From Siphonodentalium dalli (Eukaryota > Mollusca > Scaphopoda > Gadilida > Siphonodentaliidae): a DNA stretch of 64,000 bases. The stretch spans positions 233,242,944 through 233,306,943 of the forward strand of contig CP136061.1 in assembly GCA_032622095.1 (NCBI GenBank). Reading direction: 5' to 3'. Each line of letters starts with the position of its first letter. The stretch's first letter is position 1. The position numbers and the translations under genes were made by a program. Positions 1-64,000 of this stretch are shown piece after piece. The notes beneath the pieces were generated by a model. That model had not been told where the DNA came from. It was given only the letters and a program-made list of their open reading frames with translations, and made no database searches.

Positions 1-209
1 GATGCTGAATATAGGCTCCCAAATTAAGCCTGTTCATCTAGTTTAGTATAATAGAACTAAGTTGCTCCAGTAGACTAACATAAGTGGTATGGAATATGTT
101 AGATAATGGACTGGTTGACAAACTAATCAGGAAATAGTTAGAAATTATGAAATTTCTGCACAATGACCTATGTTTACAGATGATCAGCAATTTATAAAAC
201 TTTTTTTTT

Positions 210-670
210 CAATTAAAACAGCTTCTGAAACAGGTTAAACTGTTATTTGAACTAATTGAGATAAGATAATTCCCAGTCATAAGAGTGATATCAGTATAGT
301 TTAATGAGATTTTAGACCAATTTTAGTGAAATTTGGGGGGTGGGTGTCAAAATATTGGGAATAATTTTTTTATTTTTGCAGGTTTGGGGGTGATGGGTCC
401 CCCAAAATGCCAGATGCAAAAAAACGGCATACCTTCTTGCAAATTTTTTACTACACACCCCTGATCAGCCAGTATTATTTTTTAAATCCATAGTTGCCTG
501 TATTAACATTTTGTTTAAATTAAAACAGCTTCTGAAACAGGTTAAACTGTCAAACTAAAGGAGATAATTTCCCAGTCATACGGTTTTAGACCAAAATGAG
601 TGAAATTTTGGGGGTGGGGTGTCCAACAATTGGGAGCAAACAAATTGTTTTTTTGTGTGCAGATTTGTTA
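210..670 (+). repeat. Diverged direct repeat (about 150 bp, two copies)
   Basis: About 210-360 and 521-670 share 'aattaaaacagcttctgaaa' followed by the same stretch to 'ttttgggggtggg'. Unit 2 shows only the second copy (49094-49240). Nothing else is recognised in 1-800. Confidence 0.6.
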
Positions 671-934
671 CTACCCCCTCCCCCGCTATTATCGCCAATT
701 AGGTGACGTTTAGCTAATGATGTAAGGGTCGGGCTATTATTGAGTGCGTCGAACTACAATTAACGGCGCGACACCTACCGGTACGTCGCAGACAAGAGCT
801 ATTTGGTCGTTATGCGAATTCAACGCACGGAAACATTGTGTTTATCTTCTAGGAACCCACACAAAGTGTTAATAATGATTTTTCGGCTACTATTGTGTCA
901 TGAAAATGATTCGTATATAATCTGCCAGGTTTTC

Positions 935-1910
935 AGGACTGACTACACGCCTTTCGATAAACGTCACACCCGTATGGTCGATTGACGGTGCGAAGTCTCT
1001 GATTCGATAGACTTGCGGTATGACCTATCCATAACCACGTCACACTCGTATGGGCGATCCCCGGTGTGTATTTTTGTGTGTGTTGCCAGGTTTTCGGAAT
1101 AACGAAATGTCTTATATGTGGCACACACCATATATGAGATTATTATTATTATAGATACATTTAGAGCGCATTATACAATAAATTAGTTTCAATTCGCTTA
1201 CAATACAGACATGGCACACATCCTAAAATAATAGTAAATAGCGAATGGATAATTTTATATACAAAGAACCTAACTAGAAAATACGCAAATTTAACCTAAT
1301 TCTCAACCGCAGTAAAGGCAATATAAATAAATAAATAAATAACAGTTTTGTATAGCGTAAAATCCACCGAAGTGCTCTAAAACGCTTGACATGTTAAACA
1401 TAAAATACAATTGCAAATATAAGACATAATTTTGGACATCAACAAAAAATGTAAAACTATAAGTGAGACGTTACTAAGAAATACAAAAGCGCATAAAATT
1501 ACAAATCGAAAAAATATTTAAAAGTTACTGGTAAATTGGGGGTGGTAACATGCTAAAAAATGCTAACAGCGAAAAAATGAAGCCACATACTGGTATGGAC
1601 GATCGCCGGTGTTGGTGTTGGTCCTCTTATGCATTGTCAGACTCCATATATGAGTGAATACCTTCTGACACACTTCACATGCGTATGGGCGATCACCAGT
1701 GTGAATTCCGGGTGTTGTCAGGTATTCAGAATCACTAAATGTCGGATTGCACATGTCACACGTGTATGGTCGATCTACCGGTGTTGGTCCTCTTATGCGT
1801 GACAAGACTAGATATGACTGAATTCCGTCTGACATACGTCACACTCGTGTGGGCGACCCCCGGTGTGTTCTCTTATGCATGGTCATGCTCCAGATATCTC
1901 AATTCCTTCT
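935..1910 (-). pseudogene. Decayed C2H2 zinc-finger stretch, unit 1
   Basis: On the minus strand several Kruppel-type fingers and linkers are visible: TGDRPYACEVCQKVFTH, PYTCDMCNPTFSDSEYL, and further relics toward 935 (RPYGCDVYRKACSQS). Linkers read TGDRPY instead of the usual TGEKPY. Several fingers lack the second Cys or His, frames shift between fingers, and a 440 bp insertion (about 1139-1580) splits the array. C2H2 arrays bind DNA, but this one is not an intact gene. Confidence 0.75.
1139..1580 (-). mobile_element. Retroposon-like insertion in zinc-finger pseudogene
   Basis: This segment is missing from unit 2, where the flanks join directly near 49730. Read on the minus strand it ends in 'ctctaaatgtatctataat' plus ATA repeats, like the simple-repeat tail of a LINE or SINE. 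It also holds an (AAAT)n run near 1325. No open frame is seen. The family is not identified. Confidence 0.5.
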
Positions 1911-2919
1911 GACACACGTCAAAGAAAAATGGTTTACATAAAAAAGCTGGCGTGTTTTACTTCAAAACTCTTTGCCTGTTCTTTTTACATCAAAAGCTGG
2001 AGATTTTACTTCAAAAGTGGTGACCTTATTTTACACAAAAATCTGGCTTCAGCGAAATTGATATGAATCAAGCTGAATTGCGCTGAAACGCAATTATTAA
2101 TGGATGTTAATTTGGCCTCGTCATAACAATGCAGCTATAGTAATATACGGTACTACTGGAAATGTTTGAAAAACCGATAACAATGATTATCGGAATGCTA
2201 ATGCGGTATGCAATATATTGTATATAGTGGGATATTTGCGTGTGTGTTTTTTTTAGTTTTTTTTTGTTTTGTCGTTTTAAATGTTGAGAAGAAAATGTGT
2301 GTGTATGGCTTCACCGAAAGAGAATCACTAAAATGAAAAATTCAATAATATCTTATATATGATCATCTAGTATATCATATCAGCAGCATATACGCGGTTG
2401 TGGTGTTATTTCATTCGAGTTCATTTAAATCATGTACATTTAAATATTTAAAAACCGGAATGATTATTGGGAGCATGCATAAATAGGCCTACACATCTTC
2501 AAAATAAAAAGATGATGCAGTTATGCTCTACTCGCTGTACAGTTTCGTAAAATGTTGAATTTAATATACATGCACACGTATCTTATATAATGAACGACTA
2601 AGAACTGAAACTCCCATCAGATACAAAACGTTTACGAAAATAATTTGTCAGTTTTGAATTCGCGCGGCACTGTGTGCAAATTGAAGTGTTCGAAATCAAA
2701 ACTGAGCGAAAAATAGTACCGGTAGTGCGCGCATTTAAATACGAGTAAGGTATATAAATGTTCTGTTATGTTCTGCTGGACGTCTCTCCTCTATTTATGA
2801 GCAGCACCCGGCCCACATGTGGGTTAAAAAATATAAAACCTCGTCTTAGTTGTAAGACAACAATGAAACTTACAACTGAGACTAGGTTATATATTTTGTT
2901 TAAGCTTAAAGGTACTCAA

Positions 2920-3356
2920 TCCGATAAAACTCCTCTCAATTACTATTTTAATGGCTTCGGTGTCAAAAATATTTGATTCGAGTCGAGGAAGTCACCCATC
3001 AAAGCTCAGATTTGTTAGATATCGATTTTAGAAATCTATTATTTTTCATTATCGGGAATACTTTCTGGCCCAGAACTCAGTCAAAATTGCGTTATTATTA
3101 CCACTTGATTTTAGAGTTATCCATCCTTGTCTGTTTGAAAAAGTGTTTTGGACAATTATTAGTACTCATCTCGAGAAACTAACAAATTTCAAAAATCAAT
3201 ATCTAATAACTCTGAGCTTTGTTTGATGGGTTCCTCGACTCGAATCAAATATTTTGTAACACCAAAGCCAAAGAAATAGTAATATAGGACCCTCTGATCG
3301 GATTGTTGTTGTTGGAATCTGTTGAGATGGGGACCCTCTGTTCGGATTGAGTACCT
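2920..3356. mobile_element. TTAA-flanked palindromic MITE, family AGGTACTCAATCCG
   Basis: Begins AGGTACTCAATCCGA after TTAA (2916-2919) and ends TCGGATTGAGTACCT before TTAA (3357-3360). The two halves stay complementary well inside, for example 'atatttgattcgagtcgagg' against its complement near 3230-3250. TTAA duplications fit piggyBac-type transposition. It is absent from unit 2. It has no transposase, so it is non-autonomous. Confidence 0.8.
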
Positions 3357-3439
3357 TTAACATGTGAAAATAAAACTTATGTACACATTTTGTTGCTGTT
3401 GTTGTTGTTGTTTTTGTTGTTTAAAAAAAAAAAATCATG

Positions 3440-4436
3440 TGGAATGTTTATGTACATGTGATTTTTGAGCTTCAACTAGCTCTCAGCAAATTTAATGACA
3501 ATGTTATTATAATTTACGTATTGTCAAATAGAAAGCTATCTGTCAAATAAAAAGCAATCTGTACAGTATGACGGCAACATTTCTTGCCAAACAAATATAA
3601 TATGCGGCGTGCCACAGGGATATTACTTGGTCTTCTGCTCTTTCTTATATATACGAATGATCTTCCAAATGTGTGCAAAGAATTAAAGGTAATACTATTT
3701 GCTGATGATACAAATGCATTTTACTCAGATAAAGACATTAATACTTTTAAATCTTGATAAAACAAACTATATGCTTTTCACAAATACAGTTCTTTGTAAG
3801 CCGTTAAATTTTCTACCGGAGCTAAAATTTAATGATAAACTGGTCCAACGGGTTAAAAACACTAAATTCCTAGGAATTAATATTGAAGAAACTTTGTCAT
3901 GTGATTTACATGTGGATACAATTATCAATAAATTATCCAGAAACCTAGGAGTCATCCGTAAGGTTAGTGAGTACCAAAAGATACGATGAAATCACTCTAT
4001 TCGATTCTTATTATCCCATATCTAACCTATTGTAAGGCTATTTGGAGTGCAACAACAGTGAAAAATCCCCAAAAACTTGAAAAAAAAGCAATTGCAGCAC
4101 TGTCATATGGAAATAAAAATACCCAGGAAATATGCAATAAACATAATTTATTGCTGCTTGAAGATATTGGAAATATGCAACTGCTTCAAATTGTACATGA
4201 TTTTCACCACAAGAAACTCCCTAAATCACTGACTTTCTTATTTACAAGCTTACAGGATATCCATAATTCCAATACACGGTTCAAAGCTAACTCAAATCTA
4301 TTCTGTGTATTTAAAAGAACGAAAAAAGCAAAAAAATCCATATCAACCAAAGCCAGATGCCCGTGGAACGAATTACCAAGTGACTGCAAGCTCAGAATAG
4401 AAATTTATAGCAATTACTCAAAATATCTTAAATAAT
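3440..4436 (+). pseudogene. 5'-truncated LINE reverse transcriptase, unit 1
   Basis: Plus-strand pieces of a non-LTR reverse transcriptase: SYLSNRKQYVQYDG-like (damaged), CGVPQG, a one-base shift, LLGLLLFLIYTNDLPNVCKE, then the catalytic FADD in FADDTNAFYSD. A gap of about 60 bp relative to unit 2 follows, then LNLDKTNYMLF, KNTKFLGI and the thumb region from 3986 (IIPYLTYCKAIWS, CPWNELPS). This layout is typical of CR1/Jockey-like LINEs. Frameshifts and the missing endonuclease make it dead. Confidence 0.85.
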
Positions 4437-4796
4437 ATTTCATTAACAAGCAACATAAAACCAACCTCGAGATCCCCCACTGATATAGTACTCCTCCCTG
4501 GTTACCAACATGTATACTATAATAGTAATACAAAGCAGAGTTCTGACACCACGGTGCTATTCAGATTAGGACAAGCTACTTATTGTTTCATACTATTAAT
4601 GCATAATTCCTCGGAATTTCCTCCTACTCTGATTAGCCCTACATGGTGAGGGGAAAGAAAAGTCTGAATATTTCAACTACATGTATTATATAGCTAACGT
4701 GTCATCCCATATTGAAATCCGTACAATAACCAATGGATAACTCGGAATGAACCAAACTAACCTATCCAAACATGTTTGAACCTCCGCATCTGTATA

Positions 4797-5778
4797 TAGA
4801 GTAATTTGGGGCATAATGCGACACATAAGCACATTAGACCCCATCATACCACTAAAAACGATGGAAGGGCACACATTATTAAACTAAAAGTTAGATAAAT
4901 ATTTCCACTATATAATTTAATACTCGCACTTGCCTGGGAAGCACCAATTTCTGAACAGCATTACTCCCCGTCGACGTACCCAATCCGTCGCATTATGCCC
5001 CATACACGGGGTACAATGCGACACATTTGACATTACAACCTCAGCATATACCGAACCTAATAAATGCAAGACGGTCTTCAGTTTCTTTTCTTTTGTGGAT
5101 TGATTCCCGATTGAAAGAATGTATAAGCGTTAGTTAAAGTCATAGCAGCAGACCAATGAGACATTTTATTGATTGAATGGCGGGTAAAATAGCACCATAA
5201 AGTTTTGATTTCAGGAAAATGGCCGGGTAGGGTTAACAATAATTATTTATCTATATCATGTTTTAATGTTTGGGAATGATCGAATATGTTTATTTATTTC
5301 TTTTCTTTTGAACTAAGGTTACGATAAGATTTATTTTTCCAGGTTTTATTTGCGATATGCCCCACAACCAGACAACCTGTCTCTCCCCCAAATATGAGTG
5401 AATGATGTGAATAACCGATGTACATAGAACTGATCAACTTACTATATAACTCGTTTTACTTTACCAAAATACGCATGTCGCTTTGGTGGTAGTGGTAAGA
5501 TGTTCTCTTTTTAACATGTACAAGACCTACCGGAAGTTATAAACCATTCAAAAAGGGGGTCACCAAATGTGGGTACCCCTACTCCGGCGTTTCGCATGTG
5601 AGATTAAACAGTCATAATGATGTCGGTCCAATTGCAATTGGGATGTCAACTTCTATGATTGGTCTTACTAAAATAATAAATGTGCGATTCAACTTCAGTC
5701 ATGGAAAAATCATATGGCCTGATGACGACCGTCTGTCGCATTATGCCCCGCGTCGCATTATGCCCCACATTACCCTAG
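4797..5778. mobile_element. TA-flanked insertion with GGGGCATAATGCGAC ends
   Basis: Left end TAGAGTAATTTGGGGCATAATGCGAC-like (20 bases from 4804 clear), right end the complement of CTAGGGTAATGTGGGGCATA. It is flanked by TA, and unit 2 has the uninterrupted site (near 53350). The core GGGGCATAATGCGAC or its complement recurs internally near 4985-5030, 5355 and 5735-5755. No transposase is seen. Confidence 0.7.
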
Positions 5779-6099
5779 TAATTATTAGTGAATATATTCC
5801 AATAGAGGCCTAATATTTAAATGCCCTGCATTGACTCGTGTGGGTTGTTATATGATGCATCTACATCAGGTCACATCACGAGGAGCTTGGTATTACATGA
5901 TCAAATATATCATTGCAACATGAAAAATATACTGTGAACTGTGACAAGCCCCCATCCTCTCCCCTCCGCCTGCACACACCTCTCGCATACCCGTCCCCAA
6001 AATCTTTGTAGTTAATTGTCGCACACCATGTAAATACACACAGCAACTTTAATGTCAATATAATATAAAGTAATATATTGTATAAGGGTCCTGCCCTCA

Positions 6100-6190
6100 T
6101 AAGCCCAGCTTATGTGGGGTCATGTTGTATATAAAACGTAAACGTTATTATTCGATAATATCAAATAAAACTATTGAATTTGAATTTGAA
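6100..6190 (+). other. Possible LINE 3' tail
   Basis: 'aaataaaactattgaatttg' followed by a further gaatttgaa repeat resembles the short-repeat 3' tails of CR1/RTE-like LINEs. It could be the end of the reverse-transcriptase relic at 3440, whose 3' UTR would be split by the insertion at 4797. Unit 2 has the same tail near 53720-53745. Confidence 0.35.
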
Positions 6191-6257
6191 AATTTATTTA
6201 ACGCGTTTCTAATTCACCTGTTCTGAGAGACCAGTTTTTATATTTTATAAACAAACA

Positions 6258-6587
6258 TTGGCTCCAAGCTCTAAACCAATCAGAAAACGCGTACCATCAT
6301 TTTTTTTATTGGAAAGGGCGCAATTCTTGCACGATAGAACGCTGGTTGTTAGAAAAAGTTATAAAAAGGTCCTAAAACTCGTCGCTATGGATTTCATTTA
6401 TCATTTTGTCGACCCAAGCTTCCTAGTTCGATCACATGGTAACTATCAAGAGTACTGTCAAGTGTGGAAACGTGAAATGAAAATTTTTGAATGGGAGATT
6501 TCCATGCAAATCAGCTGCAAATACTATCTATGTAGTTCAACTTCAAGTCGAACGAAAACAAGTGTTTCGTTCAAGACAAATATTTGA
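6258..6587 (+). other. Small ORF kept open in both units (109 codons)
   Basis: Open frame with no recognised domain, lysine- and tyrosine-rich (VVRKSYKKVLKL, YQEYCQVWKREM). The unit 2 counterpart (53731-54096) is open over the same core. The two visible indels between copies (12 and 6 nt) keep frame. A TATAAAAAGG motif (6360) with CCAATCAG about 85 nt before it lies inside the frame, which argues against simple coding. Function unknown. Confidence 0.2.
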
Positions 6588-6599
6588 AAGTGCAGTTGA

Positions 6600-9500
6600 A
6601 ACTTATATTATAAAGCCTTATATTAGGCCAATCTGGTAACGGGTCCAAAAAATGTTGGGGCGGGTGATTTTGGCTTTTGCATTTTATTTTTGCATTTTAT
6701 TTTTCAAAGGTTAACTAACAACCGGACATAATGAGCAGTTATGAAGTCAGACATCTAAATGATATACTATGTATACATGCAATAATATCCAAAAGCAATA
6801 TTTACAAATAAATCACCTCAGAATAGCGAAGTTCCAAATATGTTGTATGGCCCTTCATATGCCAGAATGCACCAGGGACCATAACGGAAATAAATGGGAT
6901 CTGATCTGCTCTTTAAATATGTTATCTCCAATGAAATTCAGTCAAATGATAGGGCACCCAACTATAACGTAACTATCACAAGAATAACATACCCGGTACC
7001 CTTTGGACAACTTATCGCCAATTTCATGTATACGATATTTTAAACAAAACATCTTTGACTTGTTTTATTTTCTTTATTTTCATGAAAAGGAATGATAAAT
7101 GGGGCGATAAATTTAAATTAGCCATTTGCGCCCTGTGAAACAGGCCAGGCAAGGGAGGAACAAAAAACTGCATGACTGTCATTGACCGAACTTAAAACAA
7201 ATATCTGCCAATGATTGACAAAACATTCTTTTAAATGTTTATCGACAAAAAAAGGTCAAAATCAATAAAATGATTTTGGGTGCGGTGTTTTAGATTGGGG
7301 CAGGCGGGTACCAGAAACACACATTCAATTTATTTTGGCCTTACATGCAGTATGTGTTAACATGCTACACTTCTGTCATGTCTTTAATATTATTCTACCA
7401 TTTCAACTGCAGTTCGATTCTCAAATAGAAAACGTTTAGAAGACAATTTATTATTCGAAACGACAAACATTCCTCCGCAGCAGGAAAACATGGGTGGACT
7501 CGATCAGGAATGAAAAAAAAATGTTACGGTCCCTCATTTCTCTTTCTGTAGCACTGCGATTTCAATGATCATATTATAAGTGATAAATAATGTATGTAAT
7601 ATTATTTAATAACAAATTAATAAACATGTCTGCAGTTGAACTGTATTAAAGACCATCATGTTAACACTATATGTAATATAAGGCCAACAAAAAAAATACC
7701 TGTGTTTAGGGTTTCCCTACCTACCCTAGAAAAAAGTGCCTACCCAAAACTTTTTATTGGACTGTGGACAATGAAATTTTTTTTTGTTCAGTGGGAAAGG
7801 CATCAAAAGGTATCTTACCCATTTTCATAGGGTTGGTCTCACTTTGCAGACATGCGGCAGGGGATTAACTCAAGGTGCGACCGCCTGTGTTGTTACAACG
7901 CTGGCAATTAGGCCGATCCAAGTTAAGTGTTGTGTCCAGGTCACCTTAAACTTGTTTATACTAAGCCCACTGTAACTGTTGTCATTTGTTTTTTGTGCAT
8001 ATGTAAGTTAAACTAAGTTCACCATGAATAGTTAGTGATGTGTCCAGGCCAAAGGATTTAGATATCCAAAGAGTAAAATACAAGATGGCCACGGACGGCC
8101 ATATTTTTCATTAAAAGACATTCAAATTCGATGGCTCCCATCTAGAGGTGATCCAAATGACCAAATCATGCCTATAAATTTTCAAAACATTTCTGCGATA
8201 TGTATATGTGGGCTGCTGTGTGTGCTGATGGATTCAAATGGTTACTGGTTAATGAATTTCGGAAATAATTGATGCCATCTAGAGGTCACCCCGAATATCA
8301 GGGTGAATTTTGGTGATGGATGATAAGGGATGTGGCCTGTAGGGTATTCCCAAATATTTAGATGACTGCTGGCAGCCATGCTTTTTATTAAATTTTGGGG
8401 GAAATGGATGGTTTCCATCCAGAGGTCACCTCAAAGATCAATATAAAGTTTCATGATGATCTGATGCGGGATGCGGCCTGTAGGGTGAGCCAAAGGGAAT
8501 TGTTGACGGACACACGACTGATGCAACACCATGGCAAAAGCTTGAGCTTGACTTTGTCATGTTGAGCTAAAAATGCATCAGCAAAACATGGAACCTAATG
8601 GCTGATATAAAATTATTATTTTAATGGTAAAGACAAAATGGTGAAGACAAATTGGAAATAAGCCTAAAATCAACCACAACCCCATGATAGTCTTTGAAAT
8701 TTAATGAATTGTAAAGAATTTACACAGCAGTATATAATAGCCAACAACACAAAAATTCATAAAATGTCTACACAAACATTATTGGCAATGAAATTAATGC
8801 CAAATTAAGCAGGTATGCTCATAGATGCCACCCCTTCACTGTTAAAAGAGTCTTTCCCAGTTATATATATTATGCCATTATACCACCAAAACCCCAACTA
8901 TTCACTTTTAGTGTCTTAACCGTTATGCCAGTTGACTTCACGTCATGCAGGTTTGTAACAGTAAAGACAACACATGATAATGGTAAAGACACTTATCCTC
9001 CTCATTAGTCCTCATACTTCTTGACATTCTACAAATTTGATGAAAAATATTACCCATATACCAATATATAGTCATATACCAATGCATGCATTGATTCAAT
9101 TTAAAAGTTTCAAAAGATCATGGTTTTATGTGTAAAATCAAGATAACGTGGTGGACATGCAATTTGTGTGATAAACTCTGAGCAGCAGACAAGTAAGATT
9201 TTATTTAATGCAAGAATGATGCAAACAAACAATCGGAGGTGACCTCCTCGAAGAGTGGTCTCCACTGATGATATAAAATACAGTGGTTATTGGTATTAAC
9301 CGTTCCATCTGACAGCATGATAGCTTTTCAAATATGCTGGTAACGGTAAAGACATCAAAACATTTTCTTGACTATTGAACACCATACTGCAATTTAATTC
9401 ATGTATTTCGTTGCTCCTGCATTTCACATATCTACTGCACAAATCTGTGTCATTGAATTGCTATTCATGGAATTATTCATAGCAATGTTGGAGCCTTTGC

Positions 9501-9830
9501 AAAAAACATAGTAATGGAGTGGATATTTCATACCCTTAGAGTCATATTTTCATCACTTACTGGTACATAAAAGCTTTCATGGTCTGGTCATTTTTTTTCT
9601 TTGAAGTAAAACCATGGGGTGTTATGTGTTAACACGCCACTTCGTTGTATTGTGGTCTTCTCTTATATGCTGAAATATTCTTGACAAATCTTTACCCTTA
9701 TTTTACCATTTTTTTTCAGAAAATGACCCAGAATTTCACACGTTGATATATGTCGGGTCTCGTCAGCCAAAACAATGACTTTCGCCCGAGAAAGGAAAAC
9801 TGTAAAATGTACCATTTTTTTTCATTTTCA
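6600..9830. other. Non-coding stretch, shared by both units
   Basis: No gene recognised. 7660-8060 and 8560-9830 are unique-looking AT-rich DNA, well conserved in unit 2 (55764-57904). At 7670 the text 'catgttaacactatatg' is the empty TTAA site of the MITE found at 55270. The promoter of the DUF4806 gene should lie in the right part, but no motif stands out. Confidence 0.5.
8070..8500 (+). repeat. Three related about 130-150 bp units
   Basis: Three degenerate units, each with a 'gatggctcccatctagaggt'-like core (near 8130, 8270 and 8405) and a downstream 'gggatgtggcctgtagggt'-like stretch. They are related in style to the array at 43369-44420. Confidence 0.5.
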
Positions 9831-9831
9831 G

Positions 9832-9888
9832 CATGAAACCATAAAGAGCATTATTGATCCGTCTATTCTTTAGTCGTTACCCACGAAA
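9832..9888 (+). other. Probable 5' UTR part of DUF4806 gene exon 1
   Basis: A pyrimidine-rich tract ending ttttcattttcag (AG at 9830-9831) is a good acceptor 57 nt before the start codon. The stretch has an in-frame stop before the ATG, so it would be untranslated. An upstream non-coding exon and promoter are implied but I cannot place them. The matching acceptor in the second copy ends at 57904. Confidence 0.45.
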
Positions 9889-9971
9889 ATGAAATTCTAC
9901 AAGCAGTGGAAACCGTCCGAAATTGATTCAGATCTGGAATCTCTGGCTGAAAAGAGCAGAAGACAACGAAG
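9889..9971 (+). CDS. DUF4806 gene exon 1 (start codon)
   Basis: Encodes MKFYKQWKPSEIDSDL and on to SRRQRR, 27 codons plus two bases. The donor is aag/gtacat, the weakest in the gene. The sequence is identical in the second copy at 57962-58044. Confidence 0.78.
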
Positions 9972-12900
9972 GTACATTATGGCATCACTGATCGCCTGCC
10001 CCACACATTAACATTCAAAGTGCAAACAGAAATGGTCACTTGAAATCAATTGTGTCTCTCCACATCTTTTAGTATTATTTGATTTATACAACTCATATTT
10101 GGTCAATGAATTTTTATACGCCCGTTTTTTAAAAACTTACAAACGTGGTCAGGTTGTCTGTCTGCCCTGCCCATCTTCCGCCTGTTTGCTACTGGTTTCT
10201 GAATGATAACTTTAGATAGTTAGTCTGAACTGAATGGGATGAAATTTTGTCATAAACATAAACTACAGGTGAGGTTTGAATTTGGGTTCTTCCTGCCAAT
10301 TTTGACCAGAGTTATGGCTATTTTTGTTGGGAGTTTGCACTCATTTTTTTTTCCTGGGTGATAACTTTGGTAGGTCTGAACTGAATGGAATCAAATTTGG
10401 TATGTGAGTTTTCTAGCCATTAATACAGGTCAATTTCAAATTTGGGTTCCGCCTGCCAATTTTTACCAGTTGGAACTACCACAGGCATATTTTACCACTC
10501 CCTAGCGAATAGTAGCGATGCTCTTGTTTTGTCTAGGGAAACAAGTTAGTTTCAATTATTTAATATCTGGGTGTATTCCGCACATTTTTGTCAGCAATGG
10601 CCCTTATCATAATTAAAGTAATGCCCTAAATAATCTACTGCTTAATAACCACAGCAGAATTATAGGTAATTTTTCAGGATTTAGTCGGAAATATGGCTTG
10701 TTGCCATTCATCGGAAAGCTCTCAGACTGGAAATCTGTTTTAACTATTGCTTTCTTCTGAAATTCCAATTCTGTGAAAAATACATCTCATATTCTACTAT
10801 CCTAACCTAGCAGATGAAACAAATTCACCAGGTGTTCTCTATTTTTTCCTTTTGGAAAATATGTTATCCCAACTAATACCACAGTGATGTTGAGACAGCC
10901 CTCGAATTTAGCTATGGCTAAACTTAAGGTAATGCTGTAGAAAAATCAGTAGAAGCCAATACTGTATATAATTTCATACAGTTCTAAGCAAATGCTGTAG
11001 AAGAAAAGCGCCAATTTCAAGGGCTGTTGAGATAACTGAATTTACTTTTATTTCAGAAAATTAAAAGATGGTATCCGCACTCTACCAATAAAAAAAACAT
11101 TTCTGTCACCTGGTCGTCCAAGATCAACCCAAGTAACTTCAACCTCACAGCAGGTTACTCTGAAGATGATTTATGGTGAGCATAATACTGTCAGACCAAT
11201 TTAAAAACTTGAATTACGAACATGAAAATCAACACACAGAAGAAAAAATGTAATAGAAACATTTTGAAGCATTTTTGTTTTAAAATAATTGTTCCATTTT
11301 AATTGTTAATGATTTTAAAATACCCGTAATAATTGATGTCATGTCCATAAAACATAGAGGTTAATGTTAGCCACTTATATACCAGTGTAAAAATAATACT
11401 CAGAAACAAATTTGTGTTTTTATACCACCAAAATTCATTATATTCTATATTACAAACAGAGAATCAACCAGCTTGTAACAAGGCTTTTTCAATTGCATGT
11501 GTATGACAGCTGATTGTATTGACAAATATTATAAGTGGTTCGTAATTCACATTTTAAATTGTTTCAGCCATGTTAAATGTCAAATTGTGAAAACAGTTTG
11601 ATTTGCCATTTCTAAGCTCTATTTTCTATATATGACATTAATTAGATCTATGGGAAATCAAACTCACTGCACTAATAGTCATTCAGTTCAGATCTTTACG
11701 TTTTTCACATGTGGTCGCATAGGCTCTCATGCAAAATACAGGAAAATTAGAGCGGTCTGAGCCACATTCATATGATAGGTATGTATTATAGACACTACCA
11801 TTTTTGTCAAAAAATTGTGTGTTCCGTTCAATTACCAATTTGATCCTTTTGTACAATAAATTTATTATCATGTTTCAACTTACTTTCAAGTACACACTGA
11901 AGATTTCCTACAGGGAAGGGCTACATGCGTACATGTAGCTACACACTTTAATAGCCCATGGTTGATTAATTTTATATTTTGTGTCATGCTTAAATACGAG
12001 AATTAATGGCATGTTCACATGAGCAAGCAAGAATATGTCAGGTTTGCCCTATGTGACTTGGATGAGGTAATGAAAAAAATAATAGGAGAAAATAGCTCTC
12101 TGAGACAGTGCAATGCTATTTTATTGCTAGCTGGTGGTCCGTGTTCAGTATCCGTTAAATAATATCAGAGGGAATACACCTGTAAATGTTATGATCCTTT
12201 AATGTTATTGTCTCTTCCAACAATTCACTTCATAATTTATATTTGGGTTCCAGTATTGCTGAAGCATATATGGATATGCATGCCAGGAAATTTAGTGCAT
12301 CACTCCCCTAGAGGGCTACAGCTTGCGCAACTTTTAACTGGTTTGAGAGTTTTTTTGCCCGTGTGAATTATGTGAACCAAATCACTGTGACCAGATATTC
12401 GCCTCCGAAAGAAAATATTGCTGAGTGGCAGGTAGCCGTGTTCACTCAAGCATTTTTATTTATTAATTAACGTGTTGATTAAATCTGAAACAGATATCCT
12501 GATTTGCTGTATACAAACCGCTCAACAAATGATCACTCAATGATTCACCTTTTGAGTAAACATTGTAGTCAACCAGATTTTTCAGTGTATGTCAACAATT
12601 TGAAGCAACATGGCTAATTTTCCAACCAAAATTGTCCATAATCGAGTTTGAAATTGATATATGTTGCATGATTATATTTTCAGTCCGGTACAAAGATAAA
12701 TGTTGTTAATTTTGCAATGTACTTTGCAGACAGTGCATTCTTACTAAATGGAAAGCCGCACGATTGTTTTATTTATTTTGACCTGTCAATGGGTTTGTTT
12801 ACTATGTTTAGATAAGTAAAGTAAAATGACAACGGAGAAAAACAGGTTGAATTTCATCTTTCTTTTTATGTTTACCCATACCATAGTATGGTAAACATAG

Positions 12901-15900
12901 TGTCGTTGCCCGGATTGACCACTCGTCGTTCGTCCGTCTGTCTGTCCGTCTGTCTGTCTGTCCGTATACACTTTACGAGTAATGCGATAACTCAAACATT
13001 TTCTATCCGATCGAAACCAAATTTTGTATATGAGTTTCACAGCCCAAAATACAGATCGAGTTCGAATTTGGGTTTGATCCGATTAATTTTAAAGGAGTTA
13101 TGACCCTTTTTCGAGAATTTTTTATTATTTTTTTTAAATTCAATTTTTTTAGATTTAGCTCCTTGCTAAATTTAGCATATATATACAGATATTAAATTTT
13201 GTTTGAACTTTAATAACAATAACAAACAAAAATTAATAATAAAAAAAATTTGACACTTTCATTTATTTTAGTTTTATACGATTAATTAGGTGTGATATCC
13301 TGTTTTGAAAATATGAAGATTTTATTGCAATAGTTTCATGTAATATAATTATATCAATAAATTACCATGTGATCATCCAACATCCAGAGTATATGAGAGG
13401 ATTTTTATAGATGTTGTCATTCCAAGTGAAATCTGTTATGAAATGAGTGATGACATATGATACAGAGCTCTGGTGGTTCAAGCAAGATAAACAACACTGG
13501 TGGCTGGCTGTTTGTTTATTCTAACTGTCAAATTGATTAATGGCAGCACAAGACTGGTGTTTTCCTATTATTGAAATTTCATTACAGGGTGAGATAAGGG
13601 CCCCCTCACCTATATAAGTGTCTTCTAAATTCCATTAATTTGCTTCAAAAATAATTAACCCTTTCCAAGGTTTCCATAGACACATGCTATAATGTACATG
13701 GACTCTTCCTCATATCTCTTAATATATATTGGGTATCTTTGCACACTATTCACTTCTATCAATTTTGGTATTGACTGATTAATTGATTTTTGAAAAATAT
13801 ATTAACCCTTCAGACACGTGCTTTCAAAATTAAAACAACAGCTGATAGCCAATATGATTTATCTATGCAATGGGGAAACAGGCAGATAAATATACATGAC
13901 TATTGTAAGTAATGACTTGTTTTGAAAATCAATATGGTAGTTGTTAGTATTTCCAGGAACCTTATTTTCCCATTTGTTCACATTTTCATGGTTGATTGAA
14001 TTTTAGGGGCCACAGAGCACTTAGAAGATTAACATTGAAGGTTGTGGCTTTTAGTGCCCAAGCTACTTGTAAAACATTGTAATGTGTGAAACCATTCAAA
14101 TGAGGGCTAACTTACTTTCTTTTATATGAATGATTTAGTGGTCATAGGGGCCAGCATCCCCATCATATTATGTCTGTATAACATTATATAGATAATACTT
14201 TTGAATTGTATAAACTACATATATTTTTGAAAACCATACACCCCTGTTATGAAACACTTAATCTTATTTAATACACAGGTCATATCTGTCCATGTTTGAT
14301 AAACAAATAACTGGGGAGAATGGGGGAAGGGGGGGGGTAATTAAAGTACCATTTAAATACGAGATGGAATCCCCTACATATATGTCGTTCTAAGCAGTCT
14401 GGCTTGTCAACAATTATAATTTCTCTTTAGAAGTGAATAATAAATTTTGAATATCTGGCATGTCAAAAGTGGCAAAGATAGGTATTTATCACTTTTGCTT
14501 CCAATGAGTTAACTTAAACTCCTAAACATGTCCTCCGAAATCACTAAACCATTGGATCTCACAGTGAGAGGTCCTTGTGTGAATAGGGACAGAGTTATGA
14601 GATTTAAAACTACTCCTCCCCAACCCAAATACTTTAACCCTTTCTTAAGACAAATTATTTGAGCTTTTGATTTCAAGTTGGGTACTGATATATGGATTAA
14701 TTCCTGTGATCATATCTTTGACAAATTATCAGTTATGGCTAGTCACTATCGCCAAGGTATGGGTTAAACATCTGCCGATCGTGATCGGCCTCTCGTTTAT
14801 TTCTGTTTGTGGGGGTGAAATGGAATATCAGAGATTTGGAATTTTTTTGGGTTGCAGTTCGAAATCCCCCCCCAAACTGAGACCACCTAGACACGTCCCT
14901 GCATGAAACATGATCGGTTCAATATTCAAATATAGACTTTAGATTTTTTGCCTCAGGAAAAACAAGCAAATTTGGCAATTTATGGTAAACACACTGTCAC
15001 ATGGAATTAATTGACCATTGTTTATGTTTGTCGACATTCAACATTCAACTCATAAGAATATACCTTAATAGAGTATTTGCCTGTAGTAATTTAATTTTTA
15101 TTACTATTTGATTGCTCAAAACAGTAAATTAATTTATTGACATTATTTAAACTCATGCAGCAGAAAGATTTCCCAACAGGATACAGGCCCCTAGGGAAAA
15201 ATACCAAATGTACCATTATATTACTATACCAGTGACACGATTCACAAGTCCGATTTTGGGAAAAACACACCATCTATAATATATACCTCATAGATTCTCA
15301 AAATCGCTAATCTCAGTCAAAGTATATTTCGATGTGTCTTACTGGCCATGACATTTCCTTTATTCTGATAATAACTTGATAGTATCAAATGAAGGTACTG
15401 GTACCTGTAAATCAAGATATATAGAACACTAGCGAAACCTACCAACAAAAAGCGGGGGGCATGTTTTTGCTGAGTGGACATTCTTGTCCCCCGAAAAATT
15501 TATTTACGGGGGACTATAGAAACGGGATCCGTCCGTCCGTTCATCTGTCCGTCCATCACACTTTGAGTACCTTCATGGTGTAATCATCTCCTCCTACAGA
15601 TTTCATCCCAGAGATTTGACACTTAAGAATGTTGTTGCCCATATATTGAAGATGTGCAACATGTATATAGATGACGGATTTTTTTTTTTTTTACGGTGTT
15701 ATTAACCCTTTTCGACTTAGAAAATTTCAACATTTTTTATAATTTTCAATATGAGGGTACCTTCATGGTGTAATTAACTCCTCCTACAGTTTTCATCATA
15801 GAGATTTGAAACTTCAGAGTATTGTTACCCACATATTGGAGATGTGCAACATGTATATAGATGATGGAATTTTTTTATTTTTTTTTACAGAATTATTAAC

Positions 15901-18900
15901 CCTTTCGACTTCGAACATTTCAACATTTAAAAAAATTTCTTTAACAAAGCGGCATCGACTTACCACGTTGTCGGGGGACACTGTTGTCGGCTGACCTTTT
16001 ATTTTTTAATTATTGAGGATATTAGGTGGACAGGGACTCTTAAGGCCCATTTTACTCCCAAATTTCCAGTAGATTTTGCAAGTTTTCGGTTCAATATCGT
16101 GACTTCCCTTCATTTGATACTGTCGAATTATACATCAAAAGAAAGGAAGTTCCATGGCCAATGAGTCACATTGAATTTTATTGTGTCTGAGATGAATGAT
16201 TTTGAGAATCTATGAGGAATATGATAGTGTGTTTTTAAAAATTGGACTTGTGAACCTTGTCACTGGTATAGTATATATTTGTGTATCTGGTATTTTTCCC
16301 CAGTGGCCTGTGGTCATAGTCCAATTCAGGTCCCTTGTCTTATGTGATACCAGTCCTTTTGTGCAGTTGTTAAAAAATAACTCAATTTTTTTTACCCTAA
16401 TTCATTTTACAGAAAAGAATGATTGTGTAATGAACCGTGTGTACATTTCCAGTGTTAGTCTGGTCGTTGAGACTCGTTTTTGAGGTGAACCTATTGACAA
16501 GCTGTTTTTGGTGTCATTTTGTCAGGCAGAATCTGGGGAACAAAATAGCCAAAATCGCTTTGGGGAAAAATTTCTACTGCTCTTTGAAATAGGGTCGTGT
16601 TTATGGCTTTTTGTGTCAATTGTTCTGTTCCTTATTAGTCCAGTCAATCGAATGGAAAGGAACACCCAGTCATGAACAAATTGCTAGCAGTGTCTTTTGG
16701 TGTGTTTTAATGCGACTATCCCCATATAATAACATATCCAAAATCCCCATGAATGCCAGGATGGGAAAGTCGTCATTTTTGGGTCAAAAGTCAGGAATAT
16801 GTAAAACAAAAAATGGTGAAAATTGTAATTTTCTAGTTGAAACTCAGATTCTAAGGTGAACCTATGTTAAATTGGTAACAAGCTGTTTTTGGTGTTATAT
16901 TGTCGAGGCAGAATCTGGGCAACAATATATCCAAAATCCGCTTTGGGTAAAATTTTCTACAGATCTTTTGTTGTCAATTTTGCAGTGCCTTATTAGACCA
17001 GTCAAACTGATGGCCAGATTTGCTATGCAATGACTTTTGGTGTTTTTCAGTGTGACTATACTCATCTAATAACATATCCAAAATCCCCATGAATTCCAGG
17101 ATGGGAAAGTTGTCATCTTTGGGTCAAAAGACTGGAATATGTAAAAAAAAAAATGCTGCCAACCATAGACACTCAGTCGTGTTTCCTGACTGCCAAATGT
17201 GACCAAATAATACATATACTAAATTGGCATGTGTTTCATGAAGGGAAATCGTTAATTTTGGGAAAAATGAAGAAAATATATAAGAAAATGGTGAAAATTG
17301 GAATTTTAGGTCGGCCAACATGCATCTCCCAGACTGGGGCCCCAGTGTTATACTTGATCCATGTTTTTGTTTGTAAGGATGTCTGCTCAAACTAGTTTGA
17401 TGCTAGCATGTGGCCGTTTATGCACCAGGCAATATGGCAGCCATTTCCAGGAGTGTACTACCAATTAATTCAATTGTCCTCTAAATTTATTAATGTGACA
17501 GAAACATGCAATAAAAAGCACACTATTCTTGTTGCCATAGCATGTGCCTGCCATTTCGTGCATAATTTGACTTTAAAACTATAAAATGTCGAATACTAAT
17601 CTGTTATAATAAGTCATATACTGAGGATTTGACAATTCAGTGTCTCAAAATGACAGTGAAAATGGCAGTCGGAAGTGAACAATTTAAAGTGATATGAAAC
17701 ACTCCGGTAGGTATGAATATTATCCCAAATTTACAATACACACCGTCAGCCTAATATAATTGTTGAATGCAATGAGTAATGGTGACGAAATCATTTGCGT
17801 TAGTTTATCGCCGATTGTTGCGTCCCGAATCGAGATGTAAATATTTACAATTGAGTGTAGTTCAGGCAATGTTTTCTATGGAGTGGTACGGTCGATGTTA
17901 GTAAAATGCTACATTCATCCAGTTGGCATTGGTCGATGTTAGTAAAATGCTACATTCATCCAGTTGGCATAGCGTCTGGTTACTAACTGATCAGTTTCAC
18001 GCACCCGAACAAGTACATAATATGTCTTTAAGAGTTATTTAAAGTACTAAAGTACTGTGGTGAACTTTAGCAAAAATTGCCCAATTTTACTACTTGCGGC
18101 AGCCATTTTATCCATTTTTGGGAATGATGGCTTCATTTCTGATAAAATGAGCAGTTGAGCACCAGTGGTTCATATCTGACATCTAATGAGTATTCATTCA
18201 CTGGTTTGTTTGATTCGCGGATATTCTGGGCATTAAAATAATAGTCGATTTTTCTTCGAAATTTAGTACATCTATTTCGAATTTGAGGAACACTGAAGGA
18301 CCCAAATTCCCAATCCTTGTGATATGGCTCACAATTATTAGGCATTGTTTTAAAATGGTACATGTTTGCCATTTAAACCACATTTCTTATCAATGGAAAC
18401 GATGAAATTAAGCGATAATTGTCCTATTTTACCACTTTCGGTCTCCATTTTATCCACCATTTTGAACTTAGACAATTGTACACGAAATGACATACGTCTG
18501 TCATGACAACAACAAAATTTGTTTATGTTGCCATCTGTATAACTTAAATTGAAATGCCATTCCAAGTGTATATTCCATAATGAATGGAAAATTATACATA
18601 AAAACCTTAAAGGATTGCTATCCTGATGAATACAACAAAACACTATCGGAAAGCCACCCCTATTATGATCACAATGATCCATGTCCCATAACAATCGCGT
18701 AATAAATAAGTCGAGAATTAAATAAATAATACCCCCACCAGTTGTCGGCTATCTCCGTTGCAAATCCTCATATGATGTCAAATGAGTAGACTAATTAAAA
18801 ACACGGAATCGGAGTCGAAGTTATATGTGTCTACCTATATGACGTCATATGAGTGGCGATGTATAATGCGGAATCGACAAGAGCGTGTGAGTGTCGAATT

Positions 18901-21900
18901 ACTGCGGAACATGTCAATAACATTATGTATTCGCTGTGTATTGTCATCGCCCGGTGAGTTATCTTCATGTACTTGTCATAAGTGCTCTTTGGAATGTTAA
19001 TGTTTTGACAAAAATATAGCCCGGAAGGCGGATTGAGCGGGGTTGATAACACTATCGTGTGAAAAAATAAAGTTTATAAAAACGCGAGTCCTCATGTGAA
19101 CTCTATATTCGGGTGCATGTTCACGATGTTGCTCTAAATGCAGTGTTTTCGGCTGTGGCCGGTATAGTGACTCTCAATAAGGTATAACTCTACATTCATT
19201 TCCAAGCGATTTTCGTTTACGTGACATTTGGTAGGATTTCTGTGGGAAACCCATTGCGCAAAATCAGAAACTATTAAAATGGTTGACGATGAAATGGTCC
19301 AGAATTTGTTCCGTCCACTTCGAAAAAAAAGGTGTTTTGAGCACATGGTGAATACACTTTGCCCCAACAGTGGCTACCGATGACAACTCAGAAGAGACGC
19401 AACACCCACATTAAACAAACCTACCACTAACGGGAATGCCATCATAAGAAAAACATCAACTCCCGAAATTATATAAATTTGCCGGAGCATCCAGCCGTGA
19501 GTATATCCAATTGAACCTTGGATATACTAAATAAAGAGCTTTTAATTTTATGAGTCGGGTATGGTTACGAATACATAAAATTGCAGTTAAAGTGGGGAGT
19601 ATATTAATGAATAATTTAGTAAATATTCACGATGACAACTATTAAGTTGAGTCCCCACTTTCCTTCACCATGACTCAATAAAGAGCATTTCATGTTCAGC
19701 GTATTCCTGATATCGTGCGAATAAAAAGCCTTTAATAAACCGGAAATTGCTATGACTTTGACTGGTATATAAACATATATATTGAAAGTTTGTGTACATG
19801 TATTTACATGTATTGGTGTTATTAGTAAATATTCACGATGACAACTATTCTAAGTCGAGTCCCCATTTTCCTTTACCATGATTCAACAAAGAGCGTTCCC
19901 TGTTAAGCATATTCCCGATATGGTGCGAATAAAGACCGTTTGTATATGTGATTACTTATTAAATCGGATTTGTGTCCCTCCTTCAAAAAGTGTTATATAT
20001 GATTGGATGTTCAAACGAACCACAGCCAACGTTTTTTTAATTGACACAAAATGGTCGATGATATGTAATTGACACAAAGAGGTCGATGATATTTTCCAAA
20101 TGCCATATATACATAGAAAAACTTGCAAACAGCATAAGGCTACGGAACGGAAACTGTCATATGTTTAGAAAACCTGAACAGTTCAAAACATTCATATGGA
20201 GAGATAATACATTTTCGATCTTATAACTCGTCTGGATTGACTCACAACCACACCAATACTTGTTTTTGTTATGCCCTAAGTACTGGATTCTACAAAGTTT
20301 TATATATGATTATAGTCTGTACGTGTGCGTGGATATGGATACAAGCATCTATTCTATTATTTATACTGATACCTGTTTTAGGGGGTAGCAGGAAGACAGC
20401 CCGATAGGGCTAGGCTACCCCCGACAATATACTGCTTTACCTTATTATGTATTTCTGCCATTGTATCATGTATATTGTAAATAAATTATCCTATCCTATC
20501 ACTTTAAAACATATTATTGGCTTACTTTAGTGAATAAAACAGGTAAGATAGTATTCAAACATTATCTCCACTGAAGAATGTATAGCTAAGATTATTGTAA
20601 CAGAACGATGTTTCCACGGACTGTTCTTTCACTAGAATCTTCCAAATTATAAGGCTACTTTTAAAAACCTAGAGACTTTCAAACTTTGATAGTCAGATTA
20701 TTGTAAGGTACAGTGTGTACTCAAACTGGAACAGGGTAAGGACACAAGAACATACTTAGTACTGATGTCCTCTCATGGGAATGTTGGTCACAAGGAATGG
20801 TGAGGTGAATTCCTGGATGTACCGGTACCTGCGCAATAAGTTATATAAACAATTTTTTACACATTGCATGGGTACATTCAGGATTTGATGACAATGACGC
20901 CAAATTATTTTAGGTGTGCAGACCATTTGGCCATTCAGGTACACTGCACTTGGTGAACCCAGGAAAAACCACAAATGTGACATGAGTTATGTATTCTGAC
21001 AGGCTCAAGTTTAAACATATGTCACTTGCTATTGCAAAACAAATTGACCTTTCCCTATAAATACTGGACCAGAATTCTGGATCCGGTTTGTATGTTTATA
21101 CATCTTCCAGTCATACATCCTCATCATTTATCTGTTTCTATAGAATATGTCATCACGATTCATAGAATAAAATATTGGAATTATTACTAGAGGATCATTG
21201 TCCTTAATATATACGTATCCCAAAAGTATACACAACGTGAAGAGTGGAAGGAAAATAAGGACAGGGTAAAAACGCCCAGGGACTCTGCTACAATTATCAA
21301 CTAAGATTATTGAAAAGTCCAACCACCATTTCAGAGAAGACAACATTTGAACTAGGGACCAGCCTTGAGGGAGACTCGGGACAAATATTCTCCCTAAAAT
21401 ATGGCACTTCTCCCTATTTTTTGCCCCAGGGAGAAGTGCGTTCTGTCTCATATACCAGTATGCATATGTCCCAACAGCATATTTAAAGTAGATTTATTGA
21501 TTACTAGCTGATATGCCCGACTTCGTCCGGGCAATTTAGGGATTTTTTTGTGATCGCCTCCGTCTGGGCAGAATCGGTCCAGAATCATGCCTATATGGGG
21601 GAGGTCAAGGACACAGTTGCACGTGAAATTGGACCCGCCCATATTGTTCCCAGGATCAAAGTAGACCTACAATCCAAATTAGAGTTCGATTGGTTGAGGA
21701 CCAGAAACATGCCTATATGAGTATATGAGCGAAATCAAGGTCAAGGACATGGTCGCGCGTGAAATTGTACCCACCCATATTGTTCCCGGGATCAAAGTAG
21801 GCCTACATACCAAATTTGAGTCGGATCAGTATAGCAGTTTTCGAGTCTATAACACATACACATATAGACAGAAGTTCCAAAATATATAATAGACTAGCTG

Positions 21901-24900
21901 GGAGACCCTGTCGTTGCTCGGGTAAAGAATGAGTAAATTGTTAGTGCCCCCTCAAGTCATTTAAATTAATTATTAGTCATCTGAGGTAAACAGCACAGAA
22001 TCGTATTGCATGACAATCCCAGGATAAAGTTACCTCTATCTTTTATGTTGATAATAAACACTCTTCATTGCTAACTATTAGTGCCTCTTTAAGATCAACA
22101 TCACCTATCCCATGACACTCCCCGTGTCTAATGACCTCTGTGTGTCAATTTTTCCACATACATTGTATCTTCTGAGCTAATAATATAATTACTTAGTCCC
22201 CAGTTAAGTCATCTGAAGTCAAAAATGCCTATGATATTCCCCTGGTCAGGTGACCCCTGTGTGCCAATTTTCCTTCAAATTGTCTGAGCTGATAAGGAAC
22301 ATTCTTTATTGCTCATATATCATAATATAATTGTTAGGTTCCCCATTAGGTTCAACAGCACCTATATAATGGTACTCCCCAGATCAATGTGCTTCCCAGG
22401 TCATTCATTTTGGGAATGTGATTAATTATGGTGTAAATAAATTGTTTCTTAAGTCATGTGAGCCACCTATCCCGTGACACTCGTCAGGTAAATTTACCCC
22501 TGTGAATAAATTATCAATGACCAGATTCCAACCATTTTGGATATATAATTAATTATTTGGTTAAGATAATTATTAGTGCCCCATTAAGACATCTGATGTC
22601 AATGACACCTATATCTTGACTCTCCGGGTCAATTGACCTCGGTTACACATTTTCAGCTCCAGTACAGGTTGTCCAGCTGTTTGGTCGACCATAGCCCGAC
22701 AGGCAAAACAAAAAACAAAACAAAATTGAGTTTTATTTGTACATGTAGATAATAATGGTATTCTTACTCACTATAATCATTTTATAAATGGGCTCTTGTG
22801 TTGTATAATATAAATTGGATCATAGAAGGGTGAAATTGTACTTCATCCATTGTTACTTCTCCCTGATAACTGTCCCCATCTCCCTTCTCCCAATCTGAAA
22901 CCTGAGTCTGGTCCTTGCTACATACAAAACTAATTTTTTGAAAATCTATACATATAAAAGAGTAGGATCTGTCTGTCTGTCCAGATTTTTCTCTCAGACC
23001 CCTGGACCGATTTCAACCAAATTTGCTGTGGTGACTCGGGTTATTCTGGTAGAGGTTTTTTTGGAGATCAAACTATTTAAACAATCAATATGCGCATGTA
23101 TCGTACACATGGGGCACAGATCTCTAATGCACAAATGAGCCGATGGCCTTTGGCCCCTTTGTGCAGGCGCCACAGGCCCCTCCTTTGGGAGCCTTTTTCG
23201 GCTATTAACTCATATTGGAATGATTCTTCGTTTTTCCATTCTGAAAACTTCCGTGGAGAGTTTCACATCACTTTAATTGTCAAGTTTATTTTTAGATTCT
23301 ACCAAGGATCTGTTAAAAATGGTCGCATCAGTGCAAGACGAACAGAGGCAAATAGCTGCTGAGATTAATGCTTTGAAGTTCCAGGTCGAAACGGTGAGAA
23401 GAACTTATCTATGTAGTTTACTATTGCTGACATATGTTTTGATGAATTATTGTGGGTGTCCATCTGTCATGTCACAATGTAAGTGTGGTGACTTTAACAA
23501 ACTTTCTTCGTTTTTGACTAGATTTGGTCCATGGTTTCTACTCATGTGTCCTGACTCCCTTGAATGAGTTTGATAATCAGTTCCGTCGGAACTACTGGAC
23601 CATTTACATGTGTATCTATTATCCCGGCATAAGCGCGATAACTTCAACAAACGTTATCTGATTTCAACCAAATTTGGTTCATGTCTTAGTGGGGCACTAA
23701 TGCTTCGCACAGTACTATTTTTCATGCATTAAAGATCACTCGCATACTGACGTATAGTGGTCAGTCTATTCCGAGTTCCACCCTGCACACTGTGTAAAGT
23801 TTAGTGATGTGTTGTGACTGTTGTCTCACTCCAACGGTGGGTAAGATAATTGTCTATTTCGATCAATGGTATTGATGTTGTGAAAAGACCCAAGCACGCT
23901 CATTTAAATACACCTCTGCGCCTCGCGCGTCGGTGTCATTAAAGTGCTGGGGTTTCCCATAACATCAATACCTATTGCTCAGTAGGTAATTATTACCACC
24001 CGTCCCATTTTTTTTTCAGCAGGGAATATAGGAATGGGTTCGTCCTTCTGTCTGTTCGTCATAACATCCCAAACCGCTTTTCCGGGGGTTATTTCCAACA
24101 ATTATCAATGGATTTAAAAGATTTTGGGAGAATATCTTAAACTAGTTTGCAAACTAGGCCCGGTCGACATTTTCACCAGAGTTACGGCCCTTAAATTGTA
24201 ATTTTTGACGAAAAGTTGTCCATGGGTTATTTGAACTATTATCAATGGATTTGAAAGATGTTTGGTATATTAGTTCACAAAAGGAGTATCTGAAACGAGT
24301 TCGCAAACTAGGGGCCAGGCCATACATTTTCTATGGCCCTCAATTAATTTTTAGCATATTTTTAAAATGCCCATCCCCAACTTTGCCAACTTAGGTTGGG
24401 GAGACTGCCATTGGCGACTGCTTGTTTGTTTTGCTTGGACAATAATTTATGGCAAATTGTTTCAGCTCTCAAAATTATAAAGAGGTTTGTGTTAATGTAT
24501 TAATTAATATTCATGTAAAACTGTAAAGTGACAATTCCGAAGTTAGAGGCCTATCACTGGTTGTTGAGGCTACTTTTTACTTAGTTCAATTTTCATGTCA
24601 GTGATGCCGAGAACTATTGAAATACCATCATTATTAGTGTGGTGCAGTAGAACTACATGTACCTATCTTTACTAAATATTTAACAGTTACCTTCTATGTA
24701 CACAACTATATATAAATATATATCAATATCATGGTGGTCTTAAATGTAATTTCGAGAACAATAAATAACTGCATGCCTTTGGATACATTATTTTTACAGA
24801 AATTATTTTCAGCTTTGAATTCGCTGCTTTGGGTGCGCAAATTCAAAGTGTGCATTTTAAAAACTAAGCAAGAAATAATACTGCATGAATTTAGATATGA

Positions 24901-27900
24901 GTGAGTAATGCTTCAGACTAGAACAAGTACAGTAATGCTCTAATTAATTGACTCCTTAACCACAGCAGAATTATGGGTAATTTTTCAGGATTTAGTCGGA
25001 AAAATATGGCTTGTCGCCATTCATCGGAAAGCTCTCACTGAGAGCTTTCCGATGAATGGCAACAAGCCATATTTCCGACTAAATCCTGAAAAATTACCCA
25101 TAATTCTGCTGTGGTTAAGGAGTCGATTAATTAGAGCATTACTGTAAGTGATACTCCTTGTTTCCCTGGGCCGATAGTAACATTCTTATTTTATTCCTCT
25201 AGCTAGAGATGCAGTGTACTGATGAACGAGATGAACCAGGGGAAGAGAAGCATCCTCCTGTTCACATCCCGGCATCGACAATAAAGGATCTGATGGAGAT
25301 CGAGGCAATGTTGGACAGTCCGTCTGCCATGAAGGCACTGGTAAGGCCCTAAAAATTTAAGCCTAAAAACGAGTGATGTTTACAGTAACAAAGGGAAAAA
25401 TGTAGGGATGGGCGGATATGAAGGCACTGGTCCAACTTTGGGTATTTGATGTCAAAACTTACTGGTTAATTTTTTCTATATTAAATGGGTTCTCCCATTC
25501 ATTTATAAAAGTATACAGTAATGCCCTAAATAATTGACTCCTTAACCACATCAGAATTATTGATAATTTTTCAGGATTTATTCGGAAATATGGCTTGTTG
25601 CCATTCATCGGAAGGCTCTCACTGAGAGCTTTCCGATGAATGGCATCAAGCCATATTTCATGCTTTTCAAAACTTTATGGCTTGAGAAATGATAAATTGA
25701 CTTTGCATGGCCTAATTAGTTGGTATTTGCTATTTTTTTTTCTTCATAGGTTCGCCAGTATAACTGCATAGGTGGATCGTCCCACCAAGAAGTAGTGTCC
25801 AAGATTTTTGCTGCTACAATGGTGCACGACCTTGCAGTAAGAATTAATTGGACTGGAAAAGGGTCCAAGAGGAAACAACCAATGCTCGACTTCCCAAAGC
25901 TCATCAAGTGTATGCTAAGTAAGTGATAATAAAAAGATATCGTAAAAAAACTCAGTTTATCGCTTCATTCCAACAAAATCAAAGAAACTGGAAACTTCAT
26001 ATTTGGACTATTTCTTAGTGAAAATTCATTAGAAACAGGAAGATTTTAACATAAAAGTAACAAAAAATATACAGGAAAGCAAAAGATTAAGACTTGAGTA
26101 TCTGTTGTGATGGCAATAGAGAACTATGTGTGGAAACCACAATATTAAAATTCATACAAGTTGATAGCAAAGGGCTTAAGAGTTTTTGGTCAGAAAATAA
26201 GTCATTTTAGTTATTACTAAAATATTAAGTGTTATGGACACTGAGAAAAATCTTGATGGTTCTGAGGACATCTTTTAAAGACATATTATATATTTATTTC
26301 ACTTGTTGAAACTGATATTTTATGACTCCGCCACTACACCTATTTGAAGAAAGCATCATTAGACTATTATTTTCCAAAATTTCAACAACAACGGATGCAC
26401 CCTTTTGTAGAACACGTCATCAGTCTGCCATTTGTCCCGAACAAATCGCCGGTAAACAAATGAGAATGATTACTAACGAGAGTCACTTTATTTGATGTAT
26501 AATAATATGATAGAATGATGTTGTGTAACTGGCAATTTTGATACAAAATTAATTAAAGTTCCTGCTTTGAGCAAGCTTATTCACTGTGCATCCCATCATA
26601 GTGTTTCACATTACTTTAAGTACATCATTCATGTTGTATATACAAATATACACCTTAAGATGCATCAGGCTTATGAAGTACTCAGCTCGATGTAACATAT
26701 ATACATTAATTCATAATTGAGGAGTATGAAGATTAAAAACGTCTTGTTTGTCTTGTTTCCAGCATCGGCTACGAGACATCAAAATCTCACTGAGGTTATA
26801 TTTGCTAGTCATGCCAAAATGTGTCTTCGTCGTGCACCTGATAGACATGGAGGTCGCAGTCAACAAAAACAGAAAATAAAAAATCAAGTGGAGTCATCGG
26901 TAAGCCAAATATATCATATAATCAAATTTACCTCTGTGTTTTTCAACATGTTTCATGATTTTCAGTGGTTTCACTGATTTTACTGTTTACTGTCTTGGAA
27001 TTGCTTTTGGTGCCAAGGCAGTGGTCTTTCACTGAAAATCATGAAACACAACATTGTTATTCTATGAAAAAAACAATAATTTAGCTGCTTAGTTTCCTGT
27101 CATTTGTAAAACAAAAATGGGTTTCATAAAAAAAATTGGGGATTTTGGGCAACATATTTTATCTTAAAGATATATTATGTACTTATTCGGGTGCATGAAA
27201 CTAGTAAGTTAGTATTCAGGCACTATGCCAACTGAAGGAATATAGCATTCTAGTAACATCGCCGAAAATTTCAAACAAATCGACCTTACCAATCCATAGA
27301 AAACATCGTCTGAGGCTATGCACAATTGGAAATATTTACTTCTCGATTCGGGATGCAACTATCTGCGATAAGCTAACGAAAACGATTTCGCCATCCAGAG
27401 TCGCTGTATTTAATTAATATATAAGAATGGCGGTGTTATTTCGAACTATTATCAATGAATTTGAAAGATGTTTGGTATATTAGTTCACAAAAGGAGTATC
27501 TGTAAAAAAAAGTTCGTAAACTAGGGGCCAGGCCATACATTTTCACTAGAGTAATGGCCCTCAGATTGTAATTTGATTGTAATTGTAATTTTTGAGCATT
27601 TTAAGCCCGAACTAAAACACATATTAACCAATCTCAAACAAATTAATTTTTGGCATATTTTTAAAATGCCCATCCCCAACTTTGCCAACTTAGGTGGGGG
27701 AGACTGCCATTGGCGACTGCTTGTTTGTTTTGCTTGTACAATAATTTTTGGCAAATTGTTTCAGCTCTCAAAATCATAAAGAGGTTTGTGTTACTGTATT
27801 AATTGATATTCATGTAAAACTGTAAAGTGACAATTCCAAAGTTAGAGGCTTATCACTGGTTGTTGAGGCCACTTTTTACTTAGTTCGATATTCATGTCAG

Positions 27901-30900
27901 TGATGCCATGAACTATTGAAATACCATAATTATTAGTGTGGTGCAGTAGAACTACCTATCTTTACTAAATATTTAACAGTTACCTTCTATGTACACGACT
28001 ATATATATATATCAGTATCATGTTGGTCTTAAATGAACTTTCAAGAAAATAAATAACTGCATGCCTTTGGATACATGATTTTTACGGAAAAAACATTTCC
28101 TGCTTTGAATTCGCTGCTTTGGGTGCGCAAATTCAAAGTGTGCATATTTAAAACTAAGTGAAAAATAATAATGCATGAATTTAATTATGAGTAAGGTAGT
28201 GCTTCAGCCTAGAACAACTAAGTGATACTCCTTGTTTCCCTGGTCCGATAGTGACATTCTTATTCTATTTCTCTAGCTAGAGATGCAGTGTACTGATGAA
28301 CGAGATGAACCAGAGGAAGAGAAGCATCCTCCTGTCAACATCCCGGCATCGACAATAAAGGATCTGATGGAGATTGAGGCATTGTTGGACAATCCATCTG
28401 TCATGAAGGCACTGGTAAGGCCCTAAAAAATGTAGGCCTAAAAACGAGTGATGTTTCCGGTAACTTCCGGGAAAAATGTAGGGATAGGCGGAAATGAAGG
28501 CACTGGTAATGCCAAAAAAACTTTTTTTCCAACTTTTGAGTCAAAACTTACTGGTTAATTTTTTCTATGTTCTCCCATTCATTTATAAAAGTATACAGTA
28601 ATGCCCTAAATAATCGACTCCTTAACCACAGCAGAATTATGGGTAATTTTTCAGGATTTATTCGGAAATATGGCTTGTTGCCATTCATCGGAAAGCTCTC
28701 AGTGAGAGCTTTCCGATGAATGGCAACAAGCCATATTTCATGCTTTTCAAAATTTTATGGCTTGAGAAATGTAAATTGACTTTATATGTCCTAATTAGTT
28801 GGTATTTGTTGTATTTTTTTTTCATAGGTGCGTCAGTATAATTACATAGGTGGATCATCCCACCAAGAGGTAGTATCCAAGATTTTTGCTGCTACAATGG
28901 TGCACGACCTTGCAGTGAGAATTAATTGGACTGGAAAAGGGTCCAAGAGGAAACAACCAATGCTCGACTTCCCAAAGCTCATCAAGTGTATGCTAAGTAA
29001 GTGACAATAAAAAGATATTGTAAAAAAACTCAGTTTATCGCTTCATTCCAACAAAATCAAAGAAACTGGAAACTTCATATTTGGACTATTAGTGAAAATG
29101 CATTAGAAACAGGAACAAGATTTCAACCTAAAAGTAACGAAAAATACAGGAAATTAAATGATTAAGACTTGAGTAGCTGTTGTGGTGATAATATGCCCTA
29201 TCACTAACTCCTGGCCATTTTAGATCCACCAGGTCCGGTTCCGTGGTTTCATAGATTCATCCAGCCCGGTTCCGTGGTATCAGTGCTACAGGTCAAAGTT
29301 TTAAATTCTTCTAGACGCAAGATCTGTTCATTTCTCATGAACGTTTCTCTTTATGCTATTGCGAACGACAACACGCAGTTGCCTAATTTCGTGCACTACG
29401 CACGTGTTTTCCAATTTTCGCAATTTAGTTTTACAATTGTTCAACAATCTTTTATTCTACAATACTGTCTTATTAATGACAGTAGTCCGTGGGTGGATAT
29501 TTTCATTAACAAATATTTCAATTTTGTTTTATTTACGAGAATCACTTCGAACAAATATTGTTTTTGTTTGCATAAAACAATACTCAATAGAAAAAACCAA
29601 TGCTCTTTAGAGTCATTCGGGTTCTCGTCAGGATTTTTTAACACTGCACCGGATGCAATATTGTGTTGTCGTCTCCACTAAGCTCCAGTTTGGAGTTTGG
29701 TCCCTGACAAAATCCTATCCAAATGTATTAGAAGTAATAATTTACAATATTTTACATTACAATATTTTACAATAATTTTCCTCACGGATGCTAGATAAAA
29801 TAGCCACAGTGTGGCTTGCCTCTTCTCTCTACATTGAACATGCGTCTCAATGCTTTTACGATGAAAACTTTGTAATGTTTTTTTCCCTCCGACTGGTAGG
29901 GGTGCCACGATTGATCGTATAATCGATGAAACGTTGATACAGCCGATATTCAATTACCACTTTCGGCGGCGATTACTCTTGAGTTCTTTATTTCGGATGT
30001 CGAAAAGTACCGGAAATATTTCGATACCCTGTTTTACAGTTTAATATCCATCGGGCAGGTTAACGATCATTGATCGTGCAAAGATATTGTAACACATTGT
30101 GCTCATTACTAATTACCGGCTTTCCTTCCCACGAGACAGTAACGATTGCTCTCGCAATTTTCTATTCACGCGTATTCACCATTTGCACTTGTCCACCTGG
30201 TCACCATCAATATTAAAATATGTGAAGATATATTTAGCACATTTCCCATCTCCGTTAATTTATGGGCATGTGAAAGTGTCAGTGGACTTGGGTATATCAC
30301 ACAATGACCTTTGATTTGAGATAACCCCAAATTACAATTATATTACCGGTGCAATTACACCCTTCTAATCAACGAAACTGTATTTTTTGTCATGGGAAGG
30401 ACAGTCTTGGTGGTTTCTGATACAAATTATGCACATCTGCATATTATGCACTACTTCCTCTGTCCTTGCTATTAGATACGCTTCATCGAATCTAATCTAG
30501 TATTGACTATCGATTATCAAGTTCAATGATCGTGGCACCTCTGCTGACGTGGCACCTTCTCTTGCATCCTCCATTAACTTGGAGACTCCGCTGGAGTTTG
30601 TTGGTGGACATGCCTCCTCCCTCAGGGTCGCGGTGTCCATAGCCCCCGCAGAGAAGGGCAGCGATGGTGGTCCAAGTGCAGCTGCCCTTGGTCCTGCCTC
30701 CGGGTTCGCACCATCGCTGCACCAGCCGGCCACTTGCTACAGCTACCACATCAGTGGTCCGTTTAGCTCGCAAGCCCGGTGCCCTCGGCACATTGCCTGC
30801 CTACGCAGTTCAATGTGTCAACTGCCACTGCTGCCACTCCAGGGGATTTGACCGCACGGGTTCTGACCTGTCCTCCATTCGTCAACGTCTTTTCCGGCAT

Positions 30901-33900
30901 CCGTCCCTCCCGGTTTTGGGGTGGGTATGTATCCCTATTATTCACCTGTGTTCTTTCCTCCACCAGTGTGGCCTTGCTTTGTACAGTTTCTGGCCTCTTT
31001 TGGGCTCCTAGGCCAGAACTTAGACTTAGTTTCCTTTCCGAGGCGCCGGAATTTCTTGCCTCATCAAACCAGGTGACCTGGTCTGGATACTTGCCCCTTT
31101 TCCCCCATCTCCTGGACGGACGGTGCTGTTCAGAGACGAGGACTTGCTGTCGACTCGCAACATCTCCTGGATTTGGCAGCGTTTGATGCATGTCCGTGTT
31201 CGCCATGCCCATCCGAGAGTGCCTCCCTGAGGGTCATTTCGGATGGGTCAGTCCTTCGGTCTTAGGATAACAATTACGCACAATTTTGCATGCATTACCA
31301 GCACGATACTAACAGCACAGAAAAAGGAAGAACAAACAGCGCCATTCTCTTGCTTCCTCCATTCACATGGAGCCTCCGCTGGAGTCGGTTGCGGGACATG
31401 CCTCCTCCTTATTGGTCGCGGCCTCCTGAGCCATCCGCAGAGAAGTACGCCTGTGTCTTCCACAACCGAAGGACTGGATGGGGCCCACATATCAAGAACA
31501 AAAACCAACGTGTGACGATTTTCCTCTGCCAACTCGATACAGCCTGCGCAGCAGGCTCTGGGTCTGTTTAGTGGTCATGCCTCCTCTATTTGTAGTCATG
31601 GCTTCCACAACCTTCGCAGAGACGGTCAACAATGGATTTTCCTCTGCCAACTCGATACAGCCTGCGCTGCAGGCTCGGAATCTGTTGGTCGTCATGCCTC
31701 CTCTATTTGTAGTCGCGGCTTCCACAACCTTCTCAGAGATGGGCAACAATGAATTTTCCTCCGTCAACTCGGTACAGCCTACACTGCAGGCTCTGAATCT
31801 GTTGGTGGTCATGTCACCTCTATTTGTAGCGGCTTCCACAACCTTCGCTGCGACGAGCAGCGATGGAGGTTCTGCAGCATCTACCGCTGGTTCTGTCTCA
31901 GTCCATCCAGGTTCATGCTGTCACGGCACATAGCGGTTTTTCCGAACCCTTTCTTGCCTTGGCTACCTCATTGTTCCTAGTCGCTGACAAACGGCATTCA
32001 TTCGACTGAGTGTTTTGTACAATATTACCTTTGTTCTTTGTACTTTGAGGTTTCCTCGGTCAGTCTGCTTTCTGCCATATCGCATTGCTCTGGCTATGTG
32101 CCGCATTCAGGAACTGCTCCTGAATAAGTTTCTTTCGCCTCCATTCTCACCTCCGTTCTTATCCCGTCGGGGTATTCCAGGTGTTGTTGAGACCTGTCTT
32201 TATAGTTTTGGGCCTTCTAATCTGTTAGATTTTTATTCAACAATTAGGCCGCTTTTATGAGACAAACCTAGACGTATTATGGACATGATTGTGTGTGTGA
32301 ACCTGATAAGTTAGTATGCGGGTGCTATATCTCACAGGGGAAATTGGCGCTCTACTCACTTAGCTGAACATATCATGAATATCGACCGTTCAGCTCCATA
32401 GACACTATCGTCTGAACTACGCTCATTTTCAATTTTACTTCTAGATTTGGGATGTATCTTTCAGTGACCACCTAACACCATAGGATTTCATCATATAGCG
32501 TATCGGCATTTCATTGGTGTCTAGGCGGCATGTATGTAGTCCATTTTGTTATCGTATTTGTCACAGCACAGACTTTGAACAAAGAATATTTTCCAATTCT
32601 ATGTTATCACTCGGCCGAGTGTTTAACATCACTTGGCAGGCGTGATTCTAATTCTAATCTGATTTAGAGATTACCGACATTTCACAATTATTGCTGCATG
32701 CCCATCGGTGCTTGAGCACACCAGTTGGCGGGTTATCACAGTTTTTGTAACTTTCTGCTAACCAACGGTATGGGTTCCCTATACCACCACCTGACGAACG
32801 ATATTAAACTAAGTTCCACATTTATTTTGAAACCATGCAGGCCAGTTCATTGCATCACAGATTGGCTGTATGATCAGACAGTGTTCCATTCGCGGTATTA
32901 GTTCCTCTCCTCGGTTGCCCGTACACTTCAATTTCCAGTTCCTTGGCTTGGTGTACCAGAGGCAGGCAATCTTTCCATCTTGGTCCCCTCCCTTATGTGT
33001 ATGTTTTTTCTTTCCATGATTTCCAGTGCTCAACTCAGTCATGTTTTCCTGGTGTATCCCTGGTCCCCCCCCATTGGTCTGGGCCCAACGGTTTCTCATA
33101 TCTCCCCTGGGTCTCTCGGTCGGGCTCAAAATACTGTCAAGTCTGTCATACCGCACTGAGCATTGTATTATGGGCCAGTCAACATCTGGATGTCGTGCTA
33201 GTGCTGCTTCATCCTCTAAGGAGGGGGGTGGGGTAGGTTCCTTTATCCTATTGGGTACATGAATGAATGAGTTATCCCCCTTGCCTAGGACCAATGTTTA
33301 TCCTGGACACCTTCACCCTGTGATCATTACTAGTAGGGCACATGACGTGTGTTTCCTTTTAGGAGGCTCAGTGTTTTTGAGTTTATCTGAACTATTACAT
33401 ATGGGACACAATGACCTATTTTTTGGCACATGTCTACCAAGAAATCTTTTTGGTACAGGATGCAGGTCTTTTCTGCTTCAGCAGGTGGGTTTCATGGACA
33501 TAGTCGGATTATCTGCCTCGTGGCCTCCTCCTCTTCAAGAATTCTAATTATAACCATTAGTTTCAGTGTCCAAGATATATTTGACGGAGATATAATATTT
33601 TTTTACCCAAAATATGTATCTCCTATAATAAATATCTTGGACACTGAACACAGCAAGGGCCCTCCCGGTTGGGATCAACATTCCCGCCCCGCGCACTCGG
33701 TCAAACGCATCAAACACACAGGAGGAAGAAATTAAAATGGGAAGGAAAGCCGGTAATGAGCACAATGCGTTACAAATATCTTTGCACGATCAACGTTCGT
33801 TAACCTGCCCGATGGATATTAAACTGTAAAACAGGGTATCCAAATATGTCCGGTACTTTTCGACATCCGAAATAAAGAACTCAAGAGTAATCGCCGCCGA

Positions 33901-36900
33901 AAGTGGTAATTGAATATCGGCTGTATCAACGTTTCATAGATTATACGATCAATCGTGGCACCCCTACCAGTCGGAGGGAAAAAAACATTACGAAGTTTTC
34001 ATCGTAAAAGCATTGAGACGCATGTTCAATGTAGAGAGAAGAGGCAAGCCACACTGTGGCTATTTTATCTAGCATCTGTGAGGAAAATTATTGTAAAATA
34101 TTGTAATGTAAAATATTGTAAATTATTACTTCTAATACATTTGGATAGGATTTTGTCAGGGACCAAACTCCAAACTGGAGCTTAGTGGAGACGACAACAC
34201 AATATTGCATCCGGTGCAGTGTTAAAAAATCCTGACGAGAACCCGAATGACTAAAGAGCATCAGTTTTTTCTATTGAGTATTGTTTTATGCAAACAAAAA
34301 CAATATTTGTTCGAAGTGATTCTCGTAAATAAAACAAAATTGAAATATTTGTTAATGAAAATATCCACCCACGGACTACTGTCATTAATAAGACAGTATT
34401 GTAGAATAAAAGATTGTTGAACAATTGTAAAACTAAATTGCGAAAATTGGAAAACATGTGCGTAGTGCACGAAATTAGGCAACTGCGTGTTTTCGTTCGC
34501 AATAGCATAAAGAGAAACGTTCATGAGAAATGAACAGATCTTGCGTCTAGAAGAATTTAAAATGAATGAGGTCTTGTCTTTCAAGCGCTGTTATAGTGAA
34601 AGGACTCGCATGATTGGTCCAAAGATATAATCGCCATTAATTGGCATTTGACAAGTGCGCGTACTCGAGGTATTGCGTACCGATTTTAAAAACGACTTCT
34701 AGAAATCTTGCAAGCAAGAAATATATAACCATTAGTTTCAGTGTCCAAGATATTTATTATAGGAGATACATATTTTGGGTAAAATAATATTATTTCTTGT
34801 ACAAGTCAGGTCATGGTGAAAAGTCATATTGGAGACACGCAGTGTCGAGTCCAATATGACTTTTCACCATGACCTGGACTCGTACAAGAAAAACACATAC
34901 TGTACACAAGTTTCACATTACTTTAAGTACATCATTCATATTGTATATACAAATATACACCTTAAGATACATCAGGCTTATGAAGTACTCAGCTCGATGT
35001 GACATATACATTAATTCATAATTGAGGAGTATGAAGATTAAAAACATCTTGTTTGTCTTGTTTCCAGCATCGGCTACGAGACATCAAAATCTCACTGAGG
35101 TTGTATTTGCTAGTCATGCCAAAAGGTGGCTTCGTCGTGCACCTGATAGACATGGAGGTCGCAGTCAACAAAAACAGAAAATAAAAAATCAAGTGGAGTC
35201 ATCGGTAAGCCAAATATATCACGCAATCAAATTACCTGTGTGTTTTTCAACATGTTTCATGATTTTCAGTGGTTTCACTGATTTTACTCTTTACTGTCTT
35301 GGAATTGCTTTTGGTGGCAAGGCAATGGTCTTCGAACGAAAATTGTGAAATACAACATTGTTATTCTGTTTAGTAGCCTGTCATTTGTAAAACAAAAATG
35401 GGTTTCATAAAAAATGTTGGGCAACATATTTTATCTTAAAGCTCGTATACTGGAGACATTGGAAACCAATGTTGACAACTTCTTATCACTTCGTTGCCTC
35501 AAGAATGGTGTTACCATAGCAACAGTATGTGATTTCTGATAATTCTGGAAAATGACCATATATGAAGTATTTTAGTGATAGTGGTGGACCTATTGGTGGA
35601 TATAGTTATATAGTAATATTTATATGTATAAATTCTCCATGGTGGACAGCCAGTACTTATCTAAGGGTCAAGGTCAATGAAAGTACATTATAAAAAATTG
35701 AGTGATTATTATTTCTGTGATAGATTTTTCGAAACATGTGACTGGGCCAATGCCCACCCATAATGTGTGGCAATTGTTTATGGGGAAGGTCGATTTTTCA
35801 TTTTAGTCACATGTTTTGTAAAATTTCTCACATGAGTAATAATCACCCTATGGATATGATATATGGCTCAAAATAAAGGCTATCTAACCAAATGATAGGC
35901 TACCAGTTGCTTAAAACTTTCTATACTAAAGCATCATTGATGAGTAGTTACCCATAGGAAATGTTCAGAAAATAAGTTCAACAAACAACCATAGTCATAA
36001 TTTGTCAGTCGTTATATTAGATTAAATTAGTTTGTAATCCTTTACAAAGTTCTCCCTACATTTTTCTGGACCTGGGGAGGTATAATAACCCATGCTTACT
36101 ATGCCAGTCTATGACGGTCAGAAACAAAATTTAAATAAAACACTTACTCACTCATTGATTTTCAAAAAAATTGCCCGAGAATCAAATATCTCTTTTTGTT
36201 TGGCCTTATTATGTACATTTGTCTATAATAGTACTTAACAGTATACTCTATAATTCAACATAATAACTCTAATTTATTATTCTGATCATAGTCGCGAAGG
36301 GATGGGTTAAACATCTGCCGATCATGATTGCCCTCTCATTATCTAAACATTTCCCTAAATAAATTGGGCTTCTTCTGCACTTTTATTTTCCTGTCATCTG
36401 CTTTTATCCTCTCAACATCCCTCCAAATCAATAATAGACCATTCCGATGTACACTTTTTAACTAACTAGTAGAATCCATTTAGTATAGAAAGGGTTAAAC
36501 TATGACATCTTTTTTGGAAGCCAAACAATGATCAACTTGTTCATTTCACAATGAATAAATAATAGCAGTTTTATTTTATCCATAATTAACCCTTTCATGA
36601 CTGGAGATACCATGGCACCAGGCATGATGCATGATGTCTAATATTGTTTATAAATAATAAAGCTGCAGTTGAAACATATCTTTGCTGGACGATTCTCACT
36701 GGTTTAATGAGATTTTAATTTTATTGCAATTATTTAAATCAGAAAGCTTTTTCAATTGTATCAAGACAGTAGACACCGTTAATGAGTTTATATGAGATGC
36801 ATCCAATCAGAATGAGTGTTATAGTGAGTTTATATGAGATGCATCCAATCAGAATGATTGTTATAGTGACAAATATTCAACTTGAGTTACAATTGTTACT

Positions 36901-36966
36901 GTTCTTTGGTTTTTATTTTTCTCTTAACAGGAATCATCTGACAGCAGCTTCGGTGGCAGCTTTTAG
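9889..36966 (+). CDS. Seven-exon gene with DUF4806-type domain (spliced)
   Basis: Joined exons 9889-9971, 11057-11175, 23296-23393, 25203-25340, 25750-25918, 26763-26899 and 36931-36966 give 780 nt, a 259-residue product. Every junction has AG/GT and compatible phase (2,1,0,0,1,0). The start ATG has an in-frame TAG 15 nt upstream. Residues 1-67 are basic and Ser/Thr-rich (SRRQRRK, SPGRPRS). About 70-100 look like a coiled coil. About 120-232 match my memory of Pfam DUF4806: IPASTIKDLMEIE, IGGSS, LAVRINWTGKGSKRK, then the position where copy b has RWLRRAPDR. The tail is basic and then ends ESSDSSFGGSF. DUF4806 has no assigned function; it occurs in cnidarian, mollusc and fish proteins, some linked to transposon-derived genes. 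Exons 4-6 exist twice (b set at 28277-35204), so a 407-residue two-module product or alternative splicing is possible. The exon structure is read directly, the family call is from memory, and expression is unknown. Confidence 0.78.
10095..10510 (+). repeat. Dispersed mollusc-type repeat, two diverged units
   Basis: Intron 1 sequence with 'gtctgtctgcc' followed by two units sharing 'gtctgaactgaatgg', 'gaatttgggtt' and 'cctgccaattttgaccag'-like cores. Such pieces recur at 12900-13110 and in unit 2 (58190-58560). Confidence 0.55.
10613..10729 (+). mobile_element. Half copy of TA-type palindromic MITE
   Basis: Carries one arm of the family complete at 24930-25144 (from taatgccctaaataat to ttcatcggaaagctctca). 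Also present at 58702-58807 in unit 2, so it predates the duplication. Confidence 0.7.
11057..11175 (+). CDS. DUF4806 gene exon 2
   Basis: Acceptor tttatttcag, donor atg/gtgagc. The split arginine codon joins exon 1 in frame and 39 codons follow, rich in Lys, Ser and Thr with SPGRPRSTQVTSTSQQ. The second copy at 59112-59230 differs visibly by one synonymous change (aaa to aag). Confidence 0.78.
11176..12865. other. Intron 2, left part
   Basis: AT-rich non-coding DNA closely matched in unit 2, where it is interrupted by insertions at 59433-60439 and 61518-63310. No further exon found in the phase required. Confidence 0.5.
12866..14796. other. Unit 1-only intron block
   Basis: Absent from unit 2, where the flanks meet near 63710. 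It begins with 'accatagtatggtaaacata' and a (GTCC/GTCTGT)n run at 12928-12964, a common mollusc-type dispersed repeat. The rest is AT-rich without recognised content. Short ORFs across the GTCTGT run (CLSVCLSV) are repeat translations. Confidence 0.55.
15170..16340. repeat. Foldback structure with tandem repeat core
   Basis: About 15170-15400 and 16095-16340 are imperfect inverted repeats (for example 'cctcatagattctcaaaatc' against its complement near 16200-16220). Between them is a diverged direct repeat: 'gtaccttcatggtgtaat' at about 15567 and 15759, each followed by 'gatgtgcaacatgtatatag'. It may be a non-autonomous foldback transposon. No flanking duplication was found. Confidence 0.6.
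16479..17340 (+). repeat. About 375 bp tandem repeat, two and a part copies
   Basis: Units start at about 16481 and 16855 with 'gaggtgaacctat' or 'aaggtgaacctatg', 'acaagctgtttttggtgt' and end with 'ccaggatgggaaagt'. A decayed third piece runs to about 17340. No coding support. Confidence 0.65.
17400..19130. repeat. Intron 2, short tandem repeats
   Basis: A 41 bp exact direct repeat ('gtcgatgttagtaaaatgct' onward) occurs twice at about 17893-17973. About 18060-18120 and 18410-18470 share a diverged 'ttttaccactttcggtctcc'-like unit. Pieces resembling 27240-27400 and 32330-32460 (Ser/Ala-like 'gcgtcccgaatcgag' and complement) occur near 17810-17880. No gene seen. Confidence 0.45.
19139..19440 (+). 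pseudogene. THAP-domain pseudogene fragment
   Basis: In one plus-strand frame from 19139: CSVFGC (the C-x4-C pair), then LHSFPSDFRLRDIW, then ICSVHFE (the C-x2-H pair), spaced as in THAP zinc-dependent DNA-binding domains. Two in-frame stops interrupt it (about 19178 and 19232) and a third falls at 19381. After a frameshift, DATPTLNKP resembles the proline motif that closes THAP domains. THAP domains occur in host regulators and in P-element or Kolobok-type transposases. The origin here is unknown, and the fragment lies inside intron 2. Confidence 0.7.
19619..19940 (+). repeat. About 205 bp direct tandem repeat
   Basis: 'agtaaatattcacgatgaca' occurs at 19619 and 19824, each followed by about 110 bp of similar text ending 'gtgcgaataaa'. 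Sequence to 20340 has nothing recognised. Confidence 0.6.
20340..20515 (+). mobile_element. Probable LINE/SINE 3' end
   Basis: 'gggggtagcaggaagacagc' leads to 'attgtaaataaattatccta' and a (TCCTA) repeat tail, the usual look of a retroposon 3' end. No open frame upstream. Confidence 0.45.
20516..23295. repeat. Intron 2, degenerate repeats before exon 3
   Basis: 21505-21880 holds two related units ('catgcctatatg', 'cccatattgttccc', 'ggatcaaagtag') after 'ctagctgatatgcccgactt', a motif common near the ends of LINE-like repeats; a similar ACTAGCTG motif is at 21893. 21940-22640 is a degenerate tandem array (period roughly 120-170) of 'cacctat..tgacactcc' units. 22960-23210 has a GTCTGTCTGTCC repeat and 'gatggcctttggcccctttg'. 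No gene seen. Confidence 0.45.
23296..23393 (+). CDS. DUF4806 gene exon 3 (coiled coil)
   Basis: Acceptor tttatttttag, donor acg/gtgaga. The split codon g/at gives Asp in frame with exon 2 across an intron of about 12.1 kb. The 33 residues include KDLLKMVASVQDEQRQIAAE and continue with a leucine-spaced helix, so a short coiled coil and oligomerisation are likely. The exon ends in phase 0, so it can splice to either exon 4 copy. No second copy lies in the window. Confidence 0.75.
24930..25144. mobile_element. Complete palindromic TA-type MITE (mariner-like)
   Basis: A 215 bp near-perfect palindrome starting CAGTAATGC and ending GCATTACTG, flanked by TA on both sides. Copy b of the local duplication has the empty site (agaacaacTAagtgatac near 28213), so a TA target duplication is shown by comparison. 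TA targets and CAGT ends are typical of Tc1/mariner MITEs. Arms meet at 'agctctcactgagagct'. Confidence 0.88.
25203..25340 (+). CDS. DUF4806 gene exon 4a
   Basis: Acceptor ttattcctctag, donor ctg/gtaagg, 46 codons, phase 0 at both ends. An acidic linker (CTDERDEPGEEK) leads into the start of the domain (IPASTIKDLMEIEAMLDSP). It differs from exon 4b at 8 sites, 5 of them amino-acid changing. Confidence 0.8.
25517..25660. mobile_element. Partial TA-type MITE, intron 4a
   Basis: Left arm complete from cagtaatgccctaaataa. The right arm stops after 'catcaagccatatttc'. The same truncated copy is in intron 4b, so it predates the exon duplication. Confidence 0.8.
25750..25918 (+). CDS. DUF4806 gene exon 5a (domain core)
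   Basis: Acceptor ttcttcatag, donor taa/gtaagt. The 56 codons plus one base carry IGGSSHQEVVSKIFAATM and LAVRINWTGKGSKRKQ, the most recognisable part of the domain. It differs from exon 5b at 8 sites, 7 of them synonymous (the eighth is Cys versus Tyr). The last 70 or so bases are identical. Confidence 0.82.
26763..26899 (+). CDS. DUF4806 gene exon 6a (conserved Trp lost)
   Basis: Acceptor cttgtttccag, donor tcg/gtaagc. It joins exon 5a with a split Thr codon. Where exon 6b reads KRWLRRAPDR, this copy reads KMCLRRAPDR. The usual tryptophan and preceding arginine of this domain family are replaced by two single-base changes. A basic tail (RSQQKQKIKNQ) follows. The exon ends in phase 0 and can join exon 4b or exon 7. 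Confidence 0.78.
28277..28414 (+). CDS. DUF4806 gene exon 4b (tandem copy)
   Basis: Second copy of exon 4 with the same acceptor (ttctctag) and donor (ctg/gtaagg), 46 codons. Changes from 4a include Gly to Glu, His to Asn, Met to Leu, Ser to Asn and Ala to Val. It is open and in phase with exons 3 and 6a. Confidence 0.8.
28597..28740. mobile_element. Partial TA-type MITE, intron 4b
   Basis: Counterpart of 25517-25660 with the same truncation point. Confidence 0.8.
28828..28996 (+). CDS. DUF4806 gene exon 5b (tandem copy)
   Basis: Second copy of exon 5, acceptor tttttttcatag, donor taa/gtaagt, fully open. Almost all differences from 5a are third-position changes. The next in-phase exon, 6b, is 6 kb downstream because a large inverted-repeat structure lies in this intron. 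Confidence 0.82.
29195..29297 (-). mobile_element. Half of a palindromic MITE (family of 46130)
   Basis: Matches the complement of the right half of the element at 46130-46362, from 'atgccctatcactaactc' through 'ggatccaccaggtcc'-like text to 'caggtcaaag'. It abuts the large inverted-repeat structure, suggesting the latter interrupted or deleted part of it. Confidence 0.7.
30507..31212 (-). other. Unidentified GC-rich ORFs in element core
   Basis: Overlapping minus-strand frames at 30507-30791 and 30763-31212 (94 and 149 codons) are rich in Arg, Gly, Ala and Ser. Plus-strand frames of similar length overlap them, so length alone is not evidence, given that GC-rich DNA has few stops. No family recognised. 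Confidence 0.2.
31519..31870 (+). repeat. Three-copy 117 bp tandem repeat
   Basis: Units begin at about 31519, 31636 and 31753 with 'ttttcctctgccaactcg' and contain 'atgcctcctctatttgtagt' and 'cttccacaacctt'. The plus frame 31478-31933 reads LLVVMPPLFVV..ASTTFAE per 39-residue unit. The minus frame 31492-31839 is also open (TTNRGGMTTNRFRACS). Diverged relatives lie near 30590 and 31375. Confidence 0.75.
32809..33294 (-). other. Unidentified 161-codon ORF in element core
   Basis: Hydrophilic, charged product (for example PPPSLEDEAALARHPDVDW, HGKKKHTHKGGDQDGK) with no recognised motif. It is the longest frame of the core's right half and is partly overlapped by plus-strand frames. It could be a remnant gag-like or accessory protein. 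Very uncertain. Confidence 0.2.
33548..33655. repeat. Palindrome repeated outside the element
   Basis: 'tttcagtgtccaagatat' and its complement face each other around a short centre with 'acccaaaatatgtatctcct'. One arm with its left flank (ataaccattagtttcagtg) recurs at 34727-34790, just beyond the right terminal repeat. Confidence 0.7.
34793..34892. repeat. Long hairpin
   Basis: Arms of about 40 bp ('caggtcatggtgaaaagtca' and complement) around 'gacacgcagtgtc'. It marks the right edge of the block inserted in copy b, beyond which 3.2 kb duplication sequence resumes (34909). Confidence 0.75.
35068..35204 (+). CDS. DUF4806 gene exon 6b (conserved Trp kept)
   Basis: Second copy of exon 6, same splice sites as 6a. 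It retains KRWLRRAPDR, which fits the domain consensus I remember, so the b module looks like the more canonical domain. It differs from 6a at three sites, all amino-acid changing. Confidence 0.8.
35444..36755. other. Intron before terminal exon
   Basis: No coding sequence recognised. 35701-35748 and 35807-35852 form an imperfect inverted repeat (gtgattattatttctgtga and complement). 35955-36500 shares phrases with the Harbinger-like element at 59433 ('ggaaatgttcaga..ataagtt', 'tttagtatagaaagggttaa'). Confidence 0.5.
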
Positions 36967-38038
36967 TGAATAAATATTTGGGCGGATTCCATAATTTGAC
37001 GGTATATGAGATGAATGAAAAGACATGTGGACATGTAATCTTGAGGTTATGGGTCATTCAATCGAAACATTTTGATATATTTCGTATTTTAAAAAATGGT
37101 CATATATTTCATAGAAAAACATTCCTGGCTGCTATGGTTAAGTTTATTTAAGTGAGTTTTTAAAAAATAAAAACTCAAATTATCGTTATGATTTGAAAAG
37201 TGACGGATGGCGGGTGAGCATCTGGCCAGATTCCCCATTAACTTAGCTGTTTATTAATTGGATTCGACAATTTTTGGTAAGTGTGTTTGTAACCACGTGT
37301 GAGGGAAACAAAACAGAAAATTGGGCCCTGCCCCGACTTCTTTCCAGAGTCATGGCCCTTATTCTAGTCATAGCAATTTTATGGCCATTTGCACTGGTTA
37401 TGCTGGTAGTGCAATATTTTGAACAAACATCAACCGATACCATTCATAATTGGTGTATGGATCTTGTACAACAATATTTGATCCAGTTTTGCAACATCAG
37501 GTTTGTTCGATTCGTTTTACTTGAGTAATGGCCCTTTAGTTTGTTTTTTTCTAGAATGTTAGTGTGTTAATTTGAACAAATGTCAATGATTCCATTTATA
37601 TTTGGTATATGGCATTTTCACAACTATGTCACAATCGAGGCAGATAACCTGGTTTGTCTGATATTTTTTTTACCTGAATTATGGCCCTTAGTTTGTCTAT
37701 CATTAGTAACATTAAGACCGTTAGCATGATAACTTTAACTGATCAACTGATACTTTCATATTTCGTAAATGAATCTTCCACAACCATATCTCGATCAAGT
37801 TAGAAAATTAGGTTTGTCTGCTTCTTTTTACCTGAGCTATATATACAACCTTAGTTTGTCTATTTTTTATATCAATTTTAAGGCCATTTGTACAATAACT
37901 TGATCAAATGTCATTTATTTATTCAAAACTTTTGATTTTTCACAACAATGTGACGTTCAAGTTCGAAAACCAGATATGTTTGTCTATTTTTAGCAATGTT
38001 AATGCTTTTTGCATAATAACTTTAACAAATGTCAACTG
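36757..38038 (+). repeat. Tandem unit C1 with exon 7a
   Basis: Repeated almost unchanged from 38039. It starts with 'tatcaagacagtagacaccg' and two copies of a 42 bp minisatellite (tgagtttatatgagatgcat onward), then exon 7a, then degenerate about 150 bp repeats ('atggccctta', 'ttgtctgat') to the end. Confidence 0.9.
36931..36966 (+). CDS. DUF4806 gene terminal exon 7a
   Basis: Acceptor ttttctcttaacag followed by ESSDSSFGGSF and a TAG stop, in phase with exon 6a or 6b. AATAAA begins two bases after the stop (36969), probably too close to act as the poly(A) signal. AAAATAAAAA near 37162 is another candidate. Confidence 0.62.
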   Translation, partial: ESSDSSFGGSF

Positions 38039-39360
38039 TATCAAGACAGTAGACACCGTTAATGAGTTTATATGAGATGCATCCAATCAGAATGAGTGTT
38101 ATAGTGAGTTTATATGAGATGCATCCAATCAGAATGAGTGTTATAGTGAGTTTATATGAGATGCATCCAATCAGAATGATTGTTATAGTGACAAATATTC
38201 AACTTGAGTTACAATTGTTACTGTTCTTTGGTTTTTATTTTTCTCTTAACAGGAATCATCTGACAGCAGCTTCGGTGGCAGCTTTTAGTGAATAAATATT
38301 TGGGCGGATTCCATAATTTGACGGTATATGAGATGAATGAAAAGACATGTGGACATGTAATCTTGAGGTTATGGGTCATTCAATCGAAACATTTTGATAT
38401 ATTTCGTATTTTAAAAAATGGTCATATATTTCATAGAAAAACATTCCTGGCTGCTATGGTTAAGTTTATTTAAGTGAGTTTTTAAAAAATAAAAACTCAA
38501 ATTATCGTTATGATTTGAAAAGTGACGGATGGCGGGTGAGCATCTGGCCAGATTCCCCATTAACTTAGCTGTTTATTAATTGGATTAGACAATTTTTGGT
38601 AAGTGTGTTTGTAACCACGTGTGAGGGAAACAAAACAGAAAATTGGGCCCTGCCCCGACTTCTTTCCAGAGTCATGGCCCTTATTCTAGTCATAGCAATT
38701 TTATGGCCATTTGCACTGGTTATGCTGGTAGTGCAATATTTTGAACAAACATCAACCGATACCATTCATAATTGGTGTATGGATCTTGTACAACAATATT
38801 TGATCCAGTTTTGCAACATCAGGTTTGTTCGATTCGTTTTACTTGAGTAATGGCCCTTTAGTTTGTTTTTTTCTAGAATGTTAGTGTGTTAATTTGAACA
38901 AATGTCAATGATTCCATTTATATTTGGTATATGGCATTTTCACAACTATGTCACAATCGAGGCAGATAACCTGGTTTGTCTGATATTTGTTTTACCTGAA
39001 TTATGGCCCTTAGTTTGTCTATCATTAGTAACATTAAGACCGTTAGCATGATAACTTTAACTGATCAACTGATACTTTCATATTTCGTAAATGAATCTTC
39101 CACAACCATATCTCGATCAAGTTAGAAAATTAGGTTTGTCTGCTTCTTTTTACCTGAGCTATATATACAACCTTAGTTTGTCTATTTTTTATATCAATTT
39201 TAAGGCCATTTGTACAATAACTTGATCAAATGTCATTTATTTATTCAAAACTTTTGATTTTTCACAACAATGTGACGTTCAAGTTCGAAAACCAGATATG
39301 TTTGTCTATTTTTAGCAATGTTAATGCTTTTTGCATAATAACTTTAACAAATGTCAACTG
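38039..39360 (+). repeat. Tandem unit C2 with exon 7b
   Basis: Offset is 1280 before the minisatellite and 1322 after, because this unit has three 42 bp copies instead of two. Only a couple of base differences are visible elsewhere (for example near 38586 and 38988). Confidence 0.9.
38253..38288 (+). CDS. Duplicate terminal exon 7b
   Basis: Exact copy of exon 7a with its acceptor, carried by the 1.3 kb tandem repeat. It encodes the same 11 residues and stop, so using it changes only the 3' UTR. Confidence 0.55.
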   Translation, partial: ESSDSSFGGSF

Positions 39361-40200
39361 AATACTCTTCCACAATAATATCTCGAAAAAAAAATGTCAA
39401 CCAATTTGAACTGCATATCTTACAGATTGACTCCTGTAGAAAAAAATTGATGCGCAACACTAGTTTCTCATTGGATATGTAATTTTAATTTGGATATTTA
39501 ATTTTAATTTTCATGTAATTTTTCATCGTAATTGGCTGTTTCATTGGACTTAGCCCATAACATAGGAGTATTTTGACAACCAGCACTTATGTTTATTAAT
39601 GTGTAGCATTTTATTACCACTTTACATTACCTAAGGCCAGTTTCTCATGCCAAAAAAAATTGAAAAGTATGAAAAACATCAACAGAGCATTCCATCTCTT
39701 TATGAGGTAGCTATGTGTCCATATTACCTGAATAGGGGTCCATAAAACTTAGTTTACAGATTCCTTGTGATTTATTTCATTAAAAATCACCCAATAGAGT
39801 ATCATTCATACACTTTATACTGAGTTTGAATTCATCCCATATGTTGAACACATGTTTGAAGATGGTTACAAATTACTTACAGTAACAAATCTAAAATTTG
39901 AATCAGGGGTAAAAGGGTCTGTTTGATTTCACTACTGTGCATGTTTGTATTAAAATGTACCACAATTATTTTGTACCGATTAAAAATTATATTATTATTG
40001 TAAACATTGTTATACTGAGTGAGCAGTATTATTAAATGAGATTGTTTTTGTGGATGTGTGTATGATGGAATAATACAGGTTAAATTTGAACCATAGTTTG
40101 ATCCAATGATTTCTGGCAAAATAAAGTTATGTGCCATTAATTATTATTTAAAAATTCAATTCCAAATTAAAACTGGAGGTTAAATTAAAATATAGGGTCT
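39361..40200. other. Non-coding
   Basis: AT-rich DNA. No gene, repeat family or regulatory site recognised. Confidence 0.5.
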
Positions 40201-40204
40201 CTTA

Positions 40205-40548
40205 GTGAACATTCAGACGACCACGATTCAATCATAATAGAAGTAACCGGTAGTTGGACTGCGCATGCTCACGTCAATATCGCATGTCAAAAAATAAAAT
40301 CAAGCACTGTTTGATTATAGATTCAAAATCATGGCATATCCTTGGATACCTCCACTTGAGACGTAACCGCAGTCGTGTGTACGTAATAATCATAGCTGGA
40401 AAGATCGTAGGGTAGTCAATCACATGGTTATGAACAACCTATGATATCATGTATGATGACATTGCTATCATGTAAACAAACTATCCACAATTTTTTTCAG
40501 AGCCCGATCCTCCGCTTACAATTGAATCGTGGTCGTCTGAATGTTCAC
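40205..40548. mobile_element. TTA-flanked MITE (Harbinger-like)
   Basis: Terminal inverted repeats of about 29 bp begin GTGAACATTCAGACGACCAC. Both ends are flanked by TTA (40202-40204 and 40549-40551). TTA duplications suggest PIF/Harbinger. The interior is non-coding. Confidence 0.75.
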
Positions 40549-41449
40549 TTAGATGATTTTTGTTTGAGCTGTGTGGCTGACTTCAGAAATTTAGTTCTCA
40601 ATGTTTTGAATGTCATATATTTTGCCAGAGTTGGTTGTCTTGAGTGTCATTCTCCATTAATGTTTCAATTTCTTGTCGATATCTTTTTTTAAATGAAATT
40701 TGGTCATATATCATAAGGGACTTGCCTGGATTTTTTTCTTATTTTTTGTCTGGAATAATTTATAGAATGCATTTTAGTGAGAATAACCATTTTTCCAATC
40801 ATTCTCTATTCTTACCATACATCTCAAAGTATCTGGGTGTACTTGATATATCGACAACAAAATGTGCCCCATGTCGCCTCTGGATTATCAATTGAGGATT
40901 AATTATCCAACACTATTTATGCTATTTACCATTTTTGAGGTTTTAACTTTTTGTGTTGGATCGGTTGTTTATCACAAGAATAACTTTTTTAACCATGTTT
41001 TTAAGTTGTCACAATTTGTAAGTATAACTTAGTTATACGAACATGTTTTGAAGCAATTTTTTAAAACTCTCGCTTCCATTGTAGAAACCTATACACATAA
41101 TGCGGCTTTACTGGGCTATCAGTTGTCATGATAGGTCAGTAATATTGCCATACTCTATTTCCCTATGTGCATTGCTGTCGTTAATTTGTTTTCTATTTTG
41201 GATAATAAACTGATGAAATTGATCTACATTGTGTCTTCAAGACCGGGGTAACGAGATCATTACCATTATATTCAGCCTTCAAGCTCTACTTTATTACACA
41301 CCCGCTGGTGTGAGGCACATGTATTCAACTGAATACCAGCAATTGAACACATATTGTTGTATACCTGCTGGAGTTGACATTGATTCCAAGAGTGATGATG
41401 TGCATAAGACCAACTGATGCACTTCAGGTGATGCACAGATAATTACCAG

Positions 41450-41960
41450 TTTTTAGCTCACCTGAGACGAAGTCTCCGTTGGAGGTATAGTCATCACTCG
41501 TCCGTCCGTCCATCCATCCGTCAACAATTCTTTGAACATCTTCTCCTCCCAATCCATAAGCCCGATTTGGTTCATATTTGGTGTGGATGTTCCCTAGGTG
41601 ACTCTCATTCAGATTTGTTCAAATGAGGTCACTGGGTCAAATAGTTGCGAAGCCAGGGCCATAACTCTGTAATTCTGTAACGACTTCTCAAATTTCATTG
41701 GGCCAAATGGGTTCTGTTATTCAGATTTGTTCAAATGATGTCACTGAGTCGAATGTGGGCAGTGACATAACTAAAAAAAAAAAAAAATTAAATTTGGATT
41801 TTGGGAATTTTCACGTAAATACTCAATTTAACAATTTTTTTTATTTTTTTTTAACCATTTTATAAATTTGAAAAAAATGACACCATTATAACATCTGCAG
41901 AGTTATGAAACTTTAATCTTCTGAAATTACAGAAATATTCCTTTACCCATCCCCCTCTCA
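41450..41960 (+). repeat. Mollusc-type dispersed repeat
   Basis: 'ttagctcacctgagacgaag' then (GTCC)n and 'tttgaacatcttctcctccc', followed by 'cagatttgttcaaatgaggt' in two diverged copies. Flanking 40552-41450 holds nothing recognised. Confidence 0.6.
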
Positions 41961-42043
41961 CATGGCCCAGACCCACCCCCACCCCACCCTGCAGTGGACT
42001 GCACCCAACCAACATCCCTTCCAAATCTCCAGCTTCCACTTAA

Positions 42044-42537
42044 AGGCACGTGAGGCCTTAGTTATCGAAAATATTCATATTTGTTGCAATCACCGTAAAC
42101 AGAAAAACATTAAAACGCATACAGTTTCGTTCATATATACCATGACCATCGCGTAAACAGCATGTTATCATAAAGATTTACTATATTTTACATAAGCAAG
42201 AGCCTGATTGTGTTACAGGAGACAGCACAATGCTGCTGGCTAATCACACACAAATGGCATAAACGCTCTTTATTCGTTCCATATCAGGAATTCACAAACA
42301 AAGAACGCTCTTTATATTTACCATCATAATATAAACAAACACCAGAAAAGTTACTTTTTATGCTTTTGTTTACATAACAATGGTCAAACAAATGACAATA
42401 ACATACTGTTTATGCGATATTTCTTATTTGTATACGGACACAGTCTGTCTAAAAAAAATTGTTCTTTCTGTTTGTGGCGGTTTTTGACGGGTGGAAATAT
42501 TTTCACAGGATACCCACCGCCAAGGCCAACCGTACCT
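42044..42537. mobile_element. TTAA-flanked MITE, family AGGCACGTGAGGCC, copy 1
   Basis: 494 bp, flanked by TTAA (42040-42043, 42538-42541). Ends AGGCACGTGAGGCCTTA and complement of AGGTACGGTTGGCCTTG, an imperfect inverted repeat. Identical in layout to 55270-55763 and 62719-63211. Minus-strand ORFs reading VGLGGGYPVKIFPP come from this element in two copies and are not a gene. Confidence 0.85.
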
Positions 42538-42635
42538 TTAATAACTGTTCTTTTAAAGTTGCAGATATATCTTTGTGGATAGAAAAGAGACAGGCCATCT
42601 TTAATTGAAACATTGCTGATATCTGATCTAAACAA

Positions 42636-43029
42636 GCCTGCAAATAGTCTGTCATTTGTAGAATGAGGTCTCCAGAGGGTGAGGTTAGCGACGCTATGCC
42701 AAACAGCGGGCTAGCATCACCAAATTCACCCTCTGGGAACCTCATTCTGCTTAGGCCTCAACTGCTATGGGAGACCTAGAACTTCCCAGTTGAAGTTGGT
42801 GATGTTCACCCATTAGTCACCTCAATTGTGCATTTTATCTTCAGCAAATTAGGGGGATATTGAAACTTTCCAGAATGGAAAAATTTACTAAAATCAATGT
42901 ACTTTGAGACAATTGATGATTTCCCGAAGATGAGGCCTAAGCAGAAAGTGGTCCCCAGAGGGTGAATTTGGTCTAAATTCACCATCTGGGGACCTCATTC
43001 TACAGATGACAGACACACTATTTGCAGGC
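42636..43029. mobile_element. Palindromic MITE (ends GCCTGCAAATAGT)
   Basis: Inverted ends of about 50 bp (GCCTGCAAATAGTCTGTCAT, AGAATGAGGT) and a second nested inverted pair with 'attctgcttaggcctcaa' and complement. No target duplication is clear. No coding potential. Confidence 0.7.
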
Positions 43030-43368
43030 ATGAATTTTCATACTTGTTTTGAAACTACCCAGTGTTGCAAGAATGTGAGTAAATGGGTAAATGTTATTCA
43101 AATACCGTTAATTGACCCCATTGAGTTTACTAAAGCAATTGAAATTTTGATGTTCACAAAGTAGTGACTCAAAATGGATAGTGTTCATTATTTTGAAATA
43201 TCATGAGGGTTCATTGTTCTGAAGGTTCTTTATTCCTGAGGTTCTCTATTCTGAAAGTATCACATGGTTTTTAGCTCAACTTTACTTTGTAAAGTTTGAG
43301 CTATTGCCATGGCTTGGTATCCGTCGCCTGCGTGTGTGGGTGATTCATCAACAATTTCCTTTAGCACG

Positions 43369-44420
43369 GGCTACAGGTCGTACCTTTGGTCGGATCATTA
43401 TAAAATTTGTCATAGCTATTGACATTCACATGTAGATGGCAACGAGTCATTTTGGGGTCATTCGGAAAAAAAACATGCCCGCCAGCGGCCATCTTAGATT
43501 TCAAAATTCAATCCATTAGCACGGGCTAAATTTGTCATGGATGTTAATATTGACATGTAGATGGGAACGAGTAATTTTGGGGTCGATCAGCCATAAAACA
43601 TGGCCGCTGGCAGCCATCTTGAATTTTACTCTTTGCGTGACTAAATCCTTTGGCATGGGCTACAGGTCATACCTTTGGTCGGATCATTATGAAATTTGTA
43701 ATGGCTGTTGACATTGACATGTAGATGGGAATAAGTCATTTTGGGGTCATTCGGCAAAAAAACATGGCCACCAGCGGCCATCTTGGATTTCAAAATTCAA
43801 TCCATTAGCACAGGCTACCTGCCGGAGTGTTTGTTTGATCATCATGAAATTTGCCATGGAAGTTAATATTGACATGTAGATGGGAATGAGTCATCAGCCA
43901 TCTTGGATTTTACTTTTTGCATGACAATCCTTTGTCACGGTCTACAGATCGTACCTTTGGTAGGATCGTCATGAAATTTGTCATGGATGTTAATATTGAC
44001 ATGTAGATGGGAACGAGTCATTTTGGGGACATAAAACATGGCCGCTGTCTTGGATTTTACTCTTTGCATGACTAAATCATTTGGAATGAGCTACAAGTCG
44101 TACCTTTGGGTGGATCATTATGTAATTTGTCATGGCTGTAAAACATTGACATATATATGGGAACGTGTCATTTTGGCGTCATTCGACAAAAAAACATGGC
44201 CACCAGCGGCCATCTTGTTTTCAAAATTCAATCCATTAGCACAGACTACAGGCCGGAATTTTTGTCTGATCATGGCACACCCTACAATCCACTTCCCTCA
44301 GCCGATCATCACCAAACTTCATAGTAATCTACTAGATGGAAGCTATCAAATGTTTTTTAATTTCTTTCGAAAACATAGCCGCCAGCAACCATCTTGGATT
44401 TTACTTTATATATATCTCTT
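43369..44420 (+). repeat. Array of alternating about 150 bp units
   Basis: About seven diverged units, each with 'aaatttgtcatgg', 'ttgacatgtagatgggaa' and 'ggccatcttgga'. Units alternate between a type ending 'caaaattcaatccattagca' and one ending 'actctttgcatgactaaat', so the higher-order period is about 300 bp. The mollusc-style prefix 'ttttagctcaactttacttt' precedes it at 43270. Confidence 0.75.
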
Positions 44421-45590
44421 CATGTTGATAATCTAGTATCACTTAGACATTTCAACTTTGTGCATTCCTAATCGCTCCATTGACTGTAACATAAGAAATT
44501 ATTACCTTTCCAAGTTGAGCTACAGTGTCATTGGCACTTTCATTTTTATTCTGAGGGTTCTGTATTCAGAAAGCATGGAATTGTGAATTTTTTTTGTTGA
44601 AAATCCAGTAGGAAACAATTAAACATGTCCGATCCGATTGGACACGACGAGACTGCTAATTGTGCGCTGTAAATACTGTCTATATTGGAAATTAATGAGC
44701 TCGAATTTATGGGTCCCGATCATGTTTCAAGATGGGAGCCATCAATTTGTTGCCAAATTCTTGTAAAAACATGGCACAATACAATGCCTTCACTGAAACG
44801 TTGTGACTTTCCTTAAACTTTATCATAAAATTGATCCCCCTAGTTGAGCTACATGTACAGTGTCATTGACAATTTCATTTATTTTCAGCTTTTGTCAGGC
44901 ACCCAAACGATCACGCTACCACTGTCCAATAGTGGTAAACATCAAAGAGCATTTTGGATGCCTTTGTGAGTTGACACGGTGGATGTGTCTTACCAATGGT
45001 GTTAATAATAATAAATAGTTTTTCTTAAATTACTTTGAATACATTTGACTAATTTTGGTGTTAAATTGGCTCATTTTTAAATGCCCGAAATACAAGCAAT
45101 ACCACATTAAGTTGTATGAACAATGAACATTTGGAATGAAGAACCATCGGAATAAAGACATGCCCCCCTCAAAATCATTAGACTCTCTTATCTACTCAGG
45201 CTCTTTCTGCTTATTTGTTTAAAAATGTGTACACATTTGTCTCAAATAGGAATTGGATTCTCAAGCTTTAACTTAATTTAAAGAGGCTAGCTCACACAAT
45301 AGAGTAATCTTACTGCATATTGATACAAAATGTGAACCATTGAAATATGTATTCAGGGTTACACCTGAACTGAGCCATCAATGTAAGGCAAAGGGTCGAT
45401 AGTATATATAGCCGACAATAGGCATTAAGGTATGCCAGTAAATGGCCACAAGTGCATCACAGCAATGGGTCAATAACATGCCTCTAAATAGCTACTAGTA
45501 CATGACAGCAATGGGTCATTGATATGGCAAAACAAAGAGCGTATTTTTTTCTCACTTCTGTGCCAAAAATTTAAAGCCACTTTCACACTT
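44421..45590. other. Non-coding
   Basis: No gene recognised. A splice-acceptor-like 'tttattttcag' at 44880-44890 precedes a short open stretch that I could not assign. Confidence 0.4.
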
Positions 45591-45793
45591 GTCCCTTTCT
45601 GGATCGTTTTAAGCATATATTGATAATATCATTGGACCTTTCACACGTGTCAGGAAAACGCATCCGGCAATTTCATTTATTGGCTGGGACTAAAAATGGT
45701 CCATTTCTAGATAAATTAACGAAAAAGGAAATGCTGCGTGACATCATATCCCCACAGCGCACATGCGTTTATCTTTTATAAGTTATTCTTAAA

Positions 45794-45955
45794 ATGCCAA
45801 AGGGGAAAGAGAATGATCTCAATGTCATCAAGGATCTTATCGGTCGTGTCAGGAAATATATTGACCTATATTCAACCTGAAGCATAGAAGTAATTACGAT
45901 GCACATAAATGCCTGATTTCTTGGCAGGAAGTAAAATTAGTTGGAATATGATGGC
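45794..45955 (+). pseudogene. MADF/Myb-like domain fragment, frameshifted
   Basis: MPKGKENDLNVIKDLIGRVR then KYIDLYST and a stop at 45878. In another frame the text continues NYDAHKCLISWQEVKL. The pattern 'I..V..y..LY....  .Y.dahk....W.ev' is that of MADF domains, DNA-binding modules found in host factors and in the second protein of Harbinger transposons. One frameshift and no downstream frame make it a relic. The surrounding DNA does not show an intact transposon. Confidence 0.4.
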
Positions 45956-46129
45956 CACAGTATCACACGGAATCTATCGAAGGCCGCTCCGAGCAATCGG
46001 GGGCCGCTCTGAGCAGCCAGTGAGGCACTCAGAGTTTTGGAGACAGGAATTTAGAACTCTGCACTAAATCAAAGATTCCGGACAAATGGAGATGTATGTT
46101 TTTTCTGTTTTAGGTTTACCCATGGTTAT

Positions 46130-46362
46130 ATGCCCTATCAATAACTCGCGGCCATTTTGGATCCACCAGGTCCAGTTCAGTGGTTTTACTTAACTTTCCA
46201 TATATGGAAGTCCTGAATAATTCAAAAGCTCCATATATGGAAATGCTACTCCAAATCTTTGACCTGTGGCACTGAAATCACGGAACTGGGGCTGGATGAA
46301 TCCATGAAACCACGGAACCGGACCAGGTGGATCCAAAATGACCGCGAGTTAGTGATAGGACA
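46130..46362. mobile_element. Palindromic MITE (ends ATGCCCTATCA)
   Basis: Both halves read atg(c/t)cctatca(a/c)taactcgcgg..ttggatccacc(a/t)ggtcc. The arms of about 100 bp meet around 'tccatatatgga' repeats. A half copy is at 29195-29297. Confidence 0.8.
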
Positions 46363-47340
46363 TTTTGTCCAGCAAGTATTGAGCGGTGTGGAACGACAGA
46401 GAAAACAATATATAATGCTGCAGGTGCACTGCCAAAAATATTTTCTTAATTTGAGAAGAAAAAAAACACAAGAAATACAAGAATGATGATTTTTTTTAAT
46501 AAAAAAATTAAATCTTTTGTTTGCATGGTATTTTCTTTAACAAAATGTAAGTACATGTATAATAAATTTTAATCTAGAATGCTTTTCTTGAAGCTAAAAA
46601 ATGAATTTACTTGCATAAGTTGTTTATATTCTTGTTTCAAGTAAAGTCTAAGAAACTTCAATTTTTCTGGGGAGAATAACTGGAAAATGTAAGAAAGCAA
46701 GACAATTTGAAATAGTTTCTTGAAACTAGAAAGTGAATTTTCTAGAGCTAGAAATTATTAAGGCTGCAAATTGGTAAATATAGTAGTATTTGGAGATTTA
46801 AAAAGCAGAAATAAGGTAATAGGTAGAGAATTGTTATGTTTCAGAGAGAAAGAGAGAGAGAGAAATGTACTGGAATGTACAATTAACAGGTTGAAAGATG
46901 TTTATATTTTGACAACTGTGGGGACGATTTATAGATCCTCTATATATACACACACATATATACACTTGGTCCTGCCTGGTCCAAGTTTCCTTGTACATAT
47001 CAGTAGAGGGAAGATGCCAGTTTGTTCTGAACTCATCAACAGTTATCAAATGTAAGCGGTAATTTAATGTGGAAGATATATTTGATGTAATGTTTACATA
47101 ATAACAAGATCGTCGCTAATATTTAAAAGAACAAGGGATAGATAGTAGGCTGATACACTGATAGCAAACACAGTCCCAAATCACACTATATATGAACGAT
47201 TTTCGTTCCCTTTGTCTTAACTTGGTAACAACTTTGTTTTTCGTAGTTGATATAGATTGGTGCAAAACTAATTTATTCTTGGCATTATATAGGGGATGCA
47301 TTTATATAATTATGATTTGTTTTCTTGAAGAATTATATTT
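46363..47340. other. Non-coding with simple repeats
   Basis: (GA)n at 46843-46864 and TATACACA-type repeats at 46938-46966. Otherwise AT-rich DNA with nothing recognised. Confidence 0.5.
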
Positions 47341-47359
47341 GCTATTGATATCTGCACCA

Positions 47360-47527
47360 GTGTTTCTTTACTGGCCCTTCGATGGCAGACACCGAAGGCC
47401 AATTAAAGGTGCATCGCAGTTGGTCATCGATGGGCATTACTGGCATGTTATTGGCACGAATACGGCCAAATGTTTTAGTGCGAGATTGACGTTCATCAGT
47501 CTAAACTTCTCCAACATCAGTGCGTGA
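47360..47527 (+). pseudogene. Possible FLYWCH-type zinc-finger relic
   Basis: Within the frame 47192-47527 the stretch KGASQLVIDGHYWHV.. KCFSARLTF loosely follows FLYWCH fingers (G..LV.DG..YW.C....C.AR). The usual Cys after YW is missing. Speculative. Confidence 0.2.
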
Positions 47528-47689
47528 GAGGCATCGTCACTGGGATGATAACTCTCAAATGAGGACTTAAAGGGACACAAAATTCTCGTAGTGGGTAAAT
47601 GTGCAAAAATATAAAAGTCTGTGAATAACATCACCACTAAGAACATGGAGAAATAATTCTCGTGTTGAAAACATTGTTATGGAATTAAA

Positions 47690-48185
47690 ACTGCCACTGT
47701 GACGTGTGTCAGAAGGAATTCAGTCCGACCATACGAGTGTGACGTGTGTCAGAATGAATTCAGTCCGACCATACGAGTGTGACGTGTGTCAGACGGAATT
47801 CAGTCATATCTGATGTCTGACAATGTATAAGAGCAACACCATTATAAAATTGTTAAAGAATACAAGAACAAATTATTAAAATTGTACAAAATTGTTAGGC
47901 CAATGCATTCTCTTATATATGCGAGGCGACCTATGGTCGACTCGCATATATAAGAGAATGCATTGGCACAGGGTAAAATAAATCCCGACTTCCGACTGGA
48001 TTTGATATGGCGGGTCACATTTAGTGATTCAGAAAACCTGGCAACACACAAGAGAATCACACCGGCGATCATCCACGAGAATGTGACGTGTGTCGGAAGG
48101 CGTTTAATTAGTCCGGAAACCTTACAGTTCATATGAGAATCCACACAGGCGATCGCCGATACGAATGTGACACTATATGCCATGT
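47690..48185 (+). pseudogene. Plus-strand C2H2 zinc-finger relic
   Basis: Three repeats of a finger start (tgtgacgtgtgtcag) at 47698, 47738 and 47777, then a hairpin insertion at 47898-47965, then ECDVCRKAF, a stop codon, SGNLTVHMRIHTGDRRYECD. Same TGDR linker style as the minus-strand arrays at 935 and 49517. Broken. Confidence 0.7.
47898..47965. repeat. Hairpin 'ccaatgcattctcttatata'
   Basis: Arms 'gccaatgcattctcttatat' plus 'atgcgag' and complement around 'gcgacctatggtcgac'. The same hairpin lies at 62440-62508 with its centre reversed. Confidence 0.85.
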
Positions 48186-48535
48186 CTCATGTGTGTTCGC
48201 TGGCTATCGTATACGTAATGGTTCTTGATCCCAAAAGTAATGATACATTCGGTTGAACAACAAGAGTATAAATAAATAGGAAAATGTTCCATTATCTATA
48301 CCCATATCACACGTATTATTATAGTGGATTCCATTACGAGAAAAAATATAGGTTTTTTTTATTAGCTGTTAAATTCTCAGGTAACATTTATGATATCGTA
48401 AAGAGGCTTGGTCAAATAACAGTGCTTCTGTATAATCAGGAGATGAGCTCGGGGAATAGGGATAAATCTACACAATAAACCATGTCTCAGGCGTGTGTTC
48501 GAAGGTTACCGTGGTGTGTGTATGTAGCAGACAAG

Positions 48536-49050
48536 TGCCTATCAGCCCAGGGGGGGGGGTAGTAAAAAATTTACAGGAAGGTATGCCGGGGTGGGTGGGT
48601 GGCCCGAGTGGCAACAACGCGACTATCAATGGCTAGAATATAACGGTCATCACACTGTTCATCAGTGCACCAAGCCAATCAGTGAAATATTTGAATGTCT
48701 ATCAACATTTATATCTCAGTCTATCTCAGAAGGTTGTTGTATCATAAAAACGTAGATTAAGTACATTTTTGCATGATAAATATGACCGATATCATAAAAA
48801 AAGCGTCCAAATAGCGGCCATTTTGAAAACGGTTGCCATGGAGACGAGAGCACGTCGACATCGCGATCACCCAAAATGTTTTGAAGCACATTGTCCAAGG
48901 ATCAACCCCAACATAAAACCTTGCGTCCACTCGGAAAATCCTACGGGGATATAGACTAGGGCCTGTATTATGATGGGTCCCCGAAAATGCCAGATGCAAA
49001 AAAACGGCATACCTTCCTGTTTTTTTCTTCCTACCCCTACCCCTGATCAG
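48536..49050. repeat. Inverted repeat spanning the unit 1/unit 2 junction
   Basis: 'gtagtaaaaaattt..aaggtatgcc' at 48561-48588 is the complement of text at about 432-465. Unit 2 retains 'ggcatacctt' (49002-49014) but has substitutions beyond it. The junction near 48970 lies between the two arms. Confidence 0.5.
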
Positions 49051-49516
49051 CCAGTATTATTTTTTAAATCCATAGTTGCCTGTATTAACATTTAAAACAA
49101 AATTAAAACAGCTTCTGAAACAGGTTAAACTGTCAAACTAAAGGAGATTATTTTCCCAGTCATACGGTTTAGACCAAAATTAGTGAAATTTTGGGGGTGG
49201 TTGTCCAACAATTGGGAGCAAACAATATATATTTTTTGTGTGCAGATTTGTTACTACCCCCCTCCCCCGCTATTATCGCCAATTAGGTGACGTTTAGCTA
49301 ATCATGTAAGGGTCGGGCTATTATTGAGTGCGTCAAACCACAATTAACGGCGCGACACCTACCGGTACGTCGCAGACAAGAGCTGTTTGGTCGTTATGCG
49401 AATTCAACGCACGGAAACATTGTGTTTATCTTGTAGGAACCCACACAAAGTGTTAATAATGATTTTTCGGCTACTATTGGGTCATGAAAATGATTCGTAT
49501 ATAATCTGCCAGGTTT

Positions 49517-50070
49517 TCAGGACTGACTACACGCCTTTCGACAAACGTCACACCCGTATGGTCGATTGACGGTGCGAAGTCTCTGATTCGATAGACTTGC
49601 GGTATGACCGATCCATGACCACGTCACACTCGTATGGGCGATCCCCGGTGTGTATTTTTGTGTGTTTTGCGAGGTTTTCGGAATAACAAAATGGCTTATA
49701 TGTGGCACACACCATATATGAGATGCCACATGCATATACTGATATGGACGATCGCCGGTGTTGGTGTTGGCCCTCTTATGATGCATTGTCAGACTCCACA
49801 TATGAGTGAATACCTTCTGACACACTTCACATGCGTATGGGCGATCACCAGTGTGAATTCCGGGTGTTGTCAGTTTTTCGGAATCACTAAATCTCGGATT
49901 GCATATGTCACACGTGTATGGTCGATCGCCGGTGTTGGTCCTCTTATGCGTGACAAGACTAGATATGACTCAGTTCCGTCTGACATACGTCACACTCGTG
50001 TGGGCGATCCCCGGTGTGTTCTCTTATGCATGGTCATGCTCCAGATATCTGAATTCCTTCTAACACATGT
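49517..50070 (-). pseudogene. Decayed C2H2 zinc-finger stretch, unit 2
   Basis: Counterpart of 935-1910 without the 440 bp insertion. On the minus strand: CQKVFTHMWSLTMHHKR, NTGDRPYQY, NRPYGCDVCRKACSQS. Frames still break between fingers. Confidence 0.75.
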
Positions 50071-50551
50071 CAAAGAAAAATGTTTTACATAAAAAGCTGG
50101 ATTGTTTTACTTCAAAAGTGGTGACCTTATTTTACACAAAAAGCTGGCTTCAGCGAAATTTATATGAATCAAGTTGGATTGCGCTGAAGCGCAATTGAAA
50201 AAATTGCGCTGAAGCGGAATTATTAATAAATGTGAATTTGGCCTCGTCATAACAATGCAGCTATAGTAATATACAGTACTACTGGAAATGTTTGAAAAAA
50301 CCGATGACAATGATTATCGGAATGCTAAATGCGGTATGAAATATATTGTAAATAGTGGGATAAGTTTGCGTGTTTTTTGTCGTTTTAAATGTTGAGAAGA
50401 AAATGTGTGTGTATGGCTTCACCGAAAGAGAATCACTAAAATGACATATTCAATAATATCTTATATATGATCATCTAGTATATCAAATCAGCAGCATATA
50501 CGCGGTTGTGGTGTTATTTCGTTCGAGTTCATTTAAATCATGTACATTTAA

Positions 50552-51196
50552 AGGGGTACTGTACACGGGGATAGACAATTTTTTTTATTTACTCCCATTG
50601 AAATAACTTTCAAGTTAGATTGTGTTCGTGTTATATGAGTTTCGTGTAAACCTAATTTAGCGAAGAAAATATTGATCTTGGAAACAAAAATATTACGATT
50701 TCAAACTACGCGCCATGTTTTGACCTTCACAGGAGAAGACTCATGTTGCAGGAAGAACCGGAAGTTCATTGTTCACAGCTTCAATTGATGCATCCAATCT
50801 CTTCCATCGAACAATCTCACTCCGTATAAAATTATTGACGCTTCAGGACTCTTGTTTCTTTCTCCTTTTATTCGGATTCGGTTATAGCGGGCCTTTCTTT
50901 TGCAGGTAACATGTTATGTGTGCAACTCAATAATGTTCGCGAACGGCCGTCGATAAAAGACACGCAACAGATACTATTTCAAGAACGGTAACTCGTACTG
51001 GCATAATTCTCCATTTTATGACTCCAGCCATAAATGAATTTATATTAAATAATTCAATTTTACTTTTGTGATAGCCTGTTAACCGGAACGTTTTCAGTAG
51101 ACATCGTCGACTCAAATTAGTTATTTTAAAATATAATATTGATATTAGATCGTTATTGTCACCGGGAATTTATTGAAATTGGGGTACAGTACCCCT
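50552..51196. mobile_element. TTAA-flanked MITE, family AGGGGTACTGTAC, copy 1
   Basis: 645 bp, ends AGGGGTACTGTAC and GTACAGTACCCCT, TTAA on both sides (50548-50551, 51197-51200). The empty site is in unit 1 near 2430 (acatttaaatattt). The right half is related to copy 2 ('gactccagccataaatgaat', 'tattagatcgtt'). Confidence 0.9.
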
Positions 51197-51632
51197 TTAA
51201 ATATTTAAAAACCGGAATGATTATTGGGAGCATGCATAAATACACATCTTCAAAATAAAATGATGATGCAGTTATGCTCTACAGTTTCGTAAAATGTTGC
51301 ATTTAATATACATGCACACGTATCTTATATAATGAACGACTAAGAACTGAAACTCCCATCAGATACAAAACTTTTACGAAAATAATTCGCGCGGCACTGT
51401 GAGCGAATTTAAGTGTTCGAATTCAAAACTGAGCGAAAAATAGTACGGGTAGTGCGCGCATTTAAATACGAGTAAGGTATATAAATGTTCTGTTATGTTC
51501 TGCTGGACGTCTCTCCTCTATTTATGAGCAGCACCCGGCCCACATATGTGGGTTAAAAAATATATAACCTCGTCTTAGGTGTAAGACAATAATGAAACTT
51601 ACAACTGAGACTAGGTTATATATTTTTGTTAA

Positions 51633-52213
51633 AGGGGTACTGTACGCCAAATGTTGTTGTTGGTTTCTATAGTCTCCGAGTCAGAGAATAAGGTAACAAT
51701 TTTTTCATTATTTGAAAGTCTGTTGAGTACGACGTAGTGTTACGGATGACAAATTTACCGAAATGCAAAAATACAAATTGTCGTTGTCGAGTAATTTTTG
51801 TACATTTTTCAACCAAATGTATCAAATAAAAGTTATATTATATGCATACTAGTCCCATATACACATTTAAGTTATTGTATCGTCACTAGTCAGTGAGTGG
51901 CTTGGGCTTTCTCCCCTTATCATCATAATGTTTTAAACGATCGCGTGTGCCATCCGTTTACCCCATCCAGTATCCCTCAATTAATTTGATTACGTCTTGC
52001 ACACGGAAATTCGTAATTTACCTTACGCCATTTTATGGCTCCAGTCATAAATGAAATTTATATCAAATTATTAACTTTGATTTTAAGATAGCCTATTAAC
52101 CTGAGCGTTTACAGAATACATCTTCGACTCAAATTACTTATGTTTCTATATATTATCGATATTAGATCGTTGTTATCACCGGAAATTTATTGAAAATGGC
52201 GTACAGTACCCCT
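51633..52213. mobile_element. TTAA-flanked MITE, family AGGGGTACTGTAC, copy 2
   Basis: 581 bp with the same ends, TTAA at 51629-51632 and 52214-52217. It sits at the same locus as the different MITE 2920-3356 of unit 1, but in the neighbouring TTAA. Confidence 0.9.
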
Positions 52214-52289
52214 TTAAGGTTAACATGTGAAAATAAAACTTATGTACACTTTTTGTAGTTGTTGTTGTTTTTTGTTTTTTTAAAGAAAT

Positions 52290-53160
52290 TATGTGGAATG
52301 TTTGTGTACATGTGATTTTTGAGCTTCAACTAGCTCTCAGAAAATTTAATGACAATGTTATTATAATTTATACCTATTGTCAAATAGAAAGCTATCTGTC
52401 AAATAGAAAGCAATATGTACAGTATGACGGCAACTTTTCTTGCCAAACAAATATAACCTGCGGTGTGCCACAGGGATTATACTTGGCCTTCTTCTCTTTC
52501 TAAAAAATACGAATGATCTTCCAAATGTTTGCAAAGAATTAAAGGTAATACGATTTGCCGATGATACAAATGCATTTTACTCAGATAAAGACATTACCAA
52601 TGCTTATGGTGTTGTTAACAAAGAAATGGGAGGCAATGAGCAAATGGTTTCTTGCTAACAAATTATCTTTAAATCTTGATAAAACTATATGCTTTTCACA
52701 AACACAGTTCTTTGTAAGCCGTTAAATTTTCTACCGGAGCTAAAAATTAATGATAGACTGGTCCAACGGGTTAAAAACACTAAATTCCTAGGAATTAATA
52801 TTGAAGAAACATTGTCATGGGATTTACATGTGGATACAATTATCAATAAATTATCCAGAAACCCAGGAGTCATGTGTAAGGTTAGTGAGTACCAAAAGAT
52901 ACGATGAAATCACTTTATTCGATACTTATTATCCCATATATCACCTATTGTAAGGCTATTTGGAGTGCAACAACAGTGAAAAATCTCCAAAAACTTGAAA
53001 AAAAGCACTTGCAGCAGCAGCACTGTCATATGGAAATAAAAATACCCAGGAAATATGCAAGAAACACAATTTATTGCTGCTTGAAGATATTGGAAATATG
53101 CAACTGCTTCAAATTGTACATGATTTTCACCACAAGAAACTCCATAAATCACATACTCTT
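52290..53160 (+). pseudogene. 5'-truncated LINE reverse transcriptase, unit 2
   Basis: IESYLSNRKQYVQYDG, TCGVPQG, a frame change, ILGLLLFL, FADDTNAFYSD, a frame change at KEMGGNEQMVS / KWFLANKLSLNLDKT, KNTKFLGINIEETLSWDL, IIPYITYCKAIWS. It keeps about 60 bp between FADD and LNLDKT that unit 1 lost, but lacks the C-terminal part present in unit 1 (about 4222-4590). Confidence 0.85.
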
Positions 53161-55269
53161 AATGCATAATTCCTCCTACTCTGATTAGCCCTACATGGTG
53201 AGGGGAAAGAAAAGTCTGAATATTTCAACTACATGTATTATATATCTAACGTGTCATCCCATATTGAAATCCGTACAATAACCAATGGATAACTCGGAAT
53301 GAACCAAACTAACCTATCCAAACATGTCTGAACCTCTGCATCTGTATAATTATTTGTGAATATATTCCAATAGAGGCCTAATATTTAAATGCCCTGCATT
53401 GACTCGTGTGAGTTGCATCTACATCAGGTCGCATCACGAGGAGCTTGGTATTACATGATCAAATATATCATTACAACATGAAAAATATACTGTGAACTGT
53501 GACACGCCCCCATCCTCTCCCCTCCCCCACACACCCCTTGCATACCCGTCCCCAAAATATTTGTAGTTAATTGTCGCACACCATGTAAATATACACAGCA
53601 ACTTTAATGTCAACATAATATTAAAGTAATATATTGTATAAGGGTCCTGTCCTCATAAGTCCAGCTTTTGTGGGGTCCTGTTGTATATAAAACGTAAACG
53701 TTATTATTCGATAATATCAAATAAAACTTATTGAAATTGAATTTGAAAATTTATTTAACGCGTTTCAACTTCACCTGTTCTGAGAGACCAGTTTTTATAT
53801 TTTATAAACAAACATTGGCTCCAATCAGAAAACGCGTACCATCATTTCTCTTATTGAAAAGGGCGCAATTCTTGTACGATAGAACGCTGGTTGTTAGAAA
53901 AAGTTATAAAAAGGTCCTAAAACTCTTCGATATGGATTTCATTTATCATTTTGTCCACCCAAGCTTCCTAGTTCGATCACATGGTAACTATCAAGAGTAC
54001 TGTCAAGTGTGGAAACGTGAAATGACAAATTTTGAATGGGAGATTTCCATGCAAATCCGCTGCAAATACTATCTTTGTAGTTCAAGTCGAACGTAAACAA
54101 CTGTGTTTCGTTCAAGAATCACCCATCTCTGTCAGTGCGCAAATATTTGAAAGTGCAGTTGAAACTTATATTATAACACCTCATATTAGGCCAAAATAAT
54201 ATGAATGTGTGTTTCTGGTAACAGGTCCAAAAAATGTTCGAGTGGGCGGGCGATTTTGGCTTTTGCATTTTTCATTTTATTTTTTCATTTTATTTTTCAA
54301 AGGTTAACTAACAACCGGACATAATGAGCAGTTATGAAGTCAGACATCTAAATGATATACTATGTATACATGCAATAATATCCAAAAGCAATATTTACAA
54401 ATAAATCACCTTAGTCTTAGAGTAGCAAAATTCCAAATATGTTGTACTTGTATGGCCCTTAATATGCCAGAATGCACCAGGGACCATAACGGAAATAAAT
54501 GGGATCTGGTCTGCTCTTTATGTTATCTCCGATGAAATTCAGTCAAATGATAGGGCCGGCACCCAACTATAACGTAACTATAACAAGAATAACATACCCA
54601 TAGAGCAGCACCCTTTGGACAATTTATCGCCAATTTCATGTATACAATATTTTAAACAAAACATCTTTGACTTGTTTTATTTTCATGAAAAGGAATGATA
54701 AATGGGGCGATAAATAAAAATAAATTAAAATTAGCCATTTGCCCGTGAAACATGCAAGGGAGGAACAAAAAACTGCATGACCGTCATTGACCGAACTTAA
54801 AACAAATATCTGCCAATGATTGACAAAACTTTTTTAAAAATGTTTATCGACAAAAAAGGTCAAAATCAATCAAATGATTTTGGGTGCGGTGTTTTAGATT
54901 GGGGCAGGCGGGTACCAGAAACACACATTCAATTTATTTTGGCCTTACATGCAGTATGTGTTAACATGCTACACTTCTGTCATGTCTTTAATATTATTCT
55001 ACCATTTCAACTGCAGTTCGATTCTCAAATCGAAAATGTTTAGAAGACAATTTATTATTCGAAACGACAAACATTCCTCCGGAAGCAGGAAAACATGGGT
55101 GGACTCGATTGGGAATGAAACAAAAATGTTATGGTCCCTCATTTCTCTTTCCGTAGCACTGCGATTTCAATGATCATATTATAAGTGATAAATAATGTAT
55201 GTAATATTTTTAAATAACAAATTAGTAAACATGTCTGCAGTTGAACTGTATTAAAGACCATCATGTTAA
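53161..55269. other. Non-coding, matches 4600-7670
   Basis: Colinear with unit 1 minus the insertion 4797-5778. It contains the counterpart of the small ORF of 6258 (53731-54096). Nothing else recognised. Confidence 0.5.
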
Positions 55270-55763
55270 AGGCACGTGCGGCCTTAGTTGTCGAAAATAT
55301 TCATATTTGTTCCAATCACCGTAAACAGAAAAACATTAAAATGCATACAGTTTCGTTCATATATACCATGACTATCGCGTAAGCAGCATGTTATCATAAA
55401 GACCTACTATATTTTACCTAAGCAAAAGCCTGATTGTGCTACAGAAGTCAGCACAATGCTACTGGCTAATCACACAAAAATGGCATAAACGCTCTTTATT
55501 TGTTCCATATCAGGAATTCACCAACAAAGAACGCTCTTTATGTTTACCATCATAATATAAACAAACACCAGAAAAGTAACTTTTTATGCTTTTGTTTACA
55601 TAACAATGGTCAAACAAATGACAATAACATACTGTTTATGCGATATTTCTTATTTGTATACGCACAAAGTCTGTCTACATTTTGATGTTCTTTCTGTTTG
55701 TGGCGGTTTTTGACAGGTGGAAATATTTTTACAGGATACCCACCGCCAAGGCCAACCGTACCT
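55270..55763. mobile_element. TTAA-flanked MITE, family AGGCACGTGAGGCC, copy 2
   Basis: 494 bp, TTAA at 55266-55269 and 55764-55767. Unit 1 has the empty site (catgTTAAcactatatg, near 7660), which proves insertion with a TTAA duplication. Confidence 0.92.
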
Positions 55764-57904
55764 TTAACGCTATATGTAATATAAGGCCAACAAAAAAAAT
55801 ACCTGTGTTTAAGGTTTCCCTACCTACCCTAGAAAAAGTGCCTTACCCAAAACTTTTTATTGGACTGTGGACAAAGAAATTTGTGTTTGTTCAGTGGGAA
55901 AGGCATCAAAAGGTATCTTACCCATTTTCATAGGGTTGGTCTCACTTTGCAGACATACGGCAGGGAATTAACTCAAGGTGCGACTGCCTGTGTTGTTACA
56001 ACGCTGGCAATTAGGCCGATCCAAGTTAAGTGTTGTGTCCAGGCCACCTTAAACTTGTTTATACTAAGCCCACTGTAACTGTTGTCACTTGTTTTTTGCG
56101 CATATGTAAGTTAAACTAAGTTCACCATGTATAGTTAGTGATGTGTCCAGGCCAAAGGATTTAGTCATCCAAAGAATAAAATACAAGATGGCCACGGACG
56201 GCCATATTTTTCATTAAAAGACATTCAAATTCGATGGCTCCCATCTAGAGGTGATCCAAATCATGCCTATAAATTTTCAAAACATTTCTGCGATATGTAC
56301 ATGTATATGTGGGCTGCTGTGTGTGCTGTTGGATTCAAATGGTTACTGGTTAATGAATTTCGGAAATAATTGATGCCATCTAGAGGTCACCCCGAATATC
56401 AGGGTGAATTTTGGTGATGGATGATGAGGGATGTGGCCTGTAGGGTATTCCCAAATATTTAGATGACTGCTGGCAGCCATGCTTTTTATTAAAATTTTGG
56501 GGGAAATGGATGGTTTCCATCGAGAGGTCACCTCAAAGATCAATATGAAGTTTCATGATGATCTGATGCGGGATGCGGCCTGTAGGGTGAGCCAAAGGGA
56601 ATTGTTGACGGACACACGACTGATGCAACACTATGGCAAAAGCTTGAGCTTGACTTTGTCATGTTGAGCTAAAAATGCATCAGCAAAACATGGAACCTAA
56701 TGGCTGATATAAAATTATTATTATAATGGTAAAGACATAATGGTGAAGACAAATTGGAAATAAGCCTAAAATCAACCACAACCCCATGATAGTCTTTGAA
56801 ATTTAATGAATTGTAAAGAATTTACACAGCAGTATATAATAGCCAACAAAAAAAAAAATCATAAAATGTCTACACAAACATTGGCAATGAAATTAATGCC
56901 AAATTAAGCAGGTATGCTCATAGATGCCACCCCTTCACTGTTAAAAGAGTCTTTCCCAGTTATATATATTATGCCATTATACCACCAAAACCCCAAATAT
57001 TCACTTTTAGTGTCTTTACCGTTATGCCAGTTGACTTCACGTTATGCAGGTTTGTAACAGTAAAGACAACACATGATAACGGTAAAGACACTTATCCTCC
57101 TCTTTAGTCCTCATACTTCTTGACATTCTACAAATTTGATGAAAATATTAGCCATATACGCTATACCAATATATAATTATATACCAATGTATGCATAGAT
57201 TCAATTTAAAAGTTTCGAAAGATCATGGTTTTATGTGTAAAATCAAGATAACGTGGTGGACATGCAATTTGTGTGATAAACTCTGAGCAGCAGACAAGTA
57301 AGATTTTATTTAATGCCAGAATGATGCAAACAAACAATCGGAGGTGACCTCCTCGAAGAGTGGTCTCCACTGATGATATAAAGTACAGTGGTTATTGGTA
57401 TTTACCGTTCCATCTGACAGACATGATAGCTTTTCAAATATGCTGGTAACGGTAAAGACATCAAAACATTTTCTTGACTATTGAACACCATACTGCAATT
57501 TAATTCATGTATTTTGTTGCTCCTGCATTTCACATATCTACTGCACAAATCTGTGGCATTGATTTGCATTATTGCTATTCATGGAATTATTCATAGCAAT
57601 GTTGGAGCCTTTGCAAAAGTAACGGAGTGGATATTTCATACCTTAGAGTCATATTTTCATCACTTACTGGTACATAACAGCTTTCATGGTCTGGTCATTT
57701 TTTTCTTTGAAGTAAAACCATGGGGTGTTATGTGTTAACACGCCACTTCGTTGTATTGTGGTATTGACCCTTAATTTACCATTATTTTTCAGAAAATGAC
57801 CCAGAATTTCACACGTTGATATATGTCGGGTCTCGTCAGCCAAAACAATGACTTTCGCCCGAGAAAGGAAAACTGTAAAATGTACCATTTTTTTTCATTT
57901 TCAG
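55764..57904. other. Non-coding, matches 7660-9831
   Basis: Upstream region of the second DUF4806 copy, including the repeat units of 8070-8500 (56190-56600). No promoter motif stands out. Confidence 0.5.
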
Positions 57905-57961
57905 CATGAAACCATAAAGAGCATTATTGAGCCGTCTATTCTTTAGTCGTTACCCACAAAA

Positions 57962-59230
57962 ATGAAATTCTACAAGCAGTGGAAACCGTCCGAAATTGAT
58001 TCAGATCTGGAATCTCTGGCTGAAAAGAGCAGAAGACAACGAAGGTACATTATGGCATCACTGATCGCCTGCCCCACACATTAACATTCAAAGTGCAAAC
58101 AGAAATGGTCACTTGAAATCAATTGTGTCTCCACATCTTTTAGTATTATTTGATTTATACAACTCATATTTGGTCAATGAATTTTTATACGCCCGTTTTT
58201 TTAAAACTTACAAACGTGGTCAGGTTGTCTGTCTGCCCATCTTCCGCCTGTTTGCTACTGATTTCTGAATGATAACTTTAGATAGTTAGTCTGAACTGAA
58301 TGGGATGAAATTTTGTCATTAACATAAAATACAGGTGAGGTTTGAATTTGGGTTCTTCCTGCCAATTTTGACCAGAGTTATGGCTATTTTTGTTGGGAGT
58401 TTGCACTCATTTTTTTCTTCTTCTGGGTGATAACTTTGGTACCCGGTAGGTCTGAACTGAATGGAATCAAATTTGGTATGTGAGTTTTCTAGCCAATAAT
58501 ACAGGTCAATTTCAAATTTGGGTTCCGCCTGCCAATTTTTACCAGTTGGAACTACCACAGGCATATTTTGCCACTCCCTCTGACTCCCTAGCGAATAGTA
58601 GCGATGCTCTTGTTTTGTCTAGGGAAACAAGTTAGTTTCAATTATTTAATATCTGGGTGCATTCCGCACATTTTTGTCAGTAATGGCCCTTATCATATTT
58701 ACAGTAATGCCCTAAATAATCTACTCCTTAACCACAGCAGAATTATGGGTAATTTTTCAGGATTTAGTCGGAAATATGGCTTGTTGCCATTCATCGGAAA
58801 GCTCTCAGACTGGAAAATCTGTTTTAACTATTGCTTTCTTCTGAAATTCCAATTCTGTGAAAAATACATCTCATATTCTACTATCCTAACCTAGCAGATG
58901 AAACAGATGGAAAATATGTTATCCCACCTAATACCACAGTGATGTTGAGACAGCCCTCGAATTTAGCTATGGCTAAACTTAAGGTAATGCTGTAGAAAAA
59001 TCAGTAGAAGCCAATACTGTATATAATTTCATACAGTTCTAAGCGAATGCTGTAGAAGAAAAGCGCCAATTTTAAGGGCTGTTGAGATAACTGAATTTAG
59101 TTTTATTTCAGAAAATTAAAAGATGGTATCCGCACTCTACCAATAAAGAAAACATTTCTGTCACCTGGTCGTCCAAGATCAACCCAAGTAACTTCAACCT
59201 CACAGCAGGTTACTCTGAAGATGATTTATG
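57962..59230 (+). CDS. Second DUF4806 gene copy, exons 1-2 (runs off window)
   Basis: Exon 1 at 57962-58044 and exon 2 at 59112-59230 repeat the 5' end of the gene starting at 9889, with the same start codon, splice sites and phases. Exon 1 is identical and exon 2 has one visible synonymous change. The probable UTR acceptor ends at 57904. Exon 3 and later exons would lie beyond position 64000, since the corresponding intron in copy 1 is about 12 kb. It may be a true paralogue or the other haplotype. Confidence 0.7.
58702..58807 (+). mobile_element. Half copy of TA-type palindromic MITE, unit 2
   Basis: Counterpart of 10613-10729. It keeps 'cagtaatgcc' at its left end, which unit 1 has partly lost. 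Confidence 0.7.
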
Positions 59231-59432
59231 GTGAGCATAATACTGTCAGACCAATTTAAAAACTTGAATTACGAACATGAAAATCAACACACAGAAGAAA
59301 AAATGTAATAGAAACATTTTGAAGCATTTTTGTTTTAAAATAATTGTTCCATTTTAATTGTTAATGATTTTAAAATACCAGTAATAATTGATGGCATGTC
59401 CATAAAACATAGAGGTTAATGTTAGCCACTTA

Positions 59433-60439
59433 GGCCAAACTTTTTTATTTTTCTGCTTTACGGATTTTTTTAACCTTGTTTTGGTAGGGTTGGTCGGAAA
59501 AAAAATAAAAATAAAAATGCTTGAATCATTTTTTTTTTTTTGGACATTCGCTAAGGTGGTAACTGTGTCTTTATAATTCTCTGTCAGTCATTTATAGAGA
59601 ACACTTTTTGGATGTATATCACAAAATTCAAATCCAGTACTATTTGAAACATAGCTCAGATTATTGAATAATATTGAAAAAATCCAGAAATAAAGGGTTT
59701 GTTTTTGTTCAACATTTTAATTATTGAATAAATGCACTCCCCCATTCAGTTATAATGTATACATTGAAAAAGTCCATTATTCATCTGGATGGATGTCATG
59801 GAAAAATAAGTAGCCGACAGACAATATATTTGCAGAAGGATTCCTATTAGTTGGTGGGAAATGTTCAGATAATAAGTTTAGAACTTGTTGAACTTATTAT
59901 CTGAACATTTCCTAAGGAATCTACTTGTCTGGTCAATGAGTATTTAGTATAGAGAGGGTTAATACACACATGGGAATGATGAGATTAGTGGTAGTGATAA
60001 AAAGTGAATGTGTAACTTGAGCAAACCCACATACTCATTAGTTTGTCATTCCTATCTAAGAAACCTTGTGGACTGTTATTGGTCTTCAGTCATAAAGATC
60101 ACCATAAATTCCCAGGAATACAAAATGTATTCTAAAGGCCATTTAAAGTTTTAAAGAGATGTCAAGATTTATAGAAAGCATACAGGTATCTTGGTGGCCG
60201 ACACATAAACTCATCTTGGATGTAGTTAAAAGTAATTAAAGCCAGAGATATCTATAGTTGGTGTGTCCTATGCATCTTTAATCAGTGAAATGTGGTTAGA
60301 TAATTTGTTACTGATAAGCAGAAACAGCTGTCGGCTGTGAAAATAAAAATAAAAATTATATTTGATTTTTATTTCCTTGTCTGGCCACAGAAAACAGGGT
60401 CGGCGGATCCGTAAAGCAGTAAAATAAAAGAGTTTGGCC
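59433..60439. mobile_element. TTA-flanked element with GGCCAAACT ends (Harbinger-like)
   Basis: 1007 bp with inverted ends GGCCAAACT(T/C)TTTTATTTT and CTGCTTTACGGAT. TTA at 59430-59432 and 60440-60442, against a single TTA in unit 1 (cactTATATACC context near 11378). It has no transposase, so it is non-autonomous. An internal hairpin at 59862-59913 pairs 'gaaatgttcagataataagt' with its complement. Confidence 0.85.
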
Positions 60440-62415
60440 TTATATACCAGTGTAAAAATAATACTCAGAAACAAATTTGTGTTTTTATACCACCAAAATT
60501 CATTATATTCTATATTACAAACAGAGAATCAACCAGCTTGTAACAAGGCTTTTTCAATTGCATGTGTATGACAGCTGATTGTATTGACAAATATTATAAG
60601 TGGTTTGTAATTCACATTTTAAATTGTTTCAGCCATGTTAAATGTCAAATTGTGAAAACAGTTTGATTTGCCATTTCTAAGCTCTATTTTCTATATATGA
60701 CATTAATTAGATCTATGGGAAATCAAACTCACTGCACTAATAGTCATTCAGTTCAGATCTTTACGTTTTTCACATGTGGTCGCATAGGCTCTCATGCAAA
60801 ATACAGGAAAATTAGAGCGGTCTGAGCCACATTCATATGATAGGTATGTATTATAGACACTACCATTTTTGTCCAAAAATTGTGTGTTCCGTTCAATTAC
60901 CAATTTGATCCTTTTGTACAATAAATTTATTATCATGTTTCAAGTACACACTGAAGATTTCCTACAGGGAAGGGCTACATGCGTACATGTAGCTACACAC
61001 TTTAATAGCCCATGGTTGATTAATTTTATCTTTTGTGTCATGCTTAAATACAAGATTTAATGGCATGTTCACATGAGCAAGCAAGAATATGTCAGGTTTG
61101 CCCTATGTGACTTGGATGAGGTAATGAAATAAATAATAGGAGAAAATAGCTCTCTGAGACAGTGCAATGCTATTTTATTGCTAGCTGGTGGTCCGTGTTC
61201 AGTATCCGTTAAATAATATCACAGGGAATACACCTGTAAATGTTATGATCCTTTAATGTTATTGTCTCTTCCAACAATTCACTTCATAATTTATATTTGG
61301 GTTCCAGTATTGCTGAAGCATATATGGATATGCATGCCAGGAAATTTAGTGCATCACTCCCCTAGAGGGCTACAGCTTGCGCAACTTTTAACTGGTTTGA
61401 GAGTTTTTTTGCCCGTGTGAATTATGTGAACCAAATCACTGTGACCAGATATTCGCCTCCGAAAGAAAGAAAATATTGCTGAGTGGCAGGTAGCCGTGTT
61501 CACTCAAGCATTTTTATTGAGATTTATTTACAGTGTGTCAAATTAATGATGCCGATTGTTTATACCAAAGATGTGTGTCGCAATTGGCTGGTTCCTAACA
61601 ATGCTGATGTAATTCTCTTTTGAAGAAGCAGTGCAATGTTATCAGTCTGTGATACTGTTCGTCATTCAAGCGACTCTAGTTGTCACAATAAAATGTTTCC
61701 TGTCTTTCATGCCGGAAAAAAAATAACAATTTCACACGACAGTTTGGACCAAAATTCCTTTCTTGATGAATAAAAACTTGTTCCGATAAATGACCAGTGT
61801 GACATCGAGTATTATGATACCAGTTTTTCGAAATTTGCACCATTTTGATGTATGCTGTAACAATGTGAAGGTTGCATAATTACCCCATTCAGAGTCTCAC
61901 CCTAAACTGAAAATCTCATTGACAAAATTTTTACACAACAATTACACTACCGTAGTGTAAGTATACCACCAAGCAACATTGACTAAAGTGTTGATTAAAC
62001 TATTTCTACTCAACAAGTTGAACATTGAAAGTGAAATCGCTCAACAACCGATTGATTTTGCTCAACAGTCGACTGAGAAATGAAGCTTTATTAGTTAAGA
62101 AAAGAAGTTGGCTAGGAATATTTGTTGAAAGAACTCTCAAAACTGAACTGGATGATATATCCAAAATCAGCAAATGAATCACCATTGGAAATATTGATAA
62201 ATTTTTTATGAAATTCCCTATATAGTATCTGATAACGGTCTGTTGAAGATATTAAATTTATTCTGTGATATAACTTGATTCGTATGTCTGGATCATTTGT
62301 AGTGTCCATGAAATTAGAACCTCGGCTTCAAAATGTTTACTCTTTAATGAGGTGATGAACTTATGAAGTTCTGACATACCTATATCAGCCATCTCCCATC
62401 TCAATGTTGCATTAA

Positions 62416-62714
62416 CCCTTTACCCAACAGAAGGGCCCTGTGCCAATGCATTCTCTTATATATGCGAGTCGACCATAGGTCGCCTCGCATATATAAGAGA
62501 ATGCATTGGCTTAACACATTAAAAATTAAAAAATTGTTAAAGAATGTAAGAAAAAATGCATTGGCACAGGGCATAACTGTAACCATCACAATGTGGTCAA
62601 GGAACCGATTCCAATGATATCCATATGTGTATGGTTCTATTGAGACAGACCGAAGATATTTTAGAATGTTGAAGCTTTATTTGGCCGGTTTTGGCCGGTT
62701 TGTTGGGTAAAGGG
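62416..62714. mobile_element. TTAA-flanked MITE with CCCTTTACCCAACA ends
   Basis: 299 bp, ends CCCTTTACCCAACA and TGTTGGGTAAAGGG, TTAA at 62412-62415 and 62715-62718. It contains the hairpin of 47898 in reverse (62440-62508). Its right TTAA is also the left TTAA of the next MITE. Confidence 0.8.
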
Positions 62715-62718
62715 TTAA

Positions 62719-63211
62719 AGGCACGTGAGGCCTTAATTGTCGAAAATATTCATATTTGTTCCAAACACCGTAAACAGAAAAACATTAAAACGCATACAGT
62801 TTCTTCATATATACCATGACCATTGCATAAACAGCATGTTATCATAAATACCTACTATATTTTACCTAAGCAAGAGCCTGATTGGGTTACAGAGGACAGC
62901 ACAATGCTACTGGCTAATCACACACAAATGGCATAAACGCTCTTTATTAGTTCCATATCAGGAATTCACCAACAAAGAACGCTCTTTATGTTTACCATCA
63001 TAATATAAACAAACACCAGAAAAGTAACTTTTTATGCTTTTGTTTACATAACAATGGTTAAACATATGAGAATAACATACTGTTTATGCGATATTTCTTA
63101 TTTATATACGGACAAAGTCTGTCTACATTTTGATGTTCTTTCTGTTTGTGGCGGTTTTTGACGGGTGGAAATATTTTCACAGGATACCCACCGCCAAGGC
63201 CAACCGTACCT
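62719..63211. mobile_element. TTAA-flanked MITE, family AGGCACGTGAGGCC, copy 3
   Basis: 493 bp, TTAA at 62715-62718 and 63212-63215, same ends as the copies at 42044 and 55270. Confidence 0.88.
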
Positions 63212-64000
63212 TTAAGATTAAAAAATAATGTTGAAATGTAGATTAAACATCTCGAAATGACTACCATTATATATGCACAGTGTTTTAAATTGAGTTATTG
63301 TTCCTAGAACTATTAATTAACGTGTTGATTAAATCTGAAACAGATATCCTGATTTGCTGTATACAAACCGCTCAACAAATGATCACTCAATGATTCACCT
63401 TTTGAGTAAACATTGTAGTCAACAAGATTTTTCAGTGTATGTCAACAATTTGAAGCAACATGGCTAATTTTCCAACCAAAATTGTCCATAATCGAGTTTG
63501 AAATTGATATATGTTGCATGATTATATTTTCAGTCCGGTACAAAGATAAATGTTGTTAATTTTGCAATGTACTTTGCAGACAGTGCATTCTTACTAAAAC
63601 GGAAAGCCGCACGATTGTTTTATTTATTTTGACATGTCAATGGGTCTGTTTACTATGTTTAGATAAGTAAAGTAAAATGACAACGGAGAAAAACAGGTTG
63701 AATTTCGTCTTTTCTTTTTTATTTCTGTTTGTGGGGGTAAAATGGAATATCAGAGACTTGGGGTTGCAGTTCGAAATCCCCCCCCCCAAACTGAGACCAC
63801 CTAGACACGTCCCTGCATGAGACATAATCGGTTCAATATTCAAATACAGACTTTAGATTTTTTGCCTCAGGAAAAACATGCAAATTTGGCAATTTATGGT
63901 ACATGTAAACACACGGGTAAACATGGAACTAATTGACCATTGTTTATGTTTGTCAACATTCAACATTCAACTCATAAGAATATACCTTAATAGAGTATTT

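Follow-up and report, generated by a model that had tools for sequence, protein, structure and literature searches.

A DUF4806 gene with an internally duplicated three-exon block and its predicted two-domain product

The + strand of the window (the whole 64,000-nt stretch of DNA analyzed) carries an exon-intron gene in which a block composed of exons 4, 5 and 6 is present twice, at positions 25203–26899 and 28277–35204. Each copy adds up to 444 nt (138+169+137), contains no stop codon and has GT-AG borders, as had been proposed in the first-pass annotation of this DNA. The most likely explanation, to which we assign a probability of about 0.5, is that this internally duplicated gene encodes a constitutively spliced protein with two DUF4806 domains. 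The duplication is real, yet of an ordinary kind.

All of the exons are located on the + strand. Exon 3 (23296–23393; 98 nt), found in a single copy by BLAST analysis of the exon copies, contains an ATG codon in the context AAAAATGG. It is followed by exons 4a (25203–25340; 138 nt, phase 0), 5a (25750–25918; 169 nt) and 6a (26763–26899; 137 nt, ending in phase 0), and then by exons 4b (28277–28414; 138 nt), 5b (28828–28996; 169 nt) and 6b (35068–35204; 137 nt). Terminal exon 7 (7a; 36931–36969) encodes the sequence ESSDSSFGGSF, followed by TAG TGA. A second exon 7, identical to the first (7b; 38253–38291), belongs to a separate tandem duplication with a period of 1322 nt. All nine exon copies (exon 3, exons 4–6 twice and exon 7 twice) are open and their splice borders are intact.

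The exon coordinates, lengths and phases given previously were correct: both blocks begin and end in phase 0, and the former end of the gene (position 36966) corresponds to the TAG codon. Three chains were joined in silico (3-4a-5a-6a-7, 3-4b-5b-6b-7 and 3-4a-5a-6a-4b-5b-6b-7), which between them contain the five junctions that had been predicted to preserve the reading frame (3-4a, 3-4b, 6a-4b, 6a-7 and 6b-7). The frame was kept in every case, and all three chains share one frame down to the double stop TAG TGA.

BLAST comparison of the exon copies revealed 94.2% identity over 138 nt for exon 4, 96.3% over 163 of the 169 nt for exon 5 and 97.8% over 137 nt for exon 6. Since the E values of these matches are tiny (3e-57 to 8e-77) and the flanking introns of the two units can be aligned together with the exons, the repetition of the module is not due to chance.

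A profile search was used to examine the suggestion that the module represents DUF4806 (Pfam PF16064). Both copies scored above the gathering cut-off of 25 bits (module a: 37.9 bits, E 2.3e-9; module b: 34.9 bits, E 1.9e-8), and the match covered positions 3–88 of the 90-position profile. In the joined two-module sequence two DUF4806 stretches were detected (E 3.4e-19), together with six other families, all of them below their own cut-offs. The match corresponds to residues 18–102 of the 148-aa module, i.e. to the end of exon 4 and to exon 5, which contributes the bulk of it, while the basic tail encoded by exon 6 lies outside the Pfam model. Inspection of exon 3 by eye indicated a heptad pattern (L5 V9 V12 Q16 I19 I23 L26 V30), continued by L33, the first residue of exon 4. 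The two-module reading comprises 339 aa, or 332 aa when counted from the ATG of exon 3, which is preceded by 7 residues.

DUF4806 has been reported to be a subtype of the BEN DNA-binding domain (Pan et al. 2023, according to a citing passage in PMC11075544). No BEN family was found among the Pfam hits up to E 10, a range in which the HMMER filters drop most weak hits. A sequence search of the PDB yielded no credible relative; the only chain listed (E 1) is not a BEN protein and was taken as a chance match. Exon 5a alone (56 aa) was modelled with a mean pLDDT of 58, too poor for a fold search. No relatives were confirmed among 4 pattern matches in viral contigs or among 73 pattern matches in prokaryote genomes; none were expected, because this is a eukaryote gene.

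The duplicated unit extends beyond the exons. Unit a (24226–27169; approximately 2.94 kb) runs from intron 3 to intron 6, and unit b (27435–35441) has been enlarged by an insertion in intron 5b; the left edges of both units were placed by eye from the alignment. Where the two units meet there is a dispersed repeat (27170–27439), with an inverted relative at 17735–18033 (74% identity). The locus thus displays the features of an internal tandem duplication: a homologous exon block in tandem, matching end phases and breakpoints within introns. The alignment is most simply explained by a single tandem duplication of approximately 2.9 kb whose breakpoints fell within intron 3 and intron 6.

The two copies of intron 5 differ greatly in length (844 nt in copy a and 6071 nt in copy b, as calculated from the exon coordinates). 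Intron 5b is longer because it contains a foldback-like stretch (29194–34909) with long inverted repeats (29299–30131 and 33738–34562; 97% identity over 834 columns), which replaces positions 26119–26602 of unit a. Comparison of five open frames of this stretch with Pfam revealed no transposase and nothing above cut-off, the one hit being a weak match to DUF7104 (E 0.24). Tandem repeats of approximately 117 nt are also present within it (31517–31865).

Splice sites were scored with a hand-set position weight matrix, and percentiles were calculated relative to all AGs or GTs in the window. The acceptor scores of the a and b copies were 7.5 and 7.1 bits for exon 4 (percentiles 97.1 and 96.3), 11.9 and 10.6 bits for exon 5 (99.8 and 99.7), and 10.3 bits each for exon 6 (99.4 and 99.4). 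The donors of exons 4, 5 and 6 (percentiles 99.8, 96.3 and 98.7) are identical in a and b. With scores this close, inclusion of both modules would be the default under plain splicing. Double inclusion is not blocked: the double-module chain is in frame and has ordinary GT-AG borders. Possible brakes on inclusion are the 6-kb intron 5b and a hairpin located before exon 4a (described below).

The two-domain product is regarded as most likely because the splice sites have survived in both copies. As the sequence shows, an internal tandem duplication of approximately 2.9 kb has given this DUF4806 gene two copies of its phase-0 block of exons 4-5-6. The predicted product would consist of a short coiled coil (exon 3) followed by two DUF4806 domains in series, with a length of 332 aa, or more given upstream exons. 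By analogy with BANP, in which oligomerization is required for the selection of unmethylated sites (as stated in part of PMC11472053), two BEN-like units per chain may provide higher avidity or allow one chain to read two adjacent sites. This covalent domain pair may perhaps itself be paired through the coil.

Comparison of the two copies points to selective constraint. The coding parts of a and b differ at 19 of 444 positions (4.3%), without any indel or stop codon. In the noncoding parts, 112 of 1616 aligned positions differ (6.9%) and there are 85 gap columns, over six compared stretches that exclude a palindromic element, everything left of position 24342 and the segment of intron 5 that has been replaced. 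The difference in divergence between exons and introns is marginal (Fisher P 0.048). The 19 coding changes comprise 10 synonymous and 9 residue-changing ones, which gives dN 0.026, dS 0.113 and dN/dS 0.23 (NG86) or 0.028, 0.092 and 0.30 (YN00). When 19 mutations were placed at random (kappa 1–4, 20,000 draws each), the mean number of synonymous changes was 4.1–5.1, and at least 10 were obtained in 0.26–1.2% of the draws (P 0.0026–0.012).

The changes are distributed unevenly among the exons. Residues are altered by 5 of the 8 changes in exon 4 (dN 0.047, dS 0.11), by only 1 of 8 in exon 5 (dN 0.008, dS 0.22) and by all 3 in exon 6 (dS 0). These sequence comparisons suggest that purifying selection, uneven by exon, has acted after the duplication on at least one copy; selection on one and on both would look the same in a comparison that lacks an outgroup. 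Gene conversion at exon 6 was considered and no signal was taken: in 72 of 2000 shuffles a 300-site stretch reached the observed minimum of 7 differences, and the lowest stretches of 200 and 350 sites were matched in 119 and 241 of 2000, respectively. Because three widths had been tried, the exon 6 signal was not accepted.

It is possible, but unlikely, that the locus is a non-functional or 5′-truncated DUF4806 copy with little or no transcription, whose intact frames merely reflect its recent origin. The N-terminal exons were not recognized in the upstream stretch examined. Exons 1–2 were found neither with regular expressions describing an N-terminal motif nor by inspection of + strand open frames 32 codons or longer between positions 13,001 and 23,420. 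A search for internal exons with the right end phase (positions 9,000–23,150) gave 11 candidates, none convincing by eye; its acceptor threshold of 5 bits and the exclusion of first exons mean that real ones could be missed, and exon 3 itself would fail. The acceptor of exon 3 is the weakest of the gene (4.07 bits, 82.5th percentile). Many repeats surround the locus, and DUF4806 can be multi-copy, as in Hydra (69 and 54 in two Hydra columns, compared with 6, 0, 1, 0 and 0 in five others, in a portion of PMC7642931). However, a silent copy does not readily account for nine open exon copies with intact splice borders, for the excess of synonymous changes, or for the absence of indels from 444 coding nt when 85 gap columns accompany the 1616 aligned intron sites.

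A quite unlikely explanation is that part of the repetition is an assembly or haplotype artefact, in which two alleles, or the reads of one locus, have been placed in tandem. The DUF4806 gene is located between the copies of a large duplication (391–15078 and 48971–64000; period of approximately 48.6 kb), which aligns in pieces separated by large indels. These copies differ by 290 substitutions in 10,235 positions (2.83%), calculated for 11 BLAST pieces longer than 200 columns (one of the 12 listed pieces, of 150 columns, was left out) with values of 0.7 to 6.9% per piece. The 48.6-kb unit, within or beside which the locus lies, may have arisen by true tandem segmental duplication, or the assembly may have joined two haplotypes one after the other. 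The exon 7 repeat (36780–38041 and 38102–39363) is even more uniform, with 4 of 1262 bases differing over the 1322-nt period (0.32%; 99.7% identity), and both duplications could represent allelic copies or assembly errors.

One 48.6-kb piece (6.9%) equals the module introns in divergence. However, the 6.9% divergence of those introns is more than double the average for the 48.6-kb copies, the module copies have copy-specific insertions and a separating repeat, and the window contains no N. The synonymous excess also implies time spent as functional sequence, although alleles would show the same. On these sequence features, the module copies are more likely to be genuine paralogs.

Other repeats were observed around the gene. 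The left edge of the 1322-nt repeat holds a 42-nt repeated unit. Open frames matching C2H2 zinc fingers are present on the − strand in both 48.6-kb copies, at 1563–1835 and 49520–49969; against zf-C2H2 (cut-off 25.2 bits) the former passes with 31.3 bits and the latter fails with 21.5 bits. A repeat of approximately 502 nt occurs in three copies (42040–42541, 55266–55767 and 62715–63215; 93.8–95.2% identity), and a cluster of diverged internal repeat copies (66–85% identity) is located at 43357–44273. Rfam and tRNA scans of the window gave no matches (0 and 0).

The first-pass annotation had also proposed that the locus can encode one- or two-domain proteins or choose between its modules. The first part holds insofar as the frame is kept via every proposed junction, but an actual choice is unsupported. 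Regulated module choice would mean inclusion of either 4a-5a-6a or 4b-5b-6b, or of one module versus two, with isoforms distinguished by 9 residues or by how many domains they carry. The exon phases permit this, and the introns contain elements that might be involved. A palindromic MITE-like element of 219 nt (24928–25146, + strand), nearly perfect and flanked by TA, is located in intron 3 of unit a, 56 nt before exon 4a, while unit b has an empty site at about 28217, before exon 4b. This pattern is read most simply as an insertion that postdates the duplication; a less simple alternative is that unit b has lost the element precisely. Partial copies are present on the + strand in introns 4a (25514–25659) and 4b (28594–28739); as they are found in both units, this insertion probably predates the duplication. 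A 20-nt word of the element was also found at positions 10695 and 58778.

As RNA, the element is predicted to form a hairpin of −184.3 kcal/mol, which is specific to copy a and is the most evident difference between the copies around the place where a choice would be made. The 296 nt around the palindrome had a fold z value of −26, while the corresponding 291 nt upstream of exon 4b folded like their shuffles (z 0.05). The element in intron 3 could pair with its inverted counterparts in intron 4a (92% complementary) and intron 4b (97%). As duplexes, the 145-nt pieces had energies of −223.5 and −253.1 kcal/mol, far below those of their own self-folds (−62 to −68 kcal/mol). When local self-folds were summed, −184.3 and −66.4 gave −250.7 kcal/mol for 4a, and −184.3 and −72.2 gave −256.5 kcal/mol for 4b. 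In these models, cross-pairing has no energetic advantage over local folding.

Further evidence makes module choice decidedly improbable. Three exons would have to be skipped jointly, and the splice-site scores of a and b are nearly equal. The arms in intron 4 lie inside the module, so that the loop formed by pairing would contain either just exon 4a or the series 4a-5a-6a-4b. Of the 8 pairs of inverted repeats of at least 40 nt detected between 20 and 40 kb, none is positioned to isolate one whole module. The element also seems to have been inserted after the duplication, whereas in the published route (described in part of PMC6071210) the arm is duplicated together with the exon. The idea that the palindromic transposon acts as a splice switch, in which a hidden or delayed exon 4a makes exon 3 join 4b (one domain) and both domains are otherwise included, is highly improbable; if true, one gene would provide two DNA-binding valencies.

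The exon-swap proposal invites comparison with mutually exclusive exons that arose by tandem duplication, a known class (reviewed in PMC9013439, of which a part is referred to here). The sections of PMC9013439 and PMC6071210 considered describe adjacent homologous exons of the same length, with intact splice sites and intronic inverted-repeat arms, all of which are found in the present gene. It differs in that each copy contains three exons, full inclusion is possible and the long inverted repeats are misplaced for the selection of a whole module. Unlike in the docking/selector design (PMC6071210, in part), pairing between the intron-3 and intron-4 elements would not loop out the whole module.

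In having a match above the gathering score, here in both modules, the gene resembles other DUF4806 (PF16064) genes, from which it differs by two modules in one gene model. A limited literature search on DUF4806, in the portions of the texts retrieved, gave no DUF4806 repeat or comparable exon layout. A similarly limited search for tandem-duplicated BEN domains and multi-exon duplicates in molluscs gave none with such a layout among the matches listed, again in partial texts. BEND3, which has four BEN domains (from part of PMC11472053), likewise carries more than one such domain per chain, as is predicted here. Unlike those of BEND3 as presented there, the modules of the present gene are nearly identical, of the DUF4806 type and recently duplicated, and would be BEN-like according to the reported family assignment.

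The closest parallel to the preferred reading, a two-domain protein from an internally duplicated gene, is the expansion of domain repeats by internal tandem duplication or exon shuffling (Björklund et al. 2006; PMC1553488, in the part considered). There, too, a phase-symmetric block of exons encoding a domain is repeated in tandem by recombination within introns; the present gene contains two units only, and the domain is DUF4806. If expressed, it would represent a fairly young doubling (approximately 7% intron divergence) of a probable DNA-binding domain via intronic tandem duplication. Both copies are intact and a transposon hairpin lies beside only one of them, which raises the question of whether a new multi-exon duplicate is included or alternatively spliced. 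This locus, with a block of three exons present twice within one gene, leaves general views unchanged.
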